Shown here one piece after another: positions 1-64,000 of a stretch of DNA of 64,000 nucleotides. The translations under genes were made by a program, and so were the position numbers. Where the stretch lies: NCBI RefSeq assembly GCF_000003815.2, contig NC_049989.1, positions 15,626,883 to 15,690,882 of the forward strand, read 5' to 3'. Under the pieces are notes generated by a model. It made no database searches. It saw only the letters and a list, made by a program, of their open reading frames with translations, and had not been told where the DNA came from. Position 1 is the stretch's first letter. Each line of letters opens with the position of its first letter. The stretch comes from Branchiostoma floridae (taxonomy: Eukaryota; Chordata; Leptocardii; Amphioxiformes; Branchiostomatidae).

Positions 1-242
1 CTCGTTTTACAGTTAGCTGCTTTGTACGATTCAAAGTGTGATTCAAAACTTTTTATTCTTATTTCTTGAAACGGCCGAAATTTGATGCGCGCGTGGATGT
101 CATCCATATAATCAAATCAACATGGCCTTATGAATAATACGGTTATGTGGTACTTTCCATAAACAATAGACGTTACTTAAGAAAGAGCATAGTGCTATCA
201 TAATGCCAAATAGCAGGTACTCAAGCAACGATATGTGTCGAT

Positions 243-562
243 GAAGGTTAGACATCCAGGTAATAAGATATACCAAAAAGCAGTTACTCAAGCAACTGGA
301 TATGATTTTGGAAACGGTCAGACGTTTCAGATGGTATCCACCATCTTTCGTCAGTGACACTTTTGTTGCTATTGGAATCCAATATTAATATTTTGGAAAC
401 GTCATCCTTTTAATGCAGCATCCTCTACTTTTGTCACTGACACTAACGAAAGGTAGTAGATGGTATCTGAAAGGTCTGACCGTTTCCAAAATCATCTCCA
501 GTTGCTTGAGTAACCGTTACTTGGCATACCTTATTACCTGAATGTCTAACCTTCATTGACGT
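243..562. repeat. ~320-base element with ~120-base inverted arms
   Basis: The left half (CAGTTACTCAAGCAACTGGA, ATTTTGGAAACGGTCAGACG, CAGATGGTATCCACCATC) is mirrored by the right half (GATGGTATCTGAAAGGTCTG, CCGTTTCCAAAATCAT, CCAGTTGCTTGAGTAAC). No credible coding content. Confidence 0.75.
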
Positions 563-585
563 TGCGTTATCATTGTTTAACAATG

Positions 586-652
586 AAGGGCGGCTCTTAC
601 AAATGTTGTGATTATTGCTAACAATAACCACAACATTTGTAAGAGCCGCCTT
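586..652. repeat. Hairpin with ~30-base arms
   Basis: GGCGGCTCTTACAAATGTTG pairs with its complement CAACATTTGTAAGAGCCGCC about a CTAA loop, with a single bulge near the loop. Confidence 0.85.
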
Positions 653-864
653 GCTTTGTGCCATAATCAAATACAGTTTGATGCTCCAGTATCTAGGACA
701 ATTCGACAAAAACTATAAGAAGATATAAATGGACTGATATCATGTTGACTACTTCAAAAGTCATTATGGAATGTTGAATTGTGTTATTGTGTGTCTGTGT
801 GTGTGTGTGTGTGTCTTTCCTCAACCCAGCTGTATGTAAAAATTATTACCTGAATTACCATCAA

Positions 865-1060
865 TCAAAAGGTCCTGTGTTCTAATTCCCTGACGAGCAA
901 TCGTAGTGCCTTTGGAAAAGGCCATGTGCATGATATTCCTTACTCAACACAGCTGTAAAAATGGTACCTGACTTTGAAGAAGAGATTGTAGAAGAGATCA
1001 AATGCGGTGGAAGGAGAGGGATCGGCTTCTTCCAATACCGTGCCACAGTGGTTTAGCTAT
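865..1060 (+). mobile_element. Possible decayed SINE
   Basis: GTCCTGTGTTCTAATTCCCT resembles a damaged B box; CTTTGGAAAAGGCC and GGAAGGAGAGGGATCGGCTT echo the body of the 47922 SINE. Weak. Confidence 0.4.
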
Positions 1061-1120
1061 CCCAACGATAGCACAAGGAGATGAGTCTACCTTTGCCTAC
1101 TTTTTCTACTACTTTTCCAG

Positions 1121-1237
1121 GTAGTGAAAACGTCTTTGACCGGATCTGGTACGCACTGGAAACCCAACCGGACATGCTGGTGGACAATCAGACGGAAGGA
1201 GTGGAAAGAACACGGCGTGGGAACTATGCCTATATCG
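1121..1237 (+). CDS. Glutamate receptor exon a: S2 lobe
   Basis: Bounded by a pyrimidine-rich acceptor (TTTTCCAG) and a GTAAAT donor; phase 1 in, phase 1 out. It encodes an S2 segment beginning GSENVFDRIWYALE and ending RGNYAYIG. The NQTEGVERTRRGNYAY string is typical of AMPA/kainate receptors just ahead of the ligand-contacting Glu. No stop codon in the chosen frame. Confidence 0.9.
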
Positions 1238-4200
1238 GTAAATGTTCACAACGCCTTATGCGTTTCTTTCAACAATATGCTAGCATGCATTCTGTATCTG
1301 TATCTGTATAGACGGTATAACCACCCTTCGGCGTAACATACTTGCTACTATTTCCAAACCGGGACCACGATTTGTCCACGGTGTCTATTTGTTTCCCGGT
1401 TCCCGGTAACTCCAAGTTAAAAAAAATCCCGGGACCCTACCATGCTCGAAAATGGTTGCCCCGCAGTACAACATAGGGGTAACTCTCAAAACAGCCCTGC
1501 CACCTCTTCAATTGTGGCCAAAGCATTAGTCGGTAAGGCCTAGTTGACAAATGATGTTATAAAAGACACCAAACTACACAAGACGTAAAGGGAATAGTCG
1601 TGGTCATTATTTTTGTATATTTTTACGTATATATTTCTGTTTTGGGGCCGGCCGGGTCCAGGTTTGAAAATTTGATATTAGCCTTACCAGAAACACATAT
1701 TTCCTTTGGCATACATATTCCTTAGCTTTGTGCCCAGCCTAACTGTGCATCCCGTTCTGTCTAGGAGAGTACCCTGCTCTCGAGTATGAAGTTCGCCATG
1801 ACGAGGGGTGCCAGCTGATGATGGTAGGGAACCCCTTCATGACACGTGGGTACGGCATTGCCACCAAGCGGGGCAGCTCACTCAGCAAGACTCTGTCTGT
1901 CGGGTACGTTCACTGTTTTACTCAACAAAAAGGGTCGTAGGATCGTCGTACGTTCGCTAACTTCTGGCATTTTGGAGGACAAAATGTAAGTCTCCTACAA
2001 AGTTCAATTGTCTTGGTACACAAAATGCTGCTTTGGATCCATATCGGTGGTTGGTTCTTTCACGGTATGCTTGAAATCATATGGCATCAAAATCGTACGA
2101 CGATCGCGCGACCTTGTGACCGCGCCCTAATACCCCTGTTACCTTGCGCGAAAATCGATCGGACGACGATTTTGCGGCAATCGCCCGAGCCTCGCTTACA
2201 ATAACGATTTTATTGCACAACAATTGTACAAGGTGCAAAGTATGGCTTATATGTGACAGGGACGGTTTTCAGGTAAAAAATTCGCGCAACCCTCTGTTGA
2301 TCTTAGATATGGCCGATCTTCCATCGATACGCCCGAAGATCGTGGATAATGTGACAGGGGTATTAGTGACACTGTACTCAATTTGTGCAACGTATTTTGA
2401 TAGTACCACTCAAACATGATTAACATAAAGAGAGATACTTACAATCATAATAACATTAACAACAGAAGACATCAGTCTACCAGAGCTAGAAGAATTTAGT
2501 CTCCTGGATGATACATAATTGTGTGAGCTGAGTAGTATAAGTTTGAAATCGTATTAAACAGTTATTAGAGGTGAACCTCTGAGGACAAGACAATGTCTAC
2601 CAACGTCAAACAAGCGACCAATTAAGTATGATAGATTGTCTAGGAAGATCTTTCTATGCGCTGAAACATTCATTGGTACCTTTATTGGTCTCACTATGTA
2701 AATCTACAACAGGATTAAGTTATCTGGGACTTAATCTCACAGTAGGGAGAAATTTTGGCGTCGTGTTGGCGGAACAGTTAGAGTGTTTGGTTCAGAACCA
2801 AGAGGCCCTAGGTTTGGATCCTCTGGGAATACCTTGACCTTGATCTTGGTAGGGAAAACGGAGTTTTTCACCCGTTTTTACAGTATTGTATGTGGCTTAA
2901 ATCTAGAAATAGAGTTCTTCCTACCGGCCCTAACTTTCTCAGAACATGGTCGATAACACGACATTTACTTTCCTTGGCCTAACCGTACCAACGGAGCCAG
3001 AGATAATGAATACTTTAACAGGCAACCCGACGATCTTTGATTTACAGTCAGCAGTTTTAGCATGGCTGTGATATACGGGAAATGAAGTGGATTATGTCAT
3101 AAAGGGTAAATGTTGTTGTAAGACTCCGCCGGTCGTTTTGAAAGCTCTCGGTCATTAATCTTCATGATGAGGCAAACAGGGCGTACGCCCCCGAAAAACA
3201 ATCATCTGCCATATGTTCACACCTGTTGTGGCCTTTGAAATACAGGCAAACCTGGCCAAGCGACCACTTCTTCTTGGCGACCACCTGGCTATTACGATCG
3301 CTTTTCCTCGGTCTCGAAAATTTTCCCCGTTGACGTGAGCATTATGCGACCTCTTCACAACGACCACATGTCCTAATTGAGTATGACTTTACATTTTATG
3401 TCAAACTGCTCTTTCTACAATCACGAAAGAAGAGAGATGTTTGAAGAGGCCATCAAATTCCACCCAAACTTCCTCACATTCACTCACAAAAAGAAAAAGT
3501 TCTCCTTCTAACATCACAAAACCCACACATAATAGAAAAGGTGGGATCTTTCGTCTTCCACTGTCTTCGAAAAAGGAGTCGAACCCAATAACCCAGGTTC
3601 TAGAGTTAGCTTTTACTAGCTTCCTTGTTCGTCCGTCGGCATCGACGATGACCAGTGGCATCGCTGAGCTTTAGACTAGAGTACATACTTGTGATATTGA
3701 TTTCACACTGTTTGAATCTCTCGTGTTATCTGCAATTAGCACACGGGCAAGAATTTGCAATAAACTTTATTATTATTATTATATTTCACACAGCATCCTC
3801 CGTCTCCAAGAGAAAGGGAAGATAACTCAGCTGAGGGAAAAGTGGTGGAACAACAGAGGATGCTCCCTTTTCGGCAGACCACCGAAGACTGGCGCAGAGG
3901 GACTCGGCCTCGATACGTTCTTCGGGGTGTTCGTCGTGCTGATATGCGGAGCCGTGCTAGCGTGCCTGGTCTCTGTGCTGGAAATACTCTACTACAAATG
4001 CTGCAAAAGAAAGTCCATGGTGTGTGTATTATTCTTTGTAAATAGTAATTATAGTAAAGGCGCACTCTCACTGCACTTGCGTCAAGCTTGTGTCACTGCG
4101 GGGTTCGAAAGATACTTCACAAATTTCATGAGATAAAGAACGAATTTTATTCCTTTTTTGTCTTCTTCAAGTCATACATGTACGTCTTACGCAATATCTA

Positions 4201-7200
4201 AATCATTAAAAAAACGTGAAAATAACAAAACAGTGACTCAGTGACGCAAAGTTGACGCAAGTGCAGTGAGAGTGCACCTTAACGTAGGTTTAGTACCCTA
4301 TTCTGTACCGTATGCATACATTCAACCACTTGATATTTGTATGTTAGAAGTTTATGTTATTTGCCTGTATTTAGACCACATTCAATCGTTTCATGTATTT
4401 GATTTTTGTTCACTTGCAATTAGCCCCACGGGCATGAATAATGTTTCTTTAATTGTTGTTACAGTGGGTATCCCACTTGGCTGCGCCAAATTGCGATTGC
4501 GCCCACTTTGCGAATTTGTGCCAACTTTCCATTGCGGCCACACTGACGTATCACGAATTTGAGCCAAACAAAATGGCGGCCGGAATGTCACATTTTCCGT
4601 TTCGATAAAAGATACATTTATTGAAATCACAGTATTGCCGCTGAATTCAAAACCAATACAATGATTAAAAGCTCATAAAACGAAGATTTGAAATTATAAA
4701 AGGATTTTCACCGTTTTGCGTCTATTAACGCCATTTTATCAGTTTCAAACATTTCAAATTCAAAAACAACGACTCAATTTTAGGTTAGAAATGGCAATGT
4801 CTAGCGCAACCTAGCGCGGTCTAGAGAGATATAACCGCTTAGGGTTTCTATTTACAAGTTTCAGTCCGTTTCATACGGATCATACATGCAGAGAGAGTAG
4901 ACAGTAGAGACATAGTATCTCACTGCACTTTGGTCACCGGTGCGGTACTGCATGGTTTGAAAGATCACTCGACGGATTTCAGAGATAAAGAACGAATTTT
5001 CTTATGTTTTGTGTATTTTGCTGCCTTCTAAGACATACTTTTATAATACTGTAAATGCAGAAATGTTCGCGGTGGATTAATGTTCGCGGTTTTCGCGGCG
5101 GTCGTTTCATCGCGAATTTAAAACCACCGCGAACATTTATTCATAACAGTAAGAGACTGCAGTGCGTGGTGCTACCGCGAAATTAAAACCACCGCGAAAA
5201 GTCCATTTTCCCGCTACCGCGAAATTAAATCCCCGCGAACTTAAATGCATTTACAGTATGTAAATTTTCAAAAAATCTGAGAAAATAACACAACAGTGCC
5301 GCAGTGAACGAATTAACCCCGCAGTGCCGCTCCGGTGCTCCAAGTGCAGTGAGATACCACCTTTACGGGGTGACGTACCCCTTCTTTTAGCTGAATCATA
5401 AGACAAACTTTTATGCATCATAAGACAAACTTTATGCTTCAACTTTGCCTATTTCAGAAGGGGTCACGTCAGAAGTTAAAACCGACACACAATTTGGCGG
5501 CGCCAAGACCATATCTTCACATTGCATTTGTGGAGTATACATTGTATTATTGTAGCTGAAAGGCATGCTGAGGAAAAAGCCATTGCAGCAACCTCATTTC
5601 CCCTCACACGGCCTTAACAAAAGCAAGAGGAAGCGTAATAAAATCCATTTAATGGGAATTGAATGCGCAGAATTTAGTAACTGTCACCGACAAGATCCGG
5701 GGTTCATGTGATAACTGTCATACACAGGAAATTACTTCATAAACTAGATACCCAAAGTCTCCTTCTGGCTTTAGCTTCTTTCTTATGTTCTATATGAGAA
5801 ACGGTGATGGTTTCAAGTTTGTAGTGTCCATTTCCGTGCATTAGGACATTATCTCCTCTTGGCGCCCTCGTCAGACACCACTATAGCGTTTGAGTAATGA
5901 TAACATTGTGGGTTTGCGCCTTAATATCACAGTGGTCGTGGGGCTAGAGAGACACGGAGTATGTAGCTAAATCCTTAAAGCGCAAAACTCATATACTGAA
6001 CTCATCATCGACGTTTGCTTGTGGCTGAGCATAAAGTTCTTGTCAGATCAATCCTCAGTTACTGTCTGTGGGTGTCGGTGTCTCATGTGGCTACTCAAGT
6101 GCAGGGCAGGGTTGGTGTTGAGCGAGAGTGGATGAGCTATTCAGGGATGAAAGAGTAAAATTAGAAAAACATGCTCAGCCATTCAAGTCAACATCCTCCG
6201 GCCTTACTCGCATAAAATTAATTGGGTGTATAACTTCTTCAAGATAAGCTACAATTCACCAAGGACGAGAAACTCTGTAATAATTCACAAGTCGTTAGAG
6301 CTTGGAATTCTTGTTACCTCTCCCAAGAATGTTATGTTTTTGTCAGTGTGTGTCCTTATCTGTGTACACAATAACTCCAGAATGCCTGAATGGATTATCT
6401 TGATACTTAGTATTTAGGTAGGTCCTTCTAAGACCTCGAAATGATTAGCTTTTTGGCTCCCTAGCGGCATGTTATCGTACTGCAGTTGAAATACCGTTTT
6501 TTTAGATCTAGAGTTCAGGACAAGCTAAGGTCACATATTTTTAATTGGTAGATAGCTCTTGTTGTTGGGAAGATGTGAAATGAGCTTGAGCCCTCTAGCA
6601 GTTTTTGTTGAATTGCAGAGGGCGTCAAAGTTGCAGATATTTGACTACAATCAATATCGTTCATTCAGCAATTTAGAAAATCTGGTAGGATTTGTCACAG
6701 TTTTCAACGATTCTGATAATGTTCTAATTCACTCATTGCTTATAAGCTCTTCATTTCTTTCTTATTTAAACGACACAAAAGTCTTAAAGTACGTCCAACT
6801 GTTCATAGGAGAAACCAAAAGACTTGAGTAGCAAAACTTCTATCCTAACAGCCTTATAGTACCTGCTCACAATGAACCTGTACATCAATTTCAATTTCCT
6901 TACATTTCATGATTACAGACTGTTGTGTGTGTGGTTTGTTACAAATAATTTGTTGCTCTTGTGCTTTGCAAGTTTGCATTTGTTTTTATTTTCTGTCTCG
7001 TGGCATTTCTTATGCACTTTTGTACTGTGCTCTGTTGATGGCACGAAAATAAGCTGTAAGCTGAAGTATATTTGTTTGTTTGAACCTTTATTTATTGATG
7101 AGAAGCTCAAATCGGCCTGCAGGCTTTTCATTGAGGTCATGAGGGAGGTGAGGGTCAGATAAGATATAACAGAGATACAGAGTACATCGAGTCCTAATAA

Positions 7201-8325
7201 AGCTATCAACATATATCACTGTATACAAGTGGTACGAAACATTCGTAGCGCGAAAGCTCATCGTTCATATAGTCCGTTCCCATTCGTTTTGGTCATTTCT
7301 TGTACTTCAAGAGTCTCTTAAAGCAGGTCAGATTTGGGGCCGTACGTATGTCTGGCGGTGGGTTATCGATCTTCTGAAGGTCTCGCGCCTAGGTTTTGGA
7401 ACATCCAGATGACTGCTTTTGCTTTGTCTAGTTGTCCGTGTACTCTGGTCCTTGCAGTACACAAACATCTGGCGCATGTAGGGTAGTAGTTTGCTGTTTA
7501 ATCCCCCTTCACACGAAAGCAAGAATGAGCCGGAATGCCTTCAGAATGAAAATTCTTTTCTATTCCTGGGAATTCCTGCGTTCTTTTGGCTGGCCTGAAA
7601 ATTTTTGAGATGTCAAAAACTGTCGAGGTGCATTCGACGTGGAGAAATATCGAATGGCATTCAAATTGGATTCTAAATGTATTTTAACTATTCTAACTGC
7701 AGTATGACCACCAAAATCATCTGGGACATTCTTATCTCATTCGATGGAGAACCGAAACGGCAATCCACTTCGAATCCTGCCAGAATGTGGCAAAAAGAAT
7801 TTCTGGAGTGCAATAAGAATTTCAAGAATGCATTTCGAATTCACAGGAATAGAAAAGAATTTTCATTCTGACGGCATTTTGGTTCTTTCTTTCTCGTGTG
7901 AAGGGGATATAAGGTCCATTTGGAATTCCCACTCGGAATCGACCCGAATGTGGCAGGAATTTTGCAAATACTTTATTCTGGCTGGTTCTGCTTGATTCCT
8001 GCTAATTCGGTTTCAGTGTGAAGGCCTTGTAGATTAGCACAGGCATTGTTGCACTGGTGTGTTGCTTTAATGTCGCCATCATGCCCTGTATCTAAATGTT
8101 GTAATAAAAAAATACTTCTAGATGACTGGAACGACGACAGAACTGGAGAAGCTGATGGTCGACACGGAGGCAGACAAACTTGCCAGAACGACGCTGAAGT
8201 GTCTGGAAGAGGGCAGCCTACAGCTGGTCATCAGAAAGGCTGGGGACAACCACCTGGTCGGGAACAACGTGCCTATCAGCATCTCAAGGGAAAGTCTCCA
8301 CAAGGAGAACGACAAAATCGACTGA
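1121..8325 (+). CDS. Ionotropic glutamate receptor, AMPA/kainate class, C-terminal part (5' end outside window)
   Basis: Ligand-gated cation channel subunit of the plasma membrane. Four exons join in phase: 1121-1237 (starts phase 1), 1765-1903, 3794-4019 and, less surely, 8122-8325. Together they give the second half of the S2 glutamate-binding lobe (VDNQTEGVERTRRGNYAY, then the RGYGIATKRGS segment), the EKWWNNRGC motif, the last transmembrane helix (TFFGVFVVLICGAVLACLV) and a short cytoplasmic tail. Seen: the glutamate-contacting acidic position after NYAYIG is Glu, and two Cys (DEGC and NRGC) sit where the family has its S2 disulfide. LQEKGK...EKWW resembles kainate receptors more than AMPA or NMDA ones, so kainate-like is my inference. 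The ligand-binding S1, pore and amino-terminal domains must lie left of position 1. Transcription converges on HFM1. Introns are 527, 1890 and 4102 bases and filled with repeats. Confidence 0.9.
1765..1903 (+). CDS. Glutamate receptor exon b: S2 lobe with GYGIA motif
   Basis: Acceptor TCTGTCTAG, donor GTACGT; phase 1 in, phase 2 out. It supplies the conserved acidic ligand residue (GEYPALEYE), the first S2 cysteine (DEGCQLMMVG) and the hallmark RGYGIATKRGS. The region is clearly GC-richer than the flanking introns, as expected for coding sequence. Confidence 0.92.
1904..3793. other. Glutamate receptor intron b-c
   Basis: 1.9 kb without a supportable exon. It contains a 2129-2365 inverted-repeat element. 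At about 3500-3782 there is a LINE-like 3' tail (CAATTAGCACACGGGCAAG followed by AATAAACTTTATTATTATTA). The stretch 3510-3660 is repeated near 26395-26510. Confidence 0.6.
2129..2365. mobile_element. TAATACCCCTGT inverted-repeat element, copy 1
   Basis: ~237 bases starting AATACCCCTGTTAC and ending GTGACAGGGGTATT. Contains GGCCGATCTTCCATCGATAC and ATTGCACAACAATTGTACAA, also present in 18921-19155 in reverse. Non-coding; the open frames through it are fortuitous. Confidence 0.85.
3794..4019 (+). CDS. Glutamate receptor exon c: end of S2 and last transmembrane helix
   Basis: Acceptor TTTCACACAG, phase 2 in. It reads GILRLQEKGKITQLREKWW, NNRGC (second S2 cysteine), a linker, a ~23-residue hydrophobic helix around FFGVFVVLICGAVLACLVSV, then a basic stop-transfer stretch KCCKRK. 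I place the donor after ATG at 4019 (GTGTGT), phase 0. Reading through would add about 38 residues that run into a transposable element starting near 4057, so splicing is the better model. Confidence 0.9.
4057..4280. mobile_element. CTCACTGCAC inverted-repeat element, copy 1
   Basis: ~224 bases, arms GCACTCTCACTGCACTTGCG and its complement. Inside it: GAGATAAAGAACGAATTT and CTTACGCAATATCTAAAT. It begins 37 bases after the donor of the receptor transmembrane exon. Confidence 0.85.
4914..5364. mobile_element. CTCACTGCAC inverted-repeat element, copy 2, split by a nested insertion
   Basis: Arms TAGTATCTCACTGCAC and GTGCAGTGAGATACCACC. The internal AGATAAAGAACGAATTT is present, but the middle is interrupted by the CTGTAAATGCA element at 5048-5257. 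Confidence 0.86.
5048..5257. mobile_element. CTGTAAATGCA inverted-repeat element, copy 1
   Basis: About 210 bases, ends CTGTAAATGCA / TGCATTTACAG between TA dinucleotides, inside rich in GCGGTGGTTTAA and its complement, so almost the whole element folds on itself. Non-coding. It sits inside a CTCACTGCAC element (4914-5364). TA flanks suggest mobilisation by a Tc1/mariner-like transposase (inference). Confidence 0.88.
7505..8026. mobile_element. CCCTTCACACGA inverted-repeat element, copy 1
   Basis: ~520 bases, ends CCCTTCACACGA / TCGTGTGAAGG plus an outer CAGTGTGAAGGCC; inside many GGAATTC/GAATTCC words (CATTCTGACGGCATT, GGAATTCCCACT). Same family as 27071-27657. Confidence 0.75.
8122..8325 (+). 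CDS. Probable terminal exon of the glutamate receptor (cytoplasmic tail)
   Basis: A 68-codon open frame starts directly after a CTTCTAG acceptor and ends in TGA. Its phase (0) matches the donor of the transmembrane exon at 4019, and its base composition is coding-like amid AT-rich repeats. The tail (ELEKLMVDTEADKLARTT ... KENDKID) has no recognisable domain, which is normal for receptor tails. It could alternatively be an exon of another gene, because tails are poorly conserved. No poly(A) signal is visible before the assembly gap at 8620. Confidence 0.6.
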   Translation: MTGTTTELEKLMVDTEADKLARTTLKCLEEGSLQLVIRKAGDNHLVGNNVPISISRESLHKENDKID

Positions 8326-8407
8326 GAGTCTGAACAAAAAATGGTCATTGCCGTGAATGAAGGCCAGACATCCAGGTAAACAATGTTTAAAGACAACTTA
8401 TTCTCTA

Positions 8408-8619
8408 CATCCTTCTACGCAGGGACATCCAACAGCCAAACTGCCTGTCTGGATGTGCCCTGCGCATGCTCTTTCAACCGTCACCCTTAGCTCCTGTGGA
8501 CGTCCCTCCCAAACCAGCTGTCAGCCAATCAGAGAATAGGCTTTCCGTTTTCAAAAGCTGTCTCGCATGTATAAGGGTAACCTTATTGATATTTATAAGC
8601 AGGGCGGTCAGAACTAGGA
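8408..8619. mobile_element. CATCCTCCTACGCAGG element, truncated at the assembly gap
   Basis: Left arm CATCCTTCTACGCAGGGACA followed by TGCCTGTCTGGATGTGCCCT, as in 52603-52898; contains ATAAGGGTAACCTTATTGAT. Right end is lost in the gap. Confidence 0.8.
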
Positions 8620-8719
8620 NNNNNNNNNNNNNNNNNNNNNNNNNNNNNNNNNNNNNNNNNNNNNNNNNNNNNNNNNNNNNNNNNNNNNNNNNNNNNNNNN
8701 NNNNNNNNNNNNNNNNNNN
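8620..8719. other. Assembly gap (100 N)
   Basis: Exactly 100 unknown bases, a conventional placeholder length. The gap removes the far end of the inverted-repeat element entering from the left (8408) and the near end of the one leaving on the right (to 8830), so two repeats probably meet here. Confidence 0.99.
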
Positions 8720-8830
8720 TACGCAATATCTAAGTTATAAAATAATCGGCGAAAATAACAAAACAGTGCCGCAGTGAACGATCCCCGCAGTGCCGCACCG
8801 GTGCCCCAAGTGCAGTGAGATACCACCTTT
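8720..8830. mobile_element. CTCACTGCAC inverted-repeat element, copy 3 (right half)
   Basis: Begins at the assembly gap with TACGCAATATCTAAGTTAT and ends GTGCAGTGAGATACCACC; the left half is in the N run or missing. Confidence 0.8.
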
Positions 8831-9255
8831 AAGCTGGCTTTTTGGGCTGAGGATCTTAGGGCGAGGAATGTGTGTTGTATTGCTGCCCCTTCGGCCGGTG
8901 AGGCTTTTGGACCGGTCAGTTGAGGTACTCATTCTAGTGACGCTGAAAAAGAGTGATGGATGTCACTCGAAACATCCTATCCAGTTGTAGGAATGGAACT
9001 GTCTTCAAATACCATATAGGAACTCAAACTTGGTTGCAGATAGTGACGGCTCGAAACACCTAAGGAAAAAAACTCTATCCTTTTTGCTTGTGAAGCCCGA
9101 AACATGGTGTCATGAGTACTAGAGGTGGCTGTATTTTGAGATTATGTAGAGCACATGTGCCAAAATCCTTGCCAGGCGAAGGAACGATGTTGATAGTAAA
9201 AGTTCAATCTTGTTGTGAAGGGCTTGAGCGTTAGCCATCCATGGTTATTAGATAC

Positions 9256-9677
9256 TAGGGGTGGGTACCGGTACAGAAAATCCAGGTCCACAGGATCAGG
9301 TCCAGGTCTGGACCTGAACCTGATTCATTATGTGAAAACTTGTGAATGGACGATACTCAAAACAATGGTCCATTTTGCCACAAATAAATCTGTATTGTGG
9401 AGTATTCGCGATCGATTCCCACTGGCGTTTTAAAATCCTACAAGACTACCTGCCTCTGTACGATTAACTGTAAAAGTTGGTAAAAATGACTTTAGAGTCT
9501 ACTCTGCTTTGCTCTTGTTATTTGCCTAGATCGGTAACCCCGAAAACGTGAATGTCTGATCATATATTCTGTTCACTTTCCAATCGGTCCAACATCTGGT
9601 CCATCGAATTTTTTCAGGTCCGGTTTTTCTGGACCGGTCCAATGAGAAAATCGGTTTTGTACCGGTACCCAGCCCTA
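9256..9677. mobile_element. GGGTACCGGTAC inverted-repeat element, copy 1
   Basis: TAGGGGTGGGTACCGGTAC to GTACCGGTACCCAGCCCTA, ~420 bases, with repeated CAGGTCC words. Flanks TTAGATAC / TTAAATAC agree at 7 of 8 positions, as for a decayed 8-base target duplication (hAT-like). Confidence 0.85.
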
Positions 9678-11260
9678 TTAAATACGCCTTAAAAAGAGGT
9701 AATAGCAACAGTAATTCTCTACATAGCGTAAATTGGGATACATTAACAGAGCAGTATCTCATTAAAACCCCATTAGATGTACGCTTTAAGCTTTTAACGT
9801 GTTTTCATAATAGAGATTGGTATTTGTGTAGCTATCCCAGCAGTTGTACCCAGGACGTATGAAACAGGAATTTCAATGTACATTCTTGTTAATATCGGTA
9901 TTCATAGAGTGATTTGCCTAGAAAGTTATGCAATTTGTGACTAGATTTGTGGTCAATATTGAATATAACACATGCTTTTGCAGTTTAAATGAGAGAAATA
10001 GTTTACCATGCCTATACACCGCGCGTAATGCAATTTTGACATCGAAGTAGTCTGAAAATCGTCCCATATGGGAGCACAGTGTCTAGAACTGTTACAGGTT
10101 TGACGTTTAAGATGACCATCCCTTGATGCGAACAACGGAAACATTATACCCAATATCTATTGTACTGTGTCATATACCTTGTGACAACGCTCTTTGTAGG
10201 TAAACTAGTTGTGTACAGTGAACAGTACATGTGTAACATCAGCATTGCTGTACAGCAAATATCTGACCTGGTAAGAAAAAGCACTGTGACCGTGAACACA
10301 TGTATACCTTTGCATTGGCATTTCTAATGGAGGATTCAAGTAGTGACGATTTTTGTATGTGTACAGCTGGTGTATAGTCCAATGATGTCTTAATATTTGT
10401 GACACTACTGCATTAACTATTAACAGCGATACCGCAGATTCAATGTCAAAATGACGAGGGTTTATGGTTGAAAATGCGTACCAGGCATTTTCGTTAAAGA
10501 TGTTAGTTAGTGCTGTAAAGATGTAATGTCAGTGATAGCGTGTACTATTACTGAGATGTACATGTAATCCATATGGCTGGAACAATAAAATTTCCGGGAC
10601 TGTACACGTACTGGCCACAGAAAGTCATTCAAAAATACCAATTGGAGATTTAGTACTGTCAGCATACCCACTCACAGCGTGCAGATAGCTATGTAGTAAG
10701 GTGGTTCACAATTCTAAGTGCGCGTGCGAAGCGAAATGCATTGTTGGTGATAAATCAAATTGTGAATTCCTCTATACAGTTCGTCTTGACGATTTATGCT
10801 TCGCTTTGCATAACTGTGTCAAGATTTGTTTATGTCTCAGGGGCTTTCACCTTTGACATGTTACCCATGATGCATTTACTACACATGCGCATATACAATC
10901 GTGAGCTGCTTTATCATATTCCTTCTGAGAGATATCATGCTACACTAGAATCGGGTATCATACTTCTGTATCATGTAAACCCACAACTTTGACAGCCCTT
11001 ATTCCTTTCAGCAACTGATCAGGAAAATGAGAAACAAAAAATGGAAATATGAAACGAAATCAAAGTCATTCTTCCATTTCGAGGTCGCAGGTTGCACATG
11101 AAAAGAATATCATTGAGTGTATCATGATGTATCTTATGATGTAAAATCAAAGTCATTCTTTCATTTCGGGGTCGCAGGTTGGACTGAAAGCAATATCATT
11201 TACATTATAAAGTGCACTTCACACTCCCACGCACACCAGTGCCTCTAGACTCAACCTTAA

Positions 11261-11489
11261 GGTGGTATCTCACTGCACTGGGGGCACTGGTGCGGCACTA
11301 CGGGGCTCGTTCACTGTTGCGTTATTTTTTCCAATTTTTTTTATAATTTAGATATTGCGCAATATGTAAAAGGATGACAACAAATACACCAAACGTAAGA
11401 AAGTTCGTTCTTTATCTCTGAATTTCGTTGAGTAATCTTTCGAACCCCGCAGTGCCGCACCGGTGCCAGAAGTGCAGTGAGATACCAAC
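11261..11489. mobile_element. CTCACTGCAC inverted-repeat element, copy 4, TTAA flanks
   Basis: GGTGGTATCTCACTGCAC to GTGCAGTGAGATACCAAC with TTAA directly on each side (11257-11260, 11490-11493). TTAA duplication is the mark of piggyBac-type insertion, so the family is probably a piggyBac-mobilised MITE. Confidence 0.85.
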
Positions 11490-11805
11490 TTAACATGTGT
11501 AAATCTAAAAGTTTCCAGATTATACGGTCGTTCTGAACATCGCTGATAATACGACACACATCCTCCCAAGTCTAATCATGCCTAGAGGGCAAGGGGGTTG
11601 ACTGTATAATACGGCGTTAATTTGTTGCAAATACCCCTGAGAGAGCCCAGATCGCCCGGAACAGGATTACACGGATTATAAAGATGGAATTAGAGGTCAC
11701 TAAGGGTGAAGTAGTTTGCTCAGATCTCCGCCTGATTTGTCTGGCTGATGGATCTTTCGTGATAAGCGATATCTAGGAAATGATCTCAACCGAACAGGGC
11801 TCACC

Positions 11806-11844
11806 TAGGCCACACCAATTGTATTTGTTGTTTCTGTGTTGTTG

Positions 11845-11875
<31 letters not shown>

Positions 11876-12227
11876 CAAAAAAAAATTGGGTCGATTGGTC
11901 GAAAAAAATTTTTTCAATTTTTGCAAAAATTCGGGTGTAGGAGAGATCAAGGGGCTTACTCAAGTTTCACAACAGAAATAACAACATTTAGGGGGTCCCT
12001 GGTAGTAAAGTTCAAAGTTTGAAGAAAGATGATAAACGTACCGTCCAAAATAGGCACATATAGCTACTGGAATTTGAGGCCCATAGTTAATTTGAGAAAG
12101 GAGAGGCAGCGGAATTTTGTCAACACGAGGTGCGGCCATCAATTTCAAAAGTTTTTTTTTTTTTCAAATCGGAAAAAAATAGCGTCGGGAAATCCGAGAA
12201 ACAACAAATAAAATTGGCGTGGCCCTT
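11806..12227. mobile_element. AGGCCACACCAATT inverted-repeat element, copy 1
   Basis: ~420 bases with ~35-base arms (ATTTGTTGTTTCT... / ...AGAAACAACAAAT). Inside: long T run (11848-11875), CATTTAGGGGGTCCCTGGTA, GAATTTGAGGCCCATA. Two further copies of key words at 32344-32711. Confidence 0.82.
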
Positions 12228-13383
12228 CGATAATAGATCGGCATCATGCAACCTTCTCCAACTGTTTACGAGCTTACGATACATCATTTCTCCTTGCGGG
12301 CGTTTAGAGCTGCTCACACATCATTTTTTCCTTAATGAAAAATTACGAGAGTTCCTGACTACATGACCTTTTGGTGCGGGTACCAGGTAAATTGACGAGT
12401 GGAAGGAATCACACTTTCAATAGTACGAGATATCTTTACTCAATGAGGCATTTGAAGCCAACTATTACAGAGGAATACACTTTATGGTTGTGATTATTTT
12501 AACGAGCTGTGTAAATGTCAGTGTTCAATAAAAATTTGCACGTACAACTACTGACATCGTGAAAGCACTACGTAAGTTTGTAACACAATCTGCAACCTTT
12601 GCAATGTGAAAATTTACAATCTGGTTTATCATCACACAAGTCAAGTATGTGAACCGACTGCAATATATCACTAGATAACGGTAAGCTTAAAAGGTCAAGT
12701 TGATCATATATGATATAACCGTACATCACATACTTAATGTATGCTCAAACGCTTATGGCATGATACTTAAAAAGAAAAGAAAAAGATTTTTTGATAGTCC
12801 TATCTTAAACCTATTAAAAACGAATACTTGCCCGGTACTGTACATGTAGTCAAGTTAGACATGCATTATCTGAGAATAAATACAGAGAATAAATACATTG
12901 TTAAAGTCTAAAAACCTATTCAAAATTATATTTGCTAGTACAGTAAACTTCTAACATATTGCACACGACAACATAATTGAAGCATGTGCACTGTCAATCT
13001 TCTTATACAAGGTGTGTGAATAAATCATGCTACAACTAACATTTTTACTTCAAACGAAAAACGTAACCCTTGTCTATTTGTCTTAACACTTTCTATAATA
13101 TAGTCTTAGTGGTGTTAATGAACACGAACCTTATGTATTTATTACATCTTGATATGACACAACGTTGTGTCACGGTCAACTGAAGGGCAAAGAATTGACA
13201 AATTGGCTTTGTGCCTAATAATGCAATATTGTGTATGATGTAACAGAGTCTCCAGGATGACAACCTTATCAAGAAAGCATGCAATAACATGGAGACAACT
13301 AATAACATCATCGAATACAACCAGAGAAGCAGGTATGTAGGCACGTACAGGTATAGTTAGTCAGGTTTAGTTTGATATATACA

Positions 13384-13995
13384 CTTGTCAGTATTTCTAA
13401 AGATATTTTTGATATCTGTAAGGTACATTACATCTTATAGAGAACAAAATTCAATTCGAAAGCTAACCAACATCTCTTAAGTAAGAATTGTGACTACTAT
13501 TTCTCCACATTCCTTTGCATGTAACGTTCGATAAAGATAGTTGTCACTTGTCAGTATTATTTGAAAGAAATATCTTTCAGGTGCATTAAACGTTCCTGTT
13601 AACAAACGTTCATGCCCAAAACTAGTCAACATCCTTCAAGCAAAATTTGTTACTGCTAGTTCTTCACATTCTTCTGTAAATGCCCTAGTCCTGGCATAAT
13701 ACAGTCAGTATTTTTGACAGATACATGACATGTTAATACATGTCGAGTACTTTATTGACTTGTTTTGAACAAAATTCAATACCTATACACATACCCTAAG
13801 TAACGTTTGTGATTGCTAGTTCTTTACATTCATCTCTAAGTGACCAAGTCTTATTGTAATCATACGCTTTTCAGTGTTTCTAAATATGCCTGCAATATCG
13901 TTCAGGTACTTAACATGTTATTGTGAACAAAATAACTCAAGAACCCTCCAGAAATATTTTCCTTAGTTCTTTGTATTATGCAAGTGACCTACCTG
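13384..13995. repeat. Diverged tandem array, ~160-base unit, four copies
   Basis: Anchor words CTTGTCAGTATTTCTAAA, CTTGTCAGTATTATTTGA, CAGTCAGTATTTTTGACA and TTTTCAGTGTTTCTAAAT at 13384, 13548, 13704 and 13870; other shared words GGTAC-TTA-CAT, GAACAAAATTCAAT, AGTTCTTTACATTC. Lies ~0.8 kb past the HFM1 stop. Confidence 0.8.
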
Positions 13996-14820
13996 TAATG
14001 AAATATTGTGTTGTCCTCATTTTGCATCAAAGTCTGTGAATTCAAACACCCCCAATTTCGTTTGACAATTTGCAATAATGTTCTGAAGCAATTTTAAACC
14101 TTGTAACAGCAAGATTTACTCCACGTGTCCTTACAAGCTATGTGAGAAATAGTAATCTTCTTTAACTTAAGAGAGAAACGCCCTGCGATTAATCTTGATT
14201 GCTCTTCCGGAAAATAATACTCTAATCATGAAATATTTTCGGTGATAACATCAACGGTGCTACAAGCGGAAAATGCCATGGTATGTTGTCTCGTCTTGGG
14301 AAATCTAGCACAAATGTCAACAATAATTGATGAATTGTTATCGTAAACTAGCACATTGCTTACACTGTAAATCTAAGTGAAATGCAATTAATGATGTCAG
14401 TTCCATCCTTGAGGTAAGAAAAATGAAGGTCTCTCAAGGGCTAGATATTTCTTAAGGTTAGCCAAACAGAGTGGAGACTTCCATACCCCCTCTGAAACTT
14501 TTAATTCTAATTTTTGTTTTTAATTCTAATTTTTCTGCAACAAGACTTTCAATTCCTCAAGTACATAAGGTCCCTCACATGTCAAACTCTTCATGCCTTT
14601 TCATAAACATCCACGCTGCTCTATTCTGTAATAGAGTCTAGGCTACCTTGGTATTCAATTATGATTGTGTGCCCCTCACAATTATGATGTGATATATAAC
14701 TAAGTAGATGATTGATATGCGTGAAAGTTCACCTGTGTTTGTTGTTAAAATGATACAGATGATTGCTCTTCTCCACTCTGTGACAGGATGGTAACTACTA
14801 AGTCCACTGCTTTCTGTACC

Positions 14821-17800
14821 TCAGAATATACCGGCAAAGATGCTGTTGAAAGTGTCTTGAGCCTCGGCTGCAGCATCCTCCAGCCTGCAAAGGATCTCAT
14901 ATGGTTTATCAATCTTTATTAATTAAGGCCATGCTGACTTACATGGATGACATCAATTTTTCTATAGTTTCCATAAAAAGGTTTTCAACCATACTGTATT
15001 TTTGTCATATGTAGCAAATAAGCTGAAAGTCCTAAGCAAAGTATTTCAAATGTCAAAGAAGAATAAGACATGAAAGAAAAAAGACCTTATTGTTTGGTAT
15101 ACCATTCTGTGTGTGTTCAGTCATTTGTTCAACCTTACTGAACACTTCGATTTTGGTAATGAGGGCAGCTTCTTTAATTTGTACAACTGCATCAGTTTCG
15201 GGGTGCCCAGAAGACATCATCCATGTAATAGTGCCAGTGCCAGTGTGGCCCAAGACTCAAATGCATTTATTTGGATTCATATGCATCCTAAAACCATTGC
15301 ATATAAGCTACAACTGATATTATTTTAAAAAATCTTACAAAAATTCAAAAGCCAACTCAAAGAGACATGAAACAAGAAATTAACCTGGTGTCTTCATTTG
15401 TGAAGAAAGATGGAAGAGATTTGTTGAAAGCAACCAAATCAGGAGATTCGCTCTTGAGTGACGCAGGTCCTGGATTCTTCAGGATGGAACGTGGCTCCTC
15501 ACTGGTTGTCAGAAAACTGTCCAAAGTGAAAGCCTCTGGAGGACTCTTCACTTGATCGTCAGAATTACTCTTTCCATTCTTTGGTGTTTCTCCCTACAAT
15601 GTTTATTCAATGAAAAATAAAAAGGTTTTGTCTTTACTTTTTCTGAAGATAATGTGGTAATTATTTTCAATGGCTACTCTGTTTTTACATAATGATGTCC
15701 AGCAAGAATTGAGTAAAAATAATCGTTAAGATTCACACTTAAGAGCAACACTCTACAAGCAAACTATCTTACCACAGTGAGTGAAAACCCAGAATATATA
15801 TCTTAATAGTAAGTTATTGCAAATCCATGCTATGATGCTGCCTAGAGTATGTATCACAGCTGAAGTGTATCAGAGGTTGCACTATGCAGCTGTGTTTGAG
15901 TCTTAACGTGGCCTGAAAGAACTGTCACGTCCCATTGTGAAATGTCAAGTATTAATATATGCTTCATGGAGGTGCAGATCTGCACAGAGGCTGATAACTT
16001 TCAAAGTCCTGCAAGGGAAATGGACACAATCTATCCGCCATTCACGCATCCTAAATTCCACGCTGACCCGTAGCGAGGGTGTCCCTAATCTGTGCTTATG
16101 GAATGTGGAATGCTGTGAGGAAGATCTATCTTTATTCTCAAGGGAATTATATAGTTGTTCCCCTGTTAACATCCACAAGGACATTACAGTAACTGTAAAT
16201 GCAGAAATGTTTGCGGTGGTTTTATGTTCGCTGTTTCATGTGGCCGCTTCAACGTGAATTCAAAGCCACCGCGAACATTATCCTTTACAGTTTGTGACTA
16301 CAGTGTGTCGCACTGCCGTGAACTCAAAAACACTGCAAACACATTGTCCAGCTACCGCAAAATTGAATCCCTGCAAACACAAATGTATTTACAGTATTTT
16401 CCCCTACAATAGGAAAGAACACATCTTGTCCCTTGTAGAATTTGCCTGGTACAAATATCTCAAGTTAACATCGTTACCTAAGGCCACAGCAAGTAAATTT
16501 TATGCAGACTGCAAAAATAGTGCAATAGGGCAGAAAAAAAAACAAGATGGGTGAAAAAAAACAAGATGGCTACATTTTCAAAAATAGGCACCATAAAGTT
16601 GCAATGAATGTTGTAACAAGAATTAAAGGGACAAAACATGGTATCAGAGCCAACCAGGCATTCATTCCCGTATTCAAGACATGTACTGGTGTGGTAAAAG
16701 TGACACTAGTGTGGTAGACTGGCATCACCAACAAAGTTGGTAACCACACTTCCATTTTGGTGTCACTTTTACAACTATCCAATAAGTTTCATTTCTACAA
16801 CTACAGCCCTGGGTACCTCGCAACTTTCACTTGTACAGTCAAGTACAATTATTAGGCTACAACACAACATATTTGCTCATTTTGGTACTTAATCGTCATG
16901 TTGACCATCCCTGCAGAAGAACAAATTTAAAAATTTTTTTTCTTTCTGAAATCAGGCGAAAATTAATGCGCGCACTGATGTCATCCATAAAATTTACTTG
17001 CTGTGGCCTAAAATAAAGACTATCCAACTTTCATGGAAAATATATTTGGAGCAATATCATCTTCTTGATTTGTCCAAAAACAAGGCGAGTAATACCCACC
17101 AGAGAAGGGTGGTCCTTCAATGGAGGACGTTCCTCCTGAAGTTGCCGACCAGAAGTGAAGTCCCTGTCTGAGGTGCTGAATTTATTGCTGTCGACCTCTT
17201 TGACATCAAACAGACCCTTTGCCCATGTTCCTCCATAGCCATCATTCTTCTCCCTATAGAGGAATACAAATTAGGTAATTACACACACTGGCTTATGGTT
17301 TACTACAAAAGCTACAATTTCAGAAGGAGCTAATCAATAGTGTTACTGTCCTTGGTGCTAGATTCCCAGCTGCAACCCTTTACAACATGACCCCTCTGAG
17401 TTTACATTGTGCCAATTTTTCTTTTCTTTGTTAACATCCAACACACCATGAAGAGAGTAACAAGTAGTATCATTTCCAGTGTAATTTCATCCAATTCACA
17501 ACCTCCAACTGCTACTAGCATTAAAAGCACAACTCAATCAAACTTTTGAGTTTCAAATGCATCTTCTACACAAGACAGCATGCACGTACAGGTACAGGAA
17601 TACTTGATCATGTGATTCAGGGACAAAGTTGTATGAAAACAGATGAAACACACCGACACATAAGTGGGCCATGCATGTTACCGCATAAGCCCCTTGTTGG
17701 CATGAACGATAATGATGGATAAGTGCTCTATGATAGATGGGCGCCACCTTGTGGTTTGTGACATCCGAGACTCGTGGATCTCCCTTGCAGAACAGAAGTC

Positions 17801-20800
17801 CTCAGCCCCTGGGGTAAAAGGAGGGGGCACGGAAGCTCGGTATCTCCCTACCGTGGGGCTTTGAGTGGCAGTTCTCCTAATGGACAATGAATAAGCAATT
17901 ACTCAATACAGAAGGGAAAGAATCTCAACAATACATTTACAGGGCTGTGGACAGTTCTGAAGACACATACTTCATTAGAACGATGAATGCTTCTCTTAGC
18001 TGAGATTTTATCTAAGGTGTCAGTCCATCAATCAATCAATGAATCAAGTCTGTTCTATGAAGGATAGGTGCTATGAAGGTTTAAGGACCTTGATACATTA
18101 CACAACATAGTTTGTCAGGATTAGGATATTTAACACCAGTGGTTGTTTCCTGCGACAAAATGAAAGTCGTATGTCAAACTAATTTCTTCACAACGCAAGG
18201 GCATTAAAACGTATACGGGATGGCAGTTTTTACTTAAAACTCACCCTGTGTTATGTTCGGATTGCTTTCTCTGTGCAGACTGAGGATAGGGAACTGGATA
18301 TGCAGGGGCCTTTACGGTTGGCTTTGGGTATGTAAATGTCTTGGTAGCAATGTTAGAGGCAGATGGAGTCTTCCAGGCAAACACCTTGCCCTGTCTCCTA
18401 ACGGATCCAGTTTCTGGCGTCCTTGCCTGCATTTGGCCATGCATTGATTGATGACGATCTTTACTGTTTGGCAACTCCTCTTGAGGTTGTGTATCCACAT
18501 ATTCTGAAAGATGACAATACAATGACTAAGGGTAAATCTAGCATTTATGGTCATTTCTTTTAAAGAACCCAACAAACAGACTGGCAAAATGCCGGAAAAA
18601 ACATTGGCATCCTCCTTCAATGGCAATGCCACAAAGTCAAGAAATGACAAATCTCTTCTCTTAAGAGGTACGTATTTCAAGGTTGTCTACCTTTGAGTCA
18701 ATAACCATGGAAGTGCATTATTCATAAAGCTTCAATCAGCCATCTTCAGGCATAATTTGTCAGCTATAGACATGTTCTAATGTATGGCAGCTATAAACAT
18801 GTTCTAATGTGCTAAAGCTTAGTATTACTATTAGTACCTCAACTGTGAAAAAGGTGAGACTTTACCCCGCATGACAACATGCAAGAGTCATGTTGCTAAT
18901 ACAGTAATCCATGACTCCCTAATACCCCTGTCACATTATCCACGATCTTCAGGCGTATCGATGGAAGATCGGCCATATTTAAGATCGACCGAGGGTTGCG
19001 CGTATTTTTCACCTGAAAACTGTCACTGTCACATATAAGCCATACTTTGTACCTTGTACAATTGTTGTGCAATAAAGTTATTATTATAAGCGAGGCTCGG
19101 GCAATTGCCACAGAATCGTCGTCCAATCGATTTTCACCAAATGTGACAGGGGTATAAACAAGAATGACACGTATCTGACCGAGGACGTACGAGGTAATGC
19201 TGCTTCAGCGTTTTCAAAAAGATCATCTTCTCCATCCTCCCAGGGGTCATCATCAGTAGCTTCCATCTCTGATTGCGTCTCATTGCACCTAGTTTTGGAA
19301 TGGGGTAATTTCATCACTTGGTGGCTTCAAAGATATTGGTTCTTAGAATTATTATCAAATTCTCTCAATATTGGGGTCCAACATATCTAGTACACATCTC
19401 GTACTCAAATTAAGACAATCATTGATATACAATTAAGAACAGCGATTCAATTTTCTTGCTTCATTATTAAGAACTGCTTATGCAGTAGATTACCATAAGA
19501 CATGGTTTAAAGCCATATCTTATCATTCGAGGCATGAGAAGTATAAAAAGTGGAATATGATCTAACTGTGTACTCTGTGTCTACACTCCTTATGAATATG
19601 TGCTATGAGTATGAATGTAAGTTACATTTTGTATAACAAAATAGAAATTTCATACCATTCTTGCTAAATGTACATGACATTGTACAGTTTCTGGTACATG
19701 TACAAAATTTACTTTGAGTTCTGTTCTTTTTGTGTTGGAACAAAGCTAAAACTTCACATCTATTCATGACTGTACAGTAATTACTTTCATACTTTAATAT
19801 ATGCATAACACAGACAGCAATGAAATTAAGCACCTGCAATTCCCTGACAGCTTCTAAGTAGAGTAATTATGAGAGCTCAAACTCAGCCATGAAAATTATC
19901 TACGGCAAACTTGAACACATGCCAAAGACTTTCATGAAATTATATAGGGAACAATTTAAATCAACCATGGAGAGAAATTAATCAATCAAACAGTGCAGAG
20001 ATTAAGGAATGGATTAAAAGCAAACGGGATTTTGGAACGACCTCTGCGGTACTCTTCCTCGCACAAAGCTTCAACTTCACATCTATCCATGACTATACAG
20101 TAATTACATCATCATCATCATCATCATCGCGGGCTGCTTGCCCGGACCAAGTCCACCCTCTCCTTCCAGAATTACTTTCATACTTTAATATATGCATATC
20201 ACAGACAGCAATAAAATAAGTACATGTATTTGTGATTCACAGCTTCTAAGTAGAGTAATTATGAGAACTGATCAAACTAAGCCATGAAAATTATCTACGG
20301 CAAATTTGAACACATGCCAAAGACTTTCATGAAATTATATAGGGAACAATTTAGATCAACCGTGGAGAGAAATTAATCAATCAAACAGTGCAGAGATTAA
20401 GGAATGGATTAAAAGCAAACGGGATTTTGGCACGACCTCGGAGGTACTCTTTCGCGCACACTCGGACCAACAAAGGGCTGCCTTCTGGCGCTACTCCTCA
20501 ACACCTGGTTCTGAATCGCTGGGTTCCTATTCATCAAAGGATGGGTGGAGATTATTAAAAAGCAATGCAATTACACAAGCAATCAGCAGTAATTCAAATG
20601 AACGTCGGCTAAAAGAGTTAAGTAAGACGAGGCATATTTCAATGGTAGTGATATCCACTGTGATCCTTAATTGGAAAATGTATCATCAACAGTGGGTTAG
20701 GCGTCAGTGTGAAGGAGTATCTTAAGGGATCAACATAATCAATTGATGGAAACTCAGTACCATATAAAAGGCCGTTTTGATTCAATTATACGGATGACAT

Positions 20801-22751
20801 TTTCTGGGAGCCTAAAACTGATGCAAGAGTGCAAAGAATAAAAAGTTTGGCAAAAAAATTAAGAGATCAACCTAATCAATTGATGGAAACTCAGTACCAT
20901 ATAAAAGGCCGTTTTGATTCAATTATACGGATAACATTTTCTGGGAGCCTAAAACTGATGCGAGAGTGCAAAGAATAAACAGTTTTGGCAAAAAAATTAT
21001 GAAATCTAAGCAGTCAGGTTGGTTGACTAGATGACTTAATACACAGAGTATTATGTATACTGAACAATTATCATAGATTCTTCAATTATAATAATTATTG
21101 TTCTTCCACATCTTCTTTTTTGACTGTGAAATTGACTGTGGCATTCTATTAGGCATTTAACTTTAGCATCTATTTTTCACTAATTTTCCTGTCAGTATAC
21201 GTAATATATTTTCCTCATATCATACCTGCTTTGTACAATTTACATTGTACAGTATAGTAGGAAACTATTGGGGGGGAAACAATGCAAAATTGATGTGATG
21301 GATGTCAGCCATATAATAGAATCAACAAGGCCTAAAGATAGATGACAAGCATGCTTGAATGAAGGAGATCACCTTTGAGAGGATGATAACTTCTGCTTAA
21401 AGCTGAATGTGCTCGGCTTCTTCTTTGCATTCTGATCTTGCCACTGCAATGGGAACGTTCCCTCACTTTGCAGTGGCTGATACGTGTCAGTATCGGTAGG
21501 CTGATGAACCTCAGAAGTCGAGAAATCTGTACCAGATCTTTGGCCATCTGCCATCCATGGAAAGCAATCTGCACGGAAGTAACAGAAACGAAAAGGTCTT
21601 CAGCATTATCGGTCGTGCTCTTGCTTGCAAAGCAAGCGGAACAATACTGCAGGTCATTTGTTCCAGACGGTGGACCAGGTAATCGTTTCTTGTGCAAAAA
21701 ATGGACCTGTGTGCTGGTGAATCAAAGAAATCTTTAGATGTTGGTAAGGAAAACAATCTATCTCTGCCATGCAGTGGATTTGATTCATATTAGGTATGTA
21801 TGTACTGCAGCAGGTCAGGATATGCTCTGATTCCTAAATATATGTTGGTACTGATTATCAAAGATTGGACACTCATACCAAAAGACTGCAGTTATCAATA
21901 ATAGGATTTCACTTAATGAAGACTGTCTTTTTTCCATCACTGTCATCATCATTCATCATATTTCGTGACTCAGTTTATTATGTCAGCAATTTCATTAGGT
22001 TAATTGGTATGTCAATGGAAGACAGACCTAGTCAGAATTGAACTGAGGATGGTGACAGTCACCAAAACATCTGTTGAATAAACCACCTTTTTTTTTAAAA
22101 CGAGATTGTTCAAAGCACGGTCACAAGACCACTAAGAAGTTGGAAACTGTGCACGGAGATAGCGGTGGACATTTGTTTTGAAGGCTGATAAGTTGTAGAC
22201 AGGAGGGAAACAAGAGTCGTCAAGTGAGTTCCATAATTTTGCTGTACGGGGAAAGAAACTGTTGCTGTAGAAGGACATGGAAGCCGGCAATTGAACAGTT
22301 ATAGCAATGTATTTTGTTGTTCATCATTGATCACAATGTGTGGTATCCATCCTATTCTAGCTTATGTTTGCTCATATGATCTATTCACTGTCAAATGGTC
22401 TGGCATCCAGTCAATGCAGAACAAGTGGCATTTAGATATTCGTTTACTAAAAAAAAACTATAATCCTGATTGTATTGGCTTAGAGTACAGTCCTGAGTAA
22501 TGACATGGTAACAGGCATTGAAAACTTTGACCCATTTATGCTGCTTCTAAAGATATTTGGTGCCCTAAATGACTGATGAAGTGTTTTAAAGGAGATAGAA
22601 ATTGGCCTATCAAAGATTGTGACTAAACTATTTACACAGAGGAGGGAAAAGGGCCTACCTTGTTGTTCCTCGGGTGATACATCACAGTCTAAGTCACCTG
22701 TCCACACCGTACTCAAGTCTGGCAGGGTGTCATCATTCAGGAACGCTTCAT
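14821..22751 (-). CDS. HFM1: HFM1 exons 35-42: acidic C-terminal tail
   Basis: Exons 22659-22751, 21373-21568, 19191-19288, 18245-18503, 17748-17876, 17100-17253, 15385-15593, 14821-14884 (stop 14821-14823). The tail is rich in Ser, Pro, Asp and Glu: [69 protein letters not shown]. It ends [21 protein letters not shown], close in style to the vertebrate ending GIFDGIF. Every junction keeps phase (1,2,1,2,2,0,2). It is about 250 residues longer than the human tail and poorly conserved, so it is probably disordered and protein-binding. A 2129-type element copy lies 35 bases beyond the exon 37 donor. Confidence 0.88.
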
Positions 22752-25700
22752 CTGTCATAACAAAAGTTTTATTGGCACATTAATTCACCATTCAATCAAT
22801 CCATCAATATTAGGGCTGGGTACCGGTGCGGTGTACTGGTACAAAACCGTTTTTTTTTCTTATTGGACCGGTGCAGAAAGACAGGACTTAAAAACATTTG
22901 GTGGACTGGATGTTGGACTTTTTGGAAAATAAACAGATCAGGCATTCACACGTTTTGGGGCTTACCGGTCAAGTAAAATAATAAGAGCAAAGTAGAATAG
23001 AGTCTATAGTCATTTCTACCAAGTTTTACAGTCAATCGCACAGAGTCAGCTAGCCTTGTAGGATTTGAAAACGCTAGTGGGTATCGAATATTCCACAAAA
23101 CAGATTTCTTAGGACCATTTTTTTGCCTATCGTCCATTCACAAGTTTTCACATACTGAATCAGGTCCAGGTTCAGGTCCAGACCTGGACCTAATCCTCTG
23201 GACCTGAACCGGACCTGGACCTGAATTTTCTGTACCGGTACCCACCCCTAATCAATATCCTTTATTTCAACTAGAATGCCTTGTCGACCCTGGCCACTTT
23301 CCAGAGGTCCAGGTGGGTAGATCACGGGAACACACGTCAATAAATAAATAAGACTTATGTTATAGAAATAGATAGACAAATACAATTATAGTAACAAATT
23401 TATAACAAATTTTCTATTGCCGTTACAAAAAATAATGTTTACCAGTTTTATCAATGGAGATTTAAAATCTAAAGTTTAATATGCAAATAGCATATACGAG
23501 GGGGGTTCAATAAGTTCTTGGCCTCACCAAGAAATAACAAGCACAACTCAGATTTTCAGGCACAACTTCATAGTATGAAGTCTTTTATCAATATCCTCCA
23601 AATTTCAAATCATTGGAGTCATTACTTTCCAGGCATTCGTTTTTCCTAAATTAGAAAGTAAGTGGCGAGAAAAAAGTTGTGTGAATTGTGATCAGACATG
23701 TGTGGGTCTAGTTTCCCATGCCATAAATTAACAAAAGACGTTGTCAAAATGTTTGATAATGATTCTCTTCCTATTTCAAGCAAAAAGAATTGGGTTTCTA
23801 ACTTCCAGCAGCGCAAATTGACCCACACACTCAGGTCAGGTCAATTGTCCACGTTTTTTTCCTTCTCCCTCACCTAACGTTACTGGGTGTCGCCTGCAAA
23901 GTAATGATCACACTAATTTGAATTTTGGTACATATTTATATAAGACTTTATACTTGACATCTATGCTTCGAAATCTGAGCTGTGCTTATTTTTTCTCGGT
24001 AAAGTCGGGGACTTATTGATAACCCCACGTACATGTATAAAGTCTTATATAAATGTGTACCAAAATTCAAATTATTGTGATCATCATGTTGCAGGCGACA
24101 CCCAGTAACGTTAGGTAAGGGATAACGAAAAAAAAAGGTGGACAATTGATCTGCAACCTGAGGTGTGAGGTCAAATTGTCTGATCACACTTCACCCTTCT
24201 TTTTCTCCCCACTTACCTTCTAATTTAGAAAAAACGAATGCCTGGAAAGTAATGACTCCAATGATTTGTAATTTGGAGGATATTGATAAAAGACTTCATA
24301 CTATGAAGTTGTGCCTGAAAATCTGAGTTGTGCTTGTTATTTCTTGGTGAGGCCAAGAACTTATTGAACCCCCCTCGTACCCAATTCAACCTCCTTACTT
24401 TTCTTTCCATCCCACTTGTTTGGGAGCCCATTGGTTAATTATCATTGTCCCCTCATCTACGTGCAAGCACGTCTAACCCCCAAGGGATGGGGAACGACAG
24501 ACGTTAGACCGGAGAGAAAGAAAGATCCACAATACAATTGCACATTATGAAGTTCAGATATTTTGGATGGATGGACTCATGGAGAGAATTTTTTGTCTGT
24601 CAGTGTCCCAACAAGCAATTTTCACCCCAGAATGGAGGGACCAAGAGAGAAGAAAGCTTCAAAGTCCACTCTTATGCAAGGCAGTCACAATCCCATTGTG
24701 CACCAAATCTTTATGGCACGCTCTATGGCTGTGAGTATCTTGACATGTACTATGTTTGACATCTATACACAATGTAATCATTGTCATTGGTTTGCACTAA
24801 CATTCCTCCGCTGCCTGCTCTGGCACTATCTTGCTGTCTTGTTCCCGATGCATGTGATAGAAATCAAGATGGTCCCACCCCCGCGCTGGTGTGGCGGGGA
24901 CTTGCGAAGCGGTCTTATCCAGCTGTAACCGCCTCCTCGCTACCGGACTGTAGGAAAACTGCTGCAGATCAGGAGTGGGCGTGCTGAGGGATGGACTTGC
25001 CTGGGAGATATGGAGAAGATGGAAACTGTTTCATGGTCCAACAGAGCCACTCCCAGATTTGTTAGATATTAGTAATGTCGTGCACTACAACTGTCATGTA
25101 TATGTATGTGTAAGTTGCCATACGTTGTGGAAAAACTAAAACTAAACTCTACAATGTCATTTACCAACACGGATGAACTTTCATGCTAAGTTGCCATACA
25201 TTGCAATTGTTGCAAATGTCCTGCAATAAAGTTCTTCTATCATGAAGGCAAACATATAAAAAGCCATTCCCCTAAAGATTGAACATCATTGTCATACCAT
25301 GGCAAAGGAAAGATATGGGAGAAGATGGAAACTGTTTCATAGTGGAGCAAAGCTAACTCACAGATTTATCAGATGATAGCAGTTCAACTGTCATGTAATG
25401 TACATGTTGCCATACATAATGTATTATATTGTTACAAATGTCACGCAATAAAGTTTTTCTATCATAAAGGCAAAAAAGCCATACCCCTAAAGATTGACTA
25501 TTATTCTAACATTAGGCCATGTTGATTTGATTATATGGATGACATCCTCTGGGAACTCCAAAATTGATGCGAGCGAACGAAAAAAAAAGTTGCCTCCGGT
25601 ATGAAATCAAAGTGGCCAGGGAGGTTGAACATAGGACTAAACACACATAGTATGGTATACTAGTCAGGTGTAGGGACCAGTACATTATACGGGTGCAAGA

Positions 25701-28700
25701 CATTTTTTTTCTTCTTGGACCAATCCGAAAAAAACAGACCTGGAAAAAAATCAGAGGAACAGGTTTCGCCAATAACAAAATGGACACACTATGTCGGCAG
25801 GCATTTGGGGGTCTTACCGGGGGCCAAGAAGACAATAAGAGGAAGTCAAGTAGAGTTTATAGTCAATTGTACCAAGTTTCTACAGTCAAAGGTACAGAGA
25901 CAGTTAGCCTTTATTACTTGGAGATGGGATTTTTAAATGCCAGTGGGAGTCCAATAATCCACCAAACAGATTCCTTTGTAGCAAAACTGACCAATTAGCA
26001 TTGTTTTGAGTATTGCCAGTTCTCAAGTTTCTACAGACAATCAGGTCCAGGTTCAGATCCGGACCTGAAAATGATCCTCTGGACCTGAATGGGACCTGAA
26101 TATTCTGTACTGGTACCTCCCCCTACCAACAGTAGATTTTTTTCTGTCTGTCCTTTCACATCTTATTCTTTGACTTTAGATTTATTTTGGCACTCTATTG
26201 CATTAGACTATGATTAGTTATCTGTTTTCTGATACTGTACTTTTTTTTTTTCAATCTACGGAATATTTGTGCTCCTTTTCCAGCTGCTTTTCACAATTTA
26301 TTGTGTGGTCGAAAACTTTTTTTTTTTTGGAAACGGCCGATAATTGGTGCGAGCGCGGATGTCATCCATATGATCAAATCAACATGGCCTTACAAAACCC
26401 ACACTTAATCAAAATAGAAAAGGTGGGATTTTCGTCTTCCACTGTCTTCGAAAAAGGAGTCGAAGCCAATACCCCCGGGATCTAGAGTTAGCTTTTACTA
26501 GTTTTGGATTAGAGTAGACACTTGTGATATTGTTTTTACACTGTTTTAATCTCTCATGTTACCTGCAATTAGCGCTCAGGCAAGAATTTGCTATAAACTT
26601 TACAATTATTGTTGTACCATAAAAAAGGCCAAGGAACATTTACAGTAATCACTTAATTGGCAAAGCTCAATTGAAAGTGATACATTTATTTTGTCTTTGT
26701 TGCTTGTAATTAGCCTCTAGGCAAGATGTAGTTACTGTTAGTAGTAAACTTATCATGATCTTTACAATCATGTGTTAAGTTGCAAAGGTGTGCGGCCTAA
26801 CCATCTTGATCCTGCTGCATTTACAGAGCCACTTGGAAACATGAAGAAGACTAGCTGACTGCTGCCCAACTGTGCCAGCGACCGCAGCAGCAGTTTTTCA
26901 TACTGGATGCCACTATTCTTCACAAAATTTTCATGAATAAGCTATCAATTCATTAACAAGCCAGCATTAGTAGGCTTATGAGACAGCTCAGCTACATGAA
27001 GTACAGCTTCTCTACTAGAGTCCTTTTCTAGAACCCTGGCCTTGGTGCTGAATACTGTGCTGTTGTTATAGGGCCTTCACACTGAAAACGAATTAGCAGG
27101 AATCAAGCGGAACCAGCCAAAATGAAGTATTTGCAAAATTCGTGCCACATTCGGGGCCATTCCCAGTGGGAATTCCAAATGGACCTTATATCCCCTTCAC
27201 ACGAGAAGGAATGAGCCAAAATGCCTTCAGAATGAAAAGTCTTTAATTTCTATTCCTGGAAATTTGCAATGTATTCTAGAAATTCTCACTGCATTCCAGA
27301 TATTCTCTTGGCCACATTCAGGCAGGGTTTGAAGTGGTTTGAAGTTTTGGTTCTCCATCGAATGAGATAAGAATGTTTCGAATAATGTTGGCATGCCATA
27401 GAATGCGGTCATACTGCAGTTAGAATAGTCTGAATAGACTTACAAAATATACTTTGAATGCCATTCGATATTACTCCACTTTGAATGCACCTTGACAGTT
27501 TTTTTTTAAAACTGTTAAAACATGTCAAAAACGGGCACAAATAGCTGGAATGCAGTGATAATTTCTGGAACTTACTACGAATTGCCAGGAATTGCCAGGA
27601 ATAGAAAAGAATCTTCATTCTGATGGCATTCCGCCTTATTCTTGCTCTCATGTGAACTTTTTAAGTCAACAAATGGCAAACCTTGAGTCTCTTCATGCCA
27701 GGAGTCTGAGGTAGAGCTTGAGCCCTGTTGTGGAGTTGATGCAGATAGGAGGACATGTTGGTGTCACAATTGCTCCTTTGCCGTGCTGTCTTGGAGAAAA
27801 TCTTGACGCCAAACTTGCAGCACTCGTGAGCGCAGGCATCCTTGTTGATACAGCGATGGTTACAGGGCTTTCTGTCAGGCCCTAATAATGGTCGAGGTGT
27901 CACTGCAACGCTGTCATCTATCAATTATCAAACATATCTTTACAACTATAAATTCATAAGACATCCAAAATCATATCATATTGCACATCTAGGGAAAATT
28001 CAACATTAACCCTTAGCATCCTAAGATAGCCGTTTGCCATGATGGAATTTCTCTTGGCAGCTGGTAGAATGTTAATTACAAATAAACAAATGACAAATTG
28101 ATATTCTTTTCCACATATTTCAAAACGGACAAACATTGTATCTCATTGAAATAATAGATTTGGAAGTCGAGTTACAGTCACAACATACAGTGTAGTGACT
28201 GTGATTTGGGTATGATACTGTTAATGCATTTTAGTTTGCGGAGATTTAATTTCACGGTAGCAGGAAAGGGACTTTTCACGGTGGTGTAAACTTTGCGGTA
28301 GCACCATGCACTATAATTATAGTGTCTCTTACTGCCATGTAAAAATGTTCACGGTGGTTTTAAGTTTGCGGTGAAGTGCACGAAGAAAACCGTGAACATT
28401 AAATCACCGCAAAAGTTTCTGCATTTACATTGTACAGTATCTCAGCTATCAGTATAAAGAAGCGTTATGGTCTACAATCAACAAAATACATCACAATATA
28501 ATATGATAATACAATAAAAGAGATTCTCTTTAAGTACTCTGATTTATGTTCTTTAAAATCCTCACTAGCCACGAACCACAAAATGTGTACAATACCTTCA
28601 TACCACTCACTCACAGTTAATTCATCCCACATGTATGATACTAGATTTTCTGTATCCAACAACTTCAGACTACCCAATCCTAAAACAAACAGTGGAAAGC

Positions 28701-31700
28701 GTACCTTCCTGTACCGAGCAATTATGCTCTGGAACTCATTGCCATCTAACATTAAGTCACTGTGTACACTGTCCAGTTTTAAACAAGCCATCTCAAACAT
28801 TGACATCTAAACCTCTGACCTCTAGACACTGTGCTCTATTGTAAATACTCTGTGATTGTTGTATTTTTAAAAATGTATGTATTCATGTTGATTGTCATGT
28901 TGATTCATGTTGATTGAACCTTGGAAGATTAGCCCGTAAGGGCTAAAAGGTTTCTTAATAAACAACAATAAACAACAACAAATATCAAAATTATTAGTGC
29001 TGCTGCCTTCAGAACTATGCCAGAGAAAATGTTACATTTTTTCCTTTTGTGCAGCAAAAATCAATAAAAATTCTTATTGAGACTTCACACATGCAAGGAT
29101 ATCCGACTCACTCTCATTCACCTCCGACGACCAGTCGATATCAGTCCCCATATCCTCCCAGTCCATTTCCTCCTCTGCCCTTTTCTAGATACAAATCAAT
29201 GAGATAACACAGAAAACATGTCAAACAGGTAGATATATAATATGCAGGATACAGCTCAAAAAGAAGACTGGTATCTATCTAATTATCTTTTTGACAGGTA
29301 AAAATATGGCCCATGCACTCGACTTCATCTTGTACTATATATTTCAACAGATACAATATAAAGATTGGGAAGCACTGCGGCCACTTTTATGGGTCCAGTG
29401 ACAGTGTGTAATAGAGCAGTAGTAAGAAAATGTATGGATTCTTTTTTTTTTATTGTTACAGTATTGCTTTGAATAGGCAAAGCCAACGAATGTGACACTG
29501 CAAGTTGGTAACTTACTTTCACAGAGCCACAGAACACAGAACAAGCTTGATAAGGTCCCTCAGCCTTTCTTAAGTGCAGTGGATTGTTATTCACTATGTT
29601 TTAAGGTATGGTATTGGGACTGGCATAGCCCAACCCTTTCCTTTCATCAGTCAGGTAGTCCCGATTTGGATAGATTCAATGTTGAATGCAAAAGATTCAT
29701 GAATGCTTTGATAAAAGAATATTCAATTGATATAATTGATTTAATAATAAGAAAAAAGAAACACCAACTATCAAATCCTCCAGTGGGGTGATCCAAAATG
29801 CCACGCCAATTAAATTTTTCGGTTCTTGAATACATATGCTAGATAATTGAAATGGAAATTCAGAGGACTCAGAGGAGATGGTCTATAACTGAGTTTTAGG
29901 AAGTTAGAGTAAGTTTTGACAAACTTTTCCTCCCAGCTTTCTGTTATGATCATGATTTCTCTTGCCAAAATTCTACATTAAGAATGTCCTTAAATTTGTG
30001 GAGATTCTAAATAGAGAATTTCAAAGCATTTAACAATATACCTTTTGCCTAGGAGTGTTGTCCCAGTTTTTGCCGGTGGCACGGTGCCTCCTCGGACCAC
30101 TGTAGAAGGGAGTGTAGGTACTCTGTACATCCAGGCCCACTGGTGCAGAAGGATAATGAGATTATCATCAACATTTCATATAAGTCTACTATCTAATGTA
30201 AATTTCTAGACTAAAAATAATGGTGATAAAGTTTTTTTAAAGTTTTACCTTATGTACTAGATAATATTGTGACTTGATTTAATCTTAATGAACAAATGAA
30301 TGGATGGATGGATGGTTGAATGAATGAATGAATGAATGAATGAATGAGTAAGATTGAGCATATAATTGCATGGATACACAAGGTACATGTTAATAACCCA
30401 CCATAGTCTTGACTTATGAAGTTAATGCTCAGATCGTCTCCCTTGTTAGCCCTCTTCACCTCCACTTTCTTTGTCCAAGTCCCACTGTTCATCAGAGTAG
30501 AGTCACTGTAAGAAAATAATATCCTTGAAGATACAGTAACTGTAAATGCATCTTAATTTGCAGGGATTTAAATTTAGCGGTAGCGGGAAAAAGGACTTTT
30601 TACGGTGGTTTTAAGCTCGCGGTAGCACCATGCACTGTAGTCTCCTACTGCCATGGAAAAATGTTCGCGGTGGTTTTAAGTTCAAGGTGAAGTGGCCACT
30701 GCAAAAAACGCGAACAATAAACCACTGCGAAAGGTTCTGCATTCACAGTAATTCTGCCTCAGTCTTCACCGATTTAGTACCTTCATTTTACAATCATCAG
30801 ATTCTGAATAAAATACTAAATGTGTTTTAATTTGTTTTGTTAGTTTGGTTGTAATGCATACCCAGTAAACTGCCTCACAACAATTTAACACACTAAGTTT
30901 GTACTCTTAGAGTACAAGCAGCACATCCAGACAGATTTACTTGATCCTCTCACACAGGGACTAACTTCTACTCTTTTGATAAGCTTAAGTATGGTGCCTT
31001 TAGTAGTATGCTCTAGGTGCATGCGTGTGTCTCAAATTCTTGAATATGTGACCGCCATTCAGCGTCCTATCTATGGACACGCCTGAGCCAAAGCTACACG
31101 TAAGTACTCTTGTGCAGAGTGAGGATAATGAACAGCTATAAAGTGCCTTTCCTGGGAGCTTAAGATAACTTTATTGGATTTAAAAGAAACATACAACATC
31201 ATTCAACCAAATCTCGGTATTTGGTTGAATGATGTTGTACGTTTACCGGTTCTGAGTGAGAGGAGATAATTTTAAAAGTTGAATGTCAATTTTAAGGGTA
31301 CGTATTTGCATGTAGAGTAGAAACCTTAGTCTTTGTTTGCATAGGACGTTGTTGTCAGCATCCCCTATCAGCAGCACGCACATGTGGTTCTTCCCTGCAG
31401 TTGCCTTGTCCTTCAGACTTTGGTAGTTGTTGAGAGAGATCACGATTGTCAGCTCTGCCACTGCAGGGCTGTATCTGGCACCCTGTTTGTACAGATAAAG
31501 AATGAAAGAGTAATTCGGAAGGATGAGTTCAAGTTGTCATTCTATAGAAAGCAAATTACAGTTTATTCAACCATCAGGATGTGGTGTCAAGAGTATTACT
31601 GATCAATTTTTGAAACCTGTCTTCTCCAACAAATTAGTACGCGGAGCATAACATAGGAAAAAAACACACATATAGTATACTTAGGAAGTTCAGCAATCCC

Positions 31701-34700
31701 TAGAACATTATAACCTACATGTACCAAAAGGTGAAATTGATGTTTGGCCATAATTTAGGAAAATTATACTCCAAAGAACAATTTTCAAGTTTCATACTAA
31801 AAATAAATGAGCAAACAATCTTTAAGCCTATTTGGTTGCTATTAGCTAAAAGAAGTTTTGAGTCTTAACATTTCATGAAAGCATTTTTACGATTGCAAAA
31901 ACTCCAATTAATGTGAAATTAGAATTTACACTAATGATAATCATCAGATTACGCAGTTAAGGTGCAGTTATAGATATCATTCTGTGTCTTTTTCATCACA
32001 ACTGTCTAAGAGTTATACACTAGGATTATCATTTACTGCATTTGCCATGCGTCATGAATATCTACCAGATATTACAATCCATCAATGTTGAAACAAATGC
32101 TTTTAAGCCTTGGTTAATGTGTATTTGGCTGACTTTTGTAATACATGCGTGTACGTTGTTGAACTTGAAAGATTCCTATGCAAGCACATGAGGTACACCT
32201 GATGTCTCTAATACATTTCCCATCACTTTCTTAATTCCATTCCCATATGTCATTAAGCAATTTCTTATGCCCTCCAACGCATTATCTTGTCTGGATAATC
32301 CATTACCATTCCCCATATTTCCCACAACTGAATATTGCTCTATAAGGCCACAGCAATTTTATTTGTTGTTTCTTGGATTTCCCGACCCTATTTTTTCCGA
32401 TTTGAAAAAAAAAAAATTAGATTGATTGTCACACCTCGTGTTGGCAAAATTTCACTGCCTCTCCTTTCTCAAATTAAATATGGGCCTCAAATTCCAGTAG
32501 CTGTATGTACCTATTTCGGGCAGTATGTTTATCAATTTTCTTCAAACTTTGGACTTTGCTACCAGGGACCCCCTAAATGTTGAAAGTAAAGGATTTCCTG
32601 TCCTATATGTCCTACAGCCGACTTTTCTTAAAGTTTTTTTTTTTCTGACCGACCGACCAATTTTTTTCTGAAAAAAATCAGAGAAACAACAAATAAACTT
32701 GGTGTGGCCTAATGTAAGATTATATAGGTTTATGTTGTACCTGAGCCAGAATACCTGTCCATACAGGTGTTCCAAAACAATCCATATTTTACGGTATGGC
32801 ACAGGCTTTAAAAATCTGCATGATCTATTGCATTATTATTGCATGAAGTATTGCATGAGCTCCCATAAGATTTGAGTGCACTTTGCGTGCACTGCTGTCA
32901 AAAATTCTAAGACAGGATTTCAATGTTGCAATTGATATTGTTATGATAACTTTTGTCCAAGGACACCAAATTTTCTAAACTTCTGGTTGCAATTCGTCTT
33001 GAAACGTTTTTCATTTCTGGATGACATAGATAAAACACATCACATTCGGTCCCAGCCCTTCGATATTATGGGTCAAATAATTTTCCAGGCTTCAACCGAT
33101 CCTCCCTGCGGTTGGTTCAGTACCTCCGGTGAGATGGAATTCATAATAATGATTCACGTTTACATACCTGAGCACTTTGTGTCATAATGTTGACTATATC
33201 AACGGGTTAATTCAACGAAGGAAAAGTAAACAGTCAAACTAATCTCGTTTCCTACCTGCTCTATAGCCAACTCATACTTGGGAAGATGCGACACTGCCTC
33301 GTGAACTTGATTACCAAATGGCGGGTGCCTGTTCACGATCTGTCAAAAACAAATCATAACAACGATCTCGTAATTCAACACTCAGACGAGACATGATGCA
33401 TCTTATCACCCAGGTGGGACCACTCAAACGATTTAAGGGGTCCATACGTCACGCAGGAAATGAAATACCCTTAACGCAAACTCTTAATGGTGCTTTTAAG
33501 CTTTGACCTATGACATGAAATGAACTGACATGATCACCTAGATGTCATAACCTTCATCTTACCATATAGTAAAATCTAAAAAAATGCTAAAAGCAAAGTT
33601 AACGTCAAACTTGTGGTGGATGATGTTTGACATGAAAGTTAAAAATGAGGCTCTGTATGGGGTGATCCTGGCAATGTTTAACCAAAAATCCAGGAGGGCT
33701 GGCAATAGCTACAAATGAATTGGCTTTAAGTTGTTATTAATAAAAAAAGATTTCAATTTTGTTGTATTGTTCTATTGTATTCCTGGGTTGTCTGGCAAGA
33801 CTTGTCTGTGAATACTACACTTACATGATTTGATGCACTACTGTGACTTTTGTTTTGGGCAATCTGGTGTTCAACTTTGAAGTACAAATTATTTGTCAAT
33901 AACGTTTAACGATGAATTCAGGATAATTAAATATTGTGCTAAGTACAATTAAAGGGGCCATTAGGATTCACAAAAGTTTACTTTCAATCCTTTAAATGTT
34001 GAATTCAATTGGACCAGTAACTGTTGATAAACAAAGAATTGAAATATCTAAGCCATAACCTCAAGGAAAAACTGCACGTTGTTAGGAAAGTACATGCAAA
34101 CAGTCTTTTACAACGCTACGTTAATGAGGTCAAACAAAATGTCTCAATAAGACTCAACGTAACATGATCATAAAGTTCCGAGTCATGATCTTATTGCTTA
34201 ATTCATTGAGAGGCATGAAACGTTATCATTCAAAAACATTAAAATTGTTACACATACAATTCTTGACTTAAAGTATCATCCACAACATGTCAATTTCAAT
34301 TGCATTTATTGCATTGCATTGTATTACCTTAAAACCCATGAACTTGCACATTTTATATTACCTGATGCTTAAATGTTCTTACGACTGCAGGACATTGAAA
34401 TTACAGAATACATCTTGATTTATTGCTTGAAACAAGACACAGTTAAATCTATCCCCACTAAAAGGCCAATGAAAGGAGCTAAATACTTGTGCTAAAAGAT
34501 GTGAATCATTAAGGGGAAAAGTCATTAAGGCGATGATTTGAAATTCATTCAGAACTGGCATCCAGACATTTGACATTCAGAATGCCTGAAGTTAGATGTG
34601 AGAAGGTTAGGCTTGATAGATACATCATATTAGTTTGATATATGTTTGATGTACTAAATATATGTATGTATAACCATGCCGTGATAGTGTTCCTGTGAAG

Positions 34701-35286
34701 CTGGTCCACTGCGCTAAAAGGACAGTAAAACTGGTTAACGGATATGATCACAGTATCACCAAGAAATTGGAATTTCATTCCTCTCAAGTTTTTGTGAATC
34801 TGTAATGTCCTAGCCTGACATTAACATCAGACGTATGGACTGTTCCACATTTACATCCAGGAAGGGGGTGCCAGTCTGTAAGGCTGCAGTACATGAAAAT
34901 CTGTTAGGGGGCCCAAAATTGCCATGTTTTAGGGATTTCAATATCTACCCACATACTTAATTACATGTACTGTATCACAAATCCATCAAAAGTAGATGTA
35001 TCTTAAGTTATACATTGTAAGTGAAAACACACATTCAAACACAACCAAAAACAATACCCCCTATAGAAGTGAACTTCCTTACTGGAGGTAAAATGAGAAA
35101 TATTATTGGAGCCTTTTTTTACCAGTTCTATTTCCCTTGGGTTCGTTTCCTCAATCTTCTGGAAGCTTGTCAGGCTGGCATTGAACAGAGCAGTTGCAAG
35201 GGTAAGGCCTGAAGAAAGATATGTCATCGAGACTCTGTAATTTGTTTCTTTGTTGTTTGATTGGTCAAATTATCAGTCATTTTTTG

Positions 35287-35319
<33 letters not shown>

Positions 35320-38300
35320 GTTTGTTGGTTGGTTGATTGATTAATTGGTTGATTGATTGATTAGTGGATGGATTGGTTGGCCTTCCGATAGACTAATTGG
35401 TTGGTTAGTTGGATAATTAGTGGATGGAGTATATATTGATTATTGGTAATACATCAATTGATAGATTGATTGATTGATTGCTCTATCAATTGATTGGTTG
35501 ATTTATTTATCACTGATTGGTTGGTGGCTAAATGATTGATTCATTGGTCAATTGATAGATTAATTGATTGCTCTATCAATTGATTGGTTGATTCATTTAT
35601 TACTGATTAACTGGTTGATTGATTGATTGGTTGGTTGATTGACTGATCCAAAGAACACCCTTACCAATCTTGTCCAGTTGCTTTGCGACAAACTTGGAGT
35701 TCTCCCACAGCCTGGACCTGAAGCACTTTGACAGGAGGGTGGCATTGAGAAGCACCCTGAAGCCTGGTCTGTGCATCAAGAACTCTGTTAAACCTGAAAA
35801 AAAAGAAAACATGGCAATCATAACAAATGGCAAATGCATTTTCACAGAACACTACCTGAAGTGTCACTGCACACATATATGATGTCATGGTCAAGTTGTC
35901 ACTAAAACTGTGATAGCAAAACTATAGCCAACATTTCAAAATTTCCAAAGTCATATCCAGTTCTTTGAGTAACTGCCTTTTGACACCTGTTCTTGTATAC
36001 AACATGTGTATAGACCTACTTGAACTTTAAATGATATCAACAGTATCTCTGTTGTATACTTTGTTTGACCATTCCTTCTTCGCCCATGACCTCAATGAAA
36101 AGCGGCCTATGGGCCGACTTGAGCTTCTCATCAATAAACAGAGGTTCAAACAGATTAACGGTATTAGGCTTGGAATCAGATCAGACATACATTTGGAGAC
36201 CCTAGTTCCTGCCCTGAAGATCTTGTTAGTGTCTTGGTTGAGACCAAAGTCCTGGATTGGAAGGCATCCAAGAGCTGCTTGGATGAGGCTGCAAAATGTA
36301 AAGTTCAAAGTTACCTTGTAGTGCTTTAGCTACAAAAACTGCTAGCCATGACAGAAGAAGCTTTAGACAGCCAAACTCCTTGTAGCACCCAAGGACAAAA
36401 CCCCTAGGGAACAAAGTGTGGTGTCGTTTACCATATAAAGTGCCAAGGTCAGAACATCAGAGGCCCTTGTAAAGAAACCTACATTGGGGAGACTGAGAGA
36501 TCACGCAAGACCAGGTTCCTTGAGCACAAATGACAGAGATCAAGAACCTCAGGAGTTTCTTAACATATAGAGTCATTGGATCATTTGGTCTCACTGGACA
36601 AAGCTAAAATCTTTGACACAGACTTTTTTGCTAGAGGGATTACAGAAGGCATACATCAGAGCTTTACAGCCATCCCTGAACTTAGACAGTGGGAGCCATG
36701 GACTTCCAGCAACTTATGATCCACTTCTCACTGAGTCACATATTCTATCTGTATACCATGACGTCATGACAGCAGTGGATTGTTCATTCCTTGACAAAGA
36801 CTGGTGCTGTCCAGTCGAAAATTTGGGTGAGTTCAATTTTTTTTGTTGGATATTACAGTTAAACTACTGTAGTTCAAGAATAACTTCTACTTATTAAACA
36901 CGGATGAACTTTCATTTTAAAAAGTAAGCAAACTGACTAATTCAAAGAAAAACTCCGAAAACAAAGCTCTGTTGGGAAGAATTCATTACTGTTGACTTGA
37001 AAAACAGGTCCCATTTAGCCAAGGGCCTTCACCAATACATCCCTGGGCCTTTTTCTTGCTCATGAATACTGAGATAGCCACTGCCCATGGCACTATCTGT
37101 GGCATTGTAAAATTACCTCTCGACAGTGATCCCCACGTTATTGAATGCCCCTTGATCTCCCATGGCAGCTGTGCAAACTCTGACATCACGTTACAACATG
37201 CTTGACATCTGGTCGATATTTGGGCGGCAGGCGGTATCAGAAGCCGTACTTGAGTAATAAAGGAGGAATCGGTCCACATAAGTCAATACCACCTGGCATC
37301 GGTTCAAGCGCGGTGCTCTCTGATCTCCTTTTTGCTGTGAGCCCCTATGTTCCTGAGGTTCGCCATTCATATCAATCTGTCAACACTGAGAGTGAACGAC
37401 GACGGGGTCAAGGAAAGCACTATTTTGGATAGGCTCTTGCTGATGAAGACATTAGACTGACAGTATGAAGAACGTTAAGTGCTTACCAATTGACTTTCAT
37501 CTGTCCAGTCTTTATCTTTCCATCCATCGCAAACCTGGAAGAAAGACAATTGGTAGTCCTTAAGGCAGAACAATTGTCAATACAGATGATACTACAAATC
37601 AAGGCCTTAATTAGACTTCTTCATTACGGTTATCCATACCTAAATTTCAAGATTAAACTTTTATACTTCTTGACTGCCTTGCAGAACTGGAAAAAAAGAC
37701 AATTGACTGTCCTTAAGACAGAACAATCATCATAATGCTTCCACACATCTGAGCCTAATTTTTAGACTTCTTCATCTTCTTTATCTATTCATTAGACTGT
37801 TTCAAAATTAAACTTCTAGACTTCATGACTACGTTGCAAAGCTTAAGTAACGACGACTGGCAATCATTAAGACAGGAGCTCTTGCCTTTTGAAAGATTCA
37901 GATATTTCTAAATATATGCACCTCAGTTAGACTTCTTCTTCTTGGTTATCTTTTGATTACTGGTAGATTGAACTTCTAGACTTCATGACTACAAGTCAGA
38001 ATCGATTTGATCGATGTATAGATAGAGTCGGCTGTGATACACGAGAACTGTACACTTGCACTGCATATAGTGTACTGTATACTGTATACAAAACTATATA
38101 CAGAGCAGTATATACATGTATGATGATATCAAATAATGTCAAAATTGAAAAGTACATGGCATAAACCAGTGCTACATTGTCATGGATCAAAGACACTCAT
38201 ATTTGCAGAAAATGTTTCAAATATCTTATTGCTGGTTTATAGCACTGTTGCAAATTGATATTACCAGTAATGATTAGGGAGAAGAGCATAACAGTATTCG

Positions 38301-41300
38301 ATAATTTGGGTTCACACAAGGTATCACATTCAACCCTGGATATCTTTATCTTAGTAGTAATTGTAAAGAGTGATTTATCTTGCTGTGACCTGACAGTGGC
38401 CCTGTGTTTGTCCTTGTTCAGTGTGTTGAGGGTTTTCCGCTCATTGATCCGGAGTGTCACATCCTGGAACTCTTTACAGCCGGCAACAGTATTGACCTGT
38501 GGTGACAGATATTGACAGTCCTCGAACACAATCCCTGCAGTGAGCATTGTGATCAGCAAAAGTGGATTATCCATTACAAAGGGATTATGTGGCGGCGTAA
38601 AGAGAGCGTAAAGGCATGCTTCATTCACTGATTTGGAGCAATTTCAATCTGCGAGTTCTAAATTCATGACACGTTTTGATTCAAATTTGTAATATGTCAT
38701 GTGATTTGCTTCAATGCCTAAGCAATATGATAAAGTATGGCACCTAGATATGACTGAATAATGGTTGTTTAAAACCATAACCGTACTGTAGATTAAAAAA
38801 TTCCCAGATGTAGTTATATACAGGCTGCACACAATTGTGGGGTTTTGTGGCATAACTATAAGCCTTAGGGTATTTGGTCCAGAATCCAGAGGTCCTTGGT
38901 TCGAATCCTGTCCTACTACCAATCTTGTGTCCTTGGGAAAGGTAGTTGACACGACTTTCCTAACTTATCGCCCAGATGTAAAGATAGGCACCTGACTTCT
39001 GTTGGGTAGGTAAAAGGCAGTAGAAGGATGTGTCTTTTTCTTCACCACGTACTTGAAAATTCTGTTGACCCTATTTTCCCTTTGATTGATTGATTCTGTG
39101 GGCTTTTTGACGAGAATGCAATAACTCCAATATGTGTGATATTTAACAAAAGATGACTGGTGTAATCTTATGATTTATAGCTTGGACAATGTACTTACCA
39201 GGTCACCAAGACTTTCCGTGCCTTCTAGACTGCTGAATTTGTTCATGGTGTCATACGTGATGCAGTATCTGGCCATCAGCCTTCCAACCTCTAGAAAGGA
39301 ATAAGAATGTTCATATCAACAGAGTTTAGGTTATTATTTCCAAAAGATATGAGAATCAATGGGGTCACTATAAGGATAACAGTACAGATATTTCTCTTAT
39401 GGATCTACATGTACCATGTACATTGTTGTAGCTACTGTCAAAGGAGAAGTGATTGTAGTGTTTTTACGTTTGCATTTTGCATGGTGACCTCTTCACTGCA
39501 TATACCTATAACCACTGTGAGCATTTCATTTTTATAGTAAAACCCTGCATATACCTATAACCACTGTGAGCATTTCATTTTTATAGTAAAATCCTGCATG
39601 GCAGTTTCAACTATGAAAACAATGTAAAACTAAAGCCAACACTCCATTTTCTTGCTACCACAAAGTTAAATCCCACAACATTTCCCCTTTTATGGTATAT
39701 TTTGTTAATGTACAAAAAGACACATAAATTGACTCCTAGCATCATAATAGGGTGGCACCAAATTCAAAGAATGTTCAGAAACAAAAGCTTGACATCAGCA
39801 AAATTCTTTTCAATAACATACTGTAAATGCATTTAAGTTCGCGGGGATTTTATTTCGCAGTAGCTGGAAAAATTACTTTTCACGGTGGTTTTAAATTTGC
39901 AGTAGCACCATGCACCATAGTCTCTTACTGCCATGGAAAAATTTTTGCGGTGGTTTTAAGTTCACGGTGGCCGCTTACCGTGAATATCAAACCACCACGA
40001 AAGTTTCTGCATTTACAGTTTCAGCATTACACATACTTCATGGTCATCCTGTGACATAACCTTGCCACAAGAAAACTTTCTCAAACTCAGCAATCAAAGG
40101 TGTTTAGAGTTACCCTTATATCAGATTCCTTGGAATGACTTGCTTTGAAACAGAGCCATAAGAGAGCAGAGGTCACATCATTGAGACCTTATACACATCA
40201 GAGATGAAATCAATAATAACATTGCTCAATGCTTAGTGTAATGTTGCGACCAAATGTCAGGGCTCGAAATACCACCTGCATATGCAGGTTAGTGCAGGTA
40301 AAATTGAAGCTGTGCAGATATCTCTGATGTCTACCTGCACCTAACCTGCACTGGTCCATGTACTGGGTTTTCTACATAAGTTTCCTTTGATTTAGATGTA
40401 TAGGGATTGTTACTAGCTGCATTGACTGTGACCACCTGTTAAGCATAAAAGAAAAAAATTGCAACGGTTCCTTAACAAGTTTAGTATGATTCGCACTTCC
40501 TAAATTCAGAGTGGTGCAGGTAAAATTTGTATGGTGCAGGTAATTTTCAATGTTACCTGCACCAGTGCAGGTATGCAGAAAAAAGTATATCCAGCCCTGA
40601 AATGTGCATTCTTATATATACATGTACGGCAACTTCCCTTGCTTCCCCAGAAATTCTCTATGCTAAACTGTTGACATTTGCTTTGACATGTTTGATCACC
40701 TGTGGGCTTGAGGTCGAATCCCTCCTCATCCATTTTGACCAGGTCAATCCGGGACAAAAGGTTTAGATCCTTGAGGCACATATCTGTAAAACACAGGTTA
40801 CATCAATTATGTCATATGGAAAAAGGCACTATGGTTGGGGTTAAGGTAACGATCCAACTGTTGTCAAGGGTTTCATAACTATACCCAGTAGGGTGACACT
40901 GCTCTTTAAGAGAGTTTTGATTGAAAGAATATCTGTTATGGATAGGTTACATCAATCATGTTACATGGGAAAGGGCATTAGGGAGAAGGTATGGATTCAA
41001 TAGTTGCAGTAGAGTGACACTTAGATCTTTAAGAGAGTCTTACACAAAATCTGTTATAGATAGGCTAAATTAATCATACAGGTACAGGCATTACAGGGAA
41101 GATACAGATTTCAATACCTGTTGTGGAATTCATAACCATACCCAGTAGGGGGACAGTGCTCTTTAAGAGATTTTTGATTGAAAGTTGATTAATCGTAAAT
41201 GTATAGGTTATATTATTTATGTCACATGGAAAAAGGCAAACTTTAAGGTAATTAAGGTAAGATCAGCCATATGTAAGATAAGAACAAGCGCACATCCGTT

Positions 41301-44300
41301 AGAAATAGAAAGGGGCCGCTATAAAAAGCTCCCTGTCCACGAGAGATTGTGTACATATTGCCCAATGAACGCAGTGGAAAATGAAACACATTTTATCAGT
41401 CAGTGTACCCACTATGAAACCGAAAGAAAAACTTTATTCCAAACAGTAGCCACTATTTCACCAAGCTTTTATCACCTAAACGATCACCAAAAGACTACAT
41501 TTCTACTAAAAGCTCAAAATCCCACCATCATACAGAACGTGGGACAGTTCATTAACCACTGCCTTCAAAGAAGAAGTCAAACCCGACAATAGTATTCATA
41601 GTATCATGTAGTTGATTAGACACTAGTCTTATGTACTTACCTCTCTTAGTTCTTGAGATTGTGTATGCAATTAGCCCTCGGGCATGATTTTGCAAATAAA
41701 CATTATTATTATATATTCAACTGTTGTTAATGAATATACCCATTAAGGTGATACTGCTCTTTTAGAGCATTTTGATCAAAACAAAAATTGTAATAGATAG
41801 GGTACATCAATTAATTATGAGGAAATAAAGGGGAAAGGCAGAGATTCAATACTTGTTGTGAAATCCATATTAACCATACCCAGACTGGCATTTTCTTTGA
41901 GGAGTTTTGATTGAAGCAAGATCTCTACCCCCACATTCCCATACAAGTACATCCACACTCCCATGAGATTCTATTGGAAGACACTAACAAGATTATGACC
42001 ACTATCTTCTGAGATTGAAGGCATTGGCATAATTGAATCTTAAACAATCCCTGTGCAAAAGAAGGTAGGACTAGATCCTTAAGCCTGTCTTTCTTTGAGA
42101 GTTTCACTCATCAATGATGAACCAACTTAATCAGTATCAGCCATGCTATGAAGTTTTGTACACAATGGCTTAAGCTGACACAAGATATGCAACCACCTTG
42201 TGTGACAAAGTTGTTACTGTATAAGCAATGCAAATTTCAAAGGCCCAATTCCATGACAGAAGGCGTGAATTTATGATTTTAATACACTAGTCTATACATG
42301 TACTAAATCTGTTTGATATTGAGTTCTGAAGTTTTAGCGGTTGGGGGCAAGAGACCGTAGTATACAGCCTTTAATTTCAGCGGCAAGAACAAAGTAGTAG
42401 GCATCAGCACAATAATGAAATGATTGCGATAAAGAAATTTTAGAAGTTGAATAGTGATAAATAAAGTCAATAAATTCCTTTTATGTTACCAAATCAATAA
42501 TTACAGTATTCATCAAGCAAAAAATTACAAGGACTGCAAGTTGAGCCAAGATGCATTGATTCTATAACCTCGTACAGAAAACACATTAAACTACTCGGGT
42601 TTGCAACAAAGTTCTGCAAAGCCAACCTACATGTACAAATTATCAAGCTAATGTATCTTGACAAAAAGGTTTGGAAGTTTTGATGCAATTTGGGAAGTGT
42701 AGTGGAATAACTTGAAACTCAATGCCATGCACATGGCCTTACGAGGATGGTAAAACGAAATCCTTTGAAAGATTAACTAAGCATTCTGCAAAGCAAAAGC
42801 ATCAAGCACAGCTGCTGTGAAAAATAGTGGGCTTAGATTCTTTCAAGGATTGCAGCACAACAAATAACAGTTCCAAGTTTAAAGTCAACAGTAGATAATA
42901 CAGATGAATAGGTAGACTACCGCTATCTTCACCACATGTCCAACGAAATTCGTTATCCTGTAAATGAGAAGGTGGTAATCCTAGATAAGGAATGACAGAC
43001 TTAGTTGAGGATGCAAATAAAATGGAAAGTGGAAAGACCCTAGATCCAGGAACCTTTGTCTTTATTCCAGCCATGCCACTGACAGAAACTCTATTCGTGT
43101 GGTCATGTATATCTCTGTCTGTATTTTTACTTGCAATGGAAAACTATGCATTCACCATCACTAAGGTTTCAGCACTAAGGAGAGATCCCTTACCTTGTAG
43201 TCTACTCTCCATCTCCTCTCTACTCAGGCCAGTAGGGATATCTAGAGGGGAAAATAAGTCAGCAGTTAACAGTACAGTTCACTAGCTATCAGACTAAGCT
43301 TAGTGAGTATATTATTTCATAGTCTAGGTAGTTGTAGAGCAAATTATTACATTAATGGTACCATGTTCATGAACACTGGACCATCTGAAAAACTGCTAGG
43401 ATGCAAACAAAGGTAAATGGATAAAATACTGTTTTGTTTCTAGAAAAGATATAACCAATAATTAGCAACTGTACCAGATTGCAACATAATATTGTTGTTG
43501 TTGGATGTCCCTTGCTCATAATATTATGTTATTCAAATTATTGCTTAGTACGTAGAATTTGAGATTTATCAACAATCTGTACTCCTATTGTGTAGGTTGT
43601 AGTTGACTGTACAAAAGTCACTGTACTTTTTCAAGTGCCAATAAAGCTTGTTCTTCACAATGCCAAAGTTAAGAAGACCACAGTAAGCAGAAAATGCATA
43701 AATGAATAACATCATAATCCTTAGGTAAAATCAATAATTGTTTTCAACAAATCAAAATGATCACGGTGCTTACGTTGGCTGTATTTAAATTAAATATCAA
43801 TAGCATTGCATTATTGCCACTTAACATCCTAATCACACATTCACATCTGGATATGACTTCCTAATTTCTATTTCCATCTTTGATCAACCAAGGATTTTCC
43901 ACTAAACATTCATGAATTATATATCAAGAAATAGCATACTGTAAATGCATAAACTTTTGCGTTGGTTTAATGTTCGCAGTTTTTGCTGTGGCCTTTTCAC
44001 CGCAAACTTAAAACCACTGTGAAAATTTTTCCATAAGTACAAGTAAGAGACTACAATACATGGTGCTATTGCAAACTTAAAACCACCACAAAATGTTCTT
44101 TTTCCTGTCACTGTAAAATTAAATCCCTGCAAACTTAAATGCATTTACAGTACTTCCAACAGCATTTAGTCAACCACTGCACTGTTAATGTATTATACAC
44201 ACACATCTCTTAGATGTTCGCATCATCAGAAACAAGTAGATCATATACATGCCCATTAAGATACAACCCTTGGGGAGATGTGTTAACATTATGACTTATG

Positions 44301-47300
44301 GGCCATCTGGAAAAAATGCATGCTCCAATACTAAATGGTGAGCAGTGTTAGTGACTGGAACAAAGACAGATGACTGCATAATATTATTTTCCTTGCAATC
44401 ATATGAATCCAGATGGTTGGATAAATACAGCAATGATGTGTTATTCCTGATTTCATCACTTATATATCCTCCATATATCATTGCTTTTTTGTTTTATAAT
44501 TAAAAGAGGCATGGTTTATACTTATAGGTAGATATTTGGATTAAGAAAAACAATTTTTCCTACATTTTCAGGAATATCTTAACACTCCATCATACATACA
44601 GTATGATGTATGACTTTTATGTATAGCTGTATAATGTAGATCATGTATTTCAATCCATTTAGAGTTTCACTTCATTGATTGAAGACGTTATTTGTCTTTT
44701 TGTGTAAGCTTCTAACAAATTTCAGAAAATGATTTTGATTTGTTGTTAGTTACAATGCATTATAATTCTCATATGTACATTTCAAGAAACTTAATTCTCT
44801 GTAAATGTAGGAGGTTTGGTACAATTCAATACTTTTTCATAGACATTTGATCTGTTTCTTTCATTACTGTAAATGCAGTGGTTTAATGTTTGCGGTTTTC
44901 GCGGTGACCGCTTCACCGCGAACTTAAATCTACCACGAAAATTTTTCCATGGCAGTAACAGACTATAGTGCATGGTGCTACCGCGAACTTAAAACCACCG
45001 CGAAAAATCCTTTTTCTTGCTAACGCGAAATTAAATCCCCACATACTTGAATGCATTTAATTTTCTTTAGTACTTACCTTTATACCATGTATATACAATG
45101 CTCCTATTCCTAAGTTTTCGTCCACCCACAAAAATAAGGTTTGTGTGATAGGACAACGAGACTCCACAGCTATAATAGATTCCAATACCAGACTAGACAG
45201 AGGGTCCACAAACTTACTTTTATTATTGATAAGAAAAAACAGTGGCCTTACTATAGTGCCTTGGGTTCTTCTGCACACGGATGTACAGGAAGGTAGAGCG
45301 GATCCACTCCAAGGCCACTGTGACATCGTTGATGGTGTGCAGCACGATCTCCGCATTCAGGTGTTCAATCAAGTTCTTGTGCAAGCTGGAGATTGAAATT
45401 GATTAAGTGTTTAACTTTAAGTTCTTCTCCTTCATTCATGTCAGGTTCCAGTTATTTGAATACTATGGGACAGTGGGAGTAATAACCTATGGCATGTTCA
45501 ACACCTAATGTAGGTTGTTAGAGTAACTGTGCAGAAAACATGGCACCATGGCTGTAGTACAATGTTAAATTTTCTTCCAACACAAAGGTATACACGAATA
45601 ATCAAATTCTTCAGGATCAATACTGATGACCAATCACTTCAGAATGTAAACTTTTGAGAGATACAGACACGTGATCTTATTAACACTTGAGGATACGTGA
45701 TGTCAGCAAATGGTCAAACATGCCAGGAAGTTTAAATGCCCACCATCTCTATGCAGTGATGGCTAGAATGCCCTGATGTATATGGCCTCCTTTATACATG
45801 TACTCTTAAAAAGCATTGTTTCTGAAGAAGGCAACAGTGGTCAATGAAAATTAAATCCATGCATATTTTTGTGTTGGAAGAAAGTTTAGCATTGTACTAT
45901 TACTACCAACACAGATGAGCTTTCATGATAAGACCATGGTTGTTTTAAAGACCCTGGGTCCTTGGACAGAAATCTGCATGTTTCGACGTTAAAATATCAC
46001 ACAGATAAGATTAATTTTCTGTGTTCGTTTCCTGGCTCCCTTATTTATCTGCTAAATCAAATAGAGAAATTTCAGTCGTCAGCTTGTAATGGATTAGTTA
46101 ACTAGTGATTGAAGTAGAACTTTGTCAGGGTCAATTTCCAATACCATCAATCATATATAAGTTAAATGTCAACAATGTCCCAAGCTTGGCTATGTATGAC
46201 ATTAACCTTTCGCTGTTGACTTTCTAATTGGACTACGTACCACAACCATGAACTTGGGACACGTGCAATTAATCTATAAACGTTCCGTGACATGGTCGTG
46301 TTGCATATGCAATAAATAAGCCAAATTCAAAATGTCTATCAAGGGTGTCGTTAAACGTACCTGCTCTCAATTATTTGTGTTCCATTCACCAAAGCTTCAT
46401 ACTTGGCCTATGGAAAAGAGGTAAAGGTACATGTACAAATGTATAAAACTATTAGAGGGTAAAGGGAAGGGAATGTTATTTTCCAATTAATATAAATTTT
46501 AGGAAGTAATAAATGCATACTACTTCTCATTATACGATAAAGTACCCATTTGCCCCACGCGCCACCACATCAAAAAGGATTCCGTCTTCTAATAAACTCC
46601 CCAAGTACCCTCTAATCAATCTAAGCATATGGATGAATGGGGCCAGTTCTGGCCTATGCACATACATACATACGTATTTGAAAAAAACACTTCCCTCTGG
46701 AGTGGAATGCCCCTTTAAGGTCCCATAGCCTTTTTGAGGCTTTAAGAGCAATGGGTTGTTAATCCACTTTGTCTCAGGCATGGTATGGAGCTCAACCCTT
46801 ACCTTCCACAATAAAAAAACAAAAACATACCAAAGAAGATCTATGCTAGTTATATATATCATACTTCATCTTTCATATTTCACACCCTGCTTTCAGTCCA
46901 GGCTCATCTTTTATCACAGCAATGCAAACATATCTTTTAATATTGTGTATAATGGCACGTTATGAAGAAAACAGTAATGTGTAAAACTGTGCATGTACCT
47001 TTGTTTGATTCCTTGTCATGATAACAGCTGTCGCACTTTGGTCAAACTGTGAAAAGTAAGACAAAGATATGTCGTATCTGGTTGTACACAGTGTGGAGTA
47101 CAAGAAAGGGGTCTGAATATTACACAGTGAAGCTCGCTGAAAAAATTAGTCATTCAATGCAAGTTAAGATGTAGCATCACTGCAACAATTGCACTTCATC
47201 TGTGCATCAGTAGAGGGCATCACACAGAAAGGCTTTTGTGTCTAGTTTTGTATTTGCAAACTACTAAATAAATGAGAACAGTATGAGTGAAACAAGAAAA

Positions 47301-50300
47301 AGAATTGGGAATTCCAGGTATCCTCCAAGACCTGTTTTTCGTCAAATCAATTGAGATTCTTAAGTTAAGTACCTTACTTGATCATAAGAAAGTTGTATAA
47401 CAATGTGAATTATCATAGACAGCAATCTGACACTACAACAATGGACTTGGTTTGATAAAAATTGATACAGCTTGCCAGGCATCTACGATTCTTTACTCGA
47501 GTCAAGTGTCCCTAGGTCACGTGCTCAGAGTAATCAAATCACCACTCCTGATGAAGGTCAACGGATATGCAACCAAAAATTCTAGGTGAGCAATTTGTTG
47601 TATTGAATGACCGTTAAAAACTTCAATTATCAAGCTGGTGCCTAATTGGTTTAAGCCACTGTGACCAATATCTCTGCACTGACCTGCGGCCTGCCTGCCC
47701 TGCCAATCATCTGCAGCACCTGGAGCTCCGAGTACTCCTCGTACATTCCACAGGTGTAGTGGAGGGTGGACTTGATGATGACCAGGTGTGCCGGCAGGTT
47801 CACTCCCATGGCCAGGGTACTGGTTGATACTGATAACAATGCAAAGGGAGGGAAACTAATTCAGCCATATTTAAGGTTCAAAGCAGCATTTGTCATAGAG
47901 TGAATGTTTCCTAATAGTGGCAGTGAATGGCCAAATGGCTAGCAAAATGGGATGAGATTGAGAGGTTGAGTGGTCATGGGTTCAATTCAAGGCATTTCTG
48001 GCTAGATGTTGTGTCATTGGGAAAGACACATGATTTTCATCACTCCATTCAGATGTGGAATGAGTTCCTGACTTTGGTTAGAGAGGTAAAAGGTGGTGGA
48101 AGAAGAGGGATGGGCTCTGTCATATCATGCCCGAGACACAGTGGTTAACACACTGCCCCTACAGCCTCAAAAATGCTATGAGATAACTATCATACCTATA
48201 CCTTTCTTTTGCCAAAGGTGGACAACACAAACACATGCACACAAACACACCATTTGCTAATGTCATCATTAAATAACTACTGTCTATTCTCAAATTGATT
48301 TCCCTAACAACCGACAGCCCTGACAAAAGAAAAGTTACTGACTCTGATACTTACTCAGCACAGGTATGTCCCCCTGAGTAAAGGCTGTCTCAATGCCCTT
48401 TCTGTCTGTGGGTTCAAGCCCTGCATGGTGGTATGCCACCCCAAATAGGACAAGATCTGAAACATAGTAAAAATGTAGCAAAAATCATCCAATAGACTCA
48501 AGATATTAGTAAAGTTTCGTCACATTTTCTATCGTCTATGAAAAGACTGACTCACACTATCCCATAGAAGGCAGATTAAAAGGTATAAATCTATTTGAAA
48601 GCAGACATCTTGATCAACACCATTCATGAACTACAGTTTAGAATGTGCAGATATCATTGATCCATGACTTTTTCTCCTGCAGTACCAAATCAATTTGATA
48701 GGAGGCAGCCCTGCTACCACTTGAATGTGTAGTGTGAACATAAATGTAACAGAATACCATAGGCTACATTTGTATACTTTCAGCACAATATCCTGGCATC
48801 TTATAAAACGAAAAAAACTACAGCAATGAAAGAAGAAAGGACACTAGCTTGAGTTAACCTTTAAGCATTGAAATACTGTAACACGACAATGTAGTTCACC
48901 AGTCACTAGCAATCACATGTCTGACCTTGGTGCTGAATATATAGTGAAAACTACTTTTACTAAAGACAGAGTCTAACTGTTAACATATGGTCAAAAATGC
49001 TGCATTTGAATGACAAATGAAGGTTACCTCTCAACTTGTGGTCCCTGAGCATGTTTGCAACTTTTTGTAGCCTGAGGAAAAAGACAATTCTGAATAAAAT
49101 AGAGCTCACATCTACGATCAAAAGACAGCAAACAGAATGTAGCAATTGTAGCAATTTTAGTTCAATATACAATACAGTAAAATAATGTTGACTTCTCAGT
49201 AATGAACAAAACTGCCATATTCTGAATATAAAAATTCTTTGTAAACAGCCAGATGTTATAATTATAAAACCAATGTTTCAGTTATCGTCAAGCATCTTCC
49301 AACAATAACTGGTTCAGAGTGTTACTATTTATATAATGTTTAGTATACATAGAATGTTAATACAGTGTAATATTCTAGTTTTGACATCTAAGAGTAAGTG
49401 TAGGGCTGGACCTTTGTTTGTGTGCAGCATTCATCACAAACTTGGCATCTTTCACCAACATAGATGCACACTGTACTGAGCCTTTCCTCGTAGCACAGAA
49501 CTGGAAGCAAAGCAAATGATTTGCCATACACTCAAGTATTGATACCAGATTTGCTTTTGTTGCCCTTGTACATGTAGATGACTTTAGAGATGAGACATTC
49601 TTATTTATGCGATGTACTCATGTTTAATTCTACATAAACAGTGTTAAATGTTCAACATCACTTCAGTGTTAAATCAATTTTCATGTGTGAACTACTTGTT
49701 GATGGGTAAGTATGCTTCTCATATAGTGAAGTCTAAATTCGACTCAACAAAGCTTAACATTCAACTATACTTGAATGACTAGGAAAACAAAAGGTTAAGA
49801 TAAAAAAAAAACACCCTCAACTAATATGAAGAATAATTCTTTTTCAAGAAGCTAATAGTAGTAGTGCAATGGGATGTTTTTAGCAATAATGACTTGGAGT
49901 TCAGTTGTTGTATGCCATGCTTACATGTACATGCATTGTGTTAAGGATATGATTCATTGGGACTTACCACCAGGGTAGGCTTCTGATCAGAGTAGGTCTG
50001 GATCACACCTGGGATCTTGTAGTTGAGAGACAGATCAAACCTAAACTCAGAGCTGCCTGAGGAGCAGGGGTAGCCCAAAATAACCTTCCTCAGTTTTCAC
50101 AGGACGGTAGCTTTCATCCATTCTGGAACAAAACAGCACACAATAGGGGTTTACTACCATCTATCAACAGAGACAGGGGGCGCCATAAACTCTCTGCAAC
50201 TTATGATCCACTGCCCACAGGGTCATATGTTCTACATGCATAACATCATATCACAGAAGCAGTGGATAGTGCTCATCCCTTAACAAAGACTGGAGTTGCA

Positions 50301-53300
50301 TGGACAGTCAAAAATTTGGGTTAGATTTTTGTGTTGGAAAGTACAGGGAAACTTTGATCCAGAATTATGTACATCATTATTTGCACATGGACAGAAATTG
50401 AGGAGCATAACACAAAATGTCATGAACAAGAAAGAAAAGTACTACAATAACATACTTGTGGTAGATTGCAGTGGAACCTTCTTTCCCAAGCCATGCTGCA
50501 ACCTGTCAATATGAAAATAAGTCCACTTGACATAGACCAACAGCTACTGTGTTGGTGTAAAACAAAACAAAATGATATAACTGTCAGTGAACAGAATGAC
50601 GCTGAAAAAAATCATTTAAGAACATGAACTAAGTCTTCAACATATGATGTAGCCTTGATGCCAGCATTTCTAGCTTTTGCAAACTCTTCGTCGCTCCCTG
50701 CACAATATTCTTTCTGTCTGTCATTTGGATACTTGTTTCAATGAGCTTGTTAGCGTGACACCAATCTTTTTTGCCAAAAGTGACCAAGAGAGCATACTAA
50801 AGCAAAAAAGCCTGGCATATGATCATCAATGAGCATATGAGCAAAAATATTGCTGTCTGCTATATCTTAGCATCATTTTAGTTTGGATCGGAGAGGGTCC
50901 TAGGACAGATTCCGATCGCAATCTGTACTAGTAGAATCAATGATTGTCCTCAGACAGATCCCGATCGCAGCCTGCCCTAGGACCAACTCCGATTGCGATC
51001 TGTCCTTGGACAATCGTCAATTCTGCTGGATTGTGATCTCTACTGTGACATATACATACATCCTCCACATTAGGAATGGTAGCCGACACAGCCACAAATC
51101 TGATGCCGGCTGCAGACTGGGCCCTTGCTGACTCGTACTGAGAGTTGGTGACGTTTTCCCTCCCCACCACTGCCTGGATGGTCTTCATTCTGCTGACCAC
51201 AGCCTCCATAGTGGCACCTCTGTTCTCATCACTGATCAGATGAACCTGAAAGTAGTGATGGTTAAAGTACCAAATTAAAAGTAAATACCCTGAAGTAAAA
51301 AAAGACAATGACTCAACTGGTAGTAGCCTTATAGTAGGCAGGGCTCGAAATACTGGGTGCATGTGCATCCAGGTGCACCCAAAATTGGAGCTGTGCACCT
51401 ATTTTTTTTCTTATGTTTATGTATGTAAAGGTATCAAAGTATACTAGTATATATCATATTCGTAACATCTAAGTGTTAGAAAGATAATAAAAATGTCTGT
51501 CATGGTACTTGTTTAAGAATTTGATAGCCTGTAACTAAGTTTTGTTATTAGGTTATTACTTAAATTTAAGTAGTGCAAACTTTTTTGGTGCACCCACCAA
51601 TTTTTCAAGCTGGGTGCACCAGTGCACCTAATCCCAAAAGTGAATTTCGAGCCCTGCAGTACGGCTCCTGGCTGTGATAAGTTGGCAAGTGGGAGAACAT
51701 GGTTCAACAATGGGTAGGGCAACTCGGTTGGGGACCTGCGATCTGTCTGCGTACCTCATCAATGAGAAACAGCCGAACCAGCTGCACCAGAGACTTGTTG
51801 TCTCTCCACTTCCTTGTCATACTGTCCCACTTTTCCTGCAAAATACACAATGTCATGTATGTTTTTCAAGAAAATATGCAACAGGAACTAATCTAAATCA
51901 CATTGAAATATACATATTGATGACAATGGGGATGTCCCTGTGGTTCAGATGGTAGCAGCACAGTTGAGCTTCCAAATACTTGTCAATGATGCATGCTATA
52001 TGACTGGGAGACCCTGGTTCAAGTCCCAGGGTCCAGACATCTCAGTTGGGGTTGTACCATCTTTTGGAAGGGACATAAAATGTGGGTCCCATGTGACAAT
52101 TTTCCTCTTTCCAACCAGGTAGCGGAGATGGAGAGGTATGGGTTCCACCTCCCAATGTATGCCCTAGGACGTCTCAGTTTGGGCTGCATGTTAATATTTG
52201 GAGGGGAAGTAAAATGGGGTCCTGTTTTCAAGGATTTTAAAGGGGATGGGCTAGCTATCCTTGTAATGAAATACCATGGTACCAAAACAGCAAGGAAACT
52301 AGCTAACTTATGTGCCACTAGGCAATGCAATTGTGTAAATGACAACAACAAGGTAGTGTCAACATTAAGTTAGTACACATTATCTATACTTACAGGTGTT
52401 GTCAGGACTATGTGACAGTCTCTCAGCTGGTAGTAGTCATCAATCTCAGAGTCACCGGTCAGTTCCTGGCACTTCAGCCCCAGAGGACCAAACTTCTCCA
52501 TCCAGTCTAGGTACCGCTCACTGCACAGGGCCTTCATGGGAGCCACTAACAGAGATTCAGGAAAATCTGTCTTTCATTAAGTTCTCAAAAACTGTGTCAG
52601 ATCATCCTCCTACGCAGGGGCATCAAACAGCGAAACCTCCTGCCTGGATGTACCCTGCTCTTTCAACTGTCACCCTTTGTTCCTGACCATCCTGCGTATG
52701 AATATTAATGACCTTACCCTTATATATGTGAGACCCCTTTGATTTTGACAACTGAAAGGCCTATTCTCTGAGTGGCTGACAGCTTCTTTTTTTTTTGAGG
52801 GGGGTGGGGCGTCCACAGGAACTAAGAGTGACGGTTGAAAGAGCAGGGTACATCCAGACAGGCGGTTTCGCTGTTGGATGTACCTGCGTATGAGGATGTG
52901 TCAGATTGAATCCCAGCTTTTTGCAAACTGAAATTGTTTTTAGATTTTTCTTAACCAGACACTGTAGTAACTTTTTAAGTAGCAGACTCCATTAATGATT
53001 ACAAAATTTTATGTAGCAAGTGGCAAGTCAGAGCTGGAAGGGCTTGAGGGGCTTGCCTTAACTAAACCATGAAATGATACTGATTGGATATCATCTTCCA
53101 TTGCATATACTGTCATTGGTGTACTCTGATTCTAAACAGCTTACAGAAATTTTTCTGTGTTTTGTTGAGTGCAATCAGCTAATTATGATAGACAAAGATG
53201 AACAGTACTCACTGTAGACAATCTTGGCATTGTATATAGGAGTGTTGCCCAGCCTGACAAGTAGCCTGATGATGGCCAACTCAAAGATTACAGTCTTGCC

Positions 53301-55955
53301 CGATCCAGTTGGTGCACACACAACAAGAGGCTTGTCTGTATACAACACCTAAACAAAGGAAGCATGAATTCTTAATCTTATAGTACACAGATAGCTGATT
53401 GCAGGGTATTATTACCTCCTTGAATAATGGAGGTATTGTTTCTGGTGTTTCTGTGTGTGTGTGTCTGTGTATGTGTCTATGTGTTGTGTTTTCGAATATT
53501 TGTGGTCAGCATAACTTATTAAGAACCTATGGATATATTGTCATGATGATGCTTGGTATGTGGGTAGCTATATATATATCATATATATAAGTCTTCTGAA
53601 GACAAAGGTCAAGGTTGAAAATGTGCCTTCTGGTGGCTGACCTTGGTACTGCAGCAGAATTTTCAGTTTTTGTATCTTTCTTCCTGGAATACACTAAGTT
53701 CCTTACTTCCTAAACATCTCTTTATACAAAACTTACATCATCCAAGACTTTGGACTGCACAATGTTGAAGTAGGGAAAAAAACTTTCTAAACATCGCTTT
53801 ATACAAACTTACATCATCCAAGACTTTAGACTGCACAATGTTGAAGTAGGGAAAAAAACTTTCTAAACATCTCTTTATACAAACTTACATCATCCAAGAC
53901 TTTAGACTGCACAATGTTGAAGTAGGGAAACTCCTTGAAGACAGGCCTGAACTGTTCAGCTTTGACATGATGATTAAGGATGGAATCATATGCAATGGAA
54001 GACATTACACTAAGTCTTTTTCTATCTAAAACTAAGAGTCAAATTACAGTATGATCTTATTTTTCATTCTGTGAACTTGCACTACCATCATATATCTTAA
54101 TGAATCAAAGTCTGGCACACAAGTTGATCTTAACTGTCCCCAAATGAACAGTTACTGACAATGAAAATTTCACAGATTTGGCAAAAGGATACGAATCTCA
54201 TGGACTGATCTCAGTTGTCGTGTTTCACCTGTTGTTGTCCCTCCTGGAGTAACACCTGCAATATAGAATTTGATGTTATCTTGGTTACAGACATTCTACC
54301 ACATTTGTCCTTGACTAAAAAAACCTTGTGTGGGATATTTTCTATATAATATATAAGCTATTGGAAAAGTATTTGGCTAAACTACCTCAGTACACCCGTT
54401 GTTTCATGTTAATAATAATAGGTTGCCAGACGTAAGCCTACTAAAATTCTCGAAGAAATTAAAGACGACAAATTTGAAATCAAGGGAGAGGGACTTACTT
54501 GGAATAGTGAGAGGCCTGGGTGTGCTGCCATAGAGTTGCCTGGTGAGACGATTCCTCGAGGGCTGTGTATTTGATTCCGCTTCTGACTCAGATAGGATAC
54601 GATCATGTTGCAAAGGACCATATCTCACAGGTGTTGTATTAGAGAGAGAAGGCTGTCTACCCTGGGGCATACCCCTTTGTTGAAAGATATGCTCAGACTG
54701 TGGGAACTGTCTTGTCTCATCTGTGAGTCTTTCTCCTGGGACATACTCTGGATGAGTGGAAGGCTGATTGCGCCCTGCTATACTGGGATTGGTGGCAGCT
54801 CTAAATGGAGGTTTGAATAATGGCCTGCAAAGACAAATTAAAAGACTAGTCAAACAACATTTTCCAGAAAATGCTGGATGTTTCACTCCTAGTACTTTGT
54901 TTGTTGTCAAGCACACAATATCATCATTAGGCTTGCCCTTGAGGAGTCTCAAAAAAAAATAATTAAGCTCGCCTCTTAAGTTTTGCCCAAAAATACTTTA
55001 TGCAACTTGATTCATTTATGGAATTACTACTGTAACAATCTCAAACAAGTTTTGTGAAACTTTTTGGCATTCAACAGAATAAAGACATAGTGCAATTCAT
55101 ATTGACAAAATCAGCAAAAACAATTCCCTATTTGCACACATAATAAACATGCTATATTTTATAAAGTAATGCACCTATTGTATATTACATGTACATAGTC
55201 TAGACTTGCCAAAGTGACCCCTAACACTCTCTAAATTTCATATTAAGGATTCCAAACTAACTGTGCTAAGTACACTTCAGGTAACAGTCTGAGGTAACCC
55301 AGTACCTTGCACTTCTGTAGGCAGCAACACCTTGAGGTCTCTGAGACAAAGTCAGCTCCTTCTGGATGGAGGCTTGACTTGGCGGAATAACGTCATCATC
55401 ATCATCATCCAAGGAGGTAATTTGAGACAGCAAAGTAGGAACATCATCAGTCAGATCATACTGGATATTATTTCTGAACCGTGTACTCAACATTTGGGAA
55501 CTTGGACACCCTTAGAGAAAGATACAAAAATCAAACAAAAAATCTCAAAGCTTTCAATTTCTAGTTTCATTTATTATAATAATTGTGAATTCCTGATCAA
55601 CTGCTTTCTTCTATGCATTTTCCTGTCTACAATATGCATCTTTGGACCTAGGTGAAGGCAACCTTCATATCCTTTGGAAACAACTTTGGAACCAGGCCAA
55701 TCCAATTTTCCCATCATGCCAATCTCCAGTTACAGTGATCTTCTGCCTCCCATCCTGTCACTTTACAACATTCAAATAACTGTGGACACACAGGACAAAC
55801 AAATATACAGACCCAAAACCATATACCTCCATTCAACTTAGAGCTTGCAATTCTGATTTTCTATCAGTTCCTTTTGTGCTTCCATTAAAAGAAACTGATA
55901 GCAAATTGCATTTGCATGTATTGGTCATCATGGAAACTACTATACAATGTATGAG

Positions 55956-56006
<51 letters not shown>

Positions 56007-58868
56007 AAATATTGTAAAATATGTATGTAAACTTAAGTTGATGATGACACATTTTTACCTTGCTGTCTGTCTTCAAATTGAGACAGTGGTCCCTGAGATG
56101 CTTGAAGCAGTTGTGTGGAGGGAAACTCATCCATGGATGAAGGGGGTGGGGGGATACTGCAGCTGTATTGTGATTCTGCATTCTTCCTGTCAATAATCAT
56201 CACAGGTGTTATTTTTCCATGCCACTCTAATTTTTTATGTTAATAATTGAGACATAATTAATGATGTAAAATATTAATATGACAAATGTATTGCTGTTTT
56301 TATTTTAATTTTCTCAATACAAGATGATGTAGTCTCATAAAATACACTTATTTTATTTGTGGCATGTTAACACTACATACTGTACAAAGAAAATGGTCTG
56401 GTTCTGTGTGTATAGTGTATCCTCTTTCTTCAGAATAAAAAAAAACTAGAATAGTAGAAATAATAAGACCAGGAGCGTGTGACATTCAAAAACATTAAAT
56501 TTCATGTTTTATTTACACTGGAAAACTCAATCTACTACACTTCATCTACAACATATTGTTATATAATTATAATAGCCCTTCAGTGTAACATACATGTAAC
56601 GCTGGTTCACCTTTATCTGAGGGTAACCTCTATTCGTTGTTTGTAAGATAAAACATATTTATTACCTTTGCCAGAATGGCTAAGGTTATGTTTTAGGCTT
56701 GTGAGTCTGTGTGTGTGTCTGTGTGTGTGTGTGTTAACAGCATAACTCAAGAAGTCTTGGATGAATCCCGATAATATTTGGTAGGTGGGTAGGGTTCGGG
56801 AAAACGAAGGTCAAGTTCGATAATGGGCCTTCTGGCGGCTTGCTACGGTACTGCAGCAGAATGTCAATTTTTGATATCTCGTGTTCTGGACATGCTGTGG
56901 TTATGATTTTTGAGCGGTAGATAGCCCTTGGGGCAGAGAGTAAGTACTATAAGTTTAGACCCCCTAGCGGCTTGTTTGGAACTGCAGTCGCCGATTTCCT
57001 TTCAAACTTTGGACGAGAATAACTCGAGAGCGTGTTGATGGATCGTCACGATTTTTAGTATGTAGATAGCCCAAGTAACAATGTACATTATGAAATACAA
57101 ATTATGCAAATCAGCAACTAATTTGCATAATTAATGAGGAAAGTTTATAAATCCGCTGCATTTCATGATAGGACTTTCAAACTTGTCACATATATAGATG
57201 AGAAAGAGAGAAAAATCAATCCATATTAATTATGCAAATGACGACCTCATTTGCATAATTAATGAGAAAATATAAACGTGTTGACGGATCGTCATGATTT
57301 TTGGTATGTAGATAGCCAATGGGAAGACTTACATGATGGAATTCAAATTATGCAAATCAACAGCTAATTTGCATAATTAATGAGGAAAGTTTGTAAATCC
57401 ACTGCATTCCTTTATAGGACTTTCAAACTTGTCACATTTGTAGCTGAGAAAGAAAGAAATATTTATATATATTAATTATGCAGATGATGATCTCATTTGC
57501 ATAATTAATGGCAAAATATGAACATGTTGACGGATTGTCATGATTTTTGGTATGTAGATATCCTAAGTAACAACTTACACAATGAGATAATAATTATATA
57601 AATTAACAATTTGCATAATTAATGCGGAAAGTTGATAAATCCACTGCATTCCGTGATAGGACTTTCAAACTTGACACATATGGAACTGAGAAAGATGGCA
57701 GAGAGTAAGAGGTGTATGTTTGGGTCCGGTAACATCTTTTCTTGAACTGCAGGAGCCGGTTTAGTTTCCTACTTTGAAAGAGAATAAGTCAAAAAGGGAT
57801 GAAAGGATCATCATGATTTTTGGTATGCTGATAGCTTAAGTGATGCTTGATACAATTTAATATCATTATGTAAATAGGGATCTAATTTGTATAAGCAATG
57901 GCGAAATGTTATGACCCAACTCCGGGCATATAAAATAAAATGTAATGAGTAACACATTTATGTCTACAGACATCATTCTACATAACAAACCTGGTTTATT
58001 TGGCAAAGGTATGTGTTCGTGGAACTCTAGTTTAGGGATATGAAGTTGACAGACGGTGGTTTCAAATTGGAACATTTTGAAAATATTGCAGATTTGAAAC
58101 CACTGTCAGCAGACCTAATAGTCCTAAATGTGTTGTTTTTAAAGACAACGGATAAAGGTCACCTCACGGATAAAGGTGAACTAGCGTTACCAGCTTTGCA
58201 GGCATGTGGCATGGCAGGTGCTGATAGTATTACACTGAACAACCTAGCATAACTGAACTTTGCACATCTTGTAAAAGGCAAGTTTTTATTAGGATGCTCC
58301 TAAAAGTACAGTACATTATCGGGTCATTCTCCTACAGCAGAGTACCGTCAGTCATTTATTCCTGACTGTACTCTGCTTTCCTTCCCTTTTGCCGGCGGTA
58401 TTACCCGCCCTACTTATTAGATATTAATGAGCTTGCCCTTATATGGGCAGTCAACCGTTGGGGATCGGGCGTTGGCATGGTGAGCAAACAAAGTCATGGT
58501 AATACGTAACATGATTGGCTGATAGCTTCCCAGCGGCCTTTGCGACACAGCTTGCGACAACAACAAGCCCAAGGATGGCCTGTTCTCTGATTGGTTGACA
58601 GCTTGTTTGTGGCGACAATCATAATACCCGTAGGTAGGGCCTGGGACAGCAGGGCCCCATAAGGTAGTGCCGTTGGGGACCGGGCGTTAGGAGGATGTAT
58701 CGGGTGGCCGTGATGTACAACTGACAACACTGACAACACAGAGCTATCTATCAACATGCTGACGTCACTGTTAAAAACATGTTTATCGCATTGTGAATCT
58801 TTTATATACCTGTTATTTTCTGCATCACTATGTCCAAAGAAGAAGGAGTCAATGAAGTCGTCCTGCAT
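14821..58868 (-). CDS. HFM1: HFM1 / MER3-type meiotic DNA helicase, 42 coding exons
   Basis: Nuclear 3'-5' superfamily 2 (Ski2-like) DNA helicase that stabilises recombination intermediates for meiotic crossovers. I joined 42 GT-AG exons whose phases all fit, from ATG 58868 to TGA 14821-14823, ~1687 codons (human ~1435). Order: acidic N-terminal region; RecA1 with APTGSGKT (~296-303), TTP, DEVH (~406-409), SAT; RecA2 with FCATRKG (~537-543), [22 protein letters not shown] (~654-663); winged helix and Sec63-like ratchet (~665-1115); Cys/His zinc motif (~1161-1176); long acidic, Ser/Pro-rich tail ending SIFAGIF, like the human end. Exon boundaries split the domains as in vertebrate HFM1. Exon 12 has a one-base insertion. 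Divergent from the gene at 59942. Exon coordinates are in the block entries. Confidence 0.96.
16192..16395. mobile_element. CTGTAAATGCA inverted-repeat element, copy 2
   Basis: Same family as 5048-5257, diverged (GTTTGCGGTGG, CAAAGCCACCGCGAACA). Lies in the HFM1 intron between exons 40 and 41. Confidence 0.82.
18921..19155. mobile_element. TAATACCCCTGT inverted-repeat element, copy 2 (reverse orientation)
   Basis: Starts AATACCCCTGTCACATTATC, ends ATGTGACAGGGGTATA; opposite orientation to 2129-2365. It sits 35 bases past the HFM1 exon 37 donor, inside the intron. Confidence 0.85.
19730..20455. repeat. ~340-base tandem duplication
   Basis: Two copies (about 19741-20053 and 20080-20455) share CACATGCCAAAGACTTTCAT, GCAGAGATTAAGGAATGG and TTAAAAGCAAACGGGATT at ~90% identity. 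The second has an ATC microsatellite (20106-20129) inserted. No open frame persists in both. Confidence 0.85.
20724..21000. repeat. ~142-base tandem duplication
   Basis: AATCAATTGATGGAAACTCA, CCATATAAAAGGCCGTTTTG and TCTGGGAGCCTAAAACTGAT recur 142 bases apart, nearly identical. Each holds a short dispersed terminus described in the findings. Confidence 0.9.
22090..22290 (-). mobile_element. LINE fragment (CR1/L2-like reverse transcriptase C-terminus)
   Basis: Reading the minus strand from 22285: [20 protein letters not shown], then [18 protein letters not shown], a typical end of a CR1/L2-type reverse transcriptase, then a stop. 5'-truncated. Confidence 0.78.
22811..23250. mobile_element. 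GGGTACCGGTAC inverted-repeat element, copy 2, exact 8-base duplication
   Basis: TAGGGCTGGGTACCGGTGC to GTACCGGTACCCACCCCTA, flanked by ATCAATAT on both sides (22803-22810 and 23251-23258). Reverse orientation to copy 1. HFM1 intron 34. Confidence 0.9.
23495..24379. mobile_element. Fold-back element with ~0.4 kb inverted arms
   Basis: TACGAGGGGGGTTCAATAAG at the left and its complement at the right. The two halves pair over most of their length around a centre near 24000; the left arm carries ~120 extra bases. Terminal TA and GGTTCAATAAGTTCTTGGCC recall mariner-type ends (inference). HFM1 intron 34. Confidence 0.85.
24802..25000 (-). CDS. HFM1: HFM1 exon 34 (predicted from phase and a GC-rich patch)
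   Basis: Between exons 33 and 35 a segment entering at phase 0 and leaving at phase 1 is required. This patch fits: acceptor CATATCTCCCAG, open frame [20 protein letters not shown] then [20 protein letters not shown], 199 nt, donor [16 protein letters not shown] recalls human VDLKEFGFTP, which follows the same KRLK. It is distinctly GC-richer than the surrounding intron. The GTTAGT donor is unusual, so the 3' edge is less certain than the rest. Confidence 0.72.
25672..26125. mobile_element. GGGTACCGGTAC inverted-repeat element, copy 3 (decayed)
   Basis: Left end TAGGGACCAGTAC, right end GTACTGGTACCTCCCCCTA; interior matches copy 2 (AGAGTTTATAGTCAATTGTAC, CAGGTCCAGGTTCAG). No clear target duplication. 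Confidence 0.75.
27071..27657. mobile_element. CCCTTCACACGA inverted-repeat element, copy 2
   Basis: Starts GGCCTTCACACTGAAAACGA and shares with 7505-8026 the words AATGCCTTCAGAATGAAAA and CCAAATGGACCTTATATCCC in opposite orientation. Ends 25 bases short of the HFM1 exon 33 donor. Confidence 0.75.
27682..31482 (-). CDS. HFM1: HFM1 exons 29-33: end of Sec63-like region and zinc motif
   Basis: Exons 31325-31482, 30402-30505, 30042-30139, 29112-29184, 27682-27917. Exon 29 has [20 protein letters not shown] and exon 30 [20 protein letters not shown], both matching vertebrate HFM1 without gaps. Exon 32 encodes an acidic stretch ([18 protein letters not shown]). Exon 33 carries the zinc-binding signature [16 protein letters not shown] (Cys ~1161, 1165, 1171, 1175, 1176; His ~1163, 1173), then [10 protein letters not shown] and MKRLK as in vertebrates. 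The donor of exon 29 (GTTTCTAC) is weak but the protein alignment across it is ungapped. Confidence 0.95.
28217..28438. mobile_element. CTGTAAATGCA inverted-repeat element, copy 3
   Basis: Opposite orientation to copy 1 (starts with the GGGATTTAATTT side), HFM1 intron 32. Includes the conserved GCACCATGCACT centre-flank. Confidence 0.8.
28465..28985 (+). mobile_element. LINE fragment (CR1/L2-like reverse transcriptase C-terminus and 3' tail)
   Basis: Plus-strand frame 28583-28810 ends with a reverse-transcriptase C-terminal signature: [20 protein letters not shown] and [18 protein letters not shown], then stop. The 3' end carries GATTAGCCCGTAAGGGCTAA and a repeated AATAAACAACA tail, as in CR1/L2 elements. 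5'-truncated and lies inside HFM1 intron 32 on the opposite strand. Confidence 0.85.
30295..30347. repeat. AATG/ATGG microsatellite
   Basis: Short run of GGAT then AATG units in HFM1 intron 30, ending 55 bases past the exon 30 donor. Confidence 0.9.
30539..30749. mobile_element. CTGTAAATGCA inverted-repeat element, copy 4
   Basis: Starts ACTGTAAATGCA 34 bases upstream (in transcript sense) of HFM1 exon 30; ends TGCATTCACAGT. Its edge lies within reach of the branch-point region of intron 29. Confidence 0.83.
31187..31244. repeat. Near-perfect 26-bp hairpin
   Basis: Stem TACAACATCATTCAACCAAA with complement, 21 uninterrupted pairs around the loop CTCGGT, extended by AAAC/GTTT after one mismatch. 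HFM1 intron 29, ~80 bases past exon 29. Confidence 0.9.
32344..32711. mobile_element. AGGCCACACCAATT inverted-repeat element, copy 2 (reverse)
   Basis: AAGGCCACAGCAATTTTATT to AATAAACTTGGTGTGGCCT; interior ATGGGCCTCAAATTCCAGTA and TACCAGGGACCCCCTAAATG match copy 1 reversed. HFM1 intron 28. Confidence 0.82.
33256..45385 (-). CDS. HFM1: HFM1 exons 19-28: winged helix and Sec63-like ratchet domain
   Basis: Exons 45252-45385, 43194-43241, 40700-40783, 39199-39290, 38390-38496, 37487-37534, 36191-36288, 35665-35793, 35123-35208, 33256-33339. Landmarks: [19 protein letters not shown] and [14 protein letters not shown] (exon 19), [15 protein letters not shown] (21), [16 protein letters not shown] (22), [18 protein letters not shown] (23), the 48-nt exon 24 [31 protein letters not shown] (25), [16 protein letters not shown] (26), [17 protein letters not shown] (27), [13 protein letters not shown] (28). 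In Ski2-like helicases this region forms the ratchet that pulls single-stranded DNA. Introns here hold most of the tandem arrays described under findings. Confidence 0.95.
35285..35644. repeat. GATT-rich simple/minisatellite array
   Basis: ~360 bases of GATTGATTG and GGTTGGTT variants with interspersed longer repeats (CTCTATCAATTGATTGGTTG twice). Ends 20 bases past the donor of HFM1 exon 26 (35665), in transcript sense just inside the intron. Confidence 0.95.
36415..36840 (+). mobile_element. Penelope-like element fragment with decayed GIY-YIG endonuclease
   Basis: The plus strand near 36422 reads [28 protein letters not shown] and then a stop: the GIY-YIG core (VYxIxC ... YIGET ... R). The following sequence ([12 protein letters not shown] in another frame) is diverged. 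A related 3' segment occurs near 50165-50335 (GCAACTTATGATCCACTGCC, AATTTGGGTT). Confidence 0.78.
37531..37990 (-). repeat. Tandem array of ~155-base units beginning at the exon 24 acceptor
   Basis: Unit starts at about 37531, 37683 and 37840; shared words AAAGACAATTG, TCCTTAAG, AGACTTCTTCAT, TTCAAGATTAAACTT. Unit 1 overlaps the last bases of exon 24 and its polypyrimidine tract. Confidence 0.8.
38846..39035 (+). mobile_element. tRNA-derived SINE
   Basis: Contains a perfect RNA polymerase III B box, GGTTCGAATCC (38898-38908), followed by the SINE-body words TTGTGTCCTTGGGAAAGG. Not a functional tRNA: no cloverleaf. HFM1 intron 22. Confidence 0.7.
39496..39593. repeat. 49-base perfect tandem duplication
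   Basis: CTGCATATACCTATAACCAC through TTTATAGTAAAA occurs twice in a row with one substitution, HFM1 intron 21. Confidence 0.92.
39820..40019. mobile_element. CTGTAAATGCA inverted-repeat element, copy 5
   Basis: Clear terminal repeats ACTGTAAATGCA / TGCATTTACAGT in HFM1 intron 21. Confidence 0.85.
40258..40605. mobile_element. AGGGCTCGAAAT inverted-repeat element, copy 2
   Basis: Starts CAGGGCTCGAAATACC and ends CCAGCCCTGAAATG; inside ACCTGCA/TGCAGGT words replace the GTGCACC words of copy 1 in the same layout. HFM1 intron 21. Confidence 0.75.
40796..41930. repeat. Tandem array of ~120-145-base units, interrupted by a LINE
   Basis: The word GGTTACATCAATYATG with GGAAAAGGC and CATACCCAGTAGGG recurs at about 40796, 40943, 41062, 41206 and (past the LINE at 41240-41715) 41798. 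Begins 12 bases upstream of the exon 21 acceptor. Confidence 0.82.
41240..41715 (+). mobile_element. LINE fragment with zinc-knuckle-like end and ATT tail
   Basis: The frame closing at 41590 holds [31 protein letters not shown] and SQCTHY, the Cys/His pattern (CxxC...HxxxxC) at the end of many non-LTR retrotransposon proteins. The 3' tail CAATTAGCCCTCGGGCATG is followed by AATAAACATTATTATTATA. Inserted into a HFM1 intron tandem array. Confidence 0.82.
43938..44151. mobile_element. CTGTAAATGCA inverted-repeat element, copy 6
   Basis: ACTGTAAATGCA to TGCATTTACAGT with TA on both sides, HFM1 intron 19. More decayed GCGG core than copy 1. Confidence 0.84.
44866..45060. mobile_element. CTGTAAATGCA inverted-repeat element, copy 7
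   Basis: Well-preserved left arm and CACCGCGAACTTAAA core; right end truncated at AATGCATTTAA. It lies 192 bases beyond the HFM1 exon 19 donor, and only 700 bases from copy 6. Confidence 0.82.
46361..49500 (-). CDS. HFM1: HFM1 exons 13-18: RecA-like domain 2
   Basis: Exons 49412-49500, 49028-49071, 48355-48456, 47684-47829, 46999-47046, 46361-46407. Exon 13 opens with motif [22 protein letters not shown]. Exon 15 has the conserved [14 protein letters not shown] stretch. Exon 16 carries motif V ([16 protein letters not shown]) and motif VI ([10 protein letters not shown]), the arginine-finger element. Exon 17 continues [16 protein letters not shown] and exon 18 [15 protein letters not shown], leading to the winged-helix part. 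All phases agree. A tRNA-derived SINE sits in the intron before exon 16 (about 47922-48150). Confidence 0.96.
47922..48150 (+). mobile_element. tRNA-derived SINE
   Basis: GGGTTCAATTCAAGG (B-box-like) then TTGTGTCATTGGGAAAGACA and AGGTAAAAGGTGGTGGAAGA, body words shared with 38846-39035. HFM1 intron 15. Confidence 0.7.
49968..50502 (-). pseudogene. HFM1: HFM1 exons 11-12, with a one-base frameshift in exon 12
   Basis: Exon 11 (50456-50502) reads [16 protein letters not shown]. Exon 12 (49968-50122) begins MDESYRPVK; past the run of four A (plus-strand tttt 50094-50097) the family match continues in the next frame, [12 protein letters not shown] onward to QKPTLV. Removing one A restores the expected length (154 nt) and the phase needed by exon 13. 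As written, translation stops at TGA 50047-50049, about 15 codons later, before RecA2. Everything downstream is intact, so an assembly error or a rare allele is likelier than a dead gene. Confidence 0.88.
50165..50335 (+). mobile_element. Penelope-like element 3' fragment
   Basis: Matches 36690-36830 word by word (CAACTTATGATCCACT, GCAGTGGAT, AACAAAGACTGG, AAAATTTGGGTT). No coding content remains. It lies between HFM1 exons 11 and 12. Confidence 0.65.
51060..53959 (-). CDS. HFM1: HFM1 exons 6-10: RecA-like domain 1
   Basis: Exons 53889-53959, 53213-53348, 52394-52545, 51755-51835, 51060-51245. Exon 6 reads [20 protein letters not shown] (Q-motif area). Exon 7 carries Walker A, APTGSGKT. Exon 8 carries motif Ia ([13 protein letters not shown]) and ends HIVLTTP (motif Ib). 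Exon 9 ends FLIDE and exon 10 begins VH, so the intron splits the DEVH box between E and V. Exon 10 ends [13 protein letters not shown] (motif III). All catalytic motifs for ATP binding and hydrolysis are intact. All donors are GT. The donor end of exon 6 is duplicated in tandem just downstream (53711-53940). Confidence 0.96.
51343..51656. mobile_element. AGGGCTCGAAAT inverted-repeat element, copy 1
   Basis: GCAGGGCTCGAAATAC to ATTTCGAGCCCTGC; between them GGGTGCACC words mirrored on both sides. CAGGGCTCGAAAT ends are typical of hAT-type elements. HFM1 intron 9. The ORF overlapping exon 10's upstream side is a shadow. Confidence 0.8.
51928..52265 (+). mobile_element. tRNA-derived SINE
   Basis: TGTGGTTCAGATGGTAGCAG (A-box-like) followed by GGTTCAAGTCC (B box, 52016-52026) and a body with GGGACATAAAATGTGGGTCC. 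HFM1 intron 8. Confidence 0.7.
52603..52898. mobile_element. CATCCTCCTACGCAGG element with 8-base duplication (hAT-like MITE)
   Basis: ~75-base terminal inverted repeats (CATCCTCCTACGCAGGGGCA ... / revcomp CATCCTCATACGCAGGTACA ...), flanked exactly by TGTCAGAT (52595-52602 and 52899-52906). It begins ~57 bases upstream (transcript sense) of HFM1 exon 8. Confidence 0.9.
53711..53940 (-). repeat. Tandem triplication of the exon 6 donor region (77/76-base units)
   Basis: Units begin at 53711, 53788 and 53864. The last runs into the real exon 6 (53889-53959). Each contains the final ~43 bases of exon 6, the GTAAGT donor and ~30 intron bases; the extra two copies lack the exon's acceptor side and have A-rich tails in place of CTCCTTGAAG. 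Confidence 0.93.
54193..58868 (-). CDS. HFM1: HFM1 exons 1-5: N-terminal region
   Basis: Exons 58810-58868, 56059-56186, 55306-55510, 54499-54824, 54193-54255 (781 nt). The start [20 protein letters not shown] has a purine at -3; an upstream ATG is followed at once by a stop. The region is polar and acidic (a run of Asp in exon 3 beside DDVIPPSQ; many Ser/Gln/Pro in exon 4) and probably disordered; human HFM1 also has a poorly conserved N-terminus. Exon 5 ends LRSVHEI, leading into the helicase entry segment. Intron 1 (2.6 kb) contains A/T-rich repeats, an opposite-strand small ORF (58040-58252) and a dispersed element near 58320-58700. Confidence 0.88.
55962..56003. repeat. AT microsatellite
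   Basis: About 42 bases of uninterrupted AT dinucleotides, 56 bases past the exon 2 donor of HFM1. Confidence 0.97.
56990..57815. repeat. Tandem array of ~245-base AT-rich units in HFM1 intron 1
   Basis: The word CGTCATGATTTTTGGTATGT recurs (variants) at about 57044, 57287, 57536 and 57810; the A/T-rich TTTGCATAATTAATG with ATTATGCAAAT surrounds each. A distant relative (GTGTGTGTCTGTGTGTGTG, TACTGCAGCAGAAT) extends to 56700 and also at 53400-53660. Confidence 0.85.
58040..58252 (+). CDS. Orphan 70-codon ORF in HFM1 intron 1 (opposite strand)
   Basis: ATG-to-TAA frame, [20 protein letters not shown] ... [18 protein letters not shown], with less biased, coding-like composition than its A/T-rich surroundings. 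No intron, promoter or domain recognised. It may be a relic of a mobile element gene or chance. Confidence 0.25.
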   Translation: MKLTDGGFKLEHFENIADLKPLSADLIVLNVLFLKTTDKGHLTDKGELALPALQACGMAGADSITLNNLA

Positions 58869-59026
58869 CCTGTAGTCTTCACATAATCAAAGAGAAATAC
58901 ACGCACTGATTACACCAAACAACTGGTAGGAAAATTGTGGGAGTAACATAGCACAGTCACTCATTTTGCCCTCTAGAAAGACTCGACAACAATGATGTAA
59001 CAATATTCAACACTGACGATATTGAC

Positions 59027-59227
59027 GAGGGTCTGCATGGGGAGTTCCGACAACGATTTACGCTGAATTTTAAAGAACCCCCTACGTATTACGCTAAATC
59101 AAGGAAGGCAATTACGCTAAATTTGGTCGCCTCGCTACGAATTACGTAGATAAGATGGTTTTCCCTACGAATTAAGGGAAATAAAATTGGCTGCCTACGC
59201 CTTACGTAAAAGAGCATGCAGACCCTC
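59027..59227. mobile_element. 201-base inverted-repeat element (MITE) with 6-base target duplication
   Basis: Starts GAGGGTCTGCATG and ends CATGCAGACCCTC, a perfect 13-base terminal inverted repeat. It is flanked on both sides by ATTGAC (59021-59026 and 59228-59233). The inside repeats TTACG/CTACGAATTACG motifs. It has no coding capacity. The exact flanks indicate a genuine and fairly young insertion in the shared promoter spacer. Confidence 0.85.
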
Positions 59228-59581
59228 ATTGACTGAAAGTATATTTCGTTGTCTTGGCTCTGATGTATTTCAAAAATTAGTTGTTGTTTTTTCGATCATC
59301 AGCCAACAACAACGATCCCTCCGCTCTTCGTGCATAGCAGACGACATTTTCACAAAAATTACATATTAACAGAACATGACTACTCAAAATAATGCCACGA
59401 AATACGGCTCAAGCAATCTACCAACAAGCCCGTTCTTTTAACTACAAAACAACTGTAGTCTACGAAAAGTGTTTTGACAGAATCGACGGTGAAAAACAAT
59501 ACCTTTTCCCTGTAAAATAGACTGAAATCCCGCTCCGACCTAGCTGAAAATGTCGTCGCTTGAAATGACCGCCATGTTCGT

Positions 59582-59588
59582 GACGTCA
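59582..59588. promoter_or_regulatory. CRE-like TGACGTCA site
   Basis: The plus strand reads GTGACGTCATCC around here (about 59579-59590), containing the full 8-base CRE palindrome TGACGTCA bound by CREB/ATF/CREM factors. It lies ~360 bases upstream of the plus-strand start codon and ~715 from the HFM1 start. CREM controls many germ-line genes, so a role for HFM1 would make sense, but a chance match is possible. Confidence 0.35.
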
Positions 59589-59941
59589 TCCAACCTCCCA
59601 CAAGCCTTTGCGCTGAAGCGAAGTTTCTCGCAAAGTTTGACAGTGCTGAAAACTAACACGCTACGTTAGCTATAAGAAATCTAATGCTTTGCAGTAGGAA
59701 AAAGAACGGGACAAGTATTCAGGATGGCACAAGTAAATCAAATCAAACTCCGTTCCAAAGACATCACAATGCATTAGCTAACGATAGTTTGTCAATAATG
59801 TTCCAGAACAAGTCTTTGATTTGGTCCCGTAGTAACGTGGCACAAACAAATCACTTGTGGAAACGATCGCATCGTTCGTGCGTATATCCGCTGTTTCTTG
59901 CTGATTTGTTGCCATATAATTGAGTATATCTCAGTGCGAAA

Positions 59942-62451
59942 ATGGCACAGACTACTTCCCTATCGGAGAATGCCCATCTTCGAAAGGAGCGCTTGGCCAG
60001 GTACGTTGGTAACACTTGTTTTCATCACGATTTGTCGTGTTCAACACTTTACAGTGATGAAATCTGAACTTTTGTTCATATCGCACGAGTTTGACAATAG
60101 TGTGGTTAACGTTAAAGAAAGCTCTGAAGGATATGTTGGCATGTCTTTCGTTGGTTATATTTCTCTTCAGCACATATTTGATAACAGCTTTGTTTGTCAA
60201 AAATTGTATCAGGCACACCATATGGCAGTTCCTGCTACTTACCAACAATTCTAGAAAATACTGCCGTTCTAGATGAGAATATACACGTTTGTTTTTAGAC
60301 CTCCGAGCCTCAGAAGTAATAGAAAACGACTGACAAGCCTTTACTGTGTGGCTTGCATAAAAGAAGTTAATCTTTTAGGACAATTTATTATCATTTGCAG
60401 ATCAACTCACGTGAGCAAGCTCGTGAGTAGTTTCGAAGCTCTTGTCAGCCAGCCGCGTCACTGTACTACAGCCGCAGGCCTGACACCCGTACAGGCACTA
60501 CCTGATGCTGACCAACTTCTGATCAAGTAATGATATTTGCTTAGAAACCTATACATGTTGTATGTTTGTTTGTAGGTTAGTGTGTTTGACAGTCGAAAAT
60601 CTGAAAAAAAACTGAATTTTAGAGGCTATGTTCCTCTGTGACATTGATTAACACTGTAGAGATTTCCATAGATGATGTTAAGTTTTTACGGAGAAGCTAT
60701 AACGTCATATAATATGATTGGACTCACGGTGGAGCGACGCCCTCCTAGCCTCACGGCCATCCTGTTAAAAGTGTGCCAAAAACAGAGATTTCGTGCGCCA
60801 ATGTACCATCATGTATGAAGCAACATGTGCATCCAATAACCATACATTTTCTATGGTTTGATCCGTTATACATGTGATATGTTGGTTAACTGACAGCAAA
60901 ACAAATGACAGCTTAGTTTGGTTATAATGCAAAAAGAACATTTCGGTATACTATGTGAGCGATTCTTTGAGTTTATGTAATCTAAATCTGTTAATTATTA
61001 CACCGTCATTCGTCGTCCTCTTCCTCTTGCAACATGTGTGACTGTATCCAAAAAGGGTAATTTGTGACTTTATCCTTTTTTCTCCACACAGACGTTCAGT
61101 TAGAGAGATACAGGACGAGCTGTTGGCAAAGACAGGGTCCACTCCCTCAGAAGCCCGTGTTCTAACCGTCATCCCACAGAAGCCACCACGTACCAAATCT
61201 CAGAATGACGAAACTACAAAGACGGCAAGTACCACGGGAACACAGAAACCACCCCGCACCCAGCCCCTGGCTGACTCAACAGTCCAGACAGCGGGTGCTT
61301 TGAACCCAGTCCAGCTTTTGGCGAACACAACTGACAAGACGGTGGCTAGCGTAGAATCGCAGAAACCAGCCCGAAGCTACCTCATCATCGGTGACACTGT
61401 TGGTACGCCGACGGATACCGTAAAACCAACGGATCTTCTCCGCACCCTTCTTCAGGAGAAAGCGGCTGTCCAGACGACGGTGACCGCGAGGCAACAGAAA
61501 CCAACCCGCACCCGGTCCCTGACCGGCATCGATGCCCAGACGTCGATTGCTATAAAGCCACGTGCACGGAAGCCAACACGCACCCGCTCCCTGACCGGCA
61601 TCGATGCCCAGACGTCGATTGCCGTGAAGCCACGTGCGCTGAAACCAACCCGCACCCGGTCCCTGTCCGGCATAGATGCCCAGACCACGATTGCTATGAA
61701 GCCACGTGCGCTGAAGCAAACCCGTGGTAAGTCCCTGGACGGCATACATACCATGACCGCCAAAGGTTTAAGGCCGGAGGAGCTACTCCGTACCCTTCTT
61801 CTGGGCGACACAAGTGCCAAAACGACGGTAACCGTCAAGCCGCACAAACCAGGCCGCACCCATGCTCCGGTTGCCACAGCTGCCTTGAAGACGGCGGTTC
61901 CCATAAAGCAAGTGGAACCAGCCCTGACCCAGCCTCTAGCCGACTCAGCCGCAAGGCCCACTGAAAGCACTCCCGTCCTCCAGCCACCACAAAAGCCCTC
62001 AAGGTGCAAGGACTATCTTCTCTATAGGAACAACTTTGGCCACTTCGGCTTCTCGCTGCTCACGACGTTGACTCCCGACATGGAAACTGTTCATGTTGTC
62101 TTCGAATCCGCCGACAGCATCTCAACCCTGCCAGTTGGCCGACTACTTGCCGTGAACTTCCTTCCCGTGCAAGGCAAGACGACGGCCGAGCTGTACGATA
62201 TCTTGAACCGATCGCCCGACTCCGTGCGACTGAGGATCGAGCAGCTGTACTTCCCTGTATCTGTACTGCAGGAGATGGTGATGGACCAAGTATCAGCCGT
62301 TACGTTCCAACAGTACAGGGAGTACATTTTGTACCAGTACCAGAGGCAGCGGCAAGCCCACCCTGTGAAGAAGTGGATGAAACGGAAGCTGAGAGGAGTT
62401 GTGTCGGCGCTATCCAGATGTCATGTGGCCGTCACATCATGCTGGAGATGA
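59942..62451 (+). CDS. Unknown repeat protein with C-terminal PDZ-like domain, 3 exons, 514 aa
   Basis: Exons 59942-60000, 60401-60526, 61092-62451; all three junctions keep phase 2 with good GT-AG signals (donors GTACGT and GTAATG; acceptors CATTTGCAG and CTCCACACAG). The start ATG has A at -3 and G at +4. Residues ~1-75 look helical (HLRKERLARSTHVSK; KRSVREIQDELLAK). Residues ~85-365 are a basic Thr/Pro/Lys repeat region built on QKPxRT, including four 24-residue units (~198-290). Residues ~370-447 resemble a PDZ fold: HFGFSL in the ligand-loop position, LPVGRLLAVNFLPVQGKT, and NRSPDSVRLRIEQL as last strand. The last ~65 residues are basic (KKWMKRKLR). AATAAA at 62606-62611 is 155 bases past the stop. 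No signal peptide or membrane helix. Family not recognised; the PDZ call is inference. Confidence 0.85.
61498..61770 (+). repeat. In-frame 72-base tandem repeat (24-residue units) in the repeat/PDZ-like gene
   Basis: Four units start at 61498, 61570, 61642 and 61714. Core of each unit: KPTRTRSLTGIDAQTSIA then a KPRA linker; the fourth has decayed to KQTRGKSLDGIHTMTAKG. The spacing is exactly 72 bases, so copy number can change without frameshift. Related but diverged units (QKPPRT at two places, QKPARS, HKPGRT, QKPSR) extend on both sides, and LLRTLL occurs twice 116 residues apart, so an older, longer repeat unit is visible. Confidence 0.93.
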
Positions 62452-62605
62452 TACATCAGTGCAGACATTTTGTATCTATGAAATTTTGTATATAGGTTTT
62501 ATGAAGTATTGATTTTATTGTCTTTGATTTGAACGACGTCAAAGATATCGATAAAGCTTTATGTCAGATTCTCTCTAAGATTAAATCATAAAGAAGGAGA
62601 AACAT

Positions 62606-62611
62606 AATAAA
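62606..62611 (+). terminator. Poly(A) signal of the repeat/PDZ-like gene
   Basis: AATAAA, 155 bases after the TGA at 62449-62451. It is the first canonical signal downstream of the stop. Confidence 0.6.
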
Positions 62612-64000
62612 AGATTTTACTCGTACAAATATCTCTCGCAATGTTCCTGTATATGGCAACAATGTTATCTCTTATCCACAATCGGGCACCACTACAACCA
62701 CTCATTCTGTGCAACGTCCTGTCTTGTATTGCCCTTTTATCGGTAATACGGCGATGCAATACATGAAAAAAACGTGTATGTAACATCTTTTTTGTGAATG
62801 TGAATTTATCATGAAATGTGGATGTCCTCAAGTAGCTCTGAAATAGATTGTACAATGCAGCAGAAATACATTGATAACGTTTGACTTTATGATACTATAT
62901 TTGAGCGTTTTTGCGTGCTGATTTAAAATATATGTTTCAATTTCAAATGGACGGATGGATGGATTGTTGAATCAATGAATGAATGCGCATGAAGAGACAA
63001 TATGATTTATTATTCAAGATATAAGACAGAAAGTATGTACAACGTGTACAGCAATACCACGTGCACATGTACAGACTAGAGATAAAAAATTATTTTTTTG
63101 GGATTAAAGGAAAAAACATATGCACATTTTTGAGTACAGATCATGGGGGTATGTAATTATATCCCACAAAGTCCTTGACAAAATATGCGTGTACATAATT
63201 CATGATTGAAATATTCTGTTCAGTCATGCAGAATTCAACATTGGAGGTTAGACCGCAGCAAGTACGTTTTACGGATAACATCCCGTGAAGATTCCAAATT
63301 TTATCAGAGGGGAGAACTAAACGAGATGGGTAAAATGACATATCTAGCTTTTCAAAATAGACATCATAACCTGTAATAGTAATTGAAGTGTGAAAACATT
63401 GTATAATTTTATTTCTGTATTCAATAGGTTGACAAAGTTAAACTACGAGTATGTGTTGTAGACTGGTAGCATTCATCAAGTTGACAACTACAGTCATGGC
63501 TACTTTTTTAATTGGTGCCACTTTTAGACTTATGTTTGCGGAATTTAATTTCGCGTTAGCGGGAAAAAAACTTTTCACGGTGGTTTTCTGTTCGCGGTAG
63601 CACCATGCACTGTAGTCTTGTACTGTTATGGAAAAATGTTCGCGGTGGTTTTAAGTTCGCGGTGTTGAATGCGGCCGCCGCGAAAACCACGAACATTAAA
63701 CCACCGCGAACATTTCCGCAATTACAGTATCTCGAAGTAAAAAAAAATAATATATATACACGTAGTTTCACTTCCGCATCTAAGGTCATGGGTACAATTT
63801 CCTCGCTTGTGTCGACTGTCATTTCTACAAATGAAATCAGACTCCCATTTCGGTACTTTCTTATTATGTTTAGCATCTGCAGAGGAGAAAATCCTTATTT
63901 TCTTTCAAAATCAGGGGAAAATTAATGATCGCCGTAATGTCATCGATAGAATTAACTTCCTGTGGCCTTAATTTAAGTTTCTGGTACATTTTGGATTTAA
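62612..64000. other. Intergenic sequence right of the repeat/PDZ-like gene
   Basis: No exon recognised. Holds a CTGTAAATGCA-type element copy (63532-63728) and a dispersed terminus (63911-63971). Confidence 0.55.
63532..63728. mobile_element. CTGTAAATGCA inverted-repeat element, copy 8
   Basis: Intergenic copy right of the repeat/PDZ-like gene; left end eroded, right end AATTACAGTA. GCGGCCGCCGCG at its centre. Confidence 0.8.

Follow-up and report, generated by a model that had tools for sequence, protein, structure and literature searches.

The window analyzed here is a 64,000-nt stretch of DNA from Branchiostoma floridae (positions 15626883-15690882 of contig C11, in a genome of 513,431,437 bases and 431 contigs). 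Its minus strand carries a multi-exon gene whose reading frame changes once, at a run of four adenines. This raises the question of whether the gene is broken in the animal or only in its assembled sequence. Below, we discuss what the gene is, why we think that one base is surplus, and which of several explanations best accounts for it.

Identity and structure of the gene

To map the exons, we combined open frames with splice dinucleotides and family motifs, took human HFM1 as a guide, and checked the result by script. The mapping gave 30 exons (a to ad) between positions 56186 and 30042, comprising 3,332 nt. All 29 introns between them are of the GT-AG type, and their phases join throughout except inside exon k. 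Exons a to j (50460-56186, with exon j itself ending at 50456) encode the N-terminal part and the DEAD helicase domain, and exons l to ad (30042-49500) encode the remainder of helicase domain 2, the winged helix and the Sec63 domain; both sets are intact in frame. Exon k (49968-50122), with a length of 155 nt, holds the end of helicase domain 1 and the start of domain 2. Counted from exon a, the first exon supported, exon k is the eleventh; an earlier note on this DNA rightly placed the break inside one exon, but numbered that exon 12.

Eleven further exons (13142-30041) are predicted by an ab initio gene chain only. They include a Cys/His-rich stretch of 16 residues at 27864-27817 that matches no Pfam family and is a candidate C-terminal zinc finger. 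Thus, the statement in the earlier note that all other 41 exons are intact holds for 29 exons, for which family reading and phase agree, the 11 additional ones being predictions of the chain.

In Pfam searches, the 486-residue piece ahead of the break matched the DEAD helicase family (1.6e-31), and the 624-residue piece past the break matched Helicase_C (5.5e-13), SNRNP200_wHTH (8.4e-14) and Sec63 (2.7e-46), with the winged helix and Sec63 present as one stretch each after a single helicase cassette. The two helicase domains, which lie in two frames as assembled, contain motifs I-VI, including a presumed motif IV stretch, and the gene presumably resembles human HFM1. By this predicted domain order (DEAD, Helicase_C, winged helix, Sec63) it is a gene for a helicase of the HFM1/MER3 type, which bears out the name it had been given before. 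The best matches in the PDB were ASCC3 (1.8e-111), Brr2 (about 1e-109) and Hel308 (2.7e-45), and there was no named HFM1 sequence among the PDB matches. The lancelet ASCC3 and SNRNP200 genes were found separately, on contigs C7 and C4, and the Hel308 models of NCBIfam scored far under their cut-off against the gene (at most 109 bits, with at least 887 needed). No literature on HFM1 together with amphioxus was found.

Several other features of the window were recorded. The 3' end of exon e and its donor site lie in three tandem 76-bp copies (53705-53930; 96% matches), and the extra copies would permit in-frame mini-exons of 18 nt (SKVLDD), one of which was used by the gene chain at its laxest setting. 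A tandem repeat with a period of 246 and 2.7 copies (57031-57695) lies 5' of the gene. The plus strand has an open frame of 469 codons from stop to stop at 61042-62448, in which a tandem repeat of 72-bp units occupies 61497-61724; a 451-residue part of this frame gave no Pfam family above cut-off. The sole run of N in the window (8620-8719) is exactly 100 bases long and is therefore taken for a scaffold gap. No Rfam family or tRNA was detected in the window.

A single frame break in exon k

The case for a frame break, which we regard as confirmed at the level of sequence, rests on splice phase and homology. Firstly, exon k is bordered by TGTTCCAG|AATGG (50122) and CTGGTG|GTAAGT (49968), and its 155 nt equal 2 modulo 3. 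Exon j (50456-50502) ends two bases into a codon and exon l (49412-49500) starts in phase 0; these neighbours require a length of 1 modulo 3. Secondly, the family reading runs for 10 residues in one frame before the AAAA run at 50094-50097 and continues for 42 residues after it one frame on, so that the run holds one base beyond what the exon phases and the family reading call for. Thirdly, a structure search in which the query carried an X at the join matched 69 distinct PDB sequences, and the alignments of three of these were displayed. In all six displayed domain alignments, which represent four distinct domains (two of the three PDB sequences are the same Brr2 protein), the X faces a gap and RPVP-L is continuous. 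Since the relatives place the X opposite a gap, no residue is missing and one base is surplus. Exon phase and PDB alignments thus agree with the earlier proposal of a surplus base at this run, the removal of which would restore the phase for the next exon.

As assembled, the reading ends at a TGA (50047-50049) after 15 foreign codons, past helicase domain 1 and ahead of Helicase_C, the winged helix and Sec63; translation confirms what had been claimed for this stop, including its position before the presumed motifs IV-VI. No other frame break occurs in the 30 exons, and elsewhere neither an in-frame stop nor an odd splice site was found.

It should be noted that the 42-codon open stretch after the run carries little weight alone, because 1574 of 19159 intron positions (8.2%) have a stop-free stretch of this length. 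We also applied a dynamic-programming gene chain, trained on the mapped exons minus exon k, in 12 settings, nine of which allowed frameshifts. The chain placed no frameshift in these nine settings; codon statistics alone therefore do not show the break, whereas homology and phase do. In the setting printed in full, 27 of the 30 mapped exons were recovered exactly; the exceptions were exon k, exon e (different 5' end) and exon n (different 3' end). Having been trained on these exons, apart from k, the chain offers no independent proof of them.

We searched the same genome with a 245-residue protein query that starts just past the run and obtained 10 matches, five being exons of HFM1 itself and five being other loci with 40-53% identity; with all 24 candidates scored, no second HFM1 copy or leftover haplotype was seen. 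When exon j, exon k and the intron between them were used as a DNA query, the 40 of 1177 candidates that were scored gave 46 matches: one was the window itself, and the other 45 fell on a repeat within that intron. Given that 45 of the 46 matches hit this repeat and that only 40 candidates were scored, the DNA search says little about other copies of the exons. The repeat (50138-50370), which ends near the acceptor of exon k, is a dispersed one with at least 45 matches in the genome at 70-82% identity, and some of its genomic copies are neighbouring and in opposite orientation. Viral contigs searched with the 24 bases common to both versions of the run gave no matches.

Consensus error or null allele

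The assembled sequence truly contains the frame break, but the animal most likely does not. In our view the surplus base is a one-base consensus error, and we put the probability of this at about 0.65; the error would lie in the four-A run of an otherwise intact HFM1, and the base would be absent from the animal. In support of this, 29 of the 30 mapped exons are in frame, the introns are of the GT-AG type, and strong Pfam domains are present on both sides of the break. According to PMC7269912, the published Branchiostoma floridae assembly was built from Sanger reads of one diploid animal at about tenfold coverage; its two haplotypes were first assembled separately, and a single reference haplotype was then obtained by merging them. 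If this is the assembly used here, the mean depth would be some 5 reads per haplotype, with one or two at some sites, and a consensus error is favoured because of this presumably thin depth per haplotype. The published method thereby tilts the choice toward an error rather than an allele.

The alternative that survives best is a recent, real null allele, heterozygous in the sequenced animal, in which the intact allele of the other haplotype supports meiosis. We consider it unlikely, but a serious candidate. The transcript would stop before helicase domain 2 and would probably be removed by nonsense-mediated decay. Such decay is expected for stops upstream of exon junctions, and is therefore expected here, where the stop lies ahead of 19 mapped junctions. 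Both this position and the intact remainder of the gene are in line with a null allele. Furthermore, PMC11563684 describes Hfm1-/- mice as sterile and the oocytes of Hfm1+/- mice as behaving like wild type, which means that one broken copy can hide. The high heterozygosity of amphioxus, given as 3.2-4.2% in PMC12862219, favours real variants in general and thus speaks against an error. On the other hand, a null allele should be rare in a gene needed for fertility, since selection would hold such alleles at low frequency, and PMC11563684 also mentions that human HFM1 variants have also been reported under a dominant mode, so that heterozygous loss may carry a cost.

Rough figures can be put to this choice. 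Using the amphioxus point-mutation rate, which reads 5.89e-9 in the discussion of PMC12862219 and has another exponent in its introduction (indels are not estimated there), we arrive at null alleles with a frequency per gene of at most 0.1-0.2%. For consensus indels, at an assumed rate of 1e-6 to 1e-5 per base, the corresponding estimate is 0.5-5% per gene.

There are also points against an error. A run of four bases is not a typical error hot spot, and the mapped exons contain 22 runs of at least four equal bases, up to six long, among which only the AAAA run is out of frame. As a control for assembly quality, we inspected four ASCC3/SNRNP200 helicase cassettes from the same assembly, for which 24 matches above 58% identity were obtained. 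No neighbouring frame change was seen over 1,259 of their 1,443 residues, the other 184 being uncovered; two of the matches end in a stop, which was taken for an intron without proof. Errors are thus not rampant in this assembly, and the control bounds their rate only loosely.

Splice rescue, pseudogene formation and frameshifting

Alternatively, the four-A form might be real and common, with splicing restoring the frame through an acceptor at 50052 (or at 50088 or 50040), through a donor at 50101, or through joint skipping of exons j and k. All of these routes read free of stops. The acceptor at 50052 scores 3.6, compared with 2.4 for exon k's own acceptor, and was chosen by the gene chain in 12 of 12 settings, the frameshift-free ones included. 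Nevertheless, we judge such a rescue improbable. Every route would remove residues that are aligned in the displayed relatives, such as RPVP-L, at the junction of domains 1 and 2 or in domain 2. Within the CAGGCAG region of exon k (50051-50058), the acceptor-like AG before 50056, four bases ahead of 50052, scores higher (6.8) and would bring the reading to a stop, whereas the one before 50052 is in frame and would cost 70 nt. The other sites score -9.7 (50088), 1.4 (50040) and 1.7 (donor 50101). Moreover, exon k's own acceptor is no outlier, being the third lowest of 29 under leave-one-out scoring. The specific version in which the fourth A is real and frequent, and HFM1 spliced to 50052 works without the conserved stretch of about 23 residues that opens the second motor domain, seems to us a shade more doubtful still. 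Two further routes were rejected. An upstream acceptor giving the correct length cannot explain exon k, because it would read the post-run frame, in which a TGA (50098-50100) blocks rescue, and the skipping of exon k alone breaks the frame.

HFM1 might also be dead in Branchiostoma floridae, as a fixed young pseudogene. The protein search, in which no intact second copy was found, is compatible with this, but the 30 exons carry no second lesion (stop, frame break or lost splice site), and fixation would have to be very recent, in a gene that mice cannot lose without becoming sterile (PMC11563684); we therefore hold this to be very doubtful. We regard a programmed +1 ribosomal frameshift at AAA-A as the least credible of these mechanisms: a lysine tRNA could shift its pairing forward by one base inside the run, but the zero frame continues with ACT GAG GAA and no immediate stop, and the 126 nt downstream fold worse than shuffled sequences (z +1.09; 171 of 200 shuffles fold equally well or better). 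Finally, an old pseudogene is very unlikely, because several disabling changes would be expected and the 30 exons hold a single break; this agrees with the earlier note, which had opted for an assembly error or a segregating allele instead.

Implications and comparison with known systems

If the surplus base is a consensus error, as we favour, the annotation of HFM1 in Branchiostoma floridae is at risk, because simple gene prediction tends to pick the internal acceptor and to lose a conserved stretch; the gene should then be checked before it is used in comparative work on meiosis. If it is instead a real null allele, a basal chordate would turn out to harbour a naturally occurring mutant of a crossover helicase. 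Events of both kinds are common, and this one is best considered ordinary until reads say otherwise.

Like the lancelet gene, the HFM1/MER3 meiotic crossover helicases have one cassette (DEAD, Helicase_C) followed by a winged helix, a Sec63 domain and then a Cys/His-rich stretch, which in the lancelet gene is a prediction. PMC8383409 describes human HFM1 as a gene of 39 exons whose product has ATP-binding, C-terminal helicase and SEC63 domains and a zinc-finger motif. The difference is that the lancelet reading, as assembled, is cut by one surplus base in one exon. The Ski2-like helicases ASCC3, Brr2/SNRNP200 and Hel308 have the helicase core in common with lancelet HFM1, but ASCC3 and Brr2 contain two cassettes each, compared with one in the lancelet protein. 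With respect to the break itself, the locus resembles the frameshift errors and loss-of-function alleles of reference assemblies, in which a conserved gene is likewise intact apart from a solitary indel.
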